Shown: positions 1-64,000 of the stretch, one piece after another
Position numbering within the stretch: position 1 is the stretch's first letter
Layout: every line of letters begins with the position of its first letter
DNA from: Streptomyces sp. NBC_01571
Lineage (GTDB): Bacteria; Actinomycetota; Actinomycetes; Streptomycetales; Streptomycetaceae
Reading direction: 5' to 3'
Assembly (NCBI RefSeq): GCF_026339875.1
Contig: NZ_JAPEPZ010000002.1
Coordinates: 1 to 64,000, forward strand
DNA: 64,000 nt
Notes under the pieces: generated by a model
The model's input: only the letters and a program-made list of their open reading frames with translations
Told to the model about the DNA's origin: nothing
Databases searched by the model: none
Program-made: the position numbers and the translations under genes

Positions 1-1210
1 CCGGGCCGTCCCCCGTGTCACCCGCCGGGTCCGCCGTCCGGGCGCTCTCCCGCACAGCGATGCCCAGCGCCTCCAGTCCGGCCCCCGCCACCAGGCCCGC
101 CCCCGGGCCGTCCGGACCGGGGGCGGCGGCCGGCGCCGGCTGCCGAGTGATCTGCGGCGGCGGCCCGGTGCGCGTCCCGTGCGGATCGGCGGCCGGGGCG
201 GTCAGGCCGGCCGCAGCCAGCGCCCGGCCGACCAGCCGGGCGTGGTGCGGTACGGCTCCCAGGCGGCCCGGGTGACCGGCCGCGCCGGCGCGGATCACCG
301 CGTACACGCGGTCCCCGGCGGCACGGGCCGCGGCCAGCGGCTTGAGCAGCACGACCACCACTCCCCCGCCACCGTCCCCGACACCACCACCCCCACCATC
401 GGCATCGACACCGGCATCCGTGCCCGCACCGGTGTCGGTGTGGGTGCCGGTGTCAATGTGGGTGCCGGTGCGGGGCGGCCGAGGTGCCGGACGCGGTGGC
501 AGCTCGACGGCGCCGGCCAGCGCCGCCTCGCACTCCCCCGCGCGCAGCGCGCCGAGTGCGAGGTGCAGCGCGGTGAGGAAGGAGGACGCGCCGGTGTCGA
601 CGCTCAGGCTGGGCCCGCGCAGGTCGAGCAGCCGCGACAGCCGCCCGGCCGGTCCGGGCCCGCCCGGCGTGTCCCCGCCCGGCGCGTTGTCTGCCGGGCC
701 GGCGGCGAGGTAGACACCGACGCTGCGCCCTGCGTGGTCGGGGCCGGTGAGCCGGTCGGTCCGTACTCCGGCGTATCCGGCGCTCTCCAGGGTCTGCCAC
801 GCGCTGCGCGCCAGCAGGCGTTCACGGGAGTCCAGGACGGCCGCGCCGGCGGTGTCGAGGCCGAACAGGGCGAGCAGGCCGGCGTCGAACTCCCGGATGC
901 CGTCCGCGAATCGGTCCCCTCCCCGCGGGGACGATGCCGTGGGGGTGTGCTGTTCCAGGGCGTGGCGCCAGAAGGCGTCCAGGTCGTCGGCGTGCGGGAA
1001 ACAGCCCTGCATTCCCACGACGGCGCACGGCTCGGCGCCGCCGGCACCGGGGCCGGCCGGTGGTTCACGCTCCGCCGCGGGCCGCACCGCGGGGCCGGGC
1101 CGCGGCGGTGCTCCGGCCGGCGATGCGGCGCCGCGCAGCAGGGCCACGGCGTGCTCGCGCTGCAGGGTGCCGCCTTTGAACCGCGTCAGGATCTCGCGGG
1201 TGTCCGTCAC
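1..1210 (-). CDS. Ketosynthase-like PKS protein without the active-site cysteine (partial)
   Basis: The first 403 residues are visible and the 3' end lies beyond base 1. The GTG start has GAAGGG about 9 bases upstream and follows the tandem ACP stop by 15 bases, so the two are co-transcribed. A 30-residue docking-like leader precedes a type I beta-ketoacyl synthase fold: AVVGMQGCFPHADDLDAFW near residue 63, DSRERLLARSAWQTLESAGY, GPSLSVDTGASSFLTALHLA (199-218), LLKPLAAARAAGDRVYAVIR, and a short DPHGTRTG matching the HGT motif. The normal nucleophile motif DTACSS reads DTGASS, so residue 208 is Ala instead of Cys. The segment that normally carries CxAFD is a Thr/Asp/Gly repeat, and no NIGH motif follows HGT. 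It cannot condense acyl chains by the classical mechanism. It may be a decarboxylating, scaffolding or decaying KS; further PKS domains may follow to the left. Confidence 0.8.
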   Translation of the reverse strand, partial: MTDTREILTRFKGGTLQREHAVALLRGAASPAGAPPRPGPAVRPAAEREPPAGPGAGGAEPCAVVGMQGCFPHADDLDAFWRHALEQHTPTASSPRGGDRFADGIREFDAGLLALFGLDTAGAAVLDSRERLLARSAWQTLESAGYAGVRTDRLTGPDHAGRSVGVYLAAGPADNAPGGDTPGGPGPAGRLSRLLDLRGPSLSVDTGASSFLTALHLALGALRAGECEAALAGAVELPPRPAPRPPRTGTHIDTGTHTDTGAGTDAGVDADGGGGGVGDGGGGVVVVLLKPLAAARAAGDRVYAVIRAGAAGHPGRLGAVPHHARLVGRALAAAGLTAPAADPHGTRTGPPPQITRQPAPAAAPGPDGPGAGLVAGAGLEALGIAVRESARTADPAGDTGDGP

Positions 1211-1225
1211 CGTGTGCCCTTCGTG

Positions 1226-2038
1226 TCAGGCGGAACGGGCCGCCAGCAGGGCAGCCGCCTCGTCGATGCTGAGCACCTCGTCGCGCACCGCGTCCAGCAG
1301 GGCGTTCAGGTCGATCTCCACGGCCCGCGGCGGCTGCGCGGGGGCGGGGCCGGACGCGGGTGCGGGTGCGGAGCCGGACGCGGGTGCGGGGCCGGTGGTG
1401 CGGGTGTCCGTCACCTGCGCGGTGACGTGTGCGGCCATGGCCGCGAGGTCGGGGTGGTCGTAGAGCAGGTCGGTCTGCTCGCTGAGGCCGTAGGTGCGGT
1501 TGATGCCGGCCAGGAACTCCGCGGCCAGGATGGAGTCCAGTCCCAGCGCGGCGAACGGCGCGCTCACGTCGATGTCCTGCGCGGCGCAGTGCAGGATCCC
1601 GGCGAGCTGCGTGCGCAGGGTGTCGGTGACGGTGTCCGGCCCCGCGACGGGCCACGGGCCGGCACCGCGCACCGCAGCCGCAGCCTGAGACGGGGCCTGG
1701 ACCGGGTCGGGCTGCCCGTCACCGTGCCGCGGGGCGGGGCCGGTGCGCGGCAGGGGCCCGGGCGCGGCGAGTTCGGCCGCGACGTGCCGGGCCAGTGCCT
1801 CCGGGGTGGGGTGGTCGTACAGCGCGGTGGCCGCAATCTGGGTGCCGTAACGGGCGTTGAGCGCCGCGACGAACTCGAGGGACAGCATCGAGTCCAGGCC
1901 CAGCAGCCGGAAGGACTCCTGCGTGTCGAGGGACTGCGGCTCGACCCGCATCATGCCCGCCAGTACCGCGGTGAGCTCGGCGAGCACGTCGGCCGCCGGC
2001 GTCGGCGAGGCCGTGTGCGGATGAGGGGCGGAGGTCAT
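1226..2038 (-). CDS. Stand-alone tandem acyl carrier protein (two ACP domains)
   Basis: This 270-residue protein is two carrier domains joined by an Ala/Pro linker. Domain 1 (about 15-90) has the phosphopantetheine site GLDSM with Ser50; domain 2 (about 135-210) has GLDSI with Ser169. Both have the usual Leu-Gly-Leu-Asp-Ser-x-x helix II entry and a YDHP motif after it, so both should be loadable. The last 30 residues (VEIDLNALLDAVRDEVLSID and onward) form an acidic amphipathic tail like a docking element, and the next protein begins with a matching leader. The ATG start was chosen because it has GGAG 10 bases upstream; the frame is open further up but composition there is not coding. Tandem ACPs raise flux in polyunsaturated fatty acid and some trans-AT PKS systems (family knowledge). 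The phosphopantetheinyl transferase at 10.7 kb is the obvious activator. Confidence 0.88.
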   Translation of the reverse strand: MTSAPHPHTASPTPAADVLAELTAVLAGMMRVEPQSLDTQESFRLLGLDSMLSLEFVAALNARYGTQIAATALYDHPTPEALARHVAAELAAPGPLPRTGPAPRHGDGQPDPVQAPSQAAAAVRGAGPWPVAGPDTVTDTLRTQLAGILHCAAQDIDVSAPFAALGLDSILAAEFLAGINRTYGLSEQTDLLYDHPDLAAMAAHVTAQVTDTRTTGPAPASGSAPAPASGPAPAQPPRAVEIDLNALLDAVRDEVLSIDEAAALLAARSA

Positions 2039-2690
2039 GGTGGGCGTCTCCAAGGGTCGGATCCCGGGTGGCCGTCCTGGCATTGTGGGCGCCGCCGCCA
2101 CCGCGCCACATCCCCGGCCGTGGTGATCCCGCCGAAGGCGACTGGCTCCCGGGAACCAGCCGGCGCCCAAACCCTCCGCCCAAAGAATGAGCCGCCCGCC
2201 CACCTGCCTGCCCCTGCCCGCCCACGGCAGCCGCAACGGCGGCTGCCGGCCCGCGCGCCGGTCTCCCGGCGGGCATGGGCTGCGTGCGGCGCCCGCCGGG
2301 CCCGTCCGGCAGGCGACCCGCGGTCCGGGCAGGGGAGTCGCGCCACTGGTCCCGTGGCGCCGGGGGTGCCGTCCATCCGGCCCGCGGATACGGCGCGTTC
2401 AGCCGCTTCCCGCATCCGCGGGCAGCCCGCGCACCACCCGCACCACCCACCCCGTCCGTCCGCACCATCCGCTCCGTCCGTCCGCACCATCCGGCCCGTC
2501 CGCACCGCTCGGACGGTCGGTGCGGCCGGACGGTCGGGGCGGCCCGAGGTGCCCGAGGTGCCCGAGGTGCCCGAGGTGCCCGAGGTGCCCGGGCGGCCCG
2601 AGGTGCCGAACCGCCTTGCAGTCCGGCGCAGTTGCTGCCGGCCGCCCGCACGGCGGTGGCCCGTGCCGCCGCCGCGTGGGCGGTGCGGGT
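2039..2690. promoter_or_regulatory. Intergenic region before the ACP-KS operon, with palindrome and 9-bp repeats
   Basis: No gene is supported here. At 2143-2158 lies the near-perfect palindrome TGGCTCCCGGGAACCA, about 105 bases before the ACP start. Beside it CGCCCAAA occurs twice, 13 bases apart (2162-2186), a direct repeat that could serve a SARP. Around 2545-2613 the 9-bp unit gcccgaggt is repeated five or six times in tandem. Long open frames through here on both strands are a by-product of GC-rich composition. Confidence 0.4.
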
Positions 2691-3515
2691 TCAGCGGGCC
2701 CGTGCGGGCGCGGGGGGTCCCGCGCCGTCGAACGGTGCGGGCGCCGCCGCCGTCTCCGGCGCCGCCGTCTGGATGGAGTGCTGCAGCCGCCGCAGCCGCG
2801 GCGAGGGCTCCAGGCCCAGGTCGTTGACGAGGGTGGCGCGCAGCTGGTGGTAGACGCTGAGCGACTCGCTGCGCCGGCCGGAGCGGTGCAGGGCCAGCAT
2901 GAACTGCGCGTGCAGGTTCTCGTGGGTGCGGTAACGGCTGGTCAGCACGGTCAGTTCGGGCAGCAGTTCACGGTGGCGGCCCAGCCGCAGATCGGCCTCG
3001 ATGCGCTGGTCCAGCGCGCACAGCCGGCTCTCCTCCAGCCGCCGGGTCTCCATCGCCAGCTGCGCCCCGGCCTGCACGTCGGCGAACGCGGCCCCCGTCC
3101 ACAGCCGCAGCGCCCCGGCCAGGGTGCGGGCCGCCTCGGCGAAGGCCCCCTGGTCCATGGCCCGGTAGCCCTCCCCCGCGAGCCGCTCGAACTCGCGCAC
3201 GTCGCTGCTGCCGCCGCCGGAGACGAGCAGATAGCCGCCCGGCAGGGTCATCAGGACGTCCTTGGCGCCGCTGCGGCCGTGCTCGAGCGCCTGCGCGATG
3301 AGCTCGCGCAGCTGCAGCACGTACGTCTGCAGGGTGGTACGGGCGCTGCGCGGCGGGGAGTTGCCCCACAGTTCCTCGATGAGGGCCGCGACGGGCACCA
3401 CCTGGTCGGCACGGAGCGCGAGCAGCGCCAGGACCTGCCGCGGTTTCGGCGCCGTCGGGGTGATGGACACCCCGTTCTCCCGCACTGCCAGTGCGCCCAG
3501 TACGTCGATGTCCAC
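2691..3515 (-). CDS. SARP-family pathway activator 1
   Basis: A 274-residue Streptomyces antibiotic regulatory protein: an OmpR-type winged helix (about 1-95, MDIDVLGALAVRENG, then PKPRQVLALLALRADQVVP and LQTYVLQLRELI) followed by a bacterial transcriptional activator domain (about 100-245, with EESRLCALDQRIEADLRLGR and LYHQLRATLVNDLGLEPSP-type sequence). The length is typical of small SARPs without an ATPase domain. The GTG start has GGGGAG 7 bases upstream, and the same leader (GGGGAGACGGC-GTG) precedes SARP 3, so the two are paralogues by recent duplication or share selection. A sigma-70 promoter with ARE-like operators lies 40-90 bases upstream, so it is a direct target of the butyrolactone receptors. 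SARPs recruit RNA polymerase to direct repeats before biosynthetic genes (family knowledge). Confident on family, not on target genes. Confidence 0.93.
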   Translation of the reverse strand: MDIDVLGALAVRENGVSITPTAPKPRQVLALLALRADQVVPVAALIEELWGNSPPRSARTTLQTYVLQLRELIAQALEHGRSGAKDVLMTLPGGYLLVSGGGSSDVREFERLAGEGYRAMDQGAFAEAARTLAGALRLWTGAAFADVQAGAQLAMETRRLEESRLCALDQRIEADLRLGRHRELLPELTVLTSRYRTHENLHAQFMLALHRSGRRSESLSVYHQLRATLVNDLGLEPSPRLRRLQHSIQTAAPETAAAPAPFDGAGPPAPARAR

Positions 3516-3553
3516 GCCGTCTCCCCTGCTCGGTGTCCCGTGCCGCACCCCCG

Positions 3554-3608
3554 ATTACAAAACAGCGCATCCGGTCTGTCAATACCCGACCGGTCGTGCT
3601 GTTTTAAT
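3554..3608 (-). promoter_or_regulatory. SARP 1 promoter with overlapping ARE-like operators
   Basis: On the minus strand TTGACA (3577-3582), a 17-base spacer and TGTAAT (3554-3559) form a strong sigma-70-type promoter with a leader of about 32 bases. Upstream of and within it are two ARE-like boxes: AAAACAGCACGACCGGTCGG before the -35, and GACCGGATGCGCTGTTTTGT across the spacer and -10. The same arrangement, base for base in spacing, precedes SARP 3. Receptors of the ArpA/ScbR family bind such boxes and block RNA polymerase. Confidence 0.78.
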
Positions 3609-3927
3609 GGGGGTGGGGGAGGCTGTCCGTCCGCGGCCCGTGCGCCGCCGGGGAGGGGCGGCTGCCAGGCGTCCTGCGCAACTCCGGTCCGGTTCCGGCC
3701 TGTTCCGGCCCGCTCCGGTGGGGCGGGGAGCGGCGGGGCGGGACCGGTCGGCGTCCCGCAAAGCAGACCGTGGGGTCTGCTCCTGGTGCGGAATGCCGGG
3801 CGGAAAGCGGAGCGGCGGGGAGTGCGGGGGGCGGGAAGTGCAGGGGCGCGGGGGCGGGTGCGGTGCGGGCGGGTGCCGTGGCGGTGCGGGGCGGTGCGGG
3901 CGGGTGCGCCGTGGCCGGTCCGCGGGG
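3609..3927. other. Intergenic, no gene seen
   Basis: About 320 GC-rich bases between the SARP 1 promoter and the carboxylase stop. It is mostly runs of gcggtgcgggcgggtgc-type sequence. No convincing hairpin terminator or coding frame was found. Confidence 0.5.
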
Positions 3928-5520
3928 TTACTGCGGGGGGTTGCCGTGTTTGCGGGAGGGCAGGTCGGCGTGTTTGGCGTGCAGCATCGCCAGCGCGCGG
4001 ATGAGGACCTCGCGGGTCTCGGCGGGGTCGATGACGTCGTCGACCAGGCCGCGCTCCGCCGCGTAGTAGGGGTGCATGAGTTCCGCCTTGTACTCCTTGA
4101 CCATGCGGGCGCGCATGGCCTCGGGGTCGGCGGCGTCGGCGATCTGGCGGCGGAAGATGACGTTGGCGGCGCCCTCGGCGCCCATCACGGCGATCTCGTT
4201 GGTGGGCCACGCGTACGTGAGGTCCGCGCCGATGGACTGGGAGTCCATCACGATGTAGGCACCGCCGTACGCCTTGCGCAGGATCAGCGAGATCCTCGGC
4301 ACCGTCGCGTTGCAGTACGCGTACAGGAGTTTCGCGCCGTGCCGGATGATCCCGCCGTGCTCCTGGTCCACGCCGGGCAGGAAGCCGGGCACGTCCAGCA
4401 GGGTGAGGATGGGGATGTTGAAGGCGTCGCACAGCTGCACGAACCGGGCGGCTTTTTCGGAGGCTTCGATGTCCAGGACGCCGGCGAGGGTCTGCGGCTG
4501 GTTGGCGACGATGCCCACCACCTGGCCGTCCAGGCGGGCCAGCGCGCAGATGATGTTGCGGGCCCAGCGTTCGTGGACCTCGAGGTAGTCGCCGTCGTCG
4601 ACGAGTTCCTCGATGACCTTCGTCATGTCGTAGGGCCGGTTGCCGTCCGCGGGCACCAGGTCGAGGAGGATCTCGCCGCGCCGGCCGGCCGGGTCGTGGG
4701 CGGTGGTGTGCGGGGGGTTCTCGCGGTTGTTCTGCGGGAGCATCGACAGGAGGTAGCGGACCTCGGCGAGGCAGGTCTCCTCGTCGTCGTAGGCGAAGTG
4801 GGCCACGCCGCTGGTCTCGGCGTGCACGTCGGCGCCGCCGAGCCCGTTCTGGCTGATCTCCTCGCCGGTGACGGCCTTGACCACGTCCGGGCCGGTGATG
4901 AACATCTGCGAGGTCTCACGGACCATGAACACGAAGTCGGTCAGGGCCGGCGAGTAGGCCGCGCCGCCCGCGCACGGGCCGAGCATCACCGAGATCTGCG
5001 GGATGACGCCGGAGGCCTTGGTGTTGCGCTGGAAGATGCCGCCGTAGCCGGCCAGCGCGGAGACGCCCTCCTGGATCCGGGCGCCCGCGCCGTCGTTGAG
5101 GGAGACCAGCGGCGCCCCGGCCGCGATGGCCATGTCCATGATCTTGTGGATCTTCGTGGCGTGCGCCTCGCCGAGCGCGCCGCCGAAGATACGGAAGTCG
5201 TGGGCGTAGACGAAGACCGTACGGCCCTCCACCGTGCCCCAGCCGGTGATCACACCGTCCGTGTACGGCTTCTTGGCCTCCAGGCCGAAGCCGGTCGCCC
5301 GGTGCCGGCGCAGCTGCTCGACCTCCTGGAAACTGTTCTCGTCCAGCAGCAGGGCGATGCGTTCCCGGGCGGTCAGCTTGCCCTTGGCGTGCTGGGCGGC
5401 GGTCGCCTTCTCGCTGGGGCCCAGCCGGGCCGCCTCACGGATCGCGTGCAGTTCCGCCACGCGTCCGCGGATGTCGGTCGGCCCCGGCTCGACGGGGGCG
5501 GGGGCAGTGGTCATTGCCAT
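3928..5520 (-). CDS. accB: Acyl-CoA carboxylase beta (carboxyltransferase) subunit, AccB type
   Basis: A 530-residue biotin-dependent carboxyltransferase. It moves CO2 from biotin on an alpha subunit to acetyl- or propionyl-CoA, giving malonyl- or methylmalonyl-CoA for polyketide extension. Both crotonase-fold halves are complete. The oxyanion glycines are seen in GPCAGGAAYSPALTDF (N half) and RKAYGGAYIVMDS (C half). The residue after GGAY is Ile; in S. coelicolor, Asp at this place marks PccB (propionyl only) and Ile marks AccB, which also takes acetyl-CoA, so this enzyme probably makes malonyl-CoA. The sequence looks like housekeeping AccB to the end (HADLPSRKHGNPPQ). ATG was chosen for AAAGGGA 7 bases before it. 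It follows the epsilon gene by 29 bases. No alpha subunit is in the window, so the chromosomal AccA2 type would be borrowed. Confidence 0.95.
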   Translation of the reverse strand: MAMTTAPAPVEPGPTDIRGRVAELHAIREAARLGPSEKATAAQHAKGKLTARERIALLLDENSFQEVEQLRRHRATGFGLEAKKPYTDGVITGWGTVEGRTVFVYAHDFRIFGGALGEAHATKIHKIMDMAIAAGAPLVSLNDGAGARIQEGVSALAGYGGIFQRNTKASGVIPQISVMLGPCAGGAAYSPALTDFVFMVRETSQMFITGPDVVKAVTGEEISQNGLGGADVHAETSGVAHFAYDDEETCLAEVRYLLSMLPQNNRENPPHTTAHDPAGRRGEILLDLVPADGNRPYDMTKVIEELVDDGDYLEVHERWARNIICALARLDGQVVGIVANQPQTLAGVLDIEASEKAARFVQLCDAFNIPILTLLDVPGFLPGVDQEHGGIIRHGAKLLYAYCNATVPRISLILRKAYGGAYIVMDSQSIGADLTYAWPTNEIAVMGAEGAANVIFRRQIADAADPEAMRARMVKEYKAELMHPYYAAERGLVDDVIDPAETREVLIRALAMLHAKHADLPSRKHGNPPQ

Positions 5521-5549
5521 GTCAGATCCCTTTCTGGGCGAGGTCCGTA

Positions 5550-5747
5550 TCACTGCCAGCCGCGCGGGCCGCGGTAGGCCCGGGGCCTCCTCCACCAGCG
5601 GGAGCCGTTGACCGGCCTGCCCCGGCGGGCGGGTGCGCCGCCCGCGCTGAGCGCGAGCAGCACCACGGTGAGTGCGGCCAGTTCCTCTTCGCCGGCCCGC
5701 CCGCGTTCCACGCGCAGGACGGGCTCGTACTGGTTCGGGGTGCCCAT
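5550..5747 (-). CDS. accE: Acyl-CoA carboxylase epsilon subunit
   Basis: A 65-residue protein with the epsilon-subunit signature: an N-terminal PVLRVERGRAGEEELAALTVVLLAL helix that docks on the beta subunit, then a basic, tryptophan-rich tail ending in GPRGWQ. In Streptomyces such subunits raise beta-subunit activity and are encoded next to it, as here. The ATG is preceded by a long purine run (GGAGGAGGGAGGAGGT), a strong ribosome site. Transcription should start in the 655-base region shared with SARP 2, making epsilon-beta the first operon read in this direction. Confidence 0.9.
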   Translation of the reverse strand: MGTPNQYEPVLRVERGRAGEEELAALTVVLLALSAGGAPARRGRPVNGSRWWRRPRAYRGPRGWQ

Positions 5748-6402
5748 ACCTCCTCCCTCCTCCTCCTTCTTCTTCAGCCTTGGGGGACACCATCGGTCAC
5801 CGCGCTCAAGAACCGCTCTCACTGCGCTTGAAGAGCGCTCCACGCCGCCGCCCGCGACCACAGGACGGCCCGGCACACCCGCGCCGCGGGGCCGCGGCGG
5901 CCGGACACGGCCCGCACGCAGCAGCACAGGCCGGGACGGGACGGCCGGGGCGGGGCGGGGCGGGGCGGGGGGAAACGCTTCGGCCAGTTGCCGTGGGTGC
6001 GGGGCGGGCGGGAGGTGTCCGGCGGGGCGGGCCGGGAGCGCGGGGGCGGGGCGTGCGCTCCGGTGCGCGGCGGGTGCGGGGCGGGGCGCGGACGTGATGT
6101 CTTGACGGCGCCCGCGGCGGTGATTACGGATGCCGCCGGCAGCGGCGCGGGCGCGTGGAAATGGCCGACGGTAACCGTCTGGAGTGCGGCGACGGCGGAA
6201 TCAGGAGTTCGATTCGAGCCGCGCTGCAAGCGTCCTCCAGCGCCCCGGACAGCGGGCGTGACACCGGACTTGGAAGTCCGCTCGAGAACGGCTCCAGGAA
6301 ATCGCTGGGGAGGGACGGCCGCGGCTAGCGTGAGCGGCGGCGCGGATTTCTGGCCACAAAAAGGAACGGGACAAGGAGCTCGACGACATACGGAGGAGAC
6401 CG
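5748..6402. promoter_or_regulatory. Divergent promoter region between accE and SARP 2
   Basis: No gene here. Toward accE, TTCAAGCG and TTGAGCG on the minus strand (5795-5835) lie about 22 bases apart on the same helical face, a pattern used by SARPs; this is a weak, eye-level call. Toward SARP 2, TTGACG (6102-6107), 17 bases, TACGGA (6125-6130) is a possible promoter with a leader of about 270 bases. Unlike the other regulators no ARE-like box is visible, so SARP 2 may be under SARP 1/3 rather than the receptors. A G-rich run (ggggcggggcggggcgggg) sits at about 5949-5968. Confidence 0.4.
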
Positions 6403-7224
6403 GTGAGGATTCAGGTTCTGGGTCCGTTGAGTGCCGAGGTCAACGGGGGATCCATCGTTCCGAGCGCGGGCAAGCCGCGGCAGATCCTGTCGCTGCTGGC
6501 GTTGTATCCCGGACGGGTGATGCCCGTCCCGACCCTCATGGAGGAGATCTGGGCGACGCAGCCCCCGCAGAGCGCACTGACGACCCTGCAGACCTACATC
6601 CTGCAGCTGCGCCGGCGGCTGGGCACCGCGATGGGGCCCGGCGCGCCGGGCGGCGCCAAGGAGGTACTGGCCACCCGGCACGGCGGCTACCTGCTGCAGA
6701 TCCCGCCCGACAGCGTCGACGTGCACCAGTACGACCGGCTGACACGGGAGGGACAGACCGCGTTCGAGAGCGGCGACGACGAGGTCTCCGCCGCCCGCTT
6801 CCGCGAGGCCCTGGGACTGTGGGAGGGACCCGCCCTGGTCGACGTACGCCTGGGGCCGGTCCTGGAGATCGAGGTGGTCCGGCTGGAGGAGAGCCGGCTG
6901 GTCACCGTGGAGCGGCGCATCGACGCCGACCTGCGGCTGGGCCGGCACGCCGAACTCATCGCCGAACTCATCGAACTGACCGCCCGTCACCCCCAGCACG
7001 AGGGGCTGCACTCGCAGGCCATGGTGGCGCTCTACCGCTCCGGCCGGCAGGCCTCCGCCCTGGAGGTCTACCGCAGACTGCGGGTCCGGCTGATCGAGGA
7101 CCTGGGCGTGGAACCCTCCCCCCAGCTGCAACGGCTGCACCAGGCCGTCCTCACCGTCGACCCCCAGCTGGACGTACTGGCCGGACCGCGCCACAGCTCC
7201 ACCTACGACCTGTTCACGGCCTGA
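6403..7224 (+). CDS. SARP-family pathway activator 2
   Basis: A 273-residue SARP with the winged helix at about 1-95 (MRIQVLGPLSAEVNGGSIVP, GKPRQILSLLALYPGRVMPV, LTTLQTYILQLRRRLG) and the activator domain at about 105-245 (EESRLVTVERRIDADLRLGR, LYRSGRQASALEVYRRLR, LGVEPSPQLQRLH). GTG start, with GGAGGAG 5 bases upstream. It is the only forward gene among the biosynthetic genes. It is clearly more distant from SARPs 1 and 3 than they are from each other, and it lacks their ARE promoter module, which fits a different tier in the cascade. Confidence 0.93.
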   Translation: MRIQVLGPLSAEVNGGSIVPSAGKPRQILSLLALYPGRVMPVPTLMEEIWATQPPQSALTTLQTYILQLRRRLGTAMGPGAPGGAKEVLATRHGGYLLQIPPDSVDVHQYDRLTREGQTAFESGDDEVSAARFREALGLWEGPALVDVRLGPVLEIEVVRLEESRLVTVERRIDADLRLGRHAELIAELIELTARHPQHEGLHSQAMVALYRSGRQASALEVYRRLRVRLIEDLGVEPSPQLQRLHQAVLTVDPQLDVLAGPRHSSTYDLFTA

Positions 7225-8085
7225 GCCCGAGCCCGAGCCGAACCCGCGAGCAGGAGGGGCGAAAGCGGGAACGGGAGCGTGGACGGAGGCGGAGGCGGGG
7301 GACGGGCGACACGGCCGCCGCCGGGCAGCCTGCGGCCCCCGACCGGCCGGTGACAGCACGACAGGAAACCGGCCCGGGCCCGCCACCCCCGCCCCTGACC
7401 CCGGCCCCGGCCCCGGCCCCGGCGCTGGTTCGGCACCGGGTCTGGGCGGGGCGCGGGGGGCCGCCTGCATTTCCGCCCGCCACGGGCCGGGGGCCGCGCG
7501 GGGCGCGGGGCGCGGGGGCCGCGTGACTTCCCCGCCCGGTCCCGGCTCGGCCCGATGCCGGGCGGTGCCGGGACCGGGCGGTGCCGGCACCGGGCCGTTT
7601 TGGGCGCGTGCGGATGCCCCGCGGAACCGGCGCGCTCTCCCCGGCCCTTCAACTCCTCGACGGGAACGGGGTACGGGCGCATCCGTGCCGTGCGGGTCCG
7701 CCCACGGTCCCCGAACCTGCCGCAACGGCGGCGGGCAACGACGGCAGGGACGGTCCGCCCCGGCGGTGTCCCGGCAGCGCCGCGCAGCGGTGGCCGCCGG
7801 GACACCGCCGTCCGCGCCCCGCCCGGCCCGCCCGGCCCGCCCGGGGCGGCCGGGCGCGAACACACCGCCGCAGCCCCCTCCTTCACGGCCCCCTCCTTCG
7901 CGGCCCCCTCCTTCGCGGCCCCCTCCTTCGCGGGCCCCCTGCTTCGTGGACCCCGCTGCTTCGCGCGGGCGGCGGGGCCGCTGGTGCGCCCGCCCGGGCA
8001 ACGCCCTGCCCCCGCCCCGGCAGCGCCCTGCGCTCACCGGACTTGCGCGCGACGCCGGCCCGGGGCCGGGTTCAAAAGGGCGGAG
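7225..8085. repeat. Non-coding GC-rich stretch with 15-bp tandem repeats
   Basis: About 860 bases with no supportable gene between two convergent genes. From about 7868 to 7940 the 15-bp unit ccctccttcgcggcc is repeated four or five times with drift at both ends. No clear terminator is visible. Long frames on both strands carry only Pro/Arg/Gly/Ala-rich low-complexity sequence. Confidence 0.6.
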
Positions 8086-8156
8086 TTCAGGGGGGCAGGG
8101 TTCAGGGGGCGGGGTTCAGGGGGCGGGGTTCAGGGGGCGGGGTTCAGGGGGCGGGG
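8086..8156. repeat. 14-bp tandem repeat overlapping a stop codon
   Basis: Four exact copies of ttcagggggcgggg start at 8101, 8115, 8129 and 8143, with a degenerate copy before them. Read on the minus strand the unit is CCCCGCCCCCTGAA. Because 14 is not a multiple of 3, successive copies are read in different frames, and the condensation-like gene ends on the TGA inside one of them. Confidence 0.9.
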
Positions 8157-10383
8157 TGAGGACGGCGCGGACGCCGCGGGCGAGGGCGGACGCGCTGGCG
8201 GCGGCATCGCCGATGCCGGTCATGACCACGGCCGGAGCGGGGCCGGCGGCATACGGCATGTGCTGGGCGAGTTCGTAGGCCGCCCGCCCGCCGGGCCCGC
8301 ACCCGCACAGCACCAGCCGCCGGCCCGGCCCCCGGGCCTGGTGCAGTACGGCCTGCGGGGCGCCGGGGGCACCGTCGGCGTGCACGGCCACGATCTTCTC
8401 CGGGCCCCGGTGGCCGCGGACGAACAGGTCGTAACCGCCCCTGGGCACACCGGGGACGACGACCAGGCAGATCACGTCCGCGTGGGGGTGTCCGGGCCGC
8501 AGCACGCTCAGCGCGGGACGCGGCGGGGGCGGGGCGGGGCGGGCCATGCGCGGGACCGCGGCCCGGGCCAGCACGTCCAGCAGCTGCCCGGCGGTGGCCG
8601 CGGCATCCCGGTGTCCGGGCAGCGCGCCCAGCAGACGCACGCACTGGGCGTGCAGGGCGGCGGCGTCCTCGTCGGCCAGGCGCGCCCGGTCATAGACGGC
8701 AGTGAGGGCCAGACCGCCCCCGGTGTCGTGGCGGGCGGTGAGGGTCAGGGGCCGGCCGGTGGCGCCGGCCGCGGTGCGCGGGCTCTGCACGTCGATGCCC
8801 TGGGCGGCGAGTTCACCGCGCAGCGCCTGCGGCAGCAGGAGCGGGCCCTCGAACCGCACCAGGGTGTCGGCGCAGGGGTCGGTGAACGTGTCGGCGAACA
8901 GACCCGACCCCGCCCCCGACCCCGACACCGACGCAGACACGGACCCGGACACGGCTGGGGGCGGGGAGGGTGGTCTGCCGCTCCACGCGCGGATCGACTC
9001 GGCGCCGGCCCACGGATAGGCGGCCAGGTCCAGGAGTGTGTCGCGGACCTGGTGCAGCAGGTTGGTGAGGGGTTCGTCGGGGTCGACGGTCACGGTCATC
9101 GGCAGCGGCCCGTCCAGCGGGCCGGGGATGCCCGCGGCGCCCGGCAGGGCGATGTCCCGGCCGGACAGCTGCACCCCGAAACTCACCGGCAGCGGACCTT
9201 GCGCGTCCGCCGCCCGGTACAGCAGCAGCGCCCACACCAGGTGCAGGGCGCTGCTCTCCGCCACGCCGCGCAGGGCCGCCCAGGAACGCAGCCGGAAGGT
9301 CTGGGCCGCCCGCAGCCGGGTGTGCAGGAGTCCGGGCCCGTGCTGCCCGGTTTCCCCGCCCGCCCGGCCCGGACGGGTCGCGGCGTGCCGCGGCGGCGCG
9401 GCCCGCGCCCACAACTGCCGTGCGGCGTCGGTGTTCTGGCCGGCCAGCCAGCGGGCGTGATCACGCAGGTCGGGGCGGCGTTCCCCGCCGGGCAGCACAC
9501 CGCCCGCGGCGTAGGCGCGGTAGAACTCCCGCAGCAGCAGGTGCACGCCCCGCTCGTCCAGCAGCGCCGGGTGGTAGGTCAGCAGCACCCGCGGGGGCGG
9601 GGCCGGCACCGCGGCCGAGGACGCCCCCCGCAGCAGGGCCAGGCGCAGCAGGCCGGGCCGGTGCAGTGCAAAACCCCGCGCCCGGTCGCGCCGCAGAAGC
9701 CGCGCCCAGGTGACGGCGGTACGGGAGTGGACGGCGATGTCGGCATCGGCGCGGGCGTGCAGCACCAGACGCGGTGAGGCGACCCAGTCGAAACAGGCCC
9801 GCAGCACCGACTCCCGGTCCACGACCGACTGCCACGCCGCGGCGAACCGGGCCACGTCCAGCGGCCCGGACCAGTCCCAGTACAACTGCTCCAGCTGACC
9901 GTCCCCGCCACCCGCGCCGCCCGTACCGTCCCCGCCGCCGGTGCTGTCCCAACCGTCCGTACCGCCGGTGCTGTCCGTGCCGTTGGCGGGGCCGGTGTGA
10001 TCAATGTGGTCGGTGTGGTCGGTGGCGCCGGCGGGGGCGAGGGCCGCGATCAGCAGGGTCTGCTGGTGTCCGGTGACCGGGAGGACCTCACCGCCCGGCG
10101 GGGGCGGGGCCAGCACGTCGGCCAGCAGTTCCGCGGGCAGCGGGACGGGGCCCGGCGCGCCGGCGGGCGGGGTCAGGCGCAGGGTGTGACGGCCGGGCCG
10201 GTGACTGTCCAGCGCGACGTCGAAGGCACGGTGGCGCTGCGCGAGGCGGGCGGCGACGCTCTCCGCGTCGGCCGGGCCCAGCGGGCCGCACAGTTCCAGC
10301 ACGAGCGGGCCCCCCGGCGGGGGCGTACCCGGCTCGTGGACCACGGCAAGAACGGCGCCCCGCGGCGCGTACCGGCTGCTCAT
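8116..10383 (-). CDS. Condensation-domain plus thioesterase-like protein, catalytic residues replaced
   Basis: A 755-residue protein; ATG with GGGAGGG directly upstream. Residues 1-95 are an unassigned N-terminus. About 105-610 align with an NRPS condensation domain: LPVTGHQQTLLIAAL, LEQLYWDWSGPLDVARFAAAW, RESVLRACFDW, then LHLVWALLLYRAADAQGPLPVSFGVQLSGRD. The HHxxxDG site reads HPALLDE, so the second (catalytic) His is Pro and Gly is Glu. The last 130 residues resemble a truncated type II thioesterase, but GxSxG reads GCGPG (LVLCGCGPGGRAAYELAQ), losing the serine. An Asp/Gly/Thr repeat (about 140-165) interrupts the domain start. Neither half should work by the known chemistry; a binding, partner-recruiting or decaying role is possible. 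It is last in the aromatase-dehydrogenase-PPTase group, after a 339-base gap. Confidence 0.72.
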   Translation of the reverse strand: MSSRYAPRGAVLAVVHEPGTPPPGGPLVLELCGPLGPADAESVAARLAQRHRAFDVALDSHRPGRHTLRLTPPAGAPGPVPLPAELLADVLAPPPPGGEVLPVTGHQQTLLIAALAPAGATDHTDHIDHTGPANGTDSTGGTDGWDSTGGGDGTGGAGGGDGQLEQLYWDWSGPLDVARFAAAWQSVVDRESVLRACFDWVASPRLVLHARADADIAVHSRTAVTWARLLRRDRARGFALHRPGLLRLALLRGASSAAVPAPPPRVLLTYHPALLDERGVHLLLREFYRAYAAGGVLPGGERRPDLRDHARWLAGQNTDAARQLWARAAPPRHAATRPGRAGGETGQHGPGLLHTRLRAAQTFRLRSWAALRGVAESSALHLVWALLLYRAADAQGPLPVSFGVQLSGRDIALPGAAGIPGPLDGPLPMTVTVDPDEPLTNLLHQVRDTLLDLAAYPWAGAESIRAWSGRPPSPPPAVSGSVSASVSGSGAGSGLFADTFTDPCADTLVRFEGPLLLPQALRGELAAQGIDVQSPRTAAGATGRPLTLTARHDTGGGLALTAVYDRARLADEDAAALHAQCVRLLGALPGHRDAAATAGQLLDVLARAAVPRMARPAPPPPRPALSVLRPGHPHADVICLVVVPGVPRGGYDLFVRGHRGPEKIVAVHADGAPGAPQAVLHQARGPGRRLVLCGCGPGGRAAYELAQHMPYAAGPAPAVVMTGIGDAAASASALARGVRAVLTPPPEPRPLNPAP

Positions 10384-10722
10384 CCGCCCTCCCGCGAACC
10401 AGGGACCACACCCGCGGCACACCAGCGGACCGGCCCCCCGCTCCCCCTACCGCACCCACCGCACCGGCCAGACCGGCCGGACCGGCCCCGCGCAGCCAAC
10501 ACACCCGGCACACCCGGCAGTACCGGCTGGGCGGGCAGTAACGGCTGGGCGGGCCGAAGGGATCGTGGGGACAGGCGGGATCGTGGTGCCCGGCCGGTAT
10601 CCGGCCGGGCGGCGGCGAAAGCTGCCGCCCGGCCTGCCGCCGGCGGCACGGGGCCGCGCGGGGGCGGGCGGGGCGGTGTGCGGTGGGGTGGCTGCACGGT
10701 GGTTCACGACGCCCGCCTCTCG
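10384..10722. other. Intergenic, imperfect repeats only
   Basis: About 340 bases between the PPTase stop and the condensation-like start. It holds imperfect gaccggccgg- and cggcacacccgg-type repeats around 10470-10560. No gene. A promoter for the downstream gene may lie here but no clear -35/-10 pair was seen. Confidence 0.4.
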
Positions 10723-11826
10723 TCATGTCGGCTGTGCGCCGGAGCTGCCCGGCAGCGGCCAGCCTAGCGTCGCCGCAGGTGGGAGGCCTGTTTCCTCGAG
10801 CGGGTGTGGAGCGGGCCGCGAAGGGGTCTCGACCGGGAACAGCGGATGGTGGGCGGCACTGACCAGATAGCGGCCGTGGACGAGGTGGGTGGCGAGAATC
10901 CACCGCGGCGCGCCGGCCGGTTCGTCGGCCAGGACCGTACGGCCCTGCTCGTCGCGGCTGAAGCCGAACGCGGCGAAACGGCGCCGCATGCCGTGCCCGA
11001 GTGCCTTGGTGTAGGCCTCCTTGAGCGTCCACAGGTGCAGCAGCCGCGCCGTGCGGTCGTCCTCGGGCAGCGCGGCGAGTTCGGCGGCCTCGGCGGGGGT
11101 GCACACGTAGGGGTGCAGCAGCTCGAAGGACGGCCGGCGGGTGACGGGCTCGGCGTCCACCCCGATCGGCCCGGTGCGGCTGACGGCGACCACGATCAGC
11201 TCGTCGGTGTGGGCCAGGCTCACCTCGGTGCCGGCCAGGCCGCGCAGATGGGGGCGGCCGCCGGGCCGGTAGGCCAGGTCGAGGGCGTCCGCGGGCAGTT
11301 GCAGGGCGGCGGCCGCGGTGTGTTTGAGGACCATCCGCGAGGCGGCGAAACGCAGCCGGCCGGCCGGCGCGGCCGTCTGCCGGTAGCGCGGCCAGTCACG
11401 GCCGAGCAGGCCCCGCAGTCCCGGATCCAGCAGCGCGGCCGCCAGCCACTGCCCCCAGGTGGTGTGCACCAGGACGTGACCGCGGCCGGTGAGCTGGTCA
11501 TGGACCTCCTCCCAGGGACCCTCGGGACCCGCCACGTGCAGCGGCGGCCCGAGCAGCCCCCCGCTGCTCCCCCGCCCCTGCCCGCCCCCCGGACCCACCC
11601 GGCCCACCCGGCCCACCAGATCCGCCGGTTCCGCCAGTTCCGCCGGTTCCGGCAGACCCGGGCCGCCCGTACCCGGCCCGCCCGTGCCCGGCCCGTCCGG
11701 GGCGGGGACGTCCGGGGCGGGGACGTCCGGGGCGGGGACGTCCGGGTGGGAGGGGTGCGGGCGGGACGACGGGCGGGGGCGGGCGGGGCCGGTGCTGCCC
11801 GGGGCGGCCGGGCCGTGTCCGTTCAC
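10723..11826 (-). CDS. 4'-phosphopantetheinyl transferase (Sfp/AcpT type)
   Basis: This enzyme moves the phosphopantetheine arm from CoA to the serine of carrier proteins, converting apo-ACP to holo-ACP. The Mg-binding IGVDAEP (Asp and Glu near residue 224) and WTLKEAYTKALG (near 267) are intact, as is RLRFAASRMVLKHTAAAALQ. The 367-residue length exceeds the usual 220-260 because of about 95 N-terminal low-complexity residues (PDVPAPDVPAPDVPAP then Gly/Thr repeats) encoded by a 15-bp minisatellite at 11699-11750. The GTG start overlaps the previous stop in GTGA, so translation is coupled to the dehydrogenase-like gene. An internal start could skip the repeat. Likely clients are the tandem ACPs at 1.2-2.0 kb. 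Confidence 0.88.
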   Translation of the reverse strand: MNGHGPAAPGSTGPARPRPSSRPHPSHPDVPAPDVPAPDVPAPDGPGTGGPGTGGPGLPEPAELAEPADLVGRVGRVGPGGGQGRGSSGGLLGPPLHVAGPEGPWEEVHDQLTGRGHVLVHTTWGQWLAAALLDPGLRGLLGRDWPRYRQTAAPAGRLRFAASRMVLKHTAAAALQLPADALDLAYRPGGRPHLRGLAGTEVSLAHTDELIVVAVSRTGPIGVDAEPVTRRPSFELLHPYVCTPAEAAELAALPEDDRTARLLHLWTLKEAYTKALGHGMRRRFAAFGFSRDEQGRTVLADEPAGAPRWILATHLVHGRYLVSAAHHPLFPVETPSRPAPHPLEETGLPPAATLGWPLPGSSGAQPT

Positions 11827-13457
11827 CACAGCAGCCGGGTCGCGTAGATGTCGCAGTCCACGCCGTGCCGGACCCGGTCGGCGAGTTCCGCCCAGACCTG
11901 TTCGCGCGGGTCGGCGGCCGGGCCGGGCAGCGGCACCCCGAGCCGTTCGGTGATGCCCGACAGTGCCAGCAGCGCCCAGTGCGGGCCGCCCAGGAACAGA
12001 CCGCGCCCGTCGTCGGCCGCCTCCTGGACCCCGAGCACGGCCGCGGCCAGCCACAGCAGCGCCTGACGGTCCGCCAGCGCCCGTACGGCCGGACCGTCAG
12101 GACCGTCCTGGCCCGCCGCGCGGCACGGACGGCGCAGCGCGCGCTGCTCGCTCAGCAGCCGCCGGGCCGCACCGGCCAGCGCGGCACGGTCCGGATCACC
12201 GCCGCCCGCACGGGCGGCAGCACGCAGCAGCCCCGACAGCACCACACCGTCCCCGCCCTGCCCGCCCCCGCCCTGTTTGTCCCCGCCCCGCCCGTCCCTG
12301 TCCTGCCCGTCCCTGTCCCGCTCCTGCCGGTCCTGCCGGTTCGCGGCGGTGACGGCGGGGTCGGAGCCGGGGTGGGGGTCGGAGGCGGAGCCGGGGTGGG
12401 GGTCGGCGAGCCGGAACAGGGCCGGGAGGGCGGTGGGGTGCGGGGGGCGGGGGCTTTCGGCCAGCGCCGGCAGAGCCCGTACCAGGTGGGTCTGCCAGGA
12501 CCCGGCGGCTGCCGCGTCCACGCCGGCCGCCGGGAGGTCACCGGCCAGTTTCGCCAGCATGCGGCCCTCAGGACCGGCGGGCCCGTGGCCGCACTCGGTC
12601 AGCACCAGTTCGAGCTGGGCCAGTACGTCCGCCACTACCGTCGGCACCACGTAGCCGGCCACCGCGGGCAGCAGCGCACCGGACGCGGGACGCATCGGGC
12701 GGCGCAGCGCCACGCTGGTCAGGCTCTCGCAGGCCAGCAGGTCGGCGAAGACGGTGGCGAGCACCGGCCGCCACTGCCGCAGGGCCGGCTCGCTGTGGCA
12801 GCGGCCGGCCACGATCCGCGCGGCCTGGCGCAGCACGGTACCGGTGGCGGCCAGCAGCGCGGCCGGCCCCAGCAGGGCGGCGGGCACCGGGCACGCCCGC
12901 ACGGCCGATGCGCAGGCCTGTCCCAGGGCAACGTCCCGGCGCAGGACCGGCCGCAGGGCACGGACCAGCTGGTCGGCGGCCCGTATCCGGCCAAGGCCCG
13001 CCGCCGCCAGGAGCCCGGCCCGGTCCTCCCCCGCACCACCCGCACCACCCGCACCACCCGCACCACCCGCACCACCCGCACTGCCGGCGGTGCTGCCGGT
13101 GGTGCTGCCGGTGGTGCTGCCGGTGGTGCGGGTGGTGCTGCTGCCGGTGGTGGTGCTGCCGGTGGTGGTGCTGCCGGTGATACGGGTGGTGGTGAGGGCG
13201 GGCAGGCCGTAGGGGTTGGCGGCATCCCGGGGGTCGCCGAGCAGGGCGTCCAGGCGCAGTGCGGCGAGTGCCACCTCCAGGGGCGGGGGCAGTGCGGCAT
13301 AGCGGTGCGCGACGCCCCGGCGGGGCCCGGGTATCACCGCACCACTGCCACTGCCACTGCCACTGCCACTGCCGCTGCCTTGGCCTTGGCCGTGGCCGGG
13401 CCGGGCGGGCGGGAGGCCGGCGGGGACGGTGCGGGGGGCGGGACGGGTGACGGCCAT
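11823..13457 (-). CDS. Acyl-CoA dehydrogenase-like protein without the middle flavin domain
   Basis: A 544-residue protein. ATG was chosen because AGGAGG lies 6 bases upstream. The N-terminal part (LRLDALLGDPRDAANPYGLP, then DQLVRALRPVLRRDVALGQA) and the C-terminal helical part (RCHSEPALRQWRPVLATVFA, VPTVVADVLAQLELVL, MLAKLAGDLPAAGVD) resemble large acyl-CoA dehydrogenase-like proteins of secondary metabolism. From memory of that family, about 170 residues of beta-barrel and FAD/acyl-contact sequence should lie between RRDVALG and the RCHSEP segment; here only some 45 remain. Gly/Ser/Thr inserts from 6-, 9- and 12-bp repeats (13020-13190, 13340-13378) pad the N-terminal half. It probably does not bind FAD normally. 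It sits 22 bases after the aromatase and is coupled to the PPTase. Confidence 0.6.
   Translation of the reverse strand: MAVTRPAPRTVPAGLPPARPGHGQGQGSGSGSGSGSGSGAVIPGPRRGVAHRYAALPPPLEVALAALRLDALLGDPRDAANPYGLPALTTTRITGSTTTGSTTTGSSTTRTTGSTTGSTTGSTAGSAGGAGGAGGAGGAGGAGEDRAGLLAAAGLGRIRAADQLVRALRPVLRRDVALGQACASAVRACPVPAALLGPAALLAATGTVLRQAARIVAGRCHSEPALRQWRPVLATVFADLLACESLTSVALRRPMRPASGALLPAVAGYVVPTVVADVLAQLELVLTECGHGPAGPEGRMLAKLAGDLPAAGVDAAAAGSWQTHLVRALPALAESPRPPHPTALPALFRLADPHPGSASDPHPGSDPAVTAANRQDRQERDRDGQDRDGRGGDKQGGGGQGGDGVVLSGLLRAAARAGGGDPDRAALAGAARRLLSEQRALRRPCRAAGQDGPDGPAVRALADRQALLWLAAAVLGVQEAADDGRGLFLGGPHWALLALSGITERLGVPLPGPAADPREQVWAELADRVRHGVDCDIYATRLLW
13028..13190. repeat. 9-bp and 12-bp minisatellites inside a gene
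   Basis: The 9-bp unit caccacccg is repeated about six times (13035-13080), then ctgccggtggtg-type 12-bp units (13081-13190). Both are multiples of 3, so they lengthen the dehydrogenase-like protein by Gly/Ala and Gly/Ser/Thr blocks without breaking the frame. The same 9-bp unit recurs in the P450 gene at 20.94-20.98 kb. Confidence 0.9.
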
Positions 13458-13479
13458 GGGCGGCCTCCTGTTCATCTGT

Positions 13480-14457
13480 TCATCGCAGACGGCGGACGGT
13501 GCTCTCCGCATGCCACTTGGCCAGGCCCAGTGCCTGTCTGTCGGCCCGGGACAGCCAGCCGTGCACGTACCGGCGGGCCTCCAGGAGGCTGGTGTTCTCG
13601 CCGAGTTCCCGGGCGACGGCGTCCTGCCGGAGCATCGCCCGGTGGGCGGCGACGACCGTCACCCCGGAGGCGTCCGGCAGCAGGGACCACTCGCCGCTGT
13701 GGGCGGCGAGCAGGCGGGGCGTGAGGGTCTCCTTGTAGACGATGCGACCGGCGTGCGGGAAACACAGCCGTACCGCCCGGGTGGTGACGGTCCCTGCGTC
13801 CTCGGCGGCGCAGGTGTCCACCTGCACCACCTGGACGCCCGGCGCGTCCTCGCGCACGCGGGTCCCCTCGACGTGCGGCAGCCGTTCCTGCCAGTCCCCG
13901 ATCCGGTAGAGGAAGTCGTAGACCAGCTCGGCGGGGCCCTCGACACGGATCCGGTCCTCGAAGGACAGCAGCAGCTCGTCGAGTTCCTCCCACCGTTCGG
14001 CCGCCCCGCGGACCTCGCCGAGCCGGCGCCGTACGCCGGCGGCCGCGTCACCGCGCAGGCGGCTGTCGCCCGCGGCGAGCAGCACGGGCAGCACCCGTTC
14101 CTGACGCAGGCTCAGCACGCACCGGGTCTCACCCGCCGGGCGCACCGTCCACACCCCCGAGGTCACCATGCCCGGGCGGGCCTGGTCCTCCTCCTCGAAG
14201 ACGACACTGCGGTCCTGCGGCCGCAGGACCCGCCGGGTGTGCCGGGAGCGGACGTGGCCGCCCGGGGCACCCGCCTCGTCGGCCACCTCCCACACCAGCA
14301 GCCGTTCCCGCACGCCGTCGAAGTCCAGCCGCTCGACGTGCACATGAGAGGGCAGGAACACCGGCCAGCGCACGGCATCGGCCAGCAGGCCGTAGACCAC
14401 ACCGGCCGGAGCGGCCACCTCCACGGCGTCCTCGCCGGCGTGCACGCGCGACGACAT
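13480..14457 (-). CDS. Two-domain polyketide aromatase/cyclase
   Basis: A 325-residue protein of two START/Bet v1-like (SRPBCC) halves, the layout of di-domain aromatase/cyclases that close the first rings of reduced type II polyketides. Half 1 (about 8-150) begins VEVAAPAGVVYGLLADAVRW and half 2 (about 165-310) begins IRVEGPAELVYDFLYRIGDW; both have the PAxVVY/LVYDFL helix entry and the later TRRVLRPQD or VVQVDTCAAEDAGTVTTRAV strands. The second half ends RYVHGWLSRADRQALGLAKW as in this family. ATG with GGAGGAGGGG upstream. It starts the operon aromatase, dehydrogenase-like, PPTase. It implies an aromatic polyketide, so ketosynthase alpha/beta genes would be expected outside the window. Confidence 0.88.
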   Translation of the reverse strand: MSSRVHAGEDAVEVAAPAGVVYGLLADAVRWPVFLPSHVHVERLDFDGVRERLLVWEVADEAGAPGGHVRSRHTRRVLRPQDRSVVFEEEDQARPGMVTSGVWTVRPAGETRCVLSLRQERVLPVLLAAGDSRLRGDAAAGVRRRLGEVRGAAERWEELDELLLSFEDRIRVEGPAELVYDFLYRIGDWQERLPHVEGTRVREDAPGVQVVQVDTCAAEDAGTVTTRAVRLCFPHAGRIVYKETLTPRLLAAHSGEWSLLPDASGVTVVAAHRAMLRQDAVARELGENTSLLEARRYVHGWLSRADRQALGLAKWHAESTVRRLR

Positions 14458-15173
14458 GCCTGCCCCTCCTCCTGCGGATACCCCCACCCTGCCCCACCCC
14501 ACTCGAGCCCGCCTCGCGCCCGCACCGACCCCCCGCACCCCGCCACCCCGGCCGGCACCCCGAACCCCGAACCCCGAACCCCGAACAACCACCGACCCCG
14601 CCAACCCCGCCGGCCCCGCCAACCCCGCCGGCCCGAACAACCCGGCCGACCCGCACGGCATGCACCGGCATGCACCGGCATGCACGGCACGGGACACGAC
14701 AGGTACTGGCTCGGCACTGGCGGGGAGCGGCTTCGCGCGGCCCGGCCCAGGCTTCGCACGGCACCGCCGGTATCGCACGGCCGACGCGGCACGGCATGTC
14801 CAGGCCCCCGAGCGGGCGGCCCGCGCCACGCCAAGCCCTACCGCGCCCCCGGCCGAGCCCCGGCCAGATGCCCGTACCCCGGGGGCCCGCGCCAGGGACC
14901 GGACCGCCCGGACTTCCCGGCACGGCCTGGCGGTCCAGTCGGTCCAGTCGGTCCGGACGGTCCAGTCGGTCCGGGCGGTCCGGGCTGTGCCTCTCGGCAC
15001 CGGGGCCCGCCCGGGGAGGAACAAGAGCCCCGGGCCGGGGAGTTGGGGGCCGCTGCCAGGGGATCGGGGCCGGTGACCAGGGGGTTGAGACGGAGCCCGG
15101 GGGGCGGGACGGTGCTGGGCCGGGGCGGGACGGTGCTGGGCCGGTGCTGGGCCGGGGTGGGGGTGGGGGTGGG
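14458..15173. repeat. Gene-free stretch with many short tandem repeats
   Basis: About 715 bases between the SARP 3 stop and the aromatase start, where the aromatase promoter must lie. Seen: ccccgaa x4 (about 14560-14590), catgcaccgg x3 (14660-14690), cggtccagt-type 9-mers (14925-14990) and ggcgggacggtgctgggcc repeats (15110-15160). No gene or clear promoter was recognised. Confidence 0.6.
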
Positions 15174-16040
15174 TCAGCCGACCGGGGCGGCGAGCCGTCC
15201 GCTCCCGGCGGGGCCCGTACCGGGACCGGCGGACCCGGATCCGGCCGTGGCGGTTGCGGCGGGTGAGCCGTCCGGCCGGGCCATCAGGATGGAACGCTGC
15301 AGCTTGCCCAGGGCCGCCGACGGCTCCAGGCCCAGACCGCGTACCAGGGTGGCCCGCAGCCGCTGGTAGGCGTCCAGGGCCTCGCCCCGCCGCCCGGAGC
15401 GGTACAGGGCCAGCATGTACTGCCCGCACAGGCTCTCGTGGGTGGGATACCGGCTGACCAGCACGGTCAGCTCGGCGAGCAGTTCACGGTGGCGGCCCAG
15501 GCGCAGATCGGCCTCGATGCGCTGGTCCAGCGCGCACAGCCGGCTCTCCTCCAGCCGTTTGACCTGGGTGGCCAGGTGCGGGCCGGCCTGCACGTCGGCC
15601 AGCGGCGGCCCGCTCCACAGCGCGAGCGCGGCCCGCAGGTGCCGGGCCGCCTCGGGGAAGTCCGCCCCGTCCATCGCCCGGTAGCCCAGCCCGGCCAGCC
15701 GCTCGAACTCCCGCACGTCACTGCTGCCCTCACCGCTCTTGAGGAGATAACCGCCCGGCACGGTCAGCAGCACGTCCTTGGCCGTACGGTGCCCGCCCGG
15801 ATCCCTCTCCAGCGCCGCGGTGATCAGCTCACGCAGCTGCAGGATGTACGTCTGCAGGGTGGGCCGTGCACTGCGCGGCGGCTGCGCGCCCCACAGTTCC
15901 TCGCTCAGCATGCCCACCGGCACCATCTGGTCGGCATGCAGCACCAGCAGCGCCAGCACCTGCCGCGGCTTGGGAGCGGTCGGGGTGATCGAGATGCCCT
16001 TCTCCCGCACATCAAGTGTGCCGAGTATGTCGGTGTCCAC
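15174..16040 (-). CDS. SARP-family pathway activator 3
   Basis: A 288-residue SARP very close to SARP 1: winged helix at about 1-98 (DILGTLDVREKGISITPTAP, KPRQVLALLVLHADQMVPVG) and activator domain at about 105-255 (EESRLCALDQRIEADLRLGR, LVSRYPTHESLCGQYMLALY, LVRGLGLEPSAALGKLQ). The GTG start shares the exact GGGGAGACGGC leader of SARP 1. The C-terminus (after about 255) is a Gly/Ala/Ser/Thr tail. Its promoter is some 434 bases upstream, an unusually long leader compared with about 32 bases for SARP 1. Two close SARPs under the same operators could be redundant or act on different promoters. Confidence 0.93.
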   Translation of the reverse strand: MDTDILGTLDVREKGISITPTAPKPRQVLALLVLHADQMVPVGMLSEELWGAQPPRSARPTLQTYILQLRELITAALERDPGGHRTAKDVLLTVPGGYLLKSGEGSSDVREFERLAGLGYRAMDGADFPEAARHLRAALALWSGPPLADVQAGPHLATQVKRLEESRLCALDQRIEADLRLGRHRELLAELTVLVSRYPTHESLCGQYMLALYRSGRRGEALDAYQRLRATLVRGLGLEPSAALGKLQRSILMARPDGSPAATATAGSGSAGPGTGPAGSGRLAAPVG

Positions 16041-16480
16041 GCCGTCTCCCCTGTCCGTTCGCTGCCATCTGCCAGAGCCCGCGGCCACGCACCGGCCACC
16101 ACCGCCCCGCCGCCCGCCGCAGAGCCGGCCGGCCCGGTCCCGGGCCCCGTACCGGCCCACCGGCCCACCAACCCGCGGACCGGTAGGACCCGTGAGCCCG
16201 TCCGGCCGGCCGCCGGCCCGCCGGCCGCTCTGCGGCTCGTCACCGGCCGGCCGGCCTTCAGACCCGCCGGCGTCAGATCCTCAGATCATCCGCCCAGCCG
16301 GTCCGCCGGCCTCCAGGTCCGCCGGGCTCCAGGTCCGCCGTCTTCAGGTGTGCCGTCTTCAGGTGTGCCGTCTTCAGGTGTGCCGGCCGAGGGTTCTGCC
16401 GGTCCGTCAGCAGGCCCCGTTCTGCCGGGACTTGCCGGGCCGCGGACTGACCGCCGCCCCCGTGCTTCCCGGCACACCCG
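16041..16480 (-). repeat. Long leader of SARP 3 with 15-bp repeats
   Basis: About 434 transcribed but non-coding bases separate the SARP 3 promoter from its start. From about 16298 to 16385 imperfect 15-bp units run in tandem; the last three are exact copies of ccgtcttcaggtgtg (16338-16382). No leader peptide with a convincing ribosome site was seen. Confidence 0.65.
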
Positions 16481-16537
16481 AGTAAAAAACAGCATGGACG
16501 GTATGTCAATCTCAAACCGGTCGTCGTGTTTTCTCTC
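16481..16537 (-). promoter_or_regulatory. SARP 3 promoter with overlapping ARE-like operators
   Basis: Minus strand: TTGACA (16504-16509), 17 bases, TTTACT (16481-16486). ARE-like boxes overlap it: AAAACACGACGACCGGTTTG upstream of the -35 and ACATACCGTCCATGCTGTTT across the spacer. Aligned with the SARP 1 promoter without gaps, the two share AAAACA, ACGACCGGT, ATTGACA, ACCG and GCTGTTTT at identical spacing. Confidence 0.8.
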
Positions 16538-16832
16538 CGCCGGCACTCGAGACCCCCTCCAGGGAACGCGACTTTTGCCGCACAACGCCCCGGCCAGGCG
16601 GAACACCGGCCCTGCGGGCCCGCTCCCCGCACGACTTGACCTCTCCATTGCCGGACCATGCGGTCTGTTTACCCGGAGGCGGGTGCGGTCCCCCGCACGG
16701 AACGAGCCGGATCCCCGCCCCGACGGGCAGAACCGGTCCGCCGCCCGCAGGCGGACTCGGCCTGCCGCCGCAGACGGAACCGGCCTGCGCCCGGGGGCGG
16801 GACCGGAGATCCGCCGCCGGGGGGCGGGGCCG

Positions 16833-17510
16833 CTAGCGGGGGGCGGGGCCGGTCTCGGCGGCGGGTATGCCCGGCCGTGCCGGGCGCCGGGGCGGGGGCG
16901 CGGCGAGGCCGGGCAGCAGCAGGGCCCAGAACTGTTCCACCAGATGCGGGGAGAGGTGGAAGCGGTGGCGGGAGGCGAGACCGGCCAGCCCGAGGGTGGC
17001 GGCGACCACGGCCACCGCGGCCGCCTCCGGGGAGACCCCCTCCGCCAGTTCACCCGCACCATGGGCCTCGCGCAGCAGCGCGTGCACCCACTCGCTCCAC
17101 CACCGGCCCGGCCCCTCACCGCCCTTGCGCGAGGGATCACCGCCCAGCCCGAACCCGGCCCGCAGCACCGGGTCGGCCGACAGCCCCAGCACCAGGTCAC
17201 GGCTGACCTCCACCAGCAACCGCAGCGCCGCACCCCCCGCACCCGCTCCGGCGGGGCCGCCCGGCACCCCGCCCGGCGGCGCGTCCTGGCGCGCGGCCAG
17301 CCGCTGCAGGGAGACGGTCGCCGCCGCCTCCACCTCACGGGCCAGCAGATCCTTGCTCGGGAAATGGAAATGCAGCGCCCCGGTACTCACCCCGGCCCGC
17401 CGGCTGATCGCCGGCAGCGAGGCGAGGGCGTACCCGTCATCGGCGAACACCTCGGCCGCCGCCCGGACCAGGGCCTGGCGCGTACGTGCCGCCCGAACCT
17501 GCTTGACCAT
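16833..17510 (-). CDS. TetR regulator of the gamma-butyrolactone receptor family (pseudo-receptor-like)
   Basis: A 225-residue TetR protein. The N-terminal helix-turn-helix (MVKQVRAARTRQALVRAAAE, then RAGVSTGALHFHFPSKDLLA) has the FHFPSK signature of ArpA/ScbR-type receptors. The ligand domain is divergent and Ala/Gly-rich but keeps WWSEWV near the conserved Trp region. ATG with GGAGGAGG upstream. An ARE-like box 72 bases before the start suggests self-regulation or regulation by the neighbouring receptor. Clusters often pair a true receptor with a second, antibiotic-sensing pseudo-receptor (ScbR/ScbR2, SrrA/SrrB); being the more divergent of the two here, this is the better candidate for the second role (inference). 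Confidence 0.85.
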   Translation of the reverse strand: MVKQVRAARTRQALVRAAAEVFADDGYALASLPAISRRAGVSTGALHFHFPSKDLLAREVEAAATVSLQRLAARQDAPPGGVPGGPAGAGAGGAALRLLVEVSRDLVLGLSADPVLRAGFGLGGDPSRKGGEGPGRWWSEWVHALLREAHGAGELAEGVSPEAAAVAVVAATLGLAGLASRHRFHLSPHLVEQFWALLLPGLAAPPPRRPARPGIPAAETGPAPR

Positions 17511-17581
17511 CCCGCCTCCTCCCGGGCCCGCACCGGCCGCCGCCACGGCGGACACCCCCGGGCACTCCGAGGCCATACCCT

Positions 17582-17606
17582 ACCAAACCGCACGCGCGGT
17601 ATGTTT
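17582..17606. promoter_or_regulatory. ARE-like operator before the first TetR gene
   Basis: ACCAAACCG, a 6-base centre (cacgcg), then CGGTATGTTT: an inverted repeat matching autoregulatory elements bound by butyrolactone receptors. It is the best-formed ARE in the window. The remaining bases between the two TetR genes (17607-18044) hold gcctgccggtctgcgg repeats near 17960-18010 and no gene. Confidence 0.78.
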
Positions 17607-18044
17607 CACTGCGGGGATGCCCCGCCGGCACCCCGCCCCACCCCGGCCCGCAGACACCGCCACCGGCCGCCACCGGCCCGGAAACCCCAGGCCACCGCCC
17701 CCGGCACCCACCAACGGCCGCCCGGCCACCGGACACAGCCCCACGGAACAGAAACCGGCCGCACCCCACCCCGCCCGCACCGGCACCGGCACCGGCACCG
17801 GCACACCGCGCGGGCAGCCACACGGCCCATCCCGCACAAGCCACCCCGCCCGGTCCGCACACACAAACCGGCCCACAGGCCGAGGCACGGGCCCCGAGTC
17901 ACGGGCCGGTCCACGACTGCGAGGAGGGCCGTGCGGGACGGGCGCCGGCCTGCCCGCCCGCCGCCCTGCCGGTCTGCGGGCCTGCCGGTCTGCGGGCCTG
18001 CGGGTCTGGGGGTGGGCGGTGCGAGCGGGCCGGGTGTCAGGCGG

Positions 18045-18734
18045 TCAGGCGGGAGCGGCGACCTCGTCCAGGTCCCCCAGCTCTCCCGCCTCGGCGGCCA
18101 GCCGCTCGCCCTCGGCGGCGACCTCGGCGGCCCGGGCCGGGTCGGTGACCAGCTTGCCGAGCACCGCGGGCACCGCGATGCTCGGCAGCAGATGCTCGAA
18201 CAGCGCGGAGACCCGCCGCTCCAGATCCTCCCGGCCCGCCAGCGTGTGGGAGTAGACCTGCACACCCGTCCACGCGGCCGAGAACACCCACGCACTCTCC
18301 GCCGGGTCCACATGCGGCAGCAGTTCACCCTGCTCCCGCGCCTCGCGCAGCACCTTCTCCGTCGCATCCAGCCAGGTCGTGATCGTCCAGGTGCCGAAGA
18401 TGGCCCCCATCTCCTGGCCCAGCGAAAGTCTCGCCGAGGCACTGACCACCGGGTTGCGGCGCATCCGGTACGCCAGCGACAGCCCCATGTCCACCAGCTC
18501 CTGCAGCTTGCTCGCCCGGGGCGCCAGCGTGAAACCCGAGAACTGCTCCGCCAGCACCCCCTCCGCCAGCGCCTGCTTCGAGGGGAAATGGAAGTACAGA
18601 GCCCCCTTGGTCACACCCGCCCGGGTCAGCACCTCACCGATCGTGGCGGCCTCATACCCGCGCTCGTCGAAAACCGACGCCGCCGCATTCAAAATCGCCC
18701 GCCGGGTGCGAATCGCACGCTCCTGCCGCACCAC
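18045..18734 (-). CDS. Gamma-butyrolactone receptor (ArpA/ScbR-type TetR repressor)
   Basis: A 229-residue receptor closer to the classical family than its neighbour: MVRQERAIRTRRAILNAAAS, RAGVTKGALYFHFPSKQALA (recognition helix region 35-55), and TITTWLDATEKVLREAREQG carrying the Trp that in ArpA lies at the ligand pocket, then FSAAWTGVQVYSHTLAGRED and the LLPSIAVPAVLGKLV helix. GTG start; a second GTG directly after has better spacing (6 bases) to GGAGGG, so the true start may be one codon later. An ARE-like box sits 58-86 bases upstream. Predicted to hold SARP 1, SARP 3 and the tetR and afsA promoters off until the signal binds. Confidence 0.9.
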   Translation of the reverse strand: MVRQERAIRTRRAILNAAASVFDERGYEAATIGEVLTRAGVTKGALYFHFPSKQALAEGVLAEQFSGFTLAPRASKLQELVDMGLSLAYRMRRNPVVSASARLSLGQEMGAIFGTWTITTWLDATEKVLREAREQGELLPHVDPAESAWVFSAAWTGVQVYSHTLAGREDLERRVSALFEHLLPSIAVPAVLGKLVTDPARAAEVAAEGERLAAEAGELGDLDEVAAPA

Positions 18735-18763
18735 GAACCCTCCAGTGGTCGTTCCTCACTCCA

Positions 18764-18820
18764 TCGCAAGATGTTTTCCTTGCAACCACTCCAAACCAAA
18801 CCAGGTAGTCCGTATTTTCA
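18764..18820 (-). promoter_or_regulatory. ARE-like operator and inverted repeat before the receptor gene
   Basis: AAACCAAACCAGGTAGTCCG followed by TATTTT (18793-18816) fits the ARE pattern. Closer to the gene, TCGCAAG-8-CTTGCAA (18764-18785) is a second inverted repeat. Both are candidate autoregulatory sites. Confidence 0.65.
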
Positions 18821-18822
18821 CA

Positions 18823-20352
18823 AGGGCGGCGCCCCCGCCACCACCCCGCCCCGGCTCAAAACCCCGCCCCCGCCCACCCCCGCACCACACCGCCCCGCCC
18901 GCCCCCTCACCGGGCCGGACAACACCTCCACCCCCCACCCGCCACCCCCCGCACCCACCCAACCGGAAGTCCGGATTCAACCGGTCCCCGCCCACCCCGC
19001 CCCGCCCCGAACCACCACACCCGCACACCCCGACCCCACAACAACCCCACCCGCCACCCCCACCCACACCCGACAGCCCAACAACCAACACCCGGCACGG
19101 CAGACCCCGGCACTACAACCAGACGCTCACCCGACCACACCAGGAACGGACACGGCCCACACCCCACCCGCACCCCCCACCCCGTGCCGCCACGCTCACC
19201 ACCCGCACCGCCGGGCCCACACCCGAAAACCCCGGCGAACACCACCCAGCCGCCCGCCCGCCAACAGCCCCCAGGCGCCCCGGCACCCGGCAGCACACCC
19301 CCCGGGACCAAGACGCCTGACCCACCCGCCCAGACAGCACACAACCGCAGACAACCGCAGACAACGACGGGGCGGACACCGGCACCCGCGCACCACCGGG
19401 CCCCTTCCCCGCACGGCCCGGCACACCGGAGAAACCGCATCCGCACACGGCCCGGCAGAACGACGTCTGCCACCCCACCCCGGCCCTGCCGCCCGGCACC
19501 CCTGGGCACCCCGGCACCCCTGGGTGCCCGCGTCTCCTGCCGGGGCCGCACCGCAACACACCACAGGCGCCGGCCGGTTCACACAGCAGGAAAATCCCCT
19601 ACACCCACAACGTCACGCAGACGGTCGCCACCAAGCCCACCCGGCACCAGGCCCCCGAACACCCGGACCGGCCGCACCCGACAGGACCGGAACCCTTCCC
19701 CGGTCCGCGAACCCCCAACCGGCCTCCCGGACCGGCCACCGGCCACGAAACCCCCCGCCCCCGGCCTCCCGCGCACCGTCACAACCAGCAGCACCCCACC
19801 CCCACCGGCGCCGGCCCCGTCCGGGCAGCACCAGCCGAAAACTCCGGCAACCACCGACCGGAGCCTCCCCCTCAGCCCGCACTCCACCCACAGCACCCAC
19901 AGCGCCCACAGCAGCGACAAGCCACAGGCCAGAACCGGCCGGCCCCACAAAAACCCGCCCGAGACAGCCACAAGGAGAGCGCCGGGCGGCCGCCACCGAC
20001 AACCACCCACCACAGCCGGCAAACCCGAGACAAGACAACACCAGGCCCCACGAGACAAGACAAGGCACGACGAGGCAAGGCAAGCCCGGATGACGGAACT
20101 TGACGCAGCCGACACCCCCGGACCCACGCCATCCCCGGCACCGCCCGGCCCACCGCCCCAGAACGGCCACCACCACCACACACACCGCACCCGCAGGGCG
20201 ACCCGGCCCGCGAAACAGACAACACACCGCCCCGCACCAGCCCCTGGCCGGCACCGGCCAGGACCCCCACCCCGGTCAACCCACCAAACCCACCAAACCC
20301 ACCAAGCCAAGCGGCCCTGGCGGGCCTGGCGGAGTCCGGCAGGCCCGGTCGC
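18823..20352. other. 1.5-kb gene desert with extreme A+C top strand
   Basis: No gene can be supported. The top strand is nearly all A and C (55 of 60 bases at 19021-19080), so stop codons are rare in forward frames and very long spurious frames result, whose products are Pro/Thr/His/Ala strings without any domain. A short caacccaccaa-type repeat lies at 20276-20308. Nothing like a promoter or RNA was recognised. Confidence 0.6.
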
Positions 20353-21965
20353 TCACCCGGCCGCAGCAGCCGGGTGAGCCGCCGGGCCCGGCACCACGGG
20401 CAGCACCCGCGGCCCGTTCGAAATGAACGACTCCGTACGCGGCAGCTCCCCCGGCCCGAACGCCGCCCGCATCCGCGGGAAACGCCCGAACAACGCCCGC
20501 AACGCGATCTCCGCCTCCAGCCGCGCCAGCGGCGCCCCCAGGCAGTAATGCACCCCATGACCGAACGACAGATGCTCCCGACGCGTCTTTCGCGTCACAT
20601 CGAACACATCCGCATCCTCCCCGTGCACCCCCGGATCCCGGCCCGCCGCCGCGAACGACATCACCAGCGCATCCCCCCGCCCGATCACCGTCTCCCCCAC
20701 CCGCACATCCTCCACCGCATACCGCAAAATCGCATTCGCCCCCGGCGCCTCCACCCGCACCGCCTCCTCCACCACATCCCCCCACGACGCCCGCCCCGAC
20801 CGCACCAACTCCAGCTGACCCACATCCCCCAGCAACAACGCCACCGCATTGCCCAGCAGATTCACCGTCGGCTCACACCCCGCACTCAACAACATGATCA
20901 AGTTGTCGACCAGCTCCTTCCCACCCAACCCCCACCCCCACCCGCACCACCCGCACCACCCGCACCACCCGCACCACCGGCATCACCCGCCGCGATCAGC
21001 GCACTGGTCAGATCCTCACCCGGACAACGCCGCTTGAACGCGACCAACTCCCCCATCGTCGAATACAGCGCCCGGTAATTGGCCTGCGCCTCCACCGACG
21101 ACACCGCCGTATCGAAAAACCCGTCAATGATCTCCCGCAACGGCCCCCGGAACTCCTCCGGAATCCCGAACAACTCCAACATCACCAGCCCCGGCAACGG
21201 CAGCGCGAACAACTCCCGCACATCCACCACCCCGCCCGCAGCCCGCCCCGCCGCCTCCTCCACCCCATCCAGCAGACCCCCCGCGATCTCCTCCACCCGC
21301 GGCCCCAGCAACGCCACCCGCCGCGCCGTGAACGCCGACGCCATCAACCCCCGCAACCGCCGATGCTCCGCCCCGTACGACGTCACCAGATTCTGCACCG
21401 ACACCCACACCGCCAACGGCCAACTCCCCGACACCTCCCCCCGCCGCCACGCCGGCCAATGCCGATACGCATCCTTCGACACCCGCCCATCCGTCAACAA
21501 CCCACGCATCACCCCCGCATCCGTCACCACCCACGCCCCCACCCCACCCGGCAACACCACCCGCGACACCGCACCCCGCCCCCGCAACACAGCCGCCTCC
21601 CCCTGCACATCCCGCCCCAACACATCCAACACAAACGGACACCCCCCACCACCCGAACCACCCACCCCAACCACCCCACCCGGACCACCCAGCACCCCCA
21701 CACCCGCCCCACTCCCCGCCAGCCCCGCCAGCCCCGCCACCACCGCCGCCTCACTCCCCGCAAGCCCAGCCGACCCCGCCGACCCGGCCACCGCCGTCAC
21801 ACTCCCGGCCGTCCCACCGCCCCCCGACCCAGCCACCGCCGCCGCCTCACTCCCGGCCGTCCCGGCCACCCCGCCCCCGGCCACCCCGCCCCCGGCCGCC
21901 TCGCCCCCGTCCAGCCCGTCCAGCCCACTGCGACCCTGCTCACGCCCATCCAGCCGACGCACCAT
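20353..21965 (-). pseudogene. Cytochrome P450 interrupted by a -1 frameshift
   Basis: The two halves together make a bacterial class I P450. The N-terminal part (start ATG at 21965, GGGGAGGG upstream) carries about 105 Gly/Ala/Val low-complexity residues, then GCPFVLDVLGRDVQGEAAVL, YGAEHRRLRGLMASAFTARR and LFALPLPGLVMLELFGIPEE, ending in a Gly-rich run. The C-terminal part has the I helix LLSAGCEPTVNLLGN, ExxR (EAVR) and the haem loop FGHGVHYCLGAPLAR with its Cys. The halves are in different frames; the change falls in G-runs near 20929-20950 and needs a -1 slip or one missing base. The usual I-helix AGxET reads AGCEP, with Pro in place of the oxygen-activating Thr. P450s next to afsA homologues act in butenolide signal synthesis (SrrO next to SrrX on pSLA2-L). 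Confidence 0.82.
20929..20984 (-). repeat. G-quadruplex-like run and 9-bp repeats at the P450 frameshift
   Basis: On the coding strand GGGTGGGGGTGGGGGTTGGG followed by TGGG gives five G-runs with 1-2-base loops, a textbook G4 motif, directly after four copies of ggtggtgcg. The reading frame is lost exactly here. Confidence 0.85.
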
Positions 21966-22835
21966 CAGACCCTCCCCGCAGACAGCGAAAACACCGGAAA
22001 AACCACAACGACACGAACCAACACAGCAATACAAACAATCACCAACAACACAAAACCGGCACAAAACGCCAGCCCACAACACAACACAGCACGGCACGGC
22101 GCGGCACACCCAGCGCCACCAAGGCCGCCCCGCACCCACGCACCACCCGACACCCCCGCCACCACGAACCGCCCCGCACCGAACCGCCCGGCACCGAACG
22201 GCCCGTCACCCCACCACGAGGAAACCGGCAACGCACCACCCCCGCACCCCCACCAGGAACGAAGCAGACACGACACCCACACCGGCACCAGACCCCACGC
22301 CCGCCCCGACCCCCGCACGGCCACCCCCAACCCGCACCCCCCGACCCCCGCACCCCCGCACGGCCACCCCCAACCCGCACCCCCCCGCACCCCCGCACGG
22401 CCACCCCCGGCCGGCACCCCCCGACCCCCCACACCACCAGCACCGCACCATCCCGGCCCCGCCACCAGCACCGCCACCCACAGCACCGGCCCGAACCCTC
22501 ACACCACCCACACCCACACCCGCGCACGCGCCCACGCCCACGCCCACGGCACAGGCCCGCACCCGCCCAAAACAGCACCCAAACCAAACCGCTCAGCCGG
22601 TTTCACCATAGCCCCCGAACCCGCCACCCGCGAGAGCCCCACCCCACCCCCGCCACCGAACCCGAGCCTCGCACAGCACCCCGCACCCACGGAAGACACC
22701 ACCAGAACGGAATACAACCCCCCGTTTACCCGGAAAGATCCCCACCCCGCCCGCCCCCGGCCACCGACCCCCGCCACCCCGCCCGCCCGGACCCTCCACC
22801 CGACCGCCGGCCGCGAAATTCCCCGCCCACCCTTG
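21966..22835. other. Divergent intergenic region between the P450 and afsA
   Basis: About 870 bases without a supportable gene. The first 110 (21980-22090) are relatively A-rich and likely hold the P450 promoter, but no clear hexamers were found. From about 22300 to 22430 the segment cccccgcacggccaccccc recurs at least three times in a longer 30-40-bp imperfect repeat. Confidence 0.5.
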
Positions 22836-22862
22836 AAAAGAAAACCGGTAGGTTCGTATCTT
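22833..22862 (+). promoter_or_regulatory. afsA-family promoter with ARE-like operator
   Basis: TTGAAA (22833-22838), 18 bases, TATCTT (22857-22862), with AAAACCGGTAGGTTCGTATC lying between and over them as an ARE-like box. The leader would be about 45 bases. Binding by the receptor here would give the usual negative feedback on signal synthesis. Confidence 0.7.
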
Positions 22863-22914
22863 ATGACCCTGCACGGTCGATCCCAGCCCATCCAACGGCG
22901 CAACGGAGACACCC

Positions 22915-24033
22915 ATGACCCTGCTCACCGTCCACCAGGACAACCACCCCACCCCACCCGCCACCACCCCACCCCCGCACCCCGCCCCCACCACCCCCAT
23001 GCCCCGCCTCACCACCACCGTCCCCCGCGAATACGTCCACCGCTCAAGCCTCGCCGAGGTCTTCCTCACCGGCAGCGAAAAAACCGGCGACAACCACTAC
23101 ACCCTCACCGCCCAATGGCCCCGCGCCCACACCTTCTACACCACCCCCGACGGCACCCACCACGACCCCCTCCAAGCCGCAGAAACCATCCGCCAAACCG
23201 GCCTCTACCTCGCCCACGCCGAACTCGGCGTCCCCCTCGACCACCACTTCCTCATGTGGAACATCCACCTCACCACCCACCCCCAACACCTCCACATCGG
23301 CCCCACCCCCACCGACCTCACCCTCACCGCCACCTGCACCACCCTCCGCTACAAAGGCAAACGCCTCGCCGACTTCACCATGCACATCCACATCACCCGC
23401 AACGGCCACACCACCGCCACCGGCGGCGGCCAATTCACCTGCCTCACCCCCACCACCTACCAACGCCTCCGCCAACCCCACACCACCCAACCCACCCCCC
23501 AACCCACCCCACCCCCCACACCCCCCACCGACCCCACCCCCTACGGACGCCACCTCCCCCTCGACCTCGTCCTCACCCCCACCCCCCAACCCCACACCTG
23601 GCAACTCACCCCCAACCCCCACCACCCCATCCTCTTCGACCACACCACCGACCACATCCCCGGCATGGTCCTCCTCGAAGCCGCCCGCCAAGCCACCCAC
23701 ACCCACACCCACCCCACCCCCACCCACCTCACCACCCTCCACGCCACCTTCCACCGCTACACCGAACACCACACCCCCACCTACATCACCACCCACACAA
23801 CCAGCGACACCCCCACCCCAAACACCAACCAAAACACCACCACCAACAACAACCGAACCAACAACAACCGAACCCACAACAACCGAACCCACACCACCCC
23901 CACCACCAACACCCCCACCAACACCCCCACCAACACCCCCACCAACACCCGCACCATCCACGTCACCGGCCACCAAAACAACCACACCGTCTTCACCGCC
24001 CACATCACCACCACCCCCACCCACCACCCCTAA
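22915..24033 (+). CDS. AfsA/ScbA-family butyrolactone signal synthase
   Basis: A 372-residue AfsA-family protein, which joins a beta-ketoacyl chain to dihydroxyacetone phosphate in A-factor-type signal synthesis. Two hot-dog halves are clear: PREYVHRSSLAEVFLTG, then FYTTPDGTHHDPLQAAETIR (half 1, about 35-170) and PYGRHLPLDLVL then LFDHTTDHIPGMVLLEAARQ (half 2, about 205-370). The family is usually near 300 residues. The excess is a Pro/Thr linker and an Asn/Thr/His block (about 305-345, TNNNRTNNNRTHNNRTH) inside half 2. Codons are almost only of ACC, CAC, CCC and AAC type, reflecting the strand composition. ATG with GGAG about 9 bases upstream. Diverges from the P450. Confidence 0.93.
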   Translation: MTLLTVHQDNHPTPPATTPPPHPAPTTPMPRLTTTVPREYVHRSSLAEVFLTGSEKTGDNHYTLTAQWPRAHTFYTTPDGTHHDPLQAAETIRQTGLYLAHAELGVPLDHHFLMWNIHLTTHPQHLHIGPTPTDLTLTATCTTLRYKGKRLADFTMHIHITRNGHTTATGGGQFTCLTPTTYQRLRQPHTTQPTPQPTPPPTPPTDPTPYGRHLPLDLVLTPTPQPHTWQLTPNPHHPILFDHTTDHIPGMVLLEAARQATHTHTHPTPTHLTTLHATFHRYTEHHTPTYITTHTTSDTPTPNTNQNTTTNNNRTNNNRTHNNRTHTTPTTNTPTNTPTNTPTNTRTIHVTGHQNNHTVFTAHITTTPTHHP

Positions 24034-24133
24034 CCCACCAACCCCAACCCACCAACCACGCAACCCAACCCCCACACCCAACCCACCACCAACCCCCACC
24101 ACCCACGCAACCCAACCCCCACACCCAACCAGC
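24034..24133. other. End of the A+C-rich domain
   Basis: After the afsA stop, about 100 bases of caaccccca-type imperfect repeats (cccaaccccc acacccaacc twice) run on. Near 24133 composition changes abruptly to ordinary Streptomyces sequence. This looks like the edge of the cluster or an old junction. Confidence 0.5.
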
Positions 24134-24238
24134 CACGGCACCCGCATCCCTCTCACCACAGAGTCAGAGCCACCAACCCCGTATCCACGACGGGTCATCA
24201 CCGCGAGGAGCAGCTGGACGTGTGGACGAACTCATGGA

Positions 24239-24379
24239 CAGCGAGGAGTCGAACCCCACCAAGCGCAATGGGACTATGTGACACCTGAGCGTCTCGGCCC
24301 TCTCGTGCCACTGGTGCGAGCCGGTGCCCGCTTCGACCACGGCCACCTGGTCGAGTGCCCCGAGGAGGCCACGGAGTGA
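24239..24379 (+). pseudogene. 3' remnant of an unknown gene
   Basis: One frame reads PHQAQWDYVTPERLGPLVPL then VRAGARFDHGHLVECPEEAT and stops in a TGA overlapping the next gene's GTG (GTGA). Codon use is normal, so it looks like the tail of a real gene whose front was lost at the boundary near 24.13 kb. No family was recognised. Confidence 0.45.
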
Positions 24380-24860
24380 ATGGCACCAACAGCGCCAATG
24401 ACCGTTCCACCGAGGACGAGCACCAGCGATTCGCCCGCTACCTGGATGAGCTGGCCGTCGTCCGTGACGAGGACGAAGCCGAGTTGGTCACCAGAATCTT
24501 GCGCGACCCGGACACGACGATGGCGCAGTCGGCCATCGTCCGCCACCTCGACCGTCGCGCGGCGCAGTTGCTGACCGACGACGGGTTCACCTCCTGGGCC
24601 CACGCAATGGCCGAGGTCAGCGCGGAGCGGGTGTTCCTCCCCCACCGGCTGCACGAATGGCGTGCTGCGGTCAATCACCATGGGCGAGCCGTGGAGCTCG
24701 GAGGAAGTCACCACGGGATCCGACTGGTTCCAGCGCAAGGCCGTCGAGACCCTGCCCTCACCCGTCGTCCTCACCCTGCTCGCCGAGTCAGGAAGAACCC
24801 GGCGCGTCCGTGCTAACGCCAGTCACCGACTACGTCAGCGACACCACCGCGACTGACTTG
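24376..24860 (+). pseudogene. Conserved hypothetical protein, frameshifted
   Basis: From the GTG (AGGAGG 7 bases upstream) the frame reads through DEHQRFARYLDELAVVRDED, LVTRILRDPDTTMAQSAIVR and WAHAMAEVSAERVFLPHRLH to HEWRAA. The expected continuation (ITMGEPWSSEEVTTGSDWFQ, then LLAESGRTRRVRANASHRL) is in another frame beginning near 24665. Together they make a soluble alpha-helical protein of about 155 residues of a kind met in Streptomyces. The function is unknown. A real mutation and a sequencing error are both possible. Confidence 0.6.
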
Positions 24861-24961
24861 ATCCACAGGTCCCGGCGTTCCTCCCTTTCTCCGCCTCCAC
24901 GGACCTACCGCACCGCGTGCCGGATGGCAGACAACAGACGCGGGGTGCGGGGCGCCGGCCA

Positions 24962-25390
24962 TCAACGCACCCGCCCAGCACTGCGGAAGGTCGCGATGCC
25001 GACAGCAAGGAGCCAGTAGCTGAGGAGGGCGCCCATGAGTGCGGTGGTACCCCAACCTTTGGCGGCATAGAAATCGGCCGGGGTGTTGCCGAAGAACAGG
25101 GACGGCACAAAGGCCAAGTTCACAGCGTCCAGAACGTAGGCCGTGCGGTGAGTCCAGCACGGCAGCAGACATGCCTTGCTCGCGGCGTATCCGAAGCTGA
25201 CGAGGAACATGCCCAGCAACATGCGAGAGATCGTCCCGTAGAGGATGTAGGTACCCGAGACCGTGACCGTGACCGTGGGATCGACGGGATGGTCGGCAGC
25301 GATGACAGCTCCGGCTTCCAGACCGCTGGATACGAGGGTGATCGCGGTGTACGTGAGGCCGCTCCCGGGCCCGGGATCCTGAGGCCAGGT
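24962..25390 (-). CDS. Four-helix membrane protein, 5' end unclear
   Basis: The frame encodes LTYTAITLVSSGLEAGAVIA, TYILYGTISRMLLGMFLVSF, TAYVLDAVNLAFVPSLFFGN and TTALMGALLSYWLLAVGIAT, four hydrophobic segments with short loops. No ATG or GTG with a ribosome site lies before the first helix, so the gene is either 5'-truncated or begins at a rare codon. No function can be assigned. A strong hairpin separates it from the upstream SDR gene. Confidence 0.5.
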   Translation of the reverse strand, partial: TWPQDPGPGSGLTYTAITLVSSGLEAGAVIAADHPVDPTVTVTVSGTYILYGTISRMLLGMFLVSFGYAASKACLLPCWTHRTAYVLDAVNLAFVPSLFFGNTPADFYAAKGWGTTALMGALLSYWLLAVGIATFRSAGRVR

Positions 25391-25424
25391 GCACGGATTG
25401 AGTGGCAGCGCGTCAGATACCAGC

Positions 25425-25456
25425 GCGGCGCTGCAGCAGCAATGCTGCAGCGCCGC
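25425..25456 (-). terminator. Hairpin after the SDR gene
   Basis: A perfect 14-bp stem, GCGGCGCTGCAGCA and its complement, with a GCAA tetraloop, 14 bases past the SDR stop. There is no T-run, as is common for Streptomyces terminators. Confidence 0.75.
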
Positions 25457-25469
25457 AGGCCCGCGTTTG

Positions 25470-26300
25470 TCAGTCGTGGTCTGTGCTGAGGGCGATGTGG
25501 CGCCAGACGTCCATTTCTTCTCGGACGCTGGTGAGCTTGGCCTCGTAGGCCCGGAGGGTGTCGGCGCCCAACTGGAGGCGCAGCGGGGGCTGCGGGGTCT
25601 GGGCAATGTCGATGATGGCGCGGGCGGCTTTGGCTGGGTCGCCGGGCTGGGCGTGGTTGAGGTCGGTCATGGCGTTGCGCACCGCGCCGGCGGTGGGGGC
25701 GTAGTCCTCGATGACCTCGACGTCGGTGTGGAGGCTGGCAGAGTCGAGGAAGTCGGTACGGAAGAAGCCCGGTTCCACGAGCGTGACGTGCACGCCCAGA
25801 GGGGCCAGTTCGGCGGCGAGGGTCTCGCCGATGGCTTCGACGGCGAACTTCGTCGAGGCGTAGATTCCCCATCCGGGCGAGGTGGCGAAGCCGACGATCG
25901 AGCTGATGTTGATCACGTGTCCGGCACGCTGGCGCCGCAGGACCGGAAGAACCGCGCGCTGGACGGCGAGCAGGCCGAAGACGTTGGTCTCGTAAATCCG
26001 CCGGACTGCCGCGTCGTCAGATTCTTCGATGGCTGCCAGCAGGCCCGTTCCGGCGTTGTTGACCAGGACGTCGATGCGTCCGAACTGCTCCACGGCTGCG
26101 TCGACGGCCGCCTGGATGCTGCTGGCGTCGGTGACGTCCAAGGAGAGAGGCAGCAGCACCTCCGGGGCGTCGAGGAACTGTGTGCGGACGGCTTCGGCCT
26201 TCCGGGCGGTTGCCACGACCTGGTGTCCTGCCGCAAGCGCGGCGCGGGTGATTTCCAGGCCGAGGCCGCGGGACGAGCCGGTGATGAACCAAACACTCAT
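25470..26300 (-). CDS. Short-chain dehydrogenase/reductase
   Basis: A 276-residue classical SDR. The dinucleotide site TGSSRGLG (7-14), NNAG after VLVNNAG, the catalytic Ser in INISSIVGF and the YxxxK pair in YASTK are all present, and the C-terminus after about 190 resembles SDRs acting on diverse carbonyls. An Arg/Lys pair after the first strand (ATARKAE) suggests NADPH. ATG with AGGAG 6 bases upstream. It follows the NmrA-like gene by 21 bases in one operon. The substrate is unknown. Confidence 0.92.
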   Translation of the reverse strand: MSVWFITGSSRGLGLEITRAALAAGHQVVATARKAEAVRTQFLDAPEVLLPLSLDVTDASSIQAAVDAAVEQFGRIDVLVNNAGTGLLAAIEESDDAAVRRIYETNVFGLLAVQRAVLPVLRRQRAGHVINISSIVGFATSPGWGIYASTKFAVEAIGETLAAELAPLGVHVTLVEPGFFRTDFLDSASLHTDVEVIEDYAPTAGAVRNAMTDLNHAQPGDPAKAARAIIDIAQTPQPPLRLQLGADTLRAYEAKLTSVREEMDVWRHIALSTDHD

Positions 26301-26321
26301 CGGGTTCTCCTGTGGGATGGA

Positions 26322-27194
26322 TCAGGCCGTGTGGGCGTCGTAGAAGGCGCGGTTACGGGTGACGAAGGATTCGACGTCGAGGGGCTCGGTGCCGCCGATG
26401 GTCTTCACCAAGTCGTTGGTGCCGGCGAAAATCCCGTTGCGGTAGTCGACGGCGACGGCGAGCAGGTGCTGGATCATGTGCGGTGACATGTTGCGTTTCT
26501 TGAGGAGGTCCTCGAACTCATCGAGCTCGATGGGCACGTAGGTGACCTGTCGGCCCAGCGTCTGCGTCATCTTCTGGGCGATCTCGCGGTGGTTGAGCTC
26601 GATCGGCCCGTAGAGCGGATAGATCTCGTCGGCGTGCGGGGCGGGGTCCTCGAGGATGGCCGCGATCACGTGGGCCTGGTCGCTGGCGGCGACGGGGGCG
26701 TGACGCCCGTCGGCGAAGGGGAAGCGCAGCTCGCCACTGCCGTCCCACATGTTGACCAGCCATTCGGCGAAGAAGGTGGGGCGCAGGTGGGTCGCGGCGA
26801 CAGGAGAGCGGTCCAGGATGCGTTCGGCCACCCAGTGCTGGCGGGCCGCGTTGCTGGCGCTCTCGCGGCGGGCGGACTTCTGGGACATGTTCACGATCGC
26901 CTGTACACCGTTGTCCTCGGCTGCCTGGGCCACGTTCGCGGTGGCATCCATCAGTCCTGGCAGGATGGGGTAGGTGAAGTAGAGGGCGTCGATGCCCTGC
27001 GTCGCACGGTCCAGGGAGTGCAGGTCCTGGACGTCTCCTTCCACGATCTCGGCGCCGAGGTCAGCGAGCCGTGCGGCGGCGTCGTCCCTGCGGCGCACTA
27101 GGGCGCGGACGTGGTGGCCGCGTTCGAGGAGCAGGCGGGTGGTGTGGCCGCCGGTCTGGCCGGTGGCGCCGATCACCAGGAGGTTGCGGGTCAC
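26322..27194 (-). CDS. NmrA-like NAD(P)-binding protein
   Basis: A 290-residue atypical SDR: MTRNLLVIGATGQTGGHTTR is the GxxGxxG dinucleotide motif of the NmrA/HSCARG and quinone-reductase QorB group, and no YxxxK pair follows. LRPTFFAEWLVNMW and the substrate lobe after 190 are typical. GTG start with AAGGA about 8 bases upstream. Such proteins act as redox sensors or reduce quinones. With the SDR it forms a two-gene redox operon without a regulator of its own. Confidence 0.88.
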   Translation of the reverse strand: MTRNLLVIGATGQTGGHTTRLLLERGHHVRALVRRRDDAAARLADLGAEIVEGDVQDLHSLDRATQGIDALYFTYPILPGLMDATANVAQAAEDNGVQAIVNMSQKSARRESASNAARQHWVAERILDRSPVAATHLRPTFFAEWLVNMWDGSGELRFPFADGRHAPVAASDQAHVIAAILEDPAPHADEIYPLYGPIELNHREIAQKMTQTLGRQVTYVPIELDEFEDLLKKRNMSPHMIQHLLAVAVDYRNGIFAGTNDLVKTIGGTEPLDVESFVTRNRAFYDAHTA

Positions 27195-27288
27195 GAGAGG
27201 TCCTTTTCCATAAGATTGTTATGGGCGTTTCATCCTGAAGTGTGTGGACACGTCAGGAGGGTGTGGGGCGGTTCGTAGGGCCGGGCTT

Positions 27289-27837
27289 TCACGTCTCGCG
27301 GCGGGAACGCAGCGCGAGCAGGGCGGCGCCCGCGGCGAGGCCGGTGCCGGCTTGGATCAGCCAGGCATGGCGGTAGCTGGTGAGGGTGGGCTGGGCGGTG
27401 AGGGCGACGAGCAGAGCCACGCCGACGGCGCTGCCGATCTGGCGGCTCATGTTCAGCAGGGCGCTGCCTGTGGCGGCGCGTTCGGGGGCGAGGGTCCCGG
27501 CAGCGGCGAACATCGGGGCCTGGGTCGTGTTGCGAAAGTCCCGCCTGCCAGGCCGACAAGCAGCAGGCCCGTGAACATGCCGCTCCAGTAGTTCGGGGTG
27601 GCGTCCACGGCTGCGAGCCAGTAGCCAACGGCGAGGACCATCACGGCCGTGCCGGACACCGCGGGGAACGTCCGTCCGAAGCGTCGCTGGATGGGGCCCT
27701 CGCTCATGGCGCAGGGGATCGAGGACAGCGGTGCCCCAGCAGCGAGGGTGGGCGGCACCCACGCCGGAGGCGGCCGGTGTGGAGCCGGTGTGTGACGACG
27801 CCGGCGTAGCGGCCTGCGGTGGGGGCTGGCTGGACAT
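27289..27837 (-). pseudogene. MFS drug-efflux pump, internally deleted and frameshifted
   Basis: A good start (ATG at 27837 with GGAAGGAGT upstream) opens MSSQPPPQAATPASSHTGST, but within 40 codons the frame is nonsense. One frame then has GRTFPAVSGTAVMVLAVGYW and SGMFTGLLLVGLAGGTF, and another has MFAAAGTLAPERAATGSALL and QIGSAVGVALLVALTAQPTL, which are helices 11-14 of an EmrB/QacA-type pump. So about two-thirds of the gene is deleted and the rest is out of frame. The intact divergent TetR gene was presumably its repressor. Confidence 0.8.
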
Positions 27838-27853
27838 CGTTTCCACTCCTTCC

Positions 27854-27929
27854 AAAAAAGGGGCTTCACAGCCCTTTTTCATCTCGACCTCATGGAACAC
27901 CAAAAAAAAGGGGCTGTCAAGCCCATTTT
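27854..27929. promoter_or_regulatory. Two TetR operators between the dead pump and its repressor
   Basis: Two near-identical inverted repeats: AAAAGGGGCT-tcac-AGCCCTTTTT (27854-27879) and AAAAGGGGCT-gtca-AGCCCATTTT (27906-27929), 52 bases apart. One faces each gene start. The near-perfect repeat and its placement are classic for TetR autoregulation. Confidence 0.88.
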
Positions 27930-27946
27930 ATGGTAGCGTGGTCGCC

Positions 27947-28570
27947 ATGACCACCACCACCGAAGGGCGGCCCCGGAAGCTGACCGCCAAGGGCGAGGCG
28001 ACACGCGAGCGCATCGTCAGCGCAGCCGCGGATCTGATCTACGAACACGGCGTGCACAACACCAACAACGAGCAGATCCGCGCGGCCGCCGACGTCAGCG
28101 GCTCCCAGCTGACCCGCCACTTCCCCACCAAGGAATCCCTGGTCAGCGCCGTACTGGACTGGCAGGCCGAGCAGATCGTCACCGACCCGCGCATACCTGA
28201 GGGCAAACTCGACAGCCTCGCCGCCCTACGCCTGTGGGCCGACACATTCGTCGCCGCGCGCGAAGCCCTGCACGGCGGATGCACCTTCGGCTCGCTGGCC
28301 GCCGAGGTGATCAAGGCCCAGCCCTCCCACCAAGGTGCGATCGCCAACGGCTTCGAGCGGTGGCAGGAGCTGTTCCTGCGAGGACTGACCGGTATGCGGG
28401 AGCGCGGCGAGCTACGCCCGGAAGCCGAACCCGCCGCGCTCACCCACCTGTTGGCAGCCGCGTTCCAGGGCGGAATGCTGCTGGACCAAGCAGCCGGCAA
28501 CACCATCCCGCTGCGCGACGCCCTGCACGGCGCCCTGGACTACATCGAATCCTTCGCCCCTCAGACCTGA
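27947..28570 (+). CDS. TetR-family repressor
   Basis: A 207-residue TetR protein. Its HTH (ATRERIVSAAADLIYEHGVH, then AAADVSGSQLTRHFPTKESL) and a TetR C-terminal domain with REALHGGCTFGSLAAEVIKA are characteristic of the group that controls flavoprotein or efflux genes. The ATG is 18 bases past the second operator, with no strong ribosome site, so translation may start close to the transcript end. It is intact though its partner pump is destroyed. Confidence 0.9.
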   Translation: MTTTTEGRPRKLTAKGEATRERIVSAAADLIYEHGVHNTNNEQIRAAADVSGSQLTRHFPTKESLVSAVLDWQAEQIVTDPRIPEGKLDSLAALRLWADTFVAAREALHGGCTFGSLAAEVIKAQPSHQGAIANGFERWQELFLRGLTGMRERGELRPEAEPAALTHLLAAAFQGGMLLDQAAGNTIPLRDALHGALDYIESFAPQT

Positions 28571-28707
28571 CCAGCCCGCCACGGCACGTAAGAGCACAAC
28601 CAGTCTCAGCAGGGCTCACCATCGACGTCGCCGCCGATCGCTCGTCTGGCCCGGTGCCAGGCAGCAAAGACCTCGCGACGTCTGCCGCGCATAGTCAGAA
28701 GGAGGGG

Positions 28708-29266
28708 GCTCTGCTCCCAGCTGGACGCGCTCGATGCCATCGCGCCCCCGCACATCGGAATCGCGGTGGAACTGATCACCGACCGGGGCGCCGGCCCCAG
28801 GATGTCAGCTATCTGCGCTGGGACTGCCTCGATGCCGATGAAGACGGTCAGCCCGTCCGCATCTACGACAACTACAAGTTCCACCGCCTGCGCCGGCGCC
28901 TGCCCATCGCCGCAGCGACCGCCGCCCTGATCACCCGGCAGTAGGCGACCGTGCGACGTCGCTTCCCGAACACTCCCACGAAGGGCCTGGCACTGCTGCC
29001 CACGCAGATGCGCAACCCCCACGGCATCAAGACGATCAGCGAGGACCTACTCGCCCAGTGGCACCGCACCTGGGTCAACGGACTGCCCGACCTCTACGTC
29101 AACGTCGCGTGGAAACCGACGGGCGGCGCACAAACCGGCAGATCCCTTTTCGACAAGGCCCGCGTCTTCCTCCACGCCTACCGGCACAGCCACGCCCAGC
29201 GGCACGCCGACGCCGGCGTCGCGCCCGACGTGCTCAAGGAGCTGATGGACCACCGCAAGAGGAGCT
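28708..29266 (+). pseudogene. Tyrosine recombinase (integrase) remnant
   Basis: Reading across frames gives QLDALDAIAPPHIGIAVELI, RRPQDVSYLRWDCLDADEDG, YDNYKFHRLRRRLPIAAATA, a TAG stop after LITRQ (28942), then FPNTPTKGLALLPTQMRNPH and HAYRHSHAQRHADAGVAPDV. This is the catalytic domain of a phage/ICE-type integrase including its HxxR motif. It has a frameshift near 28795, an in-frame stop, and ends at ELMDHRK before the catalytic Tyr. It is dead. Confidence 0.8.
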
Positions 29267-29623
29267 GGTCAAGCAGCTGGTCGACGTGCGGGTCGAGCGT
29301 GATGAGCTGGTGGTGGCCGGGCGGGTCGTGCAGCGGATCAGCGAGCAGGGCTTCGAGCAGTACCTGTCGCTCGCGCCGCCGGCGCCGGAGTCCAGGTGGG
29401 CGGCCGGTCGGTGCTGCTGATCCCGGCCCGCGCCGCCGGTATCGACCCCGACGGGCCGCCGCAGGACCATCAGCGGCTGGTGGCCATCGTGCGGGAGGCG
29501 GCCGGGCCGGTCACGGTCCGGGCCGTCGGCGAGGTGCTCGGCCTGCCGGTCGACGTGCGGGGCAAGCTGGAGCCGCTGCGGGCGAAGCTGAACCGGCTGT
29601 CCGACCATTTCCATAAACTATGA
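29267..29623 (+). pseudogene. IS-associated accessory ORF remnant
   Basis: Two frames give EELVKQLVDVRVERDELVVA then VGGRSVLLIPARAAGIDPDG and GPVTVRAVGEVLGLPVDVRG, KLEPLRAKLNRLSDH. From memory this matches a winged-helix accessory protein often found beside Streptomyces transposases. It is fused abruptly to the integrase remnant at DHR/EEL and has one frameshift near 29400. Confidence 0.5.
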
Positions 29624-29647
29624 ATATAAAAACGCTATGCTTCGAGC

Positions 29648-30106
29648 ATGAGTCGTCAAGACACCGCTCCTGGCGCGTCCGCCGCCATCGGGGCAGCCCT
29701 CTACGGCCTGGCCACCAGGGCCGCGAGACGCCTGCCCCGGGACATGAGCCTGACGTCCGCCGCCACCCTGGCCACCCTGGACCGGACCGGCCCGCGGCGC
29801 ATCACCGATCTGGCCGCGGTCGAGGGCGTCACCCAGCCCGCGATGACCGCCCTGGTCCGGGTGATGGAGGAGTCCGGCCTGGTCGAGCGGCGGGGCGACG
29901 CGTCCGACAAGCGGGTCACGCTGGTGTGCCTGACCGAGGCCGGCGCCTCCTATGTCCGGACGCGGCGCCAGGCGGGCGTCCACGCGTTCGAGCGGTTGAC
30001 CGGCGAGCTCACCGGCGACGAGGTCGAGGCGCTGGTGGCGGCCCTTCCGGCGCTGAAGCATCTGGCAGAGCTCGAAAGCCAGGACCGCGAAGGGCCGAAG
30101 CAGTGA
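29648..30106 (+). CDS. MarR-family regulator
   Basis: A 152-residue winged-helix regulator: LTSAATLATLDRTGPRRITD, AAVEGVTQPAMTALVRVMEE (recognition helix) and the wing SGLVERRGDASDKRVTLVCL, flanked by dimerisation helices. It overlaps the next gene by GTGA, so it is the first gene of a regulator-pump-DUF1330 operon. The A+T-rich stretch just before the ATG (ataaactatgaatataaaa) is the likely promoter and operator. No strong ribosome site is visible. Confidence 0.92.
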   Translation: MSRQDTAPGASAAIGAALYGLATRAARRLPRDMSLTSAATLATLDRTGPRRITDLAAVEGVTQPAMTALVRVMEESGLVERRGDASDKRVTLVCLTEAGASYVRTRRQAGVHAFERLTGELTGDEVEALVAALPALKHLAELESQDREGPKQ

Positions 30107-31536
30107 CCGGGCAGCCGGTCCGCGGGGTCGCGGTGAAGGCGTTCCCGGTGGCGCGTTCCGAGGCGCGGCTGCTGGTCCCTGCCCTGATGTTCATCGCTCT
30201 GGTCGTGGCAGCGGTCGCCAGCCTCGGGACGCCGCTCATCACCAGCGTGGCGACCTCGTTCCACGTCTCGCTCGGCAGCGCGCAGTGGACGCTGACCGTC
30301 GCGCTGCTCAGCGGCGCCGTCGCCACGCCGGTCCTGGGCCGGCTCGGAGCCGGCCCGCACCGGCGGGCCACGATCCTCGCCACGCTGGCGGTCGTCGTCG
30401 CCGGCAGCGCGCTCACCGTGCTGCCGCTGCCGTTCGCGTGGCTGCTGGCCGGCAGGGCGGCCCAGGGCGTAGGGCTCGGGCTGACGGCGCTGATGATGGG
30501 CGTGGCCCGGGACCACCTCCCCGAAAAGCGCAGCGCGGCCGTGATCGCCCTGATCTCGGTGGTCTCGATCATCGGGGCCGGCGTCGGCTACCCGCTGGCC
30601 GCACTGCTCGCCGAGCTCGGCGGGGTACGGGCCGCCTACGGCCTCGGCCTGGTCGTCACCGCCGCCGCCCTCCTGACCGCGTGGCGCTCCATGCCCGAAG
30701 CCCCCGAAGGCCGCTCCGCCCACGTGGACGTGGCAGGCGCCGTCGTCCTGGCCGCTGCGCTGCTCCTGGTGCTGTTCCTCGCCGGCGAACGGAATCTATG
30801 GAGCCGGCACCTCGCCGTGGCGGCAGGCCTCGCCGTCGTCGCGGTGGTGTTGCTCTGCGTCTGGGCCGTCATCGAGCTGCGCAGCACGACGCCCCTGGTC
30901 GATCTGCGGGCGGTGCGGCACCCGGCGGTCGCCGGGGCGAACCTCGCCATGTTCGTCGGCGGGATCGGCATGTACCTCCTGCTCACGCTCATCACCCGGT
31001 ACGCGCAGACGCCGCACGGCGCCGGCTACGGCTTCGGGCTGACGACCTTCGTCGCCGGGCTGGTCCTCATCCCGTTCTCGGTGCTGGGGTTCGTCGCCGG
31101 CAAGCTCACTCCGCGGGTCCGGACGCGGATCGCCGACCCCCTGCTCCTGGCCGGCAGCGCGGTCGTGGTCGGCGGCGGGTTCGCCCTGTTCGCGGCGGCC
31201 CGGTCGGACCTGGCCGAACTGTTCGCGGCGATGGGCGTGCTCGGCTTCGGCGTCGGCGGCTTCTCGGCCGCGATGCCCGGCGTCATCCTGGCCGTCACCC
31301 CCAAGAGCGAGACGTCGAGCGCCATGAGCTTCAACTACGTCGTCCGCAGCGTCGGGTACTCCCTGGGCAGCGCCATCGGCGGCCTGATCCTCGCCGCGGG
31401 CACCGGCCCCGGCCACCTCTTCCCCGACGACAGCGCCTACACCACCGCGGCACTGGTCGGCATCGGCGCCATGGCGATCACGACTCTGACAAGCCTCGCT
31501 CTCGCCCGCCGACGCTCGTCCGAGACCAACCCGTAA
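30103..31536 (+). CDS. MFS drug-efflux transporter (DHA2-like)
   Basis: A 477-residue transporter with about 14 hydrophobic helices. Motif A-like GRLGAGPHRRATILATLAVV and motif C-like GAGVGYPLAALLAELGG mark proton-driven multidrug exporters. GTG start coupled to the MarR stop. Export of a toxic compound under MarR control is the likely role; the substrate cannot be read from sequence. Confidence 0.92.
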   Translation: MTGQPVRGVAVKAFPVARSEARLLVPALMFIALVVAAVASLGTPLITSVATSFHVSLGSAQWTLTVALLSGAVATPVLGRLGAGPHRRATILATLAVVVAGSALTVLPLPFAWLLAGRAAQGVGLGLTALMMGVARDHLPEKRSAAVIALISVVSIIGAGVGYPLAALLAELGGVRAAYGLGLVVTAAALLTAWRSMPEAPEGRSAHVDVAGAVVLAAALLLVLFLAGERNLWSRHLAVAAGLAVVAVVLLCVWAVIELRSTTPLVDLRAVRHPAVAGANLAMFVGGIGMYLLLTLITRYAQTPHGAGYGFGLTTFVAGLVLIPFSVLGFVAGKLTPRVRTRIADPLLLAGSAVVVGGGFALFAAARSDLAELFAAMGVLGFGVGGFSAAMPGVILAVTPKSETSSAMSFNYVVRSVGYSLGSAIGGLILAAGTGPGHLFPDDSAYTTAALVGIGAMAITTLTSLALARRRSSETNP

Positions 31537-31569
31537 GTCAGATGCACTCATCCCAACACTGGAGGTTCC

Positions 31570-31863
31570 ATGCCCAAGGGCTACTGGGTCAGCGCCTACC
31601 GCACCATTTCAGACCCTGAGAAGCTGGCTGCTTACAACAAGCTGGCCGGCCCGGCCGTCGAGGCCGGGGGCGGTCGGATCCTCGCCCGTGGCAGTCGGGT
31701 CGTGGCGCATGACGCCGGAATCGCCGAGCGCACCGTCCTGATCGAGTTCGACAGCTTCGAACAGGCCGTCGCGGCGCACGAGAGTGCGGCCTACCAGGAG
31801 GCGCTGGGCGCCCTCTCCGACGGCGTCGAGCGCGACTTCCGCATCGTCGAAGGCATCGACTGA
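31570..31863 (+). CDS. DUF1330 family protein
   Basis: A 97-residue dimeric alpha/beta-barrel protein: GYWVSAYRTISDPEKLAAYN, VVAHDAGIAERTVLIEFDSF and AYQEALGALSDGVERDFRIV are the family's fingerprints. ATG with GGAGG 5 bases upstream, 33 bases after the pump. Members are small, often stress-linked, and of unknown catalytic role. A hairpin with an 8-bp stem (GGATCTTC-act-GAAGATCC, 31877-31895) closes the operon. Confidence 0.9.
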   Translation: MPKGYWVSAYRTISDPEKLAAYNKLAGPAVEAGGGRILARGSRVVAHDAGIAERTVLIEFDSFEQAVAAHESAAYQEALGALSDGVERDFRIVEGID

Positions 31864-31876
31864 CCGAGGTCCAGTC

Positions 31877-31895
31877 GGATCTTCACTGAAGATCC
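31877..31895 (+). terminator. Hairpin after DUF1330
   Basis: An 8-bp perfect stem with a 3-base loop, 14 bases past the stop. It could also be part of the neighbouring IS end. Confidence 0.55.
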
Positions 31896-31984
31896 ACCAT
31901 CTTGGTTTTCGCTGGTGCGGCTGCTGGTGTGGCGGGGTTCGTGCGTGCTCGTACTGGTCGTGGGCGGCTGTCTTCGGTCTTGAT

Positions 31985-32400
31985 CGTCTGTCAGCGGTCG
32001 AGTTCGAGGTTCGTCAGGACGAGCAAGGCGCGGAGCAGGTTGGTGGCGCGGGCGGGGCTCGTGCGGAGTCTGGTGAGGATGCGCCAGGTCTTCAGGTGCG
32101 CGAAGCCGTGCTCGACGGGGGCGCGGCCGGCGGCTTTCAGGTGCTCGACGATGTGGTCGTGGCGGGCGGCGGCGATGTCGTGGGTGCGCCCGGGCCCCGC
32201 GGCGGAGATCCAGATCAGGCGTCCGCGTTTGTCGGTGAGGCGAGGAAGTGCAGGCCGTGGCGCATGTGCTTCCCCGAATAGTTCTTGCGGTTGTCCTTGC
32301 CGGTGCGGCGGCGGGTGGGGATGAGGGTGCCGTCGATCAGCACGGCCTCCCCGCCGCCTCTGGCGACCTTGGCCAGGGCGCGGTCCAGGTGCGGTGCCCC
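31985..32400 (-). pseudogene. IS5-family transposase remnant
   Basis: On the minus strand HLDRALAKVARGGGEAVLID, DGTLIPTRRRTGKDNRKNYS and GKHMRHGLHFLAS form the first catalytic segment (DGT) of an IS5-type DDE transposase. Downstream the match continues only in other frames. No complete ends were found. Confidence 0.7.
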
Positions 32401-32744
32401 GGCTGTCGGCGTACGAGGTTCTCTCCCCAGCTGTGTACGGGCGAACGTCCCCAGCTGTTAGGCCACTTGGTTCTCGCGCTCGATGGCCTGGAGACGGTTC
32501 TTGAGCCGGTAGCTCGGGCGATCTCCGACAGGCTCATTGCCCCGGACTCCAACAGCCCCCGAAATCGACGTAGTTCCGACCAGCGACGCGGATCCAAGAC
32601 CATCGCCGGCCACCCCCCCTGCCGCAGCACACCGACTACGCAGCAGAGTGCCGACCAGCCCTCCTCAACGCATCAGGAAGTGGCCGCGTTCGCCCGTACG
32701 TGGGTGGGGACGTTCAGGTGTACGCCGACAGGTGGCAAACACCG

Positions 32745-32893
32745 GGACGTAGACACCGATGTTGTCACCGCCGTTGGCGAAGGTGACTGCGGCGACCTCC
32801 AACGAGCTGCGGCCGCCCTCCTTCGCCTCTGCCTCGTCCGCGTCTTCACCGTCGCGGTGGTTCTTCCACGCTTCCCACGCCGCCTTGAGACCT
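32745..32893 (-). pseudogene. Internal fragment of a CadD-type cadmium resistance transporter
   Basis: The minus strand reads GLKAAWEAWKNHRDGEDADE, AEAKEGGRSSLEVAAVTFAN, GGDNIGVYVPVFAT, the acidic loop and AVTFANGGDNIGVYVPVFAT helix that define CadD. Both ends are missing; the frame runs into unrelated sequence after FAT. Only about 50 codons survive. Confidence 0.75.
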
Positions 32894-32941
32894 AGATGAT
32901 CAATTCAAGGGGGTGCCTGCGGAGGGTGTTGCGGTGGGCGG

Positions 32942-33331
32942 TCAGGCGTCGGGGTCGACTTCGGGGTGCGTGAACCGCACGGGCTTGCCCAGCGACCGGG
33001 CGTAGGCGATTTCGGCTCGGGTGCTGTCTCCGATGTAGTCGCCGACTACAAGCACCTCGTCAGCGAGCCGGATCTTCGCTCGGTGCAGATCGTCGAGTCG
33101 AACCTTCAGCCTCTCGGCCTCGACAGGATCGGACCAAAATTCGTGCGGCGACTTCATGTCGCAACCCGGCTTGACGACAATCTTTCCAGCTTTGGTCTCC
33201 CGCAGATCGACCTCGGTCATCTCGGTCATGAAACGGGTGGAGCCGCAGATCACGACGATACGCGGGAGGTTCAGCTGCTTCTTCGCGTCGGCGAGTTTCT
33301 CCTCGGGGGTGAGCGATTGCAGGTACGACAC
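32942..33331 (-). CDS. Nucleoside 2-deoxyribosyltransferase-like protein
   Basis: A 129-residue protein with a Rossmann-like fold: PRIVVICGSTRFMTEMTEVD (strand 1 and the CGSTRF phosphate loop), KIRLADEVLVVGDYIGDSTR and EIAYARSLGKPVRFTHPEVD. The pattern fits small phage/plasmid proteins of the nucleoside deoxyribosyltransferase superfamily. GTG with AGGAGG 5 bases upstream, an excellent start. Codon use is normal and the gene looks intact among remnants, which suggests it arrived with mobile DNA. The exact substrate is unknown. Confidence 0.75.
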   Translation of the reverse strand: MSYLQSLTPEEKLADAKKQLNLPRIVVICGSTRFMTEMTEVDLRETKAGKIVVKPGCDMKSPHEFWSDPVEAERLKVRLDDLHRAKIRLADEVLVVGDYIGDSTRAEIAYARSLGKPVRFTHPEVDPDA

Positions 33332-33639
33332 TGGTTCCTCCTGGTGGGGTGGTCCAAGGGGTGCCTGCGGAGGCGAGAATGAGGGTGTCCAAGATCGTCT
33401 TATGGCGAAGAACGTGGACACCCTCGCCATGATGCGGACCGCCCGGCGACAGTACCCGGCGCACGGCCCCGCAGTGCCACCCCGGCTCCACGGCAGCCTC
33501 GTCAACGAGATGGCCGCCCAACAGCCCCTTCAGGCGACAGCACCACACCTGTCGCAGTGGCTGGACTCCCAATCAATGGCGCTGAGCTGTACCAACGTGA
33601 ACCAACTCGCTAACGCCACAGCCCAGAACCCCAGAGAAG

Positions 33640-33818
33640 GTGCGGCTGCCCGACGCCACCGCCCTGGACGGGGAACTGGTCATGCGGGAGCAGGACCGGC
33701 TCGCGTTCGAACGGCTGCAGGGCCGGCTTCAACGCCGGGGTGCCGCAGCCGCCCAGGCCGCCGAAGGGTGGCCGGCGCACTTCGTCGCGTTCGATCTGCT
33801 GCACCTGGCGGGGACGGA
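33640..33818 (+). pseudogene. ATP-dependent DNA ligase fragment
   Basis: LPDATALDGELVMREQDRLA, FERLQGRLQRRGAAAAQAAE and GWPAHFVAFDLLHLAGTDT match the adenylation domain of LigC/LigD-type ligases. The catalytic KxDG part upstream and everything after GTDT are missing. Confidence 0.78.
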
Positions 33819-34073
33819 CACCCCGTCTACGCGGTGGCGTGCACGCTTCTCGACGGCACGCCGGTAACCGTCACCACAGGCATGACCGGCATCGTGCGGA
33901 TCTGGGACCCGGCCAACGACCAGCGGATCGGCAAGCCGCTCACCGGACACGGGGTATCCGTCCACGCGATGGCGATCCTGGACAACACATGGATAGCCGT
34001 CACCGGAGACGTGGGCACCTTCCTGGCCCCGATCGAGAACGGGGCCCGGGTACCGTCACCTGAGCTCGACTGA
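33815..34073 (+). pseudogene. WD40-repeat protein fragment joined to the ligase fragment
   Basis: GHPVYAVACTLLDGTPVTVT, TGMTGIVRIWDPANDQRIGK and PLTGHGVSVHAMAILDNTWI are one and a half WD40 blades. The frame starts within the ligase fragment near ggacggacacc, so the two were joined by deletion or recombination at a short similarity. Confidence 0.7.
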
Positions 34074-34632
34074 GTACGAACTGCCGGAGAATTCCCAGCC
34101 GTCGGTGCCTTCGCCGATGTCGGCCACGACGACGTCGTCGATGAAGCGGTCCTCGAAGTCGTCGTCACGCAGGTCGCCGGCCAGCCACAGCGCCTCGATG
34201 TCGCTCCAGTCCCCGCGGCTCGCGTCGATGCGCAGAGGGGCGGCACGGCGGGTGCCGCGTTCGCGTTCGTCGGCGCCGGTCTTGACGAGGCCGCTGATCT
34301 CGAACCGGCCGTCCTTGACGGTGTCGGGGATCGGGTCGGCGGGGATGATGGCGACGTTCTCGTACGCGGTGTGGATGAGATCGCGATAGCTGCGGCGGAC
34401 GTTGTACTCAAGGTCCGACAGCCACTTGATGAGAGTGTCGGGGCGGACGTCGAGGCCGGCGGCGTCCAGGGCTTCGTAGCCGCGGCGGGTCTCGGTGAGC
34501 TGGCTGAGCTGGGCGTGCCAGTGCTTGGCGCTGTAGGAGGCCAGCCGATGGCGGGGGGTGACCTGGGCACGCAGGAGATCGTGCAGCGCGCCGCCCAGAG
34601 AGCTGCTGCGGCCCGTGGTGTACGAACCAGCG
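34056..34632 (-). CDS. 5'-truncated protein of unknown function
   Basis: A clean frame after a TAG at 34635 reads GALHDLLRAQVTPRHRLASY, SAKHWHAQLSQLTETRRGYE, LIKWLSDLEYNVRRSYRDLI, HTAYENVAIIPADPIPDTVK and ends GTDGWEFSGSSYSVELR. The LIKWLSD...RSYRDLIHTAY stretch looks like a DNA-binding helix-turn-helix, and the C-terminus is acidic. No start codon with a ribosome site exists, so the front is missing. The style suggests a plasmid or integrative-element gene, but I do not recognise the family. Confidence 0.5.
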
Positions 34633-34639
34633 CCCTAGC

Positions 34640-35005
34640 TCAGCGAATCTGCACTCCGCGATGTCCCTGTCAGCTACGGATGATGTTCTCCAGCCGCATG
34701 CACTCCTGGCACTCAGTGACATCGAACGGCTTCCAATTCCCCCGAGCGTGCCCGCCAGGATCAACTCGGCGTACTCCGCGTACGCGGTATAGGGAGTGGG
34801 CGTAACACTCCTACGGCAGGTCATTGAACCGATCGGAGACCTCAGAGCGCAGAGAGACCCCGGGCCGCGGAGGTCCGGGGTCTCGTACTGTCCCACCAAC
34901 GCGGCCGCATCGTTAGCAGCACAGCAGTGACGAGATGAAGGTATCGCCGAATTGCGGCTTTCCACCCCGTGGAGTCTCATCGCCGCCAGGCCCAGTGCGT
35001 GGCGC
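34640..35005. other. Intergenic, no gene seen
   Basis: About 365 bases between the truncated gene and the MITE. A few AT-richer patches (ctgtcagctacggatgatg near 34668) but no frame with coding character and no regulatory motif. Confidence 0.4.
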
Positions 35006-35170
35006 TAAGGGCTGTCCCGTAATCCCCGGTGTATTAGCGCGCGGCGTCAGATGGGTGCATCGCACGGCGGAGGGTCGGCCTCATACTTGGCGTATTCGGG
35101 CGATCCGACAACGCTGCGAGGTGCCGTAGCTGTCGTCGTGCGCCCGCCGGGGATCACGGCACAGCCCTTA
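35006..35170. mobile_element. 165-bp MITE-like element
   Basis: The ends are 26-bp inverted repeats with 3 mismatches: the left begins TAAGGGCTGTCCCGTAATCC, the right (complement) TAAGGGCTGTGCCGTGATCC. The interior has no transposase. TTA/TAA at the edges could be the target duplication typical of IS5-related elements. It looks like a non-autonomous deletion derivative of a Streptomyces IS. Confidence 0.82.
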
Positions 35171-35812
35171 GCTCGAAGTCGCTGCGGAATGATCAGACAG
35201 AAGGGCATGACAGGCCGAGCGGGCAATCCAATCCTGCGCCCGCTCGAACGGCCATCCGCGTTCGCCGACGAGCGTGATCCAGGCGTGCGGCCCCAGATGG
35301 AACCAGAGCAGATCGATGGCCTCCGCGCGGTTCACCTCGGCGCGGAGCGCGCCGAGGGCGACGAGACGGTCGGCCACCAGGGTCAGAGCTTGGACGTAGT
35401 CGTCGGCCCCCTTGTCCAGGACTGCCTTGACGGCGGGCTCGCCCGGCGGGTTCCGGTAGAAGATCTCGTACACCAGGTCCCAATGACGCTCATGCGTGAG
35501 CCGGGTGCCCGCGGCCGTCAGGCCGATCACGGCGTGCGGATCGTCAGTGGCCTCGACTGCCGCGAGGGTCGTGGCGATGGCGGGGTCCGTGAGAGCCGGC
35601 TCCAGGAGGGCCGTCAGGATGCCGGGCTTGTTGCCCACGCTGCTGTACACGGTCGGTACGGCGACCTTCGCCGCGTGCGCGATCTCCGCGACGGTCACCC
35701 CGGCGTACCCACGTGCGAGGAAGAGCGCATGCGCGCTGCTCAGGATGGCTTCACGGGTGGCTGCCGCCGAGCTGACGCGTCGAGTCGAGGTGTACTTCCG
35801 GGTCGTCGTCAC
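35168..35812 (-). CDS. TetR-family regulator
   Basis: A 214-residue TetR protein with HTH at about 16-62 (ATREAILSSAHALFLARGYA, GVTVAEIAHAAKVAVPTVYS) and a ligand domain of the AcrR type. Its last codons touch the MITE end, whose CCCTTA supplies sequence at the stop, so the insertion may have trimmed the C-terminus. The GTG has no ribosome site, but TACACT ends 6 bases before it, fitting a leaderless transcript. It diverges from the hemerythrin operon. Confidence 0.88.
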   Translation of the reverse strand: MTTTRKYTSTRRVSSAAATREAILSSAHALFLARGYAGVTVAEIAHAAKVAVPTVYSSVGNKPGILTALLEPALTDPAIATTLAAVEATDDPHAVIGLTAAGTRLTHERHWDLVYEIFYRNPPGEPAVKAVLDKGADDYVQALTLVADRLVALGALRAEVNRAEAIDLLWFHLGPHAWITLVGERGWPFERAQDWIARSACHALLSDHSAATSS

Positions 35813-35838
35813 AGACGCAGTGTACCGCGTGCACGATA

Positions 35839-35878
35839 GGTAACTATATTGACAATAGGTTCCTCTAATGAATATGTT
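35839..35878. promoter_or_regulatory. Divergent operator and hemerythrin promoter
   Basis: TTGACA (35849-35854), 18 bases, TATGTT (35873-35878) points to the hemerythrin gene; the ATG follows the -10 by 7 bases, so the mRNA is probably leaderless. GGTAACTAT and ATAGGTTCC (35839-35862) form an imperfect inverted repeat over the -35, a good TetR site. Confidence 0.75.
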
Positions 35879-35885
35879 GCGCTTC

Positions 35886-36593
35886 ATGACACTGACTCCC
35901 CCCACGGACGTGCCGGCGGTCGTCGAGACCCGGCTGGCCCACGACGTCCACCGAGCGGCCACCACGCTGCTGGCCGAAGCGGCCCTCGACGCCTCGGTCC
36001 CCCTCGGTGCGACGGCGCAGCTGCGCGACTTCCTGGTCGCCAACCTCCGGCACCACCACCAGACGGAGGACGACGACCTGTGGCCCCGGATCACCGCGAA
36101 AGCGCCGGCCGCCGCACAGTCGCTGGACTCACTGACCGACGAGCATGACCAACTGGACGCGGCGCTCGACCGGCTGGCCGGAGTCGCCGTCCACGTCGGC
36201 GAAGCCGTCGCTGGCGTTCCGCTCACGACGGCCGGCACCGGCGACGGCGCGGCCACCCCGGGTGAGGCGGCGGTTCGTGCCGAGCTGCACGACGCCGCGG
36301 TGACGGTCCGAGACGTCGTGCACGACCACCTCACCCATGAAGAGCCCGTCCTCTTCCCGGCGCTCCGCGAACATGTCAGTCCCGCGGAGTGGCAGGACTT
36401 CGCACAGCGCGTGATCGCGACCACTCCCCCCGTGGCCGGGCACCTCATGGTCGGGTTCCTCGACGAGGTGGGCACCTCTGCGGAGGTCGAGTTGGTGCTC
36501 TCGGGCCTGCCGGAGCCGGTGCGTCCGCTGGTCCCCGCCATGCGCCTCCAGGCAGAGGCCGATCTCGGCATTCTCCGCGGGACCGGCGTATGA
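35886..36593 (+). CDS. Hemerythrin-like (HHE) protein
   Basis: A 235-residue four-helix protein with the di-iron ligand pattern: His in RLAHDVHRAA, LRHHHQTEDDDLWPRI, DEHDQLDAAL and HDHLTHEEPVLFPAL. Such proteins bind O2, NO or peroxide through two irons. The C-terminal 60 residues are extra and helical. The ATG at 35886 was preferred over one 18 bases upstream because it fits the promoter. The stop overlaps the next start in ATGA, so the two proteins are made together. Confidence 0.9.
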   Translation: MTLTPPTDVPAVVETRLAHDVHRAATTLLAEAALDASVPLGATAQLRDFLVANLRHHHQTEDDDLWPRITAKAPAAAQSLDSLTDEHDQLDAALDRLAGVAVHVGEAVAGVPLTTAGTGDGAATPGEAAVRAELHDAAVTVRDVVHDHLTHEEPVLFPALREHVSPAEWQDFAQRVIATTPPVAGHLMVGFLDEVGTSAEVELVLSGLPEPVRPLVPAMRLQAEADLGILRGTGV

Positions 36594-37567
36594 CGTCCGC
36601 GCCGCTCAGGTGGCCCGACGCCGCCGACCCTGTGATCAGGGGCGACCTCACCGTGGCGGTCGCCTACGTCACTCCGGCCGGCGGCGCCGTGGTCACCAGC
36701 GTCTCACCGCTCGGCCTCGGGAGCCGCGAGGCCGCCCGGGTCGGGTTCACCACCTCTCTCGGCTTCCCGAAGAAACTCGAACGGATCCTGCGCGACCCGA
36801 ACGTCGCCGTCGCCTATCACACCCGTGAGCACGGCTTCGCCGCCAGTGACGCGTACGTGCTGGCCCAGGGCGCTGCGTCGGTGGACATGCATCCGTCACC
36901 GGAGCGCCTTGCAGAGCTGATGCATGCCTCCGAGCCGTTCCTCGGAGAAGTGAGACGTGGGCCGTTGTGGGACTGGCTCCTGCGTGAGTACCACCAGGAA
37001 CGCGTCTTCGTGGACGTCGAGTTGCAGCGTGTCGCGGTGTGGGAGAACCTCGCGGCCCGAGGGGCGAGAGCGGTCACAGGCGCCGCTTGGCCGGAGTTCC
37101 CGGCGGAACAGAAGGCACCGAAGAACGGCACCGGCCCGCGCGTCGACGTCGCCGCGGTCGCCCGTCAGGTCCACCGGCTGCCGCACCGGCTTCTGGCCTA
37201 CCGCGGCGCGGACGGTCTGCCCGTCATCGTCCCCGTGAAAGTCACCGGCCACGACGAGACCGGACTGCACCTGGACATCCCCGCAGGGTTGCTTCCGCCC
37301 GGCGGCCGCAGAGCAGGCTTCCTTGCCCACGCCTTCCAACCGCAGTGTGTCGGGCTGGGAATGCGCACGCTCACCGGCTGGCTCACAGTCACCGAGAAGG
37401 GGGCCGTCTACGCACCTCACACGTCCAAGGGCCTGGCCGCACCCCCGTACCGGACACTGCTGACCGTCTCCAACGGACTACTGGCCAAGTACGGGCTGTG
37501 GCGCGCGCGACGTGACGGCACCTCCGCCCGCCTGCACGCCCTTGCCGCCCAACGCCAGACAGACTGA
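36590..37567 (+). CDS. FMN-binding split-barrel oxidoreductase (PNPOx-like)
   Basis: A 325-residue protein with a PNPOx-like N-terminal barrel: DLTVAVAYVTPAGGAVVTSV, SREAARVGFTTSLGFPKKLE, ILRDPNVAVAYHTREHGF. A second barrel-like half follows after 190 (PHRLLAYRGADGLPVIVPVK). F420- or FMN-dependent reductases have this layout. Coupled to the hemerythrin by ATGA; the pair could detoxify NO, O2 or a quinone under the TetR sensor (inference). Confidence 0.78.
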   Translation: MTSAPLRWPDAADPVIRGDLTVAVAYVTPAGGAVVTSVSPLGLGSREAARVGFTTSLGFPKKLERILRDPNVAVAYHTREHGFAASDAYVLAQGAASVDMHPSPERLAELMHASEPFLGEVRRGPLWDWLLREYHQERVFVDVELQRVAVWENLAARGARAVTGAAWPEFPAEQKAPKNGTGPRVDVAAVARQVHRLPHRLLAYRGADGLPVIVPVKVTGHDETGLHLDIPAGLLPPGGRRAGFLAHAFQPQCVGLGMRTLTGWLTVTEKGAVYAPHTSKGLAAPPYRTLLTVSNGLLAKYGLWRARRDGTSARLHALAAQRQTD

Positions 37568-37738
37568 TACACCTTGTTATCCAGGGTCTGCCGGAAGAAA
37601 CAGCCGCCCCTGGGACGCGACGCCTCGCGTCAGTGCCCCGTCCCTGCGGATGCGCCACGAGCAGCCTTGCGATCCGGGACTCTGGAGCGGTAGCTGGCGG
37701 ATGTGCGGACGGCAGCCTTGCACGGCCGGCCTGCAGCA

Positions 37739-37773
37739 CGAAGGCCGGGAACCCCAATCGGTCCCGGCCTTCG
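37739..37773 (+). terminator. Strong hairpin downstream of the hemerythrin operon
   Basis: CGAAGGCCGGGAACC, a short loop, then GGTCCCGGCCTTCG: a 14-bp stem with one bulge, followed by tctcctc. The 300 bases around it (37568-37871) hold no gene. Confidence 0.75.
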
Positions 37774-37871
37774 TCTCCTCGCGTCCGCATGCGAACGCAC
37801 TCCCGTCCTGCAGACTCAGCCGCGGCGCTGGCTCTCGTTCGCTGGATGCCACCTTGTAGGCAGGTGACCGG

Positions 37872-38144
37872 TCATGAATCGAGGTCGGGCTGGTCAGACG
37901 CGTGGTGCGCCGGGGGCGGCGAGCCCGGCACCTTCTTGATCCAGCGGCTTAGCGCCATGCAGGTAAACATGGGGACCACGACAAGGGAGCCGAGCCAGAG
38001 GAGGATGCTGACTGGAGAGATCGCGTAGTACTGCACGCGAGCAGGCATGAACGCCACCAGCCCGAGGCCCGTGATGAGAGCGATCCACGTAGCGACAACA
38101 ACGAGTACGGCCTTGAATACGATCACTGCAATGCGCACGGTCAC
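37872..38144 (-). CDS. Small two-helix membrane protein
   Basis: A 90-residue protein with two hydrophobic helices (IAVIVFKAVLVVVATWIALI and VSILLWLGSLVVVPMFTCMA) and a polar C-tail. GTG start after a G-run that may act as ribosome site. Unknown function. Confidence 0.6.
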   Translation of the reverse strand: MTVRIAVIVFKAVLVVVATWIALITGLGLVAFMPARVQYYAISPVSILLWLGSLVVVPMFTCMALSRWIKKVPGSPPPAHHASDQPDLDS

Positions 38145-38489
38145 CCCCCGGTAATTGCGCTGGAGGCGACCCTAGCCCCATCTTTGAACATGTTCAACTT
38201 GGGGGCGGTGGGGATCCGCGAGCCCGGCGACGGAGTTGTGCGCGGTCAGGTGTTCGCTCATGACTGGGGTCGCGGTGACGGATGCGGCAGCACAGAGGAT
38301 GCGCGTCCGGGACGCGCGGTCTACGGCGCGGTGGGTCAGCGACGCCGGCTCCAAGCCATCGGCTGCTGTTCGAAACGGCCAAGACATCACGAATGGGATG
38401 TAGTGATGGCGCGTAGCCCCGTTGCGGGGGCCAGTCCTGAACGGTTCACCGCGTGTTTCGCCATTGCCCTCTCAGGGCCCGGCGGGGCC
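38145..38489. other. Intergenic, no gene seen
   Basis: About 345 bases upstream of the small membrane protein. Its promoter should be here but was not identified. No coding frame is convincing. Confidence 0.35.
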
Positions 38490-38680
38490 GAGAGGTACTT
38501 GCCGCCGAGTGTGATGCCCGCGCTCGCCGCCTTCGGGGTCGGCGACCTTCTTGGCGTGCAGCTTGAAGTCGATGGCGCTGACGATGCCGTCGCCAAACTG
38601 AATGCTGGTCTTTATGCCCTTTGCCAAGTCGTCCCCCAGCGTTTCGGCGAAGAGGGTGTCCGTGCTGACGGACCTGGAGA
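38490..38680 (-). pseudogene. Cyanase (cyanate lyase) C-terminal remnant
   Basis: [40 protein letters not shown] and DPEGGER match the catalytic C-terminal half of CynS, including the Ser of DGIVSAI. The final strand (ITLGGKYL) is shifted by one base. The N-terminal HTH-like half is gone. Confidence 0.82.
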
Positions 38681-38887
38681 TACCAGTCCGACTCGAGTCC
38701 AACCTTGCCAGTCCACGGCCTCATTCGCCTGCGGTTACTCGAACCGGGCCGGAGGCGTAGGCTTTCTCCCGTATGCCCAGCGCGGGACGCTTGTGCATTC
38801 CGTGCCCCGATACATCTCCCGCGAAAGGCGATTTCCAGCAGTTCATCCGTCCCGATTTTTTCGCAATCGGAATAGGGAGGCGCGATT

Positions 38888-40384
38888 ATGGCCGCAAGTG
38901 TGGATCCTGATCGCTCCGAGTGGGACGTCATCGTGTTGGGTGGCGCCGCGGCGGGCGAGAACGCGGCTCAATACGCCACACAGTTCTCGGGTTTGGACGC
39001 GGTGCTCGTGGAAGCTGAACTGCTGGGTGGCGAGTGCTCGTACTGGGCCTGCATGCCCAGCAAGGCCCTGCTGCGCCCCGTTGACGTACTGGGAAACGCG
39101 AAGCATGTGCCCGGTGTGGCGTCGCTGTTGACTGATCACGTGCTGGACGTGCCGGCGACACTGGCTCGCCGGGACACCGTCGTGAACGGCCTCGACGACT
39201 CCTCGCAGATCGGGTGGGCACTCGGTGCCGGCGTCGACGTGGTCCGCGGGTACGGGCGCCTCGACGGAGAGCGCTCGGTGGCGGTGGAGATGGCAGCGGG
39301 TGGCACCCGTGACCTCACCGCGAGGCACGCGGTGGTGATCGACACAGGGTCCTGCACCACGGTGCCGCCGATCGAAGGCATGGCAGAAGTCCGGCCGTGG
39401 ACCTCCCGCGATGTCACCAACCTGCACGAGGTGCCGCGCCGGGTCGTCGTCCTGGGCGGTGGAGTGGTCGCATGCGAGGCGGCGACCTGGCTGCGGGCGC
39501 TGGGCGTGGCCGAATTGAGCGTCGTATACCGGCGCACCGAGCTGCTGCCGCGAGAGGAACCGTTTGCCGGGCGCATGGTCGGCGACCGGCTCAGGGATGC
39601 AGGGGTGCGGCTGCTTCCCGGGAGGTCGATCACCAAGGTGGGACGCGACGATCCGCGGGAGACGGGAGTCGGACTGCCCCACGGCGGAGAGGTAACCGTC
39701 TGGCTGGACGATGGCAGCACGCTCGTCTGCGACGAACTGGTGCTTGCCACCGGCCGTACCCCCAACACTCAGGACATCGGCCTGTCGTCGGTCGGATGCC
39801 CGGACGCCGGCTTCCTCGAGGTGGACGACGAGCAAGTCGTACGGGCGGTGAGCGGGCATTGGCTGTACGCGGTCGGTGATGTCTGCGGGCGTGCGTTGCT
39901 GACTCATATGGGCAAGTACCAGGCGCGGGTCGCCGGCGAGGTGATCGCTGCTCGCGCCACGGGGCAGTCTGTGGCGGGTGCGCAGAGCGGTGTGCGGGGG
40001 GCTGCTGACGGGCATCGCGGCAACCCGCAGGTGACGTTCACCGATCCGGAGGTCGGATCAGCCGGCATGACCGAGCGGCGGGCCCGCGAAGCGGGGCTCG
40101 ACGTGGCGACGGTCGAGTACGACATGGCCGCCCTCGCCGGCACGTACGTGATGCGTGATGACTATCTCGGGCGCGCCAAACTCGTCATCGACCGAGCCAG
40201 CGACACGGTGGTGGGTGCGACGTTCGTCGGTTCAGGCGTCGCGGATCTCGTGCACTCCGCCACGACGGCCATTGTCGCGAGGGTCCCGCTTTCCCTGCTG
40301 TGGCATGTGGTGCCCAGCTACCCCACCGCCAGCGAGGTCTGGCTACGCCTGTTGGAGACGTACCGGGCTCAGAGCTATGCCTGA
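38888..40384 (+). CDS. Pyridine nucleotide-disulfide oxidoreductase
   Basis: A 498-residue flavoenzyme of the lipoamide dehydrogenase/mercuric reductase group. FAD site VIVLGGAAAGENAA, redox disulfide GGECSYWACMPSK with Cys50 and Cys55, NAD(P) site VVVLGGGVVACEAATWL, second FAD motif WLYAVGDVCG, and a C-terminal dimer domain (NPQVTFTDPEVGSAGMTERR). The usual HxHPTxxE active-site pair reads VPSYPTASE, with Tyr where His is expected. GGGAGG about 6 bases before the ATG. Substrate uncertain: a disulfide, quinone or metal ion are options. Confidence 0.9.
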   Translation: MAASVDPDRSEWDVIVLGGAAAGENAAQYATQFSGLDAVLVEAELLGGECSYWACMPSKALLRPVDVLGNAKHVPGVASLLTDHVLDVPATLARRDTVVNGLDDSSQIGWALGAGVDVVRGYGRLDGERSVAVEMAAGGTRDLTARHAVVIDTGSCTTVPPIEGMAEVRPWTSRDVTNLHEVPRRVVVLGGGVVACEAATWLRALGVAELSVVYRRTELLPREEPFAGRMVGDRLRDAGVRLLPGRSITKVGRDDPRETGVGLPHGGEVTVWLDDGSTLVCDELVLATGRTPNTQDIGLSSVGCPDAGFLEVDDEQVVRAVSGHWLYAVGDVCGRALLTHMGKYQARVAGEVIAARATGQSVAGAQSGVRGAADGHRGNPQVTFTDPEVGSAGMTERRAREAGLDVATVEYDMAALAGTYVMRDDYLGRAKLVIDRASDTVVGATFVGSGVADLVHSATTAIVARVPLSLLWHVVPSYPTASEVWLRLLETYRAQSYA

Positions 40385-40647
40385 TGCTCCAGGTGTGCGC
40401 GGGTCGCTTCGGCCGGCCGGTGGTTCGCTCATGGTGTCTGGCAGAGTCGCCGCCGGGGTGCAGTCGGGCGGACCGGCTACTTCATAATTCAACGACATAT
40501 CATGGCGCTGCCACCGAGGTCGGCGGCAATGGGCCGCGTGAGACCTCCGATTGAGAAGAACCACAGGGATGCCGTAGTCCTGCTGCGCCTCACCTGGCTG
40601 TGACCCACCTCACGGGAACTGGCCCGGTACAACCGACAGGTACCTGC

Positions 40648-41286
40648 GTGAAGCAATCCTTGCGAGCTCGTCTGCGAGCCGGCGATCCAGAAGCCTTCCG
40701 CCAGCTGTACCAGGAACTGGGCCAGGCGATCTACGCGCACGCCTACCGGGCCACGGGTGACTGGTCGGCGGCCGAGGACGCGGTGTCGTTGACGTTCCTG
40801 GAAGTGTGGCGGCTGCGGGAGCGGCTGGAGGAGGGCGACGACAGCGTCCGCCCCTGGGTCTACGGCATCGCCACCAACGTCCTGCGCAACCGCGGCCGCG
40901 CGGCGCGCAAACACCAGCAGACCCTGGCCCGCTTCCCCACACCGGAGACGGTCCCGGACTTCGCCGACGAAGTCGCCGATCGCATCGACGACGGTGAAAG
41001 ACTCGCCGCCGCCAGAGCGGCGGTGGGCAGGCTGCGCCGCGGGGACCGCGACGTGTTCATGCTGTGCGTCTGGTCCGACCTCAGCTACGCCGCGGCCGCC
41101 GAGGCCCTGGGCATCCCGGTCGGCACCGTCCGCTCCCGCCTGTCCCGCGCACGGGGGCGTCTGCTCAAACTGACCGAGCAGGAACTGAAGCGCGGGAAAA
41201 AAAGAGTGGAACCCCCCGCACCCGTCCGACAGATACAGGGCGACCGCACACCCGCGGTCCGGTCGATACAGGAGAAAGCCCGATGA
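40648..41286 (+). CDS. ECF-type RNA polymerase sigma factor
   Basis: A 212-residue sigma factor. Region 2 (DPEAFRQLYQELGQAIYAHA, AAEDAVSLTFLEVWR, VRPWVYGIATNVLRNRGRAA) and region 4 (LRRGDRDVFMLCVWSDLSYA, ALGIPVGTVRSRLSRARGRL) are complete. GTG at 40648 fits the family's usual start (VKQSLRARLRAGDPEAF); an upstream GTG at 40600 is possible. Just before it GGGAACT, about 16 bases and AGGT could be its own ECF promoter. It overlaps the next gene by ATGA, the standard ECF-CU044_5270 pair. Confidence 0.92.
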   Translation: MKQSLRARLRAGDPEAFRQLYQELGQAIYAHAYRATGDWSAAEDAVSLTFLEVWRLRERLEEGDDSVRPWVYGIATNVLRNRGRAARKHQQTLARFPTPETVPDFADEVADRIDDGERLAAARAAVGRLRRGDRDVFMLCVWSDLSYAAAAEALGIPVGTVRSRLSRARGRLLKLTEQELKRGKKRVEPPAPVRQIQGDRTPAVRSIQEKAR

Positions 41287-42344
41287 ACGCTCCGAAGCAC
41301 GGTCACGAGGTCGAGCGCCAGGAGCTGTCCCACCTGCTGCCGCGCCCCGGCACACCAGGTCTCTCTCCCGCCCGGTCTCAACGTCTCGAGGAATATCTGA
41401 TGCAGGAAGTCACCCAGACCGGCGCGCAGACGCAGCCGTCTCCCGCAGCCAAGCGCGGCATGCCGCGCTGGAGCCTGATCGCCGCGCCCGCCGCGGCACT
41501 GGCTGTCGCCGCGGCCGTCGCCGTCAGCGTCACCGGCTCCGGCACCGGACCCACTGACGACAGTGTGGCGATGTCATCGGTCATCACCGTGCAGCCCGCC
41601 TCGGCCCACGGCGCCACCGCTTTCCTCAGCCAGGTCGCGGACGCGGCCGGCAAGCAGAAGACCCCGGCCGTCGGCGCCCACCAGTTCATCTACGTCAAGA
41701 GCAAGGTCGGCTTCACCCACCAGGTCAAGCAGCGCACCATCGGCGGCCCGGCCAAGCTCGACGCCGTCCACCAGCGCCAGGTGTGGCTGGCCGCCGACCC
41801 CTCCAAGAACGGCCTCATCCACGAGGGCGGCCAGAACATCACCATCCACAACAGCGGCCCCGGCATCGTCAACCCCCACGCAGCAGCGCAGCCCCCGAGG
41901 CCGGGCACCGTCCCCCAGATCGCCTCCCTGTCCACCAACCCCGACACCCTGCTGAAGCAGATCTACACCGCCACCCGCGGCCAGGCCCCCGGCAAGGACG
42001 CGGCCGCGTTCAACTGGGTCGGCGACACCGTGTCCGAGTCGATCGTCCCCGGAAACGTCGCCTCCAGCATCTGGCGGGCCGCCGCGAAGATCCCCGGCGT
42101 CGTCCTCGTCAAGGACGCCACCGACGCGGCCGGCCGCCACGGCGAAGCCATCGCCCACGTCTCCAACGGCGAACGCACCGAATACATCTTCGACCGCAAC
42201 ACCCACCTGTTCCTCGGCGAGCGCAGCTACCTCGTCAAGGACACCCCGGAGGGCAAGGCAGGCATGCTCACCGGCACCAGCGCGATACTCTCCCGCGCCG
42301 TCGTGAACAAGATCGGCGACCTCCCCGCAGGCACCCGCGCCTGA
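41283..42344 (+). CDS. CU044_5270 family membrane protein (putative anti-sigma partner)
   Basis: A 353-residue protein: a cytoplasmic N-terminus of about 60 residues, one transmembrane helix (LIAAPAAALAVAAAVAVSV, about 62-80), and an extracellular domain (HQFIYVKSKVGFTHQVKQRT, LLKQIYTATRGQAPGKDAAA, AIAHVSNGERTEYIFDRNTH). This layout is found next to ECF sigma factors in actinobacteria and fits a sensor or anti-sigma protein, although no zinc-binding HxxxCxxC motif is seen. Translation is coupled to the sigma gene. Confidence 0.85.
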   Translation: MNAPKHGHEVERQELSHLLPRPGTPGLSPARSQRLEEYLMQEVTQTGAQTQPSPAAKRGMPRWSLIAAPAAALAVAAAVAVSVTGSGTGPTDDSVAMSSVITVQPASAHGATAFLSQVADAAGKQKTPAVGAHQFIYVKSKVGFTHQVKQRTIGGPAKLDAVHQRQVWLAADPSKNGLIHEGGQNITIHNSGPGIVNPHAAAQPPRPGTVPQIASLSTNPDTLLKQIYTATRGQAPGKDAAAFNWVGDTVSESIVPGNVASSIWRAAAKIPGVVLVKDATDAAGRHGEAIAHVSNGERTEYIFDRNTHLFLGERSYLVKDTPEGKAGMLTGTSAILSRAVVNKIGDLPAGTRA

Positions 42345-42359
42345 CCCCACACACCCCAA

Positions 42360-42396
42360 CCGCCCGGCCGCTGACCACCACTCAGCAGCCGGGCGG
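42360..42396 (+). terminator. Terminator after the sigma operon
   Basis: CCGCCCGGCCGCTGA, a short loop, then TCAGCAGCCGGGCGG: a 14-bp stem with one mismatch, about 15 bases past the stop. Confidence 0.85.
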
Positions 42397-42479
42397 CCCT
42401 CATCCCCCAACCGGCGCCAACCGGGCCTGGCATGAGCGGGGACAACGTCGCCTGACGCGGCGGCAAGGGCTCGTCCGTC

Positions 42480-42600
42480 GACAGATACTCGACCTTACCT
42501 TCAGCCGGATCAACAGGCCTTCCACCAGGGGAAGTTCACCGTCGTGGTCGAGCCATGAGGAGCGGTGGGTGAGCCGGGCCCGGTGGTCCTGTCCCAAAGT
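42480..42600 (-). pseudogene. Transposase fragment
   Basis: The minus strand reads RLTHRSSWLDHDGELPLVEG, LLIRLKV, a segment recalled from a large actinobacterial transposase family (HPRLTH..WLDHDGELP). Only about 35 codons remain. A different piece of the same family probably lies at 57.6 kb. Confidence 0.5.
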
Positions 42601-42614
42601 GGCGGTCTGTCAAT

Positions 42615-42720
42615 GCCTTCGGAGTTGGTGACACCCCCCGAGCCATGCACTCGACGAGAGGAGGTAGTCATGCCAACTCCGAAGGCCGGTAACCGCATTG
42701 CGAGGCTACGAAAACGGTAA
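42615..42720 (+). other. Small ORF for a basic 16-residue peptide within an inverted repeat
   Basis: GAGAGGAGGTAGTC is followed by ATG (42670) and 16 codons, MPTPKAGNRIARLRKR, then TAA. An exact 14-bp inverted repeat (GCCTTCGGAGTTGG at 42615-42628; complement at 42673-42686) would put the ribosome site in the loop and the first codons in the stem. It might be a leader peptide, a basic bioactive peptide or a chance frame at an IS scar. Confidence 0.3.
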
Positions 42721-42786
42721 CGGGGGGCGGCCGTGCTGCTGTCCATGCAACTGCCGCCGTTCCGGAGTGGGGCGGCCCGGGCCGTG

Positions 42787-43194
42787 TCAGCTGTGGTTCA
42801 GGGACCACTCGACCTGGTCCTGGTACCAGCGGGCGGGAGTGACCCGGTGCGACGACGTCGCCTCGTCGACCTGGTCCTGGTACCAACGGGCGGCAGTGAC
42901 CCGGTGCGACGACGTCGCCTCGTCGACCTGGTCCTGGTACCAACGGGCGGCAGTGACCCGGTGCGACGACGTCGCCTCGTCGACCTGGCCCTGGTACCAA
43001 CGGGCGGCGCTGACGCCGTGCCACGAGGCCGCTTCGCCCTTGTGGGCCGCGGCCTGTACGGACACGTACTGCGTGTGCTGCACGGGTGCCGAGGCCGTGG
43101 CGGCCGACGCCGAGCCGCCGGCTCCGAGAAGGGCTCCGCCGGCCAGCGCGGTGGAGGCGAGGGCGATCGAGAGGCGCTTCGTCATGCTGCTCAT
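42787..43194 (-). CDS. Secreted protein made of 19-residue tandem repeats
   Basis: A 135-residue protein. MTKRLSIALASTALAGGALL then GAGGSASAATA is a clear Sec signal peptide with AxA cleavage. The mature part, about 100 residues, is three and a half copies of ARWYQDQVDEATSSHRVTA after a degenerate first copy (GEAASWHGVSA), ending in VEWSLNHS. No cysteine is present in the mature part. Of three in-frame ATGs, the one at 43194 was chosen because AAGGGA lies 7 bases before it. No family was recognised. The Arg-Trp-Tyr core and regular spacing suggest a surface-active, cell-wall-binding or ligand-binding repeat. Confidence 0.78.
   Translation of the reverse strand: MSSMTKRLSIALASTALAGGALLGAGGSASAATASAPVQHTQYVSVQAAAHKGEAASWHGVSAARWYQGQVDEATSSHRVTAARWYQDQVDEATSSHRVTAARWYQDQVDEATSSHRVTPARWYQDQVEWSLNHS
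42811..43038. repeat. Four 57-bp tandem repeats in the secreted protein gene
   Basis: Copies begin at 42811, 42868, 42925 and 42982. The second and third are identical, the first differs at a few bases and the fourth is diverged. The unit starts gacctggtcctggtaccaac. Near-identity points to recent duplication. Confidence 0.95.
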
Positions 43195-43417
43195 GGTCAT
43201 TTCCCTTACAGAACTGCCGCGGCTTCGCCGATCTGGCGGGCGCCGCTTCCATGTGAACCGAGATCCGGAAATCCCGGGTCAGTCGGCTGGCTTCAAGGTC
43301 ATCCGGAGGGGTGCCTCACGTTCGACTCCGCCACCGTACCCGAGGGGCGCCTCATGTTTGCAGTGAGCATCATCACAGCACGTCACGGGCACGAAATTGC
43401 GATCGGAAATACGAGTT

Positions 43418-43433
43418 CCCTCCAATTGGAGGG
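43418..43433. promoter_or_regulatory. Perfect 16-bp palindrome, TetR operator
   Basis: CCCTCCAATTGGAGGG, 24 bases before the TetR start. Perfect symmetry and position make it the likely autoregulatory site. Confidence 0.85.
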
Positions 43434-43456
43434 GGTCCTCATGTTACAGTCGAGCC

Positions 43457-44155
43457 ATGAGCCACCACCACGCCCCGTCCCTGAGCGAGCCCCCGGCCAA
43501 ACCTCTGCGCCGTGACGCACAGCGCAACAGGGACGCGATCGTGGCCGCCGCCCGCACGGCCTTCTCCGAGCAGGGCCTCGGGGCGTCCCTGGAGGGCGTC
43601 GCCCGCGAGGCCGGCGTCGCGATCGGCACGCTCTACCGCCACTTCCCCACCCGCCTCGCCCTGGTCGAGGCGCTTTTCAACGCGAAGTACACGGAACTGC
43701 TCGCCACCGCGGAAGAGGCCGCGGCCATGGACGACGCCTGGGAGGGGTTCTGCCGCTACATGGAGAAACTCTGCCAGCTGCAGGCCTGCGACCGCGCCTT
43801 CAACGACCTGGTCTCGGCACGACTGCCCCTTCACGCGGCCGGCCGCGAGATGCACGAACGCGCCAAGGAACTCTGCACCCAGATCATGCGCGGCGCCCAA
43901 GAACAGGGCGCCCTGCGCGACGACGTCACCGCTCAGGACATCGCCTTCGTGATCTGGTCCCAGGCCGGGATCATCCAGGCCACCCGCACCGTCGCGCCCC
44001 GGGCCTGGCGCCGCCACCTCTACCTGATGCTCGACGGCTTCCGCGCCCAGGGCGCCCACGAACTGCCAGAGCCTCCTCTGACCAGCGAGCAGGCCGACCA
44101 GACCCTCACCGCCCTCGAGTGCAACGAAGAGGACTGCCGCGAGCAGCGGCCCTGA
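43457..44155 (+). CDS. TetR-family regulator
   Basis: A 232-residue TetR protein: RNRDAIVAAARTAFSEQGLG, EAGVAIGTLYRHFPTRLALV form the HTH; a TetR C-terminal domain follows (MDDAWEGFCRYMEKLCQLQA). The ATG has only weak ribosome complementarity. No intact target gene lies next to it: upstream is the divergent secreted repeat protein, downstream a transposase remnant. So it may control the repeat protein or itself. Confidence 0.9.
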   Translation: MSHHHAPSLSEPPAKPLRRDAQRNRDAIVAAARTAFSEQGLGASLEGVAREAGVAIGTLYRHFPTRLALVEALFNAKYTELLATAEEAAAMDDAWEGFCRYMEKLCQLQACDRAFNDLVSARLPLHAAGREMHERAKELCTQIMRGAQEQGALRDDVTAQDIAFVIWSQAGIIQATRTVAPRAWRRHLYLMLDGFRAQGAHELPEPPLTSEQADQTLTALECNEEDCREQRP

Positions 44156-44514
44156 CCCGTGCCGTCACACGCCACCCACACCTCGCGGTGCGAGCCCGTC
44201 TCCCGCAAGCACCCCGTCCACATCGCCGACCTCCCCCGCCGGACCCGGCACGTTCACCGCGGGTGGCGCTGTCGGCGGTCGCCCCTGTGGTCCTGGACGC
44301 GGTGACGGAGTTCTCTGTACCTACGACTCCTGGACAAGATCGAGGCGGCGCACAGCACCGGCCCGCTCGGTGCCGCCGTTCGATCTGGCGGAGTCCGCGG
44401 ACGTACGCCGCCCACGCCGCCGCCGAATCGCCGAGCCGGATCTGGATGCGTCGGCGAGCCCCATGGACTCCGAGCCGGTCCACGGCAAGAAGATCTTCGA
44501 GCATTCCCTCGCCC
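44156..44514. other. Intergenic, no gene seen
   Basis: About 360 bases of non-coding character between the TetR gene and the IS701-like remnant. Possibly decayed IS sequence; no motif is recognisable. Confidence 0.35.
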
Positions 44515-44866
44515 CAGGACCTCCCGCCCGACACTTCGACCGCCGATCTGGTCCGCCTGGCCAAGGTCCGCTGGCGCATCGAGCACGACCACCGAGAGCT
44601 CACGCACGGTTGGGGCCTTGACCACTTCGAAGGCCGTCGGCGGTCACGAGGGTGATGTGGTGGTGCCAGCCCGGCCAGGAACAGCACGCCTTCCTCCCCG
44701 AACAGCGCCTGGCCCCAAAAGCACCGCAACCAGCATCACCCTTTACCAGATCCTCGACGCCCTCCAAGACACCCGGAGGTGCGGGACCGGGACCGAGACC
44801 TGCACCAGTTGCCGGCAACCCCTCCCCACCACAGTCCGCACAACAGCAAGATCAAGAAAGACCTGA
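44515..44866 (+). pseudogene. IS701-like transposase C-terminal remnant
   Basis: DLPPDTSTADLVRLAKVRWR, IEHDHRELTHGWGLDHFEGR is the last catalytic (Glu) block of an IS701-type DDE transposase. After it the match goes on in other frames (EQRLAPKAP; LYQILDALQDTRRCGTGTET), so two frameshifts are present. Confidence 0.75.
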
Positions 44867-45001
44867 CGGAGCCCTATTGGCATCAGCTCGAACCGGCCAA
44901 TACGGTCCCGCGCACCGTTTGTACGCCGCGCAGAACGTCCAGCCGCATACATTGCGGCCGGGTCGATCGACGAACAGCGGGCCGACTACATGCAAGAGGT
45001 G

Positions 45002-45901
45002 TCACTTGAATTCCAGCTCGGTGCCCCTGGGGACGATCTGGACGTGGAGTTCAATATTGATGTTGGAGCCTACGACTGCGATGCCGCGGGCCAGCATCGA
45101 CTGCCAGTTGATGGTGTAGTCCTCGCGGTGCAGCTCGGTGGTGGCCCGGATTGCCGCACGGGTCTCACCTTCCATACCGACGCGCAGACCGCCGTATGTA
45201 GCGTCGAGGGTTACCGTGCGCGTGACTCCGTGCAGCGTGAGTCCGCCGGTGATCGCCCAGTTGTTTCCGCCGCGATGAACGAAACGGTCGCTGTAGAACT
45301 CCATGGTCGGGTACTGGTCCACGTCGAGGAAATCCGCGGACCGCAGATGCTCGTCACGCATCCTTACATTGGTGTCGATCGAGGCGGCGTCGATAACGAC
45401 ATGCATTGCCGTCTCCTCCATCGACTCTCCGACCCGAATCGCCCCGGAGAAGTTGTCGAAATGGCCAAAGACGCGGCCCAGTCCGATGTGCCGAGCTGCG
45501 AAGGAAATTCGGGTATGAGCTCGTTCGATTTCCCATTCGCCGGGGGTTGGCAAAGGGGTCAACGGTGCCGCCTGGAGCAGAATATCTTTCACCCCGGTGC
45601 ACTTTCCCTCTTCCACGACAGACTCGTTTCCCCGGTACGGGCTGAAACTTTCTGACGAGACAGCGAGCCGGTATTCCCCAACGGGAACCATCGCCAAGAT
45701 CATGCCGAAGGGGTCAGTCTCCCCGCCCACAATCTTATGACCGTTTCTGTCGCTCACAGTGAATTCGGCGTGCCTGACCGGCTGGGTCGCAGAATCGAGA
45801 ACGCGGCACGCGAGAAGACCTGCACCGGACGGCACGGAAAGTCCAGATATAGAGTTTTGCCCGTTCGCGGTCATCGGGCGGCCAAGAAAACGACGGATCA
45901 T
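45002..45901 (-). CDS. YceI-like lipocalin protein with N-terminal carboxypeptidase-regulatory-like domain
   Basis: A 299-residue protein. Residues about 30-115 are a beta-sandwich of the carboxypeptidase-regulatory kind (LLACRVLDSATQPVRHAEFT, GMILAMVPVGEYRLAVSSES). Residues about 125-299 are a YceI domain, a barrel that binds polyisoprenoid-like lipids: GEWEIERAHTRISFAARHIG, DEHLRSADFLDVDQYPTMEF, ITGGLTLHGVTRTVTLDATY, DYTINWQSMLARGIAVVGSN. No signal peptide is evident, so it may stay in the cytoplasm. ATG with AGGGG about 9 bases upstream. Confidence 0.9.
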   Translation of the reverse strand: MIRRFLGRPMTANGQNSISGLSVPSGAGLLACRVLDSATQPVRHAEFTVSDRNGHKIVGGETDPFGMILAMVPVGEYRLAVSSESFSPYRGNESVVEEGKCTGVKDILLQAAPLTPLPTPGEWEIERAHTRISFAARHIGLGRVFGHFDNFSGAIRVGESMEETAMHVVIDAASIDTNVRMRDEHLRSADFLDVDQYPTMEFYSDRFVHRGGNNWAITGGLTLHGVTRTVTLDATYGGLRVGMEGETRAAIRATTELHREDYTINWQSMLARGIAVVGSNINIELHVQIVPRGTELEFK

Positions 45902-46467
45902 GGTGTATGTACCCCTGTGCAATGAAGCTTCGCGGCTCTAACGGTTCGACTGGTCGTCGAACGGGCCGCTGTTTGAGACATTATTCGATCACTTGGTGCC
46001 ATTCGATGCAAACGGGTCGACAGAGAGAGGTGCTCATGCATGCAACCTGCATGCAACCTGACGTTCGTGACACCTACACCCACACCTACTGAACCGCAGC
46101 CCGAATGGACGTAACCGACCAATGCTCCGCGCAGCGACCCATCTCCCGGCGCGGGGGGGTGCGTGTTAGCTGCTCTCCGGACGAGGTCCTCCGCGGCAGC
46201 GGTTGCCAACGCCGGCGAATCTGGACGGCGGTAAATGCACTAAATCCGTTTTGCCCTTTCAGTTGGAGGGTCGGAGTGAGTGAGGCCATCCGAAACTCTC
46301 GACAATCCCTTCACACACTTCCCGATGACTGAGCGGAATGGCATTTCATGGAACCCCGCCTGCGACTCGCGGCGAACTGGGCGCAGGCTGTCACTCCCCT
46401 CGCGGCGAGCCCCGCAGGTGACAGTTTTTCGGGGAGCCTGGGTACGCAGATGTCCGCTACGTGGGTG
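45902..46467. other. Intergenic, short direct repeats
   Basis: About 565 bases without a supportable gene. At 46036-46060 catgcaacctg is directly repeated twice. The YceI gene's promoter should be near 45920-46000 but was not identified. Confidence 0.4.
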
Positions 46468-46565
46468 TCAGACCTGGCCGCCGTCGGCGAAACAGTCGGC
46501 GCCGTTGGCGAAGCTGGAAGTGTCGGCGGTGTCCGCGAGCCGAGCGAGGAGGTGATCCTTGTCTG
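46468..46565 (-). pseudogene. C-terminal remnant of a short-chain dehydrogenase
   Basis: The frame LADTADTSSFANGADCFADG GQV and stop matches the SSFVNGAELFVDGG end of SDR enzymes. Nothing upstream continues the fold. It lies just downstream of an HxlR gene, a common HxlR-SDR pairing. Confidence 0.55.
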
Positions 46566-46567
46566 GC

Positions 46568-46981
46568 TCACCACTGCGGGATTTCGAGCGAGAGGCTCTT
46601 CTGGCTCCCCGGAGCATATTGCCCAGCCCGGATCACTTCTTGAGCTCGGAGATGCTTCTCCGCCCAGTTGCCCAGTTCCTTCAGCGCGGGCTCCAGCGCG
46701 GCGCCGGCCTCCGTCAGACCGTACGAGACCCGCAGCGGTGGTCCTTCGTCGACCTCGCGCACGACGAGTCCCGCGGCGCCGAGTTCCGTGAGGCGGTCGG
46801 AGAGCATCCGTTCGCTGATGCCGGGGATCGCCCGGCGCAGGTCGGCGAAGCGGACGGGATGCGGCAGCAGCACGGCCACGATCAGGCCCGTCCAGCGCTT
46901 TCCGAACAGCTGGAAGACCCGGGCCATACCGTCGTCGACCTTCTGGCCCGGCCCTGCGTCGTGTGCTCCCAGCGCTGACAT
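46568..46981 (-). CDS. HxlR-family regulator
   Basis: A 137-residue winged-helix protein: MARVFQLFGKRWTGLIVAVL, HPVRFADLRRAIPGISERML, SDRLTELGAAGLVVREVDEG are diagnostic of HxlR. There is no N-terminal Cys as in formaldehyde- or redox-sensing members. ATG with AAAGGAA upstream. Its former target may be the SDR whose remnant follows it. Confidence 0.9.
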   Translation of the reverse strand: MSALGAHDAGPGQKVDDGMARVFQLFGKRWTGLIVAVLLPHPVRFADLRRAIPGISERMLSDRLTELGAAGLVVREVDEGPPLRVSYGLTEAGAALEPALKELGNWAEKHLRAQEVIRAGQYAPGSQKSLSLEIPQW

Positions 46982-47059
46982 GTGCGTACTACATTCCTTT
47001 GGTGGAGAGAAAATCAGGTGGCCGAGCCAGCGATCGTGCACGGAGAAGGATCTTTTGCG

Positions 47060-47614
47060 CTAGCGCATCGGACATGCTGTCTGCGTCAAACTCCAACCTG
47101 AGCCTGTGACATGGACTCTTATCCGCTTCTTTACTTCTCCTGGGCCGTGGTTCATCGTGGGCTCGAGAGTCCGGGGTGCATGGATGTCTTCCTCGGCGCG
47201 CGCAGCGGTGCCTACCAGTTGGTCCATGGCGGCGTGACTCAAAGGAACGGACAGTTCAGGCAGGGCGATCGTCACGGCGCCATGGCTCGACAAGACCAGA
47301 GGATCGACCGCCAGTCGAGGAAGCTCTGTGGAGACCCGGGCCGCTTCGTCCTCGGTCGGCCCAGCGAACAACAACTCGACCGCGGTCTGTACGTTTCCTG
47401 TGGTATCGACAAGTCGTGGCAGTGATGTCAGGTTCCCGCCGGACCAGAAGTAGACACGAATCTTCCGCGTATCTATCCCGGTCGCAGGTTCGCCCACCTG
47501 AACCACACTGGTGGAGGGAATCCCACATGCCGATATCACTAGAGAAATGAGCAGCGCAACCAGAGCCATCGGGTGAGGGTGGAGATTTCGTGCGGGGGTT
47601 CCTCGGTATCGCAT
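47060..47614 (-). CDS. Lipoprotein with GerMN-like domain
   Basis: A 184-residue protein. ALVALLISLVISACGIPSTS is a lipoprotein signal with lipobox ISAC. The mature part (RKIRVYFWSGGNLTSLPRLV, QTAVELLFAGPTEDEAARVS) resembles the GerMN domain of LpqB-type lipoproteins. The ATG overlaps the dehydrogenase stop in TGATG, so it is translated by reinitiation. A downstream ATG at 47569 is an alternative start. Confidence 0.78.
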   Translation of the reverse strand: MRYRGTPARNLHPHPMALVALLISLVISACGIPSTSVVQVGEPATGIDTRKIRVYFWSGGNLTSLPRLVDTTGNVQTAVELLFAGPTEDEAARVSTELPRLAVDPLVLSSHGAVTIALPELSVPLSHAAMDQLVGTAARAEEDIHAPRTLEPTMNHGPGEVKKRIRVHVTGSGWSLTQTACPMR

Positions 47615-48711
47615 CAAGTGGTACTGGGGGTGTTTCCGTTCGGTCGGTGGGCTCCTGCGGCGGTCAGGACGTCTTCGGCGAGACGGTAGGCGACGGCCAG
47701 GGGTGTTGTTGCCTCATTCGCACTGTCCTCCAGTATCCGTGCGGTGGCTTCCTCGATGGAGGCGAGCCGCTGCAGGGACTGAGCCGGCGTCAGTTGGTGA
47801 AGCTCAAGGCCGGACGCATACATGACCCCGCCGGCGTTTGCCACGAAGTCCGGTGCCCAGGTGATCCGTGCCTTGGCCAGGTCCTCTGCCACGGCGTCGT
47901 GGGCCAGCTGGTTGTTGGCCGAGCCGACGATCGCCCGGCAGCGCAGTGAGCCGACGAGCTCGGAGGTGAAAGCGCCGCCCAGGGCACAGGGCGCCAGAAT
48001 GTCGGTCTGAAGGGTGTGGGCGCCGTCCAGTTCTACCCACTGCGCTCCGGACGCCTCGACGGCCGAGCGCCGCCCGGCGTCGACGTCGGTCGCCCGCACA
48101 TGAGCGCCTTGTGCGAGCAGGCGCTTGGTGAGCTCATGCCCGACGCCACCGAATCCGATCACCACCACGTCACGTCCCCGCAGATGCGGTGTTCCCCACA
48201 GATGCGCGGCGGTTGCGTTCATCGCATGCTCGACGCCGGCGGCAGTCCCGAAGGTAGTGGCCCCGAGGCCATCGGCTGTGGCGGAATAGCCGCCCACATA
48301 GGGGGTGCGGCGGCGCATGAGCTGGATGTCGGCGGAGCCGGTGCCGACATCGGGGGCCACGTAGTAGGCGCCGTTCAGATCGTGGACCAGTTCGGCGACA
48401 TCGAGCAGCAGGGCTTCCCGCAGTTGGCCGTCCAGGCGCTGAGGGCCCCCGGGCAGGAGCGGGACGACAGTCTTTCCTCCGCCCGTGCCATTGCGGACGG
48501 CGGCAGCCTTGTAGGTCATCCCGCGGCTCAGTCGGAGACAGTCCACCAGCGCGTCGGCCGGGGAGTCGTATCGAGCGATCCGCATGCCACCGACGGCAGG
48601 GCCGAGGCGAGTGGAGTGAATGGCGATGATCACTGGCAGGCCGGAGCGGTGTCCTTGCCGGACCAGGAACCCCTCATGGTCAAGCGTGGTCTCCAGGGTG
48701 CGTGACGGCAT
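47614..48711 (-). CDS. Leucine/valine/phenylalanine dehydrogenase
   Basis: A 365-residue amino-acid dehydrogenase that removes the amino group of branched or aromatic amino acids with NAD. The N-domain has LGPAVGGMRIARY and the catalytic Lys region MTYKAAAVRNGTGGGKTVV; the NAD domain has VVVIGFGGVGHELTKRLLAQ and APCALGGAFTSEL. The stretch between the two lysines (AAVRNGTG) departs from the common AAVAGLDLG. ATG with GGAGGG upstream. Two HxlR-type operators before it and the divergent HxlR gene suggest control by substrate. It could feed branched-chain starter units or catabolism. Confidence 0.92.
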   Translation of the reverse strand: MPSRTLETTLDHEGFLVRQGHRSGLPVIIAIHSTRLGPAVGGMRIARYDSPADALVDCLRLSRGMTYKAAAVRNGTGGGKTVVPLLPGGPQRLDGQLREALLLDVAELVHDLNGAYYVAPDVGTGSADIQLMRRRTPYVGGYSATADGLGATTFGTAAGVEHAMNATAAHLWGTPHLRGRDVVVIGFGGVGHELTKRLLAQGAHVRATDVDAGRRSAVEASGAQWVELDGAHTLQTDILAPCALGGAFTSELVGSLRCRAIVGSANNQLAHDAVAEDLAKARITWAPDFVANAGGVMYASGLELHQLTPAQSLQRLASIEEATARILEDSANEATTPLAVAYRLAEDVLTAAGAHRPNGNTPSTT

Positions 48712-48740
48712 GGCCAGTCCCTCCAGCTCAGGTACGGGCT

Positions 48741-48786
48741 GACTTAACAGTAGCTAAGTCAGATCTGGCTTAAGCTAGCATAAGTC
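48741..48786. promoter_or_regulatory. Two inverted-repeat operators between the dehydrogenase and hxlR genes
   Basis: GACTTA-8-TAAGTC (48741-48760) and GGCTTA-8-TAAGTC (48767-48786), centres 26 bases apart. Placed between divergent genes, they fit a dimeric winged-helix repressor. Confidence 0.85.
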
Positions 48787-48813
48787 TGCTGCTTCGCTAG
48801 ACGGGATGGTGTG

Positions 48814-49314
48814 ATGTCGGCACTCACTGGCTCGCTGACCGACCGGGACAGCTGGAGCGAACACCGCTGCTCAGCGGCTCGGGCTCTGGAAGTACTGGGG
48901 ACGCCCTCGAATCTGTTCGTGCTGCGCGAGGCCTTCTACGGCACGACCTACTTCAACGACTTCGTCCGCCACACCCCGCTGAGCGCACCCGCCACGGCCA
49001 AGCGTCTACGAGAACTCGTCGAGGTCGGACTTCTGCGGCGGACCCCCTACCAGGCGCCCGGACAGCGAACACGCGACCGCTACGAACTGACCGAACCCGG
49101 CCAGGAGCTCCTGATCGCCTACTTCGCGCTGATGGAGTGGGGCGACCGCCACGCCACCCAGGGAACGGAAGGCGGTCCGGTTCGCTTGCGGCACCGAGAC
49201 TGCGATGCTCCCGTGCACGTGGAACTCTCCTGCTCCGACGGCCACACGCTCGCCCCCAGCGAACTCGAGGTCGTTCCAGCCCCGGGACTGTCGCGGACTG
49301 AGGCGGCAGACTGA
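48814..49314 (+). CDS. HxlR-family regulator with C-terminal extension
   Basis: A 166-residue protein. The HxlR core is SAARALEVLGTPSNLFVLRE, TTYFNDFVRHTPLSAPATAK and LLRRTPYQAPGQRTRDRYEL. The last 45 residues (HRDCDAPVHVELSCSDGHTL) carry Cys and His pairs that could bind a metal or sense thiols. Diverges from the amino-acid dehydrogenase and probably regulates it through the two operators. Confidence 0.88.
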   Translation: MSALTGSLTDRDSWSEHRCSAARALEVLGTPSNLFVLREAFYGTTYFNDFVRHTPLSAPATAKRLRELVEVGLLRRTPYQAPGQRTRDRYELTEPGQELLIAYFALMEWGDRHATQGTEGGPVRLRHRDCDAPVHVELSCSDGHTLAPSELEVVPAPGLSRTEAAD

Positions 49315-49494
49315 TCCCTCCGACGCCCCCTCGCCCCGTGTACGCAATTCGTCCCGGCAGCGCCCTGGCGACGTTGATCGGTCCATTCGTAGCCGGATCG
49401 GCTCAGCTTCTGGACCGCCGCACAGACGGCCTTCGCGCGCCGCGGGGCACTGGGACGGCTTCACGCATGGGGTGCGGTCAAGACCGGCTGCAGC

Positions 49495-50361
49495 TCAGTC
49501 CAGGACGCGGCCGAGGAACCCGCGAATGTAGCCGCTGATGGCGTCGAGGTGCGTCTCCAGGGCGAAGTGCCCAGCCGGCAGCAAGTGAACTTCCGAGTCC
49601 GGCAGATCGCGGGTGAAAGCCCGGGCCCCGTCCGGTCCGAAGATCTCGTCTCCCGCACCCCAGACCGCCAGCAGCGGGACCTGACGGGTGCGGAAATATT
49701 CCTGGAGCTGAGGGTAGCCGTCGATGTTGGTCGGGTAGTCGCGGAAGAGCGCCAGCTGCACCTCATCGTTGCCGGGCCGGTCCAGCAGAGTCTGATCGTG
49801 CAGCCAGGTGTCCGGGCTGACGAGGCTCCTGTCGGAGGCGCCGTTCTCGTACTGCCAACGGGTTGTCTCGGCGCTGAACTTGGCCCGCGCTCCCGGTTCG
49901 GTATCTGCTCCCGGGGCCGTGGCATACGCGAACAGGTCCTCCCAGAAAGGCTGGACGAATCCATCCATGTAGGCGTTGCCGCTCTGCGAGATGATCGCGG
50001 TCACGTCGTACGAAGGATCGAGAGCAAGCCGCCATCCGATAGGGGCACCGTAATCATGTACGTAAATTGAGAAACGGCTGATGCCTAGGCTGTCGAGCAA
50101 TCCGCCGGTAATTTCCGCGAGATTATCAAAGGTGTATTCGAACTCGTCGGCTTCCGGCATTGCGGACTGACCGAACCCAATGTGGTCGGGCGCGATCACG
50201 TGGTAGCGGTCGGCGAGGGCCGGGATGAGGTGCCGGAACATGTGGGAGCTGGTAGGAAATCCGTGGAGGAGCAGAACGACCGGCGCCTCCGCCGGACCTG
50301 CCTCGCGGTAGAAGACTCGTTGCCCCTGGACGATTGACGTGCGGTGGTAGGTAGGGAGCAT
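49495..50361 (-). CDS. Alpha/beta hydrolase with Asp nucleophile (haloalkane dehalogenase / epoxide hydrolase-like)
   Basis: A 288-residue alpha/beta hydrolase. The oxyanion motif HGFPTSSHMFRHLIP and the nucleophile elbow VHDYGAPIG with Asp instead of Ser place it with haloalkane dehalogenases and epoxide hydrolases. LLAVWGAGDEIFGPDGARAF supplies a candidate acid and PAGHFALETH the base His. ATG with GGAGGG upstream. No neighbour reveals the substrate. Confidence 0.88.
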   Translation of the reverse strand: MLPTYHRTSIVQGQRVFYREAGPAEAPVVLLLHGFPTSSHMFRHLIPALADRYHVIAPDHIGFGQSAMPEADEFEYTFDNLAEITGGLLDSLGISRFSIYVHDYGAPIGWRLALDPSYDVTAIISQSGNAYMDGFVQPFWEDLFAYATAPGADTEPGARAKFSAETTRWQYENGASDRSLVSPDTWLHDQTLLDRPGNDEVQLALFRDYPTNIDGYPQLQEYFRTRQVPLLAVWGAGDEIFGPDGARAFTRDLPDSEVHLLPAGHFALETHLDAISGYIRGFLGRVLD

Positions 50362-50928
50362 GCTGGCCCTCCGAGGACGCACCGAGTTGGCAAAGCGGGT
50401 TTCGCGGCATTCGGTGCCGTCGATAACCGGCGGCACCGGAGACTCTGATGGATTTCCTGGTCTGCAAATGGACCAGAACGCGCCGCACCCTTATTCACCT
50501 AAAATGCTAAGCCCAACCAGGTGCAGGGGCCACTGAGGGCAGGACGCCTGCGTCCCAGCCATGCCGGCACAGGGCGCTGCCTGGCTGAGTCTGCCGCTTC
50601 CGCGGCCAGCCCTCCGATGTGCCGGATCACCTTGCCGGCCCGCTGAAGCCGATGGCGACTCTCAGCGAGACGTGGCAGACAGCTCTGATCCAGTCGTAGC
50701 TGGTGGCCGGCTGGGCCACGGCGCTGTTGGAACTTGCTGATGCGCCGCTCGACGGTGCTGCATTGTCCGCGCGGTGGAGGTACTGCGTGTGGGCTGACGC
50801 CTGGCGCCTATTCGCTCAGTCGCGGGAATCGCCGACTGCAACCGGCGGCGCCGAGGCGGTTCGCACGGCACGAGCCGCGGTCACCAGCGTCTGTGTCGGC
50901 GCCGGTGCCGCGGCTGACGGTGAGCCGG
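50362..50928. other. Intergenic, no gene seen
   Basis: About 565 bases upstream of the hydrolase. A few AT-rich bases near 50500 (cctaaaatgctaagcc) may belong to its promoter. No coding frame is convincing. Confidence 0.35.
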
Positions 50929-51003
50929 TCAGATCCCCTGGCGGGCGGCCCTGCCGCTGTTGGCGCCGGTCACGACAGCGGTCTTGTTCTCGAGCTGTCC
51001 CAT
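50929..51003 (-). pseudogene. N-terminal remnant of a short-chain dehydrogenase
   Basis: ATG with AGGAGG upstream begins MGQLENKTAVVTGANSGRAA, the start of an SDR with a damaged TGxxxGxG motif, and stops after 23 codons. A good start signal on a dead gene. Confidence 0.6.
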
Positions 51004-51019
51004 GGGTGTCCTCCTGTCA

Positions 51020-51160
51020 GTGATGAGGTGACGGAGGTGTCAGGCCTGGGCCTGGCCCCGTCGGCGAACCAGTCGTCGCCGTTGACGAAGCTGGAGGAGT
51101 CCGAGGCCGGGAACGACGCCACGGCGGCGATCTCGTCCGGGCGGCCGATTCCGTCATGTT
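51020..51160 (-). pseudogene. C-terminal remnant of a second short-chain dehydrogenase
   Basis: IGRPDEIAAVASFPASDSSS, FVNGDDWFADGA is the conserved end of an SDR. It runs into the start of the next remnant, so two adjacent SDR genes were gutted. Confidence 0.65.
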
Positions 51161-51205
51161 GCGCCGGCGAAAGTGCCGGGAAGGGGTGGATCTGCCCAAT
51201 GCGAA

Positions 51206-51238
51206 CGGGCCCAGTTCCGTGGCTCGGGACTGGGCCCG
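51206..51238. terminator. Hairpin between the SDR remnants and the Old Yellow Enzyme gene
   Basis: CGGGCCCAGTTCCG, a short loop, then CGGGACTGGGCCCG: 13 of 14 pairs. It lies downstream of the flavoprotein stop on the same strand. Confidence 0.8.
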
Positions 51239-51355
51239 CTGCTACAGGTACCCGACCTGTGGCGTTGTCCCTTTTGCTGTGGTTCGCGACCAGTAGCGTT
51301 CAGGGAGCTGGTCGGCGCTGCCCCACACCCGACGCAGCGCCGACGTCTTCTTTGC

Positions 51356-52444
51356 TCAGTTGGCGGTGAAGGCGGGGTAGTCGGTGTAGCCCTCGGCCTG
51401 ACCGGCGTAGTAGGTGTCCCTGTTGCCGTCGGCCAGCGGGTGGCCCTGCGTGAAGCGCTCGACCAGGTCGGGGTTGGCGATGAAGGGTTCGGCGAAGGAG
51501 ACCGCGTTGACGATTCCGTGGTCGAGGATCTCGTTGCCGAGGGCCTGGGTGAAGCCGAGGTTGGCGACGATGTTGCCCTGGTAGTGGGCGCGGTAGCGGG
51601 AGAAGAGGGCGACGCGCTCCTCGATGGTGCCGGGTGTGCCCAGGAGGTGCAGGTAGGCCAGGTTGCTGTCGTTGAGCTTCTTGAACAGCTGGTCGTAGTC
51701 GGCGAGTGTCTCCTCGTCCGCGGTGAACGTGCCTCCGTTGTCCCAGGTCGGGGACATCTTCACGCTGACGCGGTCGCTGCCCCACACGTCGCTGACGGCG
51801 TCGAGGATGTCGAGGAGGAACTGGGCCCGCTTCTCGCTGCTGCCTCCGTAGGCGTCGGTGCGCTGGTTGAGACGGGGGTTGAGGAACTGCGGGATCAGCT
51901 GGGACTGCTGGGCGTGGATTTCCACGCCGTCGAAGCCGGCGCGGCGGGCGTTCTCGGCGGCTTGGCGGTAGTCGGCGATGGTGGCGGCGATCTCGGCGGC
52001 GGTGTAGGCGCGCGGGGTGACGGTGTCCTTGGGGCCGGAGGGGGTGAAGGACTTCTCGCCGGGGTTGATGGCCGAGGGTCCGGCGGGCAGGCGGCCGCCG
52101 AGGTGGTCGGGGTGGGAAGCCGCGCCGAGGTGGCCGAGCTGGGAGACGATCCGCCCGCCGGCCTCGTGGACGGCTTCGGTGACCTTCACCCAGCCGGCGG
52201 TCTGCGTGTCGGTGTAGATGCCGGGCACGTGGATGAAACCGACCCCCTCGGCGTTGACCCAGGTTCCCTCGGTGACGATCAGGCCGGCGCCGGCGCGCTG
52301 CGCGTAGTAGGTCGCGTGCAGGTCGGTGGGGGCCAGCTCGGCGTTCTGGGCGCGGGCGCGGGTCATGGGGGCCATGACGACGCTGTTGGCGAGCTCCAGG
52401 GCGCCGAGGCGGACGGGCTGCAGCAGGGGCTGGGTGGTGGTCAT
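51356..52444 (-). CDS. Old Yellow Enzyme-family alkene reductase
   Basis: A 362-residue FMN-dependent TIM-barrel reductase that would reduce activated alkenes, nitro compounds or enals with NAD(P)H. Family marks: NSVVMAPMTRARAQNAELAP, YYAQRAGAGLIVTEGTWVN, FLNPRLNQRTDAYGGSSEKR, TFTADEETLADYDQLFKKLN. The substrate-binding HxxN and proton-donor Tyr of the usual HGANGYL are changed: here HAQQSQL, with Gln in both places and only His kept. ATG with AAGGAAG upstream. Next to it is a quinone oxidoreductase gene on the same strand, 114 bases upstream, and a divergent TetR gene. Confidence 0.92.
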   Translation of the reverse strand: MTTTQPLLQPVRLGALELANSVVMAPMTRARAQNAELAPTDLHATYYAQRAGAGLIVTEGTWVNAEGVGFIHVPGIYTDTQTAGWVKVTEAVHEAGGRIVSQLGHLGAASHPDHLGGRLPAGPSAINPGEKSFTPSGPKDTVTPRAYTAAEIAATIADYRQAAENARRAGFDGVEIHAQQSQLIPQFLNPRLNQRTDAYGGSSEKRAQFLLDILDAVSDVWGSDRVSVKMSPTWDNGGTFTADEETLADYDQLFKKLNDSNLAYLHLLGTPGTIEERVALFSRYRAHYQGNIVANLGFTQALGNEILDHGIVNAVSFAEPFIANPDLVERFTQGHPLADGNRDTYYAGQAEGYTDYPAFTAN

Positions 52445-52557
52445 GAGCAACTTCCTTGTGCTGAGGGGTGATGAGGAGGAGAGCGAAGAAATGGGCGAGG
52501 GCCCGGCTCAGTCCTGTCTGAGGGCGTGGAGGCCGGAGAGCGGGCCCTTCGTGGGGT

Positions 52558-53568
52558 TCAGGGTGTGGGGCTGGTGAGCAGGACGGTTCCGCTCTTGCCG
52601 GGGCGGCGGACATGGTCGATGGCCTTCGCGAAGTCGGCGAGGTCGTAGCCGGCGGCGACCTCGAAGAGTTCCGGGGCGGTCGTGGCCAGACGGGCGGCGA
52701 AGGCGACGTCCTCGGCCCGTTCCTCAGGCGTGCGGGCGGCCATCCAGTGGAAGACGGACGTGCCCCGCACGGTCAGGGCCCGCGGGGTCAGCGCGAGCGA
52801 CTCCAGCGGCGTGCTGCCGGAACCGAGCCCTCCGTAGGTGATCAGCGTGCCGCCGTCGGCGAGCAGTCCGGCCAGGTCACCGGTCAGGGATCCGCCCACC
52901 GCGTCCAGTACGACCTGGACGCCCCGGCCGCCGGTCGCGTCCTGGACCTGAGTGCGCCAGTCCGCGTCGTCCGTCGAGATGGTCGGCAGACCGGGGAAGC
53001 GCTGCCGCAGGGTCTGCGCCCCGGTGGCGCTGCGTACCAGGTTGACCAGCGGGATGCCGTGCTTGAGTGCGGCGGCGCTGACCAGCTTTCCCACCGACGA
53101 ACCGGCGGCCGTCTGCACCACCGGACCGGGCTGGCCGTGCTGGGCGTCCTCGACCGCCCGCAGCAAGGAGAGCAGGGTCAGCGGGTTGACCAGCATCAAA
53201 GCTGCGGTCTCGTCGCTGAGGTCGTCGGGCACCGGCACCACAAGATCGGCCGGCGCCGTGACGAGTTCGCTCCACGCGCCCGGCACCGGGAAGAACGCCA
53301 CCCGCCGACCGGGCCGCAGGTCCTGCACGCCCTCGCCGACGGTCTCGATGACGCCCATTCCCTCCACGCCGGGAATCCGTGGCGTGGCGAACCGCTGCCG
53401 CGGCCCACCCGCAGGGCCCTCCACTCCCGCCAGGTCGCCGGGGTGGATCGGCCGGGACAGCACCCGCACCCGCACCTGCCCGGCCGCGGGCGCAGCAGGG
53501 GCCGGCTGCTCGCTCAGGCGCAGTACCTGCCCGGCTTCTCCGTGCCGGCCGTAGGTGATGGCGCGCAT
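52558..53568 (-). CDS. Zinc-independent quinone oxidoreductase / MDR alcohol dehydrogenase
   Basis: A 336-residue medium-chain reductase. N-domain RVLSRPIHPGDLAGVEGPAG and GVEGMGVIETVGEGVQDLRP without the zinc Cys set; NADPH domain VVQTAAGSSVGKLVSAAALK and GGRGVQVVLDAVGGSLTGDL. The layout fits QOR or 2-enoyl reductases. ATG with AAAGGGAG upstream. It and the Old Yellow Enzyme gene form a redox module under the divergent TetR. Confidence 0.9.
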   Translation of the reverse strand: MRAITYGRHGEAGQVLRLSEQPAPAAPAAGQVRVRVLSRPIHPGDLAGVEGPAGGPRQRFATPRIPGVEGMGVIETVGEGVQDLRPGRRVAFFPVPGAWSELVTAPADLVVPVPDDLSDETAALMLVNPLTLLSLLRAVEDAQHGQPGPVVQTAAGSSVGKLVSAAALKHGIPLVNLVRSATGAQTLRQRFPGLPTISTDDADWRTQVQDATGGRGVQVVLDAVGGSLTGDLAGLLADGGTLITYGGLGSGSTPLESLALTPRALTVRGTSVFHWMAARTPEERAEDVAFAARLATTAPELFEVAAGYDLADFAKAIDHVRRPGKSGTVLLTSPTP

Positions 53569-53592
53569 GACGCTCCCTTTCCACGAACTATT

Positions 53593-53638
53593 AATGATGG
53601 GCATCATTGCAATTTCTGCTATGATGAGAGGCATCATT
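53593..53638. promoter_or_regulatory. Two TetR operators
   Basis: AATGATG-gg-CATCATT (53593-53608) and ATGATG-agagg-CATCATT (53621-53638), centres about 29 bases apart, in the gap between the divergent quinone oxidoreductase and TetR genes. TATGAT (53619-53624) may be the TetR -10. Confidence 0.85.
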
Positions 53639-53675
53639 AAAAATGTCAAGTCGAGAGCGACACGAGAGGACGGCC

Positions 53676-54284
53676 ATGCCGCGGATCACCAAGCAGGACA
53701 AGGCCCGCAACCGGCAGAACATCCTCGAAGCGGCGAGCCGCATGTTCCGCTCGCAGGGCATCGACACGGTTGGCATCGCCGATTTGATGAAGGAAGCCGG
53801 ACTCACCCACGGCGGCTTCTACAACCACTTCGCCTCCAAGAACGACCTGGCCGTGGAGGTGTGCGGTGCCGCCTACGCCGCCTCGCTCGAGGCCCTGGCC
53901 CGGACGATCGAGGACGGTCCGGACCAGGCCGGCTCTCCGCTGGAACGGGTCGTGGCCGGGTACCTGTCCACCGCGCACCGTGACGCCCCGGACGGCGGCT
54001 GTCCCTCCGCCTCCCTGGTCACCGACGCCGGACGGCACGGCGAAGCCGTGCAGAGCGCGTACGCCGAAGGCGTCGAGGGCTACCTCAACCGCTTCGCCGC
54101 CGAGTTCCTGCGCGAAGCCGACGAGAAGGGCCACGAACTCGACCCGGCCGACGCCCGCCACAAGGCCATCCGCCTGCTCAGCGAAATGGTCGGCGCGCTG
54201 ATGCTCGCCCGCGCCGTACACCACGTCGAACCCGAGCTCTCCGACGAGATCCTGCAGACCGGCCGCAGCCACACCCTCGACTGA
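53676..54284 (+). CDS. TetR-family regulator
   Basis: A 202-residue TetR protein: KARNRQNILEAASRMFRSQG, MKEAGLTHGGFYNHFASKND is the HTH of the NemR/AcrR-like group that reacts with electrophiles; GGCPSASLVTDAGRHGEAVQ carries the Cys often modified in such sensors. That agrees with its neighbours, an alkene reductase and a quinone reductase. ATG at 53676 was preferred (AGAGGA upstream) over one 33 bases earlier. Confidence 0.9.
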   Translation: MPRITKQDKARNRQNILEAASRMFRSQGIDTVGIADLMKEAGLTHGGFYNHFASKNDLAVEVCGAAYAASLEALARTIEDGPDQAGSPLERVVAGYLSTAHRDAPDGGCPSASLVTDAGRHGEAVQSAYAEGVEGYLNRFAAEFLREADEKGHELDPADARHKAIRLLSEMVGALMLARAVHHVEPELSDEILQTGRSHTLD

Positions 54285-54329
54285 CACGACTCAAGGCCGC
54301 CGGTTCCTGGACGCCTACGGCTGGACGTC

Positions 54330-54826
54330 GACTGCCAAGGACGACGACGACTTCCGACGTCTGGGGCCGGCTGCACGAAGCGGTCCTGCACCGACTCGGC
54401 GACGCCGGCCTCATCGACGTCTCGCGCGTGGTTCTCGACTCCGCTCACGCGCGCGCTAAAAAAGGGGCGAACACACAGGTCCGAGCCCCGTGGACCGCGG
54501 CAAGCCGGGTTCCAAGATGCACATCCTGTCGGACGCGAACGGACTGCCCCTGGTCGTCGGCATCTCGGCCGCCAACGTCCACCACAGCGAAGGCCTGAAG
54601 CCCATGGTGGAGGGTCACCAAACGAAACACGACCCCTACCGCGGCCGCCACTTCAAACCCCGACGCCTCCACGCCGACAAGGCCTACGACCTCCCCCCAC
54701 CTGCGGAAATGGCATCGCGGCAAGCGGATCGGAGTACGTATCGCCCGCAAGGGCATCGAGTCCAGCGAACGCTTGGGCCGCCGCCGATGGGTCATCGCAC
54801 GGACCACGTCCTGGCTGTTGACGGTG
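54330..54826 (+). pseudogene. IS5-family transposase remnant
   Basis: Three frames in turn give RLGDAGLIDVSRVVLDSAHA, DRGKPGSKMHILSDANGLPL (catalytic Asp block), KPRRLHADKAYD and GKRIGVRIARKGIESSERLG, RRRWVIARTTSWL (catalytic Glu block). Frameshifts lie near 54470 and 54700. No N-terminus. Confidence 0.82.
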
Positions 54827-55480
54827 CGGGAGGTCATCCGGAGCTGGCGGCCGATCGCCCTCCGGCTGAGCCCGGCGGCCAGCAGTTCGTGGACGGTCGC
54901 ATGGTTGGCACGGGTGCGGTCAGCGAAGCGGTGTCCCCTCGGCCAGGGCGAGCCGGAGGGGTCTTCGAACTTCTCCGGTTCGGGGGCAGGCTGGGCTGGA
55001 TCTGGTGCCAGGACCTGCAGGCATCCACGGTGGTGCGCGACGCACCGCTCTGCGGCCTCGCTCAGGTTGTGCCAAAGATGCCACCTGTCCGCGACCTGCA
55101 CCCGACTGCGGTGCCCCGGCCGTGGCACCTTCGGCGAAGAACGGTGCCCGATCGCGGCAGACCACCTCCACCTCGGGCCGTCTCGCGAGCCAAGCTGCGA
55201 GGCTGGACGCCTCCCGGTCGGACAGCAGGTCCAGTGGACGCCGGCTTTCGACGTCGACCACGACGGTCCCGTAGTGACGCGCGCGGGTCGGAGCTGTGAA
55301 TCCGCCGTGACCAGTTCCCACATCCGGGACAGATGGCCCCCAGCCACAGTGCTTCAGGCCTCTATGCGTACCGCCTCGTCGTTCACGGTGACGGACAGCA
55401 CCGCCACGTCGGCGATCGACGGGAACAGCAATTCCTCCAGCCGGAGCACCACTTCTTCCACGGGTCGAACCGTCAGCCAC
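54827..55480 (-). pseudogene. ISL3-family transposase remnant
   Basis: Minus strand: VVLRLEELLFPSIADVAVLS (N-terminus, 55370-55480), then HYGTVVVDVESRRPLDLLSD, REASSLAAWLARRPEVEVVC, RDRAPFFAEG, then in another frame VQVADRWHLWHNLSEAAERC and HELLAAGLSRRAIGRQLRM. The zinc-finger region is deleted and there is at least one frameshift. It abuts the IS5 remnant head to head. Confidence 0.82.
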
Positions 55481-55746
55481 GCCAACCTGGTACGAGCCAA
55501 TTCCGGGCAACTTTCCCAGGACCCACTCGCCCGACAACCGTGACTCAGCGTGCATGCTCCACGGAAAGTGAGCAAGAACCCAAACTCGTGAACAACGCCA
55601 TGGGTAACCTCGCCGACTACGGCGTCCTCCCCGCCGGCCCCCGCCACATCGCCATCGGATGCCGAGGCGGCAAGCACCAAGGCGTTGACCGGACTACGCC
55701 AGCCTCCCAGCCGGCCCACTACACATCGCCACCTGATGCGCAGGAG

Positions 55747-55767
55747 GGCGTCACAGAGTGTGACGCC
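55747..55767. terminator. Hairpin downstream of the LOG gene
   Basis: GGCGTCAC-agagt-GTGACGCC, an 8-bp perfect stem about 50 bases past the LOG stop. The bases from 55490 to 55746 hold no gene. Confidence 0.7.
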
Positions 55768-55817
55768 TCATGTTCGGGGTCTCCGGCTTTCGCCGGCCGC
55801 GCCGCAGACCTGATCAG

Positions 55818-56399
55818 TTACCGCAGATTCTCTCCGTGCGCGGGCTGCGGGATGCAGCGGAGCCGCTCCTGCAGCGCCTCCAGCAAACCGGGCAGATCGG
55901 GGGCAACGGCGAGGTCGTCGAGAGTGGATGCGGGGAGGAAGCCAGAGTCAGCGATGCCGCGCAGGGCGCCGAGCAGCGGCGTCCAGAAGCCCCCGGCGTC
56001 AAGGAAGCCGATGGGCTTGGCGTGGAATCCGAGCTGACGCCAGGACCACACCTCGAAGATCTCTTCCAGGGTGCCGAGGCCGCCGGGCAGGGCGACAAAG
56101 GCGTCGGCACGCTCAGCCATGAGCGCCTTGCGCTCGTGCATCGAGTCGCACATGAGCAGCTCCGTCACCCCTTCGTGCGCCCACTCCCGTTCGACCATGC
56201 TGCGCGGCATGACACCGATGACCTCACCACCCGCCTTCAGCGCGCTGTCCGCCACCACGCCCATCAGGCCCCGGCGGCCACCGCCGTAGACGAGACCGAT
56301 TCCTTGCCGGGCCAGCTCTGCGCCAACGCTGGCGGCCAGCGCGGCGTGCGCCGGATCGTGTCCGTTGGACGCGGCGAGAAAGACGGCGAGACGGCGCAT
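55818..56399 (-). CDS. LOG-family nucleotide phosphoribohydrolase
   Basis: A 193-residue Rossmann-fold protein of the LOG family, which splits cytokinin nucleotides or AMP into base and ribose phosphate. GIGLVYGGGRRGLMGVVADS and the catalytic PGGLGTLEEIFEVWSWRQLG are intact, as is the Arg of MHERKALM. ATG at 56399; ribosome site weak (GGAGAT). No neighbour links it to a pathway. Confidence 0.92.
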   Translation of the reverse strand: MRRLAVFLAASNGHDPAHAALAASVGAELARQGIGLVYGGGRRGLMGVVADSALKAGGEVIGVMPRSMVEREWAHEGVTELLMCDSMHERKALMAERADAFVALPGGLGTLEEIFEVWSWRQLGFHAKPIGFLDAGGFWTPLLGALRGIADSGFLPASTLDDLAVAPDLPGLLEALQERLRCIPQPAHGENLR

Positions 56400-56584
56400 G
56401 AAGATCTCCGGAAACGGTTGTGGCAGCAGACCCTTCGGTCTACCACAGGGACTCCGGCGCTGCCCAAGGCCTTTCCTGCGAGGAAGAGTCCGTGGGCCCT
56501 ACGGATCCGTCAACCACGCCACCGCGACCGCCAGCAGCCTGCGACAGCAGACGGGCAACACCCTGCACGTTTCCCGGCACGACC

Positions 56585-56860
56585 GTGACCGTGTACCCCT
56601 ACCTCCCCAGGGTCGAATACATCCGCCCGTGGCTCACGAGGGACCCGGCCCACATCTCCACCCTGATGGACGCCGAACCAGGTGGCGACGGCACCGGCCG
56701 CGACTTCCCCGACCCCTGGGCCCGGCTGCACGCACAGGAGGGACACGAGAGCGCCGCCCGGATCGGGAAGACGGCCTGTTCCGTGTACGACGCCCTGCAC
56801 CACGGCCTCGCGGAAGCCGAGTACTCACAGCCGACGGCCGCGTCCAGCCTTCTCGGTTGA
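56585..56860 (+). CDS. Hypothetical small protein
   Basis: A 91-residue frame from a GTG: VTVYPYLPRVEYIRPWLTRD, PAHISTLMDAEPGGDGTGRD, YDALHHGLAEAEYSQP. Codon positions look coding, but there is no ribosome site and no recognised family. It may be part of a longer decayed gene. Confidence 0.35.
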   Translation: MTVYPYLPRVEYIRPWLTRDPAHISTLMDAEPGGDGTGRDFPDPWARLHAQEGHESAARIGKTACSVYDALHHGLAEAEYSQPTAASSLLG

Positions 56861-57042
56861 GATGGAGCAATCAGACGGAGCCCCCGCTTCCCTGACCTTT
56901 CGGTCCGGGATGCGGGGCTTTCTGTGTTTCTGAGCAAGGGGATCGAGTCCCACCGGGGGCCAGAGCGATGACGTAGCGATGGCACGGTGCCCCCGGAGGG
57001 GCTGTGAGATCCGGTCCGCTGGCATCAGGACGACCTCTACCG

Positions 57043-57546
57043 ATGGCAATCACAGGGGCACACAGCTCCCGCACACCCTCCTGGACCGAAGGAGGCATCG
57101 GCCAACCCGCGTGCTTTCAGCGCAAGTACCAGTCTTCGGAAGCCAGTGGCGGACTCGCCGTCGCCCGTCTCCTCGCCAGATGCCTCAGCGAGCCTTCCGC
57201 GGGCAATACCGAAACCGCAGGCGTATTCGGCTACGTGCCACGCGATGAGCCCCTCGAGATAGCCGACTGCCTCCCCGCCCTGCAAGCCGCCACGCAACAT
57301 CGCGGTACGGCCGGCTTCGATTCACTCAAAGCACCAGAGCACCGTGAAGTACGCGCGTCCACCTTCCGAGCCGCAGTCACCTCACCGGTGGTCAGATCTT
57401 GGTGCGAACTGCTGTACTGGGTCACCTTTGACACCCCGCAGTACGACATCGGCGGCGGCCGTCCCTTTCGCAAGGCCCAGGTCGGGGGCCGATACCTGAG
57501 GTCCGACCCGAATCCCGAAACGGCCGCCAGTGATGCGGGCGGGCCA
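57043..57546 (+). CDS. Hypothetical protein, probably 3'-truncated
   Basis: From ATG the frame reads SGGLAVARLLARCLSEPSAG, RDEPLEIADCLPALQAATQH, SWCELLYWVTFDTPQYDIGG, RPFRKAQVGGRYLRSDPNPE with coding-like third positions. After about 57540 the frame enters the transposase-like fragment and loses meaning, so the natural end is missing. I do not recognise the family. Confidence 0.4.
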
Positions 57547-57599
57547 ACAGTCCGTCAGACCAGATCACGCACCTGGACATTCGGCGTACGCGGCGGCGG

Positions 57600-57718
57600 C
57601 CCTCGTCTGGTCATCTCCTCCGGCCAAGGCGTGCGTGACCGAGGTGAACGTCACCCGCCTGGCCTGGGTCCTGCACGATCTCCCCATCGAGATGGTCGGC
57701 CGGGTCCGCTCCACCTGA
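57600..57718 (+). pseudogene. Transposase fragment
   Basis: SSPPAKACVTEVNVTRLAWV, LHDLPIEMVGRVRS, stop. VTRLAWVLHDLP..VIGRVRS is recalled from the same transposase family as the 42.5-kb fragment. About 35 codons. Confidence 0.45.
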
Positions 57719-58550
57719 GCCCCCGCACGGCAAATGGAGCGGGGCTTCGACACGGGCCAGGACCCTCTCGCATGGACGGACACGTCGCTGACCTACTGCC
57801 GTGTCCATGGGTGGCAACGGCCAAGCTGACCACATAGCGCTCCTCGACCGTCCCGTCCGGGAAGGCTTGAGTCAGGAGGTCGCGCTCAGCGGCCAGGAAC
57901 GTCTCGGCGGCGTTCTTGCCGAGGACGAGGAAGTCGGAGTAGCTGGCGAGATTCGCGAGATGCTTTTCGAGTGGGACGCTCCTTGTCCACGACATCTGCC
58001 GTGTGACGAAGCTGAGTTCGAGCGGCAGGTGGCGGAATCGGGCCCTGGGGTCGGGTGCGCTGTCCTCGGCGCCGAAGAGACGGCGCAAGCGGGCGTCTTG
58101 GTCGGCTATCCAGCCGACGGTGCTGTCCGAGTCGTTCCACCAGAGGGCAAGTGCGCCGCGGGGGTGCAGTACTCGGAGGGCTTCGGGGACGGACTTGTGG
58201 GGGTCGGTCCAGTGCCACGCCTGGGCATAGGTCAGGATGTCGATGGACTCGGAGGCCAGTGGCAGGTTGTTGCCGTCACCGAGCACGACGGGGACGTCCG
58301 GCAGGCCGAGGCGGAATTGGGAGGCCATTCCGAGGCCTGGCTCGACCGCGACGACGCGCGCACCGCGGGCGTGCAGGAGGGCGGTCGCCAGTCCCGTGCC
58401 GGCGCCGATGTCCGCAACGCGGGCGCCCGTTAAGGGACGGGCGGCGAGTTCCTCGACCGCATCGAGCAGCGCGGGCGGATACGAAGGGCGGTTCGCGGCA
58501 TAGCTGGCGGCGGCCTTGCTGAATGAACGAGCCTGCGAAGTGATCGTCAT
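57651..58550 (-). CDS. Class I SAM-dependent methyltransferase with foreign C-terminal tail
   Basis: A 299-residue protein. The methyltransferase fold is complete: SAM motif I VADIGAGTGLATALLHARGA, EPGLGMASQFR, motif II-III DILTYAQAWHWTDP and HPRGALALWWNDSD. The family normally ends soon after EERYVVSLAVAT; here about 50 more residues (HGHGSRSATCPSMREGPGPC and on) come from the opposite strand of the transposase fragment. So the stop was lost or replaced by insertion or deletion. ATG with GAGGA about 8 bases upstream. Substrate unknown. Confidence 0.88.
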   Translation of the reverse strand: MTITSQARSFSKAAASYAANRPSYPPALLDAVEELAARPLTGARVADIGAGTGLATALLHARGARVVAVEPGLGMASQFRLGLPDVPVVLGDGNNLPLASESIDILTYAQAWHWTDPHKSVPEALRVLHPRGALALWWNDSDSTVGWIADQDARLRRLFGAEDSAPDPRARFRHLPLELSFVTRQMSWTRSVPLEKHLANLASYSDFLVLGKNAAETFLAAERDLLTQAFPDGTVEERYVVSLAVATHGHGSRSATCPSMREGPGPCRSPAPFAVRGLRWSGPGRPSRWGDRAGPRPGG

Positions 58551-58662
58551 TCGACCATCCTCGGCGGTCCGAAGTACCTGGCACAGCACTTTGACGGCGT
58601 TTCCCGGCACGACGTCAAGGGGTCCCCCGCGTTTAACCAACCCCACCCGCGCCACAGCGACG

Positions 58663-59988
58663 CTATTTGCCCGCGGTTCCCCGAGAGTCGCGCAGAACCC
58701 CGAACGCGGCCCTGAGTTCATTGGTGAAGATGTCGGGAACTTCCCAGGCCGCGAAGTGGCCGCCCCTGCTGGCTTCGTTGAAGTAGAAGAGATTGTGGTA
58801 GCTGCGTGAGGCCCAACTCCGCGGCGCCTGGTAGATCTCACCGGGGAACACCGTGATGGCGGCCGGGATGGAGACCGACACGGCGTTGAAGTTGTTGGCG
58901 TTGTTCTCCCAGTAGAGACGCGAGGATGACACGGCGGTGTTCGTGACCCAGTAGAGCGTGATGTCGTCGAGCATCTCGTCCTTGGTGAGCACCCGTTCGG
59001 GATCGCCGTCGCTGTAGGTCCATGCGGCGAACTTGTCGTACATCCATGCGGCCAGTCCGACGGGTGAGTCCGTCAGTCCATAGCCTTCGGTCTGGGGACG
59101 GGTGACCATCATCGCGGAGTAACCCGAGCCCGACTTGTAGAAGGTGGCGAGCTTTTCGTACGCGGCCTTCTCGTCGGCGTTCAGTCCCGCCGGGACAGGG
59201 TCACCGCAGGCGAGCTTCTTCGCGATATCGGCAGGGACGGTGGCCGGGAAGTTGACGTGGATTCCAAGGAGTCCCGCGGGTCGCTGTACCGCCATCTTGT
59301 CCGAGATCACAGCTCCCCAGTCGCCGCCCTGGGAGACGTAGTGCCCGTATCCGAGGCGCTCCATCAGCACGGCCCAGGCACGGGCGATACGGTCGGGGCC
59401 CCAGCCGGTGGTCGTCGGTCTCTCGGAGAAGCCGTACCCGGGCATGGACGGTATGACGAGATGAAAGGCGTCCTCCGCGCGTCCCCCGTGGGCCGTGGGC
59501 TTGCTGAGCGGATCGATCACCTTGAGGAATTCCAGGATCGAGCCCGGCCAGCCATGGGTCAGAATCATCGGCAGGGCGTTCGCATGGCGGGAGCGGACAT
59601 GGATGAAATGAATATCGAGTCCGTCGATCTCGGTTTTGAACTGCGGCAAGGAGTTCAGCTTCTCCTCGATCTTCCGCCAGTTGTAGCTCGTCCCCCAGTA
59701 GTGGGAGAGTTCTTTCATGGTCGCCAACGGGACGCCCTGGGACTGATCGTGGACCGTCTCCCGGTCAGGCCACCGTGTCGCGATGATGCGCCGGCGCAGC
59801 TCGACAAGGTCCTGCTCCGGTATGTTCACGCGGAAGGGGCGGATGCTCTCCCTCTCGCTCACCGCCACGGGCTTCCCGGAGTACTCATCGGAGTACGGAC
59901 CGAAAACACCGGTTGCCGCCGCCGTCATCGCGGCGGCTGAGGTGGTGAGAAACATACGCCGGGACTGCAGCCGGAGATTTTCGGACAT
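58663..59988 (-). CDS. Tat-exported epoxide hydrolase-like protein
   Basis: A 441-residue protein. SRRMFLTTSAAAMTAAATG is a twin-arginine signal, so it is folded before export. Then the epoxide hydrolase N-terminal region (RPFRVNIPEQDLVELRRRII, WRKIEEKLNSLPQFKTEIDG) and the catalytic domain: HGWPGSILEFLKVIDPL (oxyanion), SQGGDWGAVISDKMA (Asp nucleophile) and GGHFAAWEVPDIF (His base). ATG with AAGGAG 8 bases upstream. It resembles juvenile-hormone-type epoxide hydrolases. Exported, it would act on outside epoxides. Confidence 0.92.
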   Translation of the reverse strand: MSENLRLQSRRMFLTTSAAAMTAAATGVFGPYSDEYSGKPVAVSERESIRPFRVNIPEQDLVELRRRIIATRWPDRETVHDQSQGVPLATMKELSHYWGTSYNWRKIEEKLNSLPQFKTEIDGLDIHFIHVRSRHANALPMILTHGWPGSILEFLKVIDPLSKPTAHGGRAEDAFHLVIPSMPGYGFSERPTTTGWGPDRIARAWAVLMERLGYGHYVSQGGDWGAVISDKMAVQRPAGLLGIHVNFPATVPADIAKKLACGDPVPAGLNADEKAAYEKLATFYKSGSGYSAMMVTRPQTEGYGLTDSPVGLAAWMYDKFAAWTYSDGDPERVLTKDEMLDDITLYWVTNTAVSSSRLYWENNANNFNAVSVSIPAAITVFPGEIYQAPRSWASRSYHNLFYFNEASRGGHFAAWEVPDIFTNELRAAFGVLRDSRGTAGK

Positions 59989-60331
59989 GGCGGATCTCCT
60001 TGGATCGTTCCAGCGCTTCCGAGAGGGCACCCTCGACAGTCATATTTCGGGTCGGCGGAACAGAAATCCGGCACGGAATTCCTGTGACCCGGGTGGCCTC
60101 CACCCCGGCGGAGCCTGAGGCGGGCGGCAACAAGCTGGTAGACGTCTGCATGCGACGGCCTCATGTGACGTTGTCCGCACGCGACGGTCTCATCACGGTA
60201 CGTAACGATATTTGTCCCTCTGTGAGCGTGCAACTCGAGGCCGAAAGGTGCGTGCGACATGCGATCACCGGGCAGTCGGTCCTCGAGAGAGGTCCTCGAC
60301 GGTCGAGGACGATCAGGAGAGGCACTCGGCG
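59989..60331. promoter_or_regulatory. Divergent promoter region
   Basis: About 340 bases between the epoxide hydrolase and phospholipase D genes. An AT-rich patch (gtaacgatatttgtccc, near 60202-60218) is the best promoter candidate for the forward gene. No operator palindrome stood out. Confidence 0.35.
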
Positions 60332-61669
60332 ATGCAGATGTCCGGCCAGACAGAGCCCCCGGAGTGGGCCCACTCCCGAGTGGTCCGCAGACGGCACCAG
60401 AGGGGGCCGGCGTACGGGATGCGGGTCTCACCCTTCCGTGAGGACGTGACCAGTACCCAGGAACGGCCGGAGTTGGCTTCTCCCGACGTCGACCGGTCGA
60501 CCTCCGCGACGGTCGAGGAACGTACCTCGCGGATACGGCGCCGTTTGGAGCGCCTGATCGGCATCGCGGCGACCGAGGGCAACGCGCTCACGGTCCTGCG
60601 CAACGGAGATGAGATCTTTCCGGCGATGCTGGCCGGCATCCGGTCTGCGGAGCACACCGTGGACATGATGACGTTCGTGTACTGGACGGGTGACATAGCC
60701 CGCGAGTTCGCGCGGGCACTGGCGGAACGGGCACGTGCGGGCGTGCGGGTGCGACTGCTGCTGGACGGGTTCGGCAGCCGCCTGATCGAGAAGGAACTAC
60801 TGCGGGAAATGGAGCGGTCCGGCGTACAAGTGGCCTGGTTCCGCAGACCGTTGGCTCTTTCGCCGTTGAAGCAGAATCACCGTTGCCACCGCAAGGTTCT
60901 CGTCGTGGACGAGCAGACGGCCTTCACCGGCGGGGTGGGCATCGCGGAGGAGTGGTGCGGCGACGCGCGCACCGAGCACGAGTGGCGCGACACTCATGTC
61001 GAGGTCCGCGGGCCGGCCGTGGACGGCGTCGCCGCCGCGTTCGCGCAGAACTGGGCCGAGTGCCACGACGAACTCTTCGACGATCGTGACCGGTTCGTCC
61101 CGCACCGACCGCAGGGCGACGCGGTGGTGCAGGTCGTGCGCGGCTCGGCCAGTTTCGGCTGGCAGGACATGCAGACCCTCATCCGGGTGATGCTGGAGTC
61201 GGCCGAGGACCGCTTCCGACTGGCCACCGCCTACTTCTCACCGGACGCGTACTTCGTCGAGCTGCTCTGTGCGACCGCCCGCCGGGGCGTCGAGGTGGAG
61301 ATCCTGCTGCCCGGCCCGCACACGGACAAGCGGGTCTGCCAGTTGGCCGGCCAGCACCACTACGAAGACCTCACCGCCTGCGGCGTGAAGATCTACCAGT
61401 ACCAGCCGACGATGATGCACGCCAAGGTCATCACCGTGGACGGCGTCGCCGCCCTGGTCGGCTCCACCAACTTCAACCGGCGATCACTCGATCACGACGA
61501 GGAGATCATGCTCGCGGTGCTGGAGCAGAAGTTCACCGCCATCCTCGACAGCCACTTCGACGAGGACCTCAAGGCTGCCACGTTGATTCAGGAGGGGCGC
61601 TGGAAGCGGCGCTCCTTGGCGCAGCGGGCACGAGAGGTTGCCGTCGTACCCATCCGCCGCTTTCTGTAG
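60332..61669 (+). CDS. Phospholipase D / cardiolipin synthase-like protein
   Basis: A 445-residue enzyme with two HKD sites: HRKVLVVD (in NHRCHRKVLVVDEQTAFTGG) and HAKVITVDG (in MMHAKVITVDGVAALVGSTN), giving one active centre that makes or breaks phosphodiester bonds, typically two phosphatidylglycerols to cardiolipin. No transmembrane helix precedes the catalytic part, so it is likely peripheral. The ATG at 60332 has AGGAGAGG upstream; a start at 60419 is an alternative. A strong hairpin follows the stop. Confidence 0.9.
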   Translation: MQMSGQTEPPEWAHSRVVRRRHQRGPAYGMRVSPFREDVTSTQERPELASPDVDRSTSATVEERTSRIRRRLERLIGIAATEGNALTVLRNGDEIFPAMLAGIRSAEHTVDMMTFVYWTGDIAREFARALAERARAGVRVRLLLDGFGSRLIEKELLREMERSGVQVAWFRRPLALSPLKQNHRCHRKVLVVDEQTAFTGGVGIAEEWCGDARTEHEWRDTHVEVRGPAVDGVAAAFAQNWAECHDELFDDRDRFVPHRPQGDAVVQVVRGSASFGWQDMQTLIRVMLESAEDRFRLATAYFSPDAYFVELLCATARRGVEVEILLPGPHTDKRVCQLAGQHHYEDLTACGVKIYQYQPTMMHAKVITVDGVAALVGSTNFNRRSLDHDEEIMLAVLEQKFTAILDSHFDEDLKAATLIQEGRWKRRSLAQRAREVAVVPIRRFL

Positions 61670-61673
61670 CTCC

Positions 61674-61719
61674 GGCCGTCGGCCGCCGGTCTCGCACCGC
61701 CGACCGCCGGCCGACGGCC
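61674..61719 (+). terminator. Terminator after the phospholipase D gene
   Basis: GGCCGTCGGCCGCCGG, a 14-base loop, then CCGCCGGCCGACGGCC; 12 uninterrupted pairs at the base. Further imperfect inverted repeats follow. The rest up to 62030 has no gene. Confidence 0.85.
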
Positions 61720-62030
61720 ACCGATCTCGGCGATCGGCGGCCGGACCTCGTATCCGTGCGGCGGGTCCGGCAGCCGGACCGGGCAACCCCGTACACCTCG
61801 TACCCCGTACGCCTTACCCCGTGGCAGCACCCGACGGACCCTGCCACGGACAGTGATCCACGGACAACGATCCACGGCCGCCGGTCGCGGGACTGTGGGG
61901 TACCGCCACGACAAGGCACCGTGACACCGCCGAGGGACGGGGACCTAGCCCGGACGGTTCAGCGTCCTGGGACCGGAGAGCCGTCAGAATCACTCCCGCT
62001 TCCCGGCGAGGGAACCGCGAGGTCCAGCCT

Positions 62031-62807
62031 TCAGGCGCGAGGCGGTCGGGTCGCGGTCTCCAGGTAGAAGGCGTCGATGCTCCTGACGGCCTGCTCGAAT
62101 TCCGCCAGGTTCACGGGCTTGGTCACGTAGGCGTTGGCGTGGCTGTTGTAGGCCCCGACCACGTCGTCCGGCGCGGCGGACGTGGTGAGGACGACCACGG
62201 GGATGGTCTGCAGGTCCTCGTCGGCCTTCAGGACCCGGAGCAGATCACGGCCGTTCATCCGGGGCATGTTGAGGTCGAGCACGATGAGGTCGGGACGCAC
62301 GCTGCCCGGGGTGCGCAGGTGTTCCAGCGCGGCGACTCCGTCGGTGACCTGGACCAGGTTGCGGGCCCCGCGCTCGGAGAGGGCTTCCTCGATGAGCATG
62401 GCGTCGGCGACGTCGTCCTCGACGAGCAGTACGTCGAACGGGCGGGCAGGGGTGGTCATCATCGGATGCTCCGTGGGGGCTTCGTGGGAGTGGTGGAAGA
62501 GTCCCGGCCAGCGACGCCGGGCGCCTTGGCGAGTCATGTCGCATGCCTCGCCGATCTGCGGGTATCCGGCCCCTGCCCGAGCGGCGTCCAGGGCCGCGTC
62601 CCGCTGGAGCCGCTCGGCGGCCCGCTGGAGGTGGGTCAGTACGTGCAGCAGGGTCAGGGCCCGCGTCGGATCGTCCGCTGACGGGGGATGTGGGGGGTCT
62701 TCCAGTAGTTGAAGGGCGATGCGCCGCGCGAGATCATCGACCGCCGCATCCGCGACTGCGGCCGTCTCCTGCGGAGTGGTCCGCACGACGAAGTTCTTGC
62801 CAGGCAC
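62031..62807 (-). CDS. Response regulator with N-terminal HTH-like extension
   Basis: A 258-residue open frame. The C-terminal 135 residues are a complete receiver domain of the Rcp1 type: DVLLVEDDVADAMLIEEALS (acidic pair), LIVLDLNMPRMNG (phospho-acceptor Asp), VVLTTSAAPDD and VTKPVNLAEFEQAV (Lys). The first 115 residues (NFVVRTTPQETAAVADAAVD, LTLLHVLTHLQRAAERLQRD, YPQIGEACDMTRQGARRRWP) look like a small HTH protein; the two are in one frame without a stop. A second ATG at 62462 with GGAG 7 bases upstream could give the receiver alone, so two products are possible. It faces a histidine kinase gene. Confidence 0.85.
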   Translation of the reverse strand: MPGKNFVVRTTPQETAAVADAAVDDLARRIALQLLEDPPHPPSADDPTRALTLLHVLTHLQRAAERLQRDAALDAARAGAGYPQIGEACDMTRQGARRRWPGLFHHSHEAPTEHPMMTTPARPFDVLLVEDDVADAMLIEEALSERGARNLVQVTDGVAALEHLRTPGSVRPDLIVLDLNMPRMNGRDLLRVLKADEDLQTIPVVVLTTSAAPDDVVGAYNSHANAYVTKPVNLAEFEQAVRSIDAFYLETATRPPRA

Positions 62808-62919
62808 ACCCGCACATTAGGCCCCGGACCGCCCCCGCGACAACAACCGTTGTCGATCGCCCCCTACAGTGTGCGCTGCGCCGCTTTGAAGGCGGCCGTC
62901 ACAGCGGAGGAGTCAGGGA

Positions 62920-64000
62920 ATGACCGGCGACGAGAGACCGCCGCGTGCGCGGGAGCTTTCCACGTGGACGACCCGGCGATGGCTTCGTGTCGGGGTGGCC
63001 GTGTCCTTGACCGTCCTGGCCGTGCTCGGAGTCACCGGAGCGTGGATCCTGGGGCGGACGGCGTCGATCAGCGACAACCTCGTGGACGTGAAATCCCCCG
63101 CGCTGACCACCTCGATCCGCCTGGAATCGGCCCTGCTCAACCAGGAGACCGGCATCCGCGGCTATGGGCTCACCGGGACGCCGGACTTCCTCAAGCCCTA
63201 TCAGCAGGGGCTCGCCGAGCAGAAAACGGACATCGCGTCGCTGTCGGAGCTGCTCCGGGGCGACCGGGCAGGTCTTCGCGATCTGAAGGCCGTACAGGAC
63301 GCCGTGGAGAAGTGGCAGTCACGGATCGCCCGGCCGATCGCCGCCTCACCGCCCGGGACGCCCTCACCGCTGACCACCGAACGCGCCGCGGAAGGCAAGA
63401 CGGTCTTCGACACGCTCCGCGCGGCCATGGTCACCCAGCAGGACGGGTTGCGTGCCGCCCGGGCCCAGGCGCGCGCGGACCTGGCCACCACGATGAGGGT
63501 GCGGAACTGGGTGTTCAGCGCGATCGCCGTGGTCATCGCCATCCTCGCGGGCGTGGTCTTCGAGGCACTGCGGCGTGGCATCACCACGCCGCTGGAGCGG
63601 CTCGGGGCGGACGCCCGCGCCATCGCCGACGGCGACTTCGCTCATCCCATCACGCCGACCGGCCCCGCGGACCTGCGTCAGCTGAGCGGCGAGATCGACT
63701 CCATGCGCCAACGGCTCGTGCGGGAACTGGACTTCAGTGAGGAGGCACGGCTGCGCCTCGACGAGCAGTCCACGGAGCTCCAGCGGTCCAACGCCGAGCT
63801 GGAGCAGTTCGCCTACGTGGCCTCCCACGACCTCCAGGAACCACTGCGCAAGGTCTCCAGCTTCACCCAGCTGCTGCAGCGGCGCTACGGAGGTCAGCTC
63901 GACGAGCGGGCCGACCAGTACATCGATTTCGCGGTCGACGGAGCGAATCGCATGCAGACCCTCATCAACGACCTGCTCGACTTCTCCCGCGTCGGCCGCG
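62920..64000 (+). CDS. Membrane sensor histidine kinase with CHASE3 and HAMP (partial)
   Basis: The first 360 residues. Transmembrane helix 1 (about 23-45, VGVAVSLTVLAVLGVTGAWI), a CHASE3 sensor domain (about 46-195, SALLNQETGIRGYGLTGTPD), helix 2 (about 197-217, WVFSAIAVVIAILAGVVFEA), HAMP (218-270) and HisKA with the phospho-accepting His303 in VASHDLQEPLRKV, then LINDLLDFSRVGR. The ATPase domain is past the window. ATG with GGAGGAG about 8 bases upstream. Divergent from the response regulator; Rcp1-type receivers usually pair with such bacteriophytochrome-like kinases. Confidence 0.92.
   Translation, partial: MTGDERPPRARELSTWTTRRWLRVGVAVSLTVLAVLGVTGAWILGRTASISDNLVDVKSPALTTSIRLESALLNQETGIRGYGLTGTPDFLKPYQQGLAEQKTDIASLSELLRGDRAGLRDLKAVQDAVEKWQSRIARPIAASPPGTPSPLTTERAAEGKTVFDTLRAAMVTQQDGLRAARAQARADLATTMRVRNWVFSAIAVVIAILAGVVFEALRRGITTPLERLGADARAIADGDFAHPITPTGPADLRQLSGEIDSMRQRLVRELDFSEEARLRLDEQSTELQRSNAELEQFAYVASHDLQEPLRKVSSFTQLLQRRYGGQLDERADQYIDFAVDGANRMQTLINDLLDFSRVGR

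Follow-up and report, generated by a model that had tools for sequence, protein, structure and literature searches.

Why should a group of biosynthetic enzyme relatives that have lost their catalytic parts be kept as open reading frames? This is the question raised by the first part of a 64,000-nucleotide stretch of Streptomyces sp. NBC_01571 DNA (the window), in which the original prediction had noticed ketosynthase (KS)-, condensation (C)-, thioesterase (TE)- and acyl-CoA dehydrogenase (ACAD)-like proteins deprived of named catalytic parts, a claim that motif reading and alignment bear out. Adaptor function, a new chemistry and decay of the cluster had been offered as explanations; conservation and dN/dS favour selected, non-catalytic forms, while decay, although signs of it remain, is disfavoured. 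The reading preferred here, with a probability of roughly 0.55, is that these proteins are long-established pseudo-enzymes common to related clusters, kept by selection and acting as a non-catalytic complex on a di-domain acyl carrier protein (di-ACP).

The whole cluster lies in a repeat copy (1..24136) with counterpart sequence at C1:16104-40238 and C3:261087-285215 of the same assembly; its genes are on the minus strand unless stated otherwise. The KS-like protein (2..1210), composed of an N-terminal docking-type helix, a KS devoid of the Cys/His/His residues and a KS-AT linker with no AT, adjoins the di-ACP (1226..2038), in which both DSx serines are present and a docking-type helix is found at the C-terminus. 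There follow a SARP regulator (2691..3515), an acyl-CoA carboxylase beta subunit (3928..5520), a SARP regulator on the plus strand (6403..7224; 83-84% identity to its L030 and L031 counterparts), the C-TE protein, formed by a condensation-like and a TE-like domain (8116..10383), the Sfp-type PPTase 1 (core coordinates 10723..11541, start uncertain), the altered ACAD (11823..13457), a two-domain polyketide aromatase/cyclase (13480..14457), a further SARP regulator (15174..16040), TetR regulators assigned to the ScbR type by similarity to relatives (16833..17507 and 18045..18734), a cytochrome P450 of the signal-gene group, split into two ORFs in the window copy (20353..21638), and an AfsA/ScbA-type butyrolactone synthase on the plus strand (22915..24033). 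As had been expected, the PPTase, ACP, carboxylase, cyclase and SARP genes are intact. The claim that ribosome sites are good stands only in part; by eye, AGGAGG-like sequences precede ACAD, CYC and SARP2, with weaker sites ahead of KS and ACP2. A fifth altered enzyme, absent from the original prediction, is encoded just beyond the window: an AMP-ligase which has lost both its P-loop and the A10 Lys. Annotation calls genes of this kind PKS or condensation proteins despite the missing catalytic residues.

In the KS-like protein none of the catalytic Cys, His and His of ketosynthases is present. It reads VDTGASSF where a control KS has TACSSS, and, its gene being cut by the contig start, the full copy (C3:259986-262295, 769 residues) reveals that both catalytic His are gone together with about 30 residues between them. 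Plasmid records matching this protein number 88, of which 18 cover at least 80% of the query; among the 20 KS-like family proteins whose motifs were read, the Cys occurs in none, and 18 lack His at both aligned sites, so that no relative intact at every site was found among those read. No KS-like protein was seen in the stretches read of L072, L076, L078, L086 and G003. CLF, KSQ and the non-elongating KS of PKSs are likewise KS relatives without the Cys, and CLF and KSQ carry Gln in its place; nine family members fall outside the window's branch and resemble them in this respect (Gln in three, Glu in three, Asp in two, Asn in one). The window protein differs from CLF and KSQ in that it also lacks both His and the internal stretch and possesses the docking-type helix and the KS-AT linker; moreover, unlike CLF, it adjoins a di-ACP and not a KS, no KS gene being called directly beside it in C3. 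In the 11 members of the window's own branch the Cys is replaced by Ala (4), Pro (3), Glu (2) or Ser (2), a site which varies like an unconstrained position; this variation counts against the adaptor reading, as do the five loci in which the protein was not seen and its weak constraint (see dN/dS below). The docking-type helix, on the other side of the balance, is found in 10 of 11 altered KS-like proteins, and a matching terminal helix in 13 of the 14 ACPs from loci with altered genes. A structure prediction based on a three-row alignment was too poor to use (mean pLDDT 32), only two N-terminal helices, at about 66-68, being informative.

The C-TE protein has replaced the catalytic C-domain motif HHxxxDG by HPALLDE (YHPALLDERG, against YHHALLDG in G001) and the type I thioesterase GxSxG by GCGPG. 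These changes are shared: all 15 proteins of the window's clade have Gly in place of the TE Ser, which 8 of the 9 proteins outside retain, and 14 of the 15 have Glu in place of the C-domain Gly; no member keeps the second His (Arg in 11, Pro in 2, the window protein included, Ser and Gln in one each), while Asp is found in all 15 and the first His in 14. The altered proteins form one side of a single branch with support 100/100; the C-TE of L077, which is frameshifted, was left out of the alignment. The corresponding structure prediction, again from a three-row alignment, was not usable (mean pLDDT 38).

The constancy of Asp, Glu, first His and, in 11 of 15, Arg could alternatively mean that the replacements (HRxxxDE) build a different active site and make the C-TE protein a functional enzyme of a different kind; indeed, in the part of PMC11546977 available, C domains with non-standard motifs are described as potentially active, including an active HQxxxDM enzyme, and the second His as variable in role. 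This we regard as unlikely, given that seven of the 15 proteins have Ala for the Cys of GCGPG and eight the Cys itself, that the window protein has Pro and not Arg, that the replacements in the KS-like proteins vary, and that the altered ACAD lacks a whole block. A different analogy is offered by the X-domain of glycopeptide NRPSs, also a relative of condensation domains in which the second His is altered and an acidic residue stands for Gly. Its motif, as given in the same source, is HRxxxDD, and it recruits Oxy enzymes; the dead C domain might, by the same token, recruit the P450 of the cluster. The window motif is nevertheless HPxxxDE (HRALLDE being typical of the clade), not HRxxxDD, and is found in a stand-alone C-TE protein. 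As to the P450, it belongs to the signal-gene group in 7 of the 16 loci, L077 among them, that encode a C-TE of the altered type, lying beside afsA in the window copy, L070, L071, L077 and G003 and beside scbR and a full-length ACAD in L075 and L078; none is present in the stretch read of eight (L069, L076, L079-L082, L086 and G002), and in L072 it is far off. Since the P450 occurs in fewer than half of the loci, and groups with signal genes as does the butenolide P450 srrO of S. rochei in the part of PMC7564063 available, an X-domain-like role appears very improbable.

What the ACAD has lost is a middle-domain block, which holds 138-139 residues in five full-length relatives and 6 in the window protein; all 17 altered ACADs lack this block, of about 130 residues. 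Searched alone, the window protein matches nothing in NCBIfam, and its Pfam matches are no better than chance. The altered ACADs, too, are one side of a single branch (support 100/100; a second tree was computed after removal of the unrelated ACADs of L075 and L078), and the altered states of C-TE and ACAD each fit a single origin. Clade counts and trees thus confirm that the altered states are common to orthologous clusters, most of which lie on linear plasmids; G024 and G027 remained outside the alignments.

Whether these forms are kept or merely surviving is addressed by dN/dS, for which close pairs had to be taken from relatives, no close relative of the window genome's copy having been found. 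The values are 0.15-0.39 for C-TE, 0.30-0.64 for the altered ACAD, 0.47-0.58 for the KS-like protein, the least constrained of the altered genes, and 0.18-0.32 for the AMP-ligase; the catalytic-type pair pSGRIFU1/NBC_01224 gives 0.54, 0.39 and 0.40 for C-TE, ACAD and AMP-ligase, respectively, and intact neighbour genes 0.03-0.40, the minimum of 180 neutral simulations being 0.74. Reading frame and sequence of the altered genes are therefore under purifying selection in the relatives, as the original prediction had suggested checking. The long-distance pairs of the window genome (0.48-0.69) are saturated and hard to read, and for this reason were not used as proof. Open frames were likewise confirmed, with no internal stop among 63 translated family sequences (21 C-TE, 21 ACAD, 12 KS and 9 AMP, catalytic-type relatives included, the L077 C-TE excluded).

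It could still be argued that the cluster is dying in the window lineage through replication slippage, the open frames being the survivors so far. Tandem repeats are indeed dense across positions 1-24136, where 113 arrays (4.68 per kb) take up 17.1% of the bases, compared to 6 arrays (0.15 per kb) in 24137-64000 and a density of 0.05-1.12 per kb over 15 related stretches; a single-base difference in length, relative to the two other copies in the assembly, breaks the window P450 in two (in C3 it is called as one ORF, and C1 agrees with C3 letter for letter at this site); the AMP-ligase has lost P-loop and Lys; and the frameshift in L077 points the same way. That frameshift, like the truncation of the AMP-ligase in four relatives, also speaks against the adaptor reading. 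Against decay, the altered states are older than the window genome, dN/dS in the relatives is under neutral, no internal stop is found among the sequences translated, and the altered genes of the window genome evolve no faster than those of its relatives. In-gene repeats also preserve the frame, periods divisible by 3 being found in 16 of 17 arrays in the altered genes of the window lineage and, over all its coding sequence that was tested, in 25 of 29, once arrays straddling gene borders are removed; this argument is softened by the observation that non-genic repeats also favour such periods (23 of 40, above 1/3). Decay is thus disfavoured, and we consider it improbable. Shared altered states together with dN/dS below neutral favour selected, non-catalytic forms, and the retention of the same disarmed forms in related linear-plasmid clusters makes non-catalytic partners likelier than a decaying pathway.

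How such retained partners would work, and with what product, we can only infer. The C-terminal helix of the ACP would pair with the N-terminal helix of the KS-like protein, and the carrier-bound acyl chain might be held or gated, without turnover, by the C-TE and ACAD proteins, the chemistry being left to working enzymes, for which the cyclase, the carboxylase, the PPTases and a reducing type II PKS (C3:238864-247770) are candidates in the window genome. Losses may have occurred in the order KS, ACAD, C-TE and, last and still variable, AMP-ligase. More speculatively, and with considerable doubt, an entire biosynthetic arm of five enzyme classes may have become a carrier-protein complex devoid of catalysis, a conserved module near the replication genes of linear plasmids in Streptomyces; rather than make a product, it might sense or hold an acyl chain on behalf of the butyrolactone/SARP circuit. 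If true, a co-inherited, selected disarmed set would provide a clean test of pseudo-enzyme function in natural-product pathways and would account for a recurring orphan locus of these plasmids.

Most members of the family lie on Streptomyces linear plasmids, and its gene content is afsA, scbR, SARPs, cyclase, altered ACAD, PPTase, C-TE, carboxylase, di-ACP, KS-like and PPTase genes. The core gene set and the afsA/scbR/SARP genes of the pSLA2-L/pSGRIFU1-type plasmid polyketide locus, a cryptic cluster of these two linear plasmids, are present in the window; pSLA2-L of S. rochei, compared by description only, is described as very similar to pSGRIFU1 in the part of PMC8443760 available. No link with the foxicin clusters was seen in the available part of PMC5318452, nor is the window locus described in those of PMC10132072 and PMC6662830. 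pSGRIFU1 (S. griseofuscus) shares with the window family afsA, scbR, SARPs, cyclase, ACAD, PPTases, a C-domain protein, a di-ACP and a KS-like protein without the Cys; it differs in carrying type II KS/CLF/ACP, a full-length ACAD, a TE Ser and an AT-bearing KS protein, none of which is found in the window core. No type II KS/CLF/ACP is called in C3:249-285k, the reducing PKS cited above being a different one. A P4 primase gene, carried by pSGRIFU1 together with a DUF6009 gene, has no match in the window, C3:180000-285215, C1:40001-80000 or C3:1-20000, the nearest match in the window's own genome being at C1:822290. S. atratus, like pSGRIFU1, keeps a full-length ACAD and the TE Ser, yet its KS-like protein has no Cys; and in all six further plasmids read the ACP, KS-like and PPTase genes adjoin as a trio.

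The catalytic losses originally predicted for a ketosynthase (KS)-like protein, for both domains of a condensation-thioesterase (C-TE) protein and for an acyl-CoA dehydrogenase (ACAD)-like protein can all be read in the sequence: the KS-like protein has VDTGASSF at the position where TDTACSSS stands in a control KS from a relative's genome (G001), the C-domain and TE motifs are HPALLDE and GCGPG, and the ACAD block of 138-139 residues found in five full-length relatives is reduced to 6 in the window's protein. Taken alone, this reduced protein gave no NCBIfam matches and only chance-level Pfam matches; it is identified because its full-length relatives are recognisable as ACADs, those of the Streptomyces griseofuscus linear plasmid pSGRIFU1 and of NBC_01224 matching Acyl-CoA_dh_M and Acyl-CoA_dh_1 slightly under the Pfam cut-offs. 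The KS gene is cut by the window start, so that the prediction was made from its first part only; the full copy on another contig (C3:259986-262295, 769 aa) lacks both catalytic His, a stretch between them and an AT, but its docking-type helix at the N terminus and its KS-AT linker are retained. In a nearby AMP-ligase (C3:257169-258923) the P-loop and the A10 Lys are lost.

The altered residues are common to orthologous clusters, as revealed by the comparison proposed with the prediction. Of 21 aligned C-TE proteins, 15 are set apart on one side of a branch with 100/100 support; in this clade the TE serine is Gly in 15/15, the C-domain Gly is Glu in 14/15, and the second His is replaced by Arg (11), Pro (2, including the window's), Ser (1) or Gln (1), the Asp being kept in 15/15 and the first His in 14/15; in nine C-TE proteins outside this clade the TE Ser is found in 8/9 and the second His in 4/9. 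Both types occur in the relative G003, at the same locus, the second paralogue (G003:C69:54382-56472) reading GYSGSG and HRALLDG. The ACAD block is absent from 17/17 proteins of the altered ACAD type, again one side of a branch, and the KS Cys from 20/20, the site being occupied by A (4), P (3), E (2) or S (2) in the window's branch (n=11) and by Q (3), E (3), D (2) or N (1) in the nine others; His is absent from both aligned sites in 18/20, the two exceptions having a His at the second site in pSGRIFU1 and at the first site in L098, the latter perhaps an accident of the alignment. The AMP-ligase is truncated in four relatives. In S. atratus and pSGRIFU1 the KS is disarmed although the ACAD is full-length and the TE Ser present; therefore the KS loss appears to be the oldest, and looks to have been followed by those of the ACAD, the C-TE and lastly the AMP-ligase.

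Decay had been one of the explanations offered for the altered set, beside adaptor functions and a new chemistry, and dN/dS had been proposed as a check. By NG86, close pairs of relatives gave 0.15-0.64 for the altered forms: 0.15, 0.21, 0.21, 0.20, 0.39, 0.33 and 0.27 for the C-TE; 0.30, 0.36, 0.39, 0.38, 0.46, 0.43 and 0.64, with 0.42 for G001/L075a, for the ACAD; 0.50, 0.58 and 0.47 for the KS (0.44-0.48 over core columns); and 0.18, 0.32 and 0.29 for the AMP-ligase. Neutral simulations with GC-biased mutation (12 settings of 15 replicates) gave means of 1.06-1.54 and minima of 0.74-1.15, and stops arose at 0.4 to 3.8 per gene on average. The single catalytic-type pair, pSGRIFU1/NBC_01224, gave 0.54 (C-TE), 0.39 (ACAD) and 0.40 (AMP-ligase), and the intact neighbours 0.03-0.07 (carboxylase), 0.06-0.22 (SARPs), 0.20-0.26 (cyclase), 0.13-0.38 (PPTases), 0.30-0.40 (di-ACP), 0.13-0.22 (FAD-monooxygenase) and 0.13-0.20 (FabD). 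It follows that constraint on the altered C-TE, ACAD and AMP-ligase is about that on the PPTases and ACP, and that on the KS is lower.

The window opens contig C2, which spans 1.05 Mb in a genome of 11.5 Mb that, judged from its relatives, belongs to the Streptomyces group, and its cluster copy, W:1-24136, recurs at C1:16104-40238 and C3:261087-285215, the three assembly copies differing solely by four length changes in repeats or homopolymers (W 19702, 20934, 23951 and 24044), including a 12-bp unit within afsA and one base in a P450 gene. Beyond W:24136 C1 and C2 part, and most simply the repeated stretch is probably the inner portion of a terminal repeat of the chromosome. Through the P450 gene and afsA (W:18001-24000) the plus strand is A/C-rich, with GC skew to -0.61 and AT skew to +0.62. 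Tandem arrays number 4.68 per kb in the cluster copy, compared with 0.15 for the remainder of the window and 0.05-1.12 across 15 related stretches; their density in W:1-24136 is about 30 times that of adjacent unique sequence and falls at the inner border, and on C3 it declines outward from 1.66/kb (240-261 kb) to 0.83 (180-240 kb) and none (1-20 kb). Array periods are divisible by three in 25/29 coding arrays, 16/17 of those in altered genes and 23/40 outside (Fisher p = 0.0096, all coding versus outside), a moderate contrast, since the outside fraction exceeds one third and some outside arrays fall in unlisted genes. Protein distances to the L079/L081/L082 plasmid group reveal no rate excess in the altered genes of this genome (C-TE 1.08, others 0.97-1.29; ACAD 1.30, 1.00-1.46; KS 1.35, 0.98-1.54). 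Together, periods and distances fit maintenance of the reading frames during repeat growth.

The altered ACAD was found at three loci in a scan of genome contigs, all in Streptomyces, and in 3 of 61 genomes, this one counted; among 150 genomes of the genus 47 matched, the weaker matches probably including ordinary ACADs, and the best match was at least 54% identical in 6, again with this genome. Against a plasmid collection, at E 1e-10, the C-TE protein matched 123 records, and in 25 the match spanned at least 80% of the query; the 13 of these that were read (L069-L072, L075-L082 and L086) are from 12 Streptomyces and one Kitasatospora and are all linear. The usual gene order is afsA, scbR, SARP, cyclase, altered ACAD, PPTase, altered C-TE, carboxylase epsilon and beta, SARP, di-ACP, altered KS, PPTase and SARP, with gains and losses; in the stretches read, no altered KS was seen in five loci (L072, L076, L078, L086 and G003), and in one of these, L086, where the altered C-TE adjoins a type II KS/CLF/ACP, the altered ACAD was likewise not seen. 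The C-TE gene of L077 (Streptomyces sp. HUAS 15-9) carries a frameshift (L077:14904-14930), either real or a sequencing error. A P4 primase and a DUF6009 gene adjoin many of the loci; no P4 primase was found near the window's cluster copy.

The di-ACP retains both serines and carries a C-terminal docking-type helix, and a similar helix starts the altered KS in 10/11, the exception, L070, lacking it at the annotated start; both PPTases retain their motifs, and ACP, KS-like and PPTase genes are neighbours in six further plasmids. In the simplest model, the disarmed partners would be assembled around the carrier protein as one complex. Against retained, non-catalytic partners of this kind count the frameshifted C-TE of L077, the five loci in which no altered KS was seen, the four truncated AMP-ligases and the report, in the part of the source consulted, that activity can be found in C domains whose motifs are non-canonical (PMC11546977). 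No paper on such a disarmed enzyme set was found in the open-access literature searched. The neighbourhood also holds a reducing type II PKS (C3:238864-247770; FabD, ACP, KR, KS, KS), its KS, ACP, KR and FabD motifs intact by eye and its FabD, ACP, KR, KS order matching L070; it is absent from the stretches read of L069, L071, L072, L076 and L078, which retain the core genes, so that the core is not simply an accessory of this PKS.

Near the clusters of two relatives, NRPS proteins (G003:C69:58402-63435 and G001:C333:63753-67973) have, by eye, apparently degenerate A and C motifs and an MbtH-like stretch at the end. At L075:11757-16065 and L078:4058-8512 a full-length ACAD, scbR and a P450 occupy the usual place of afsA, a set resembling the avenolide-type signal system, which, according to the part of the source consulted, has an acyl-CoA oxidase homologue (PMC12301235).
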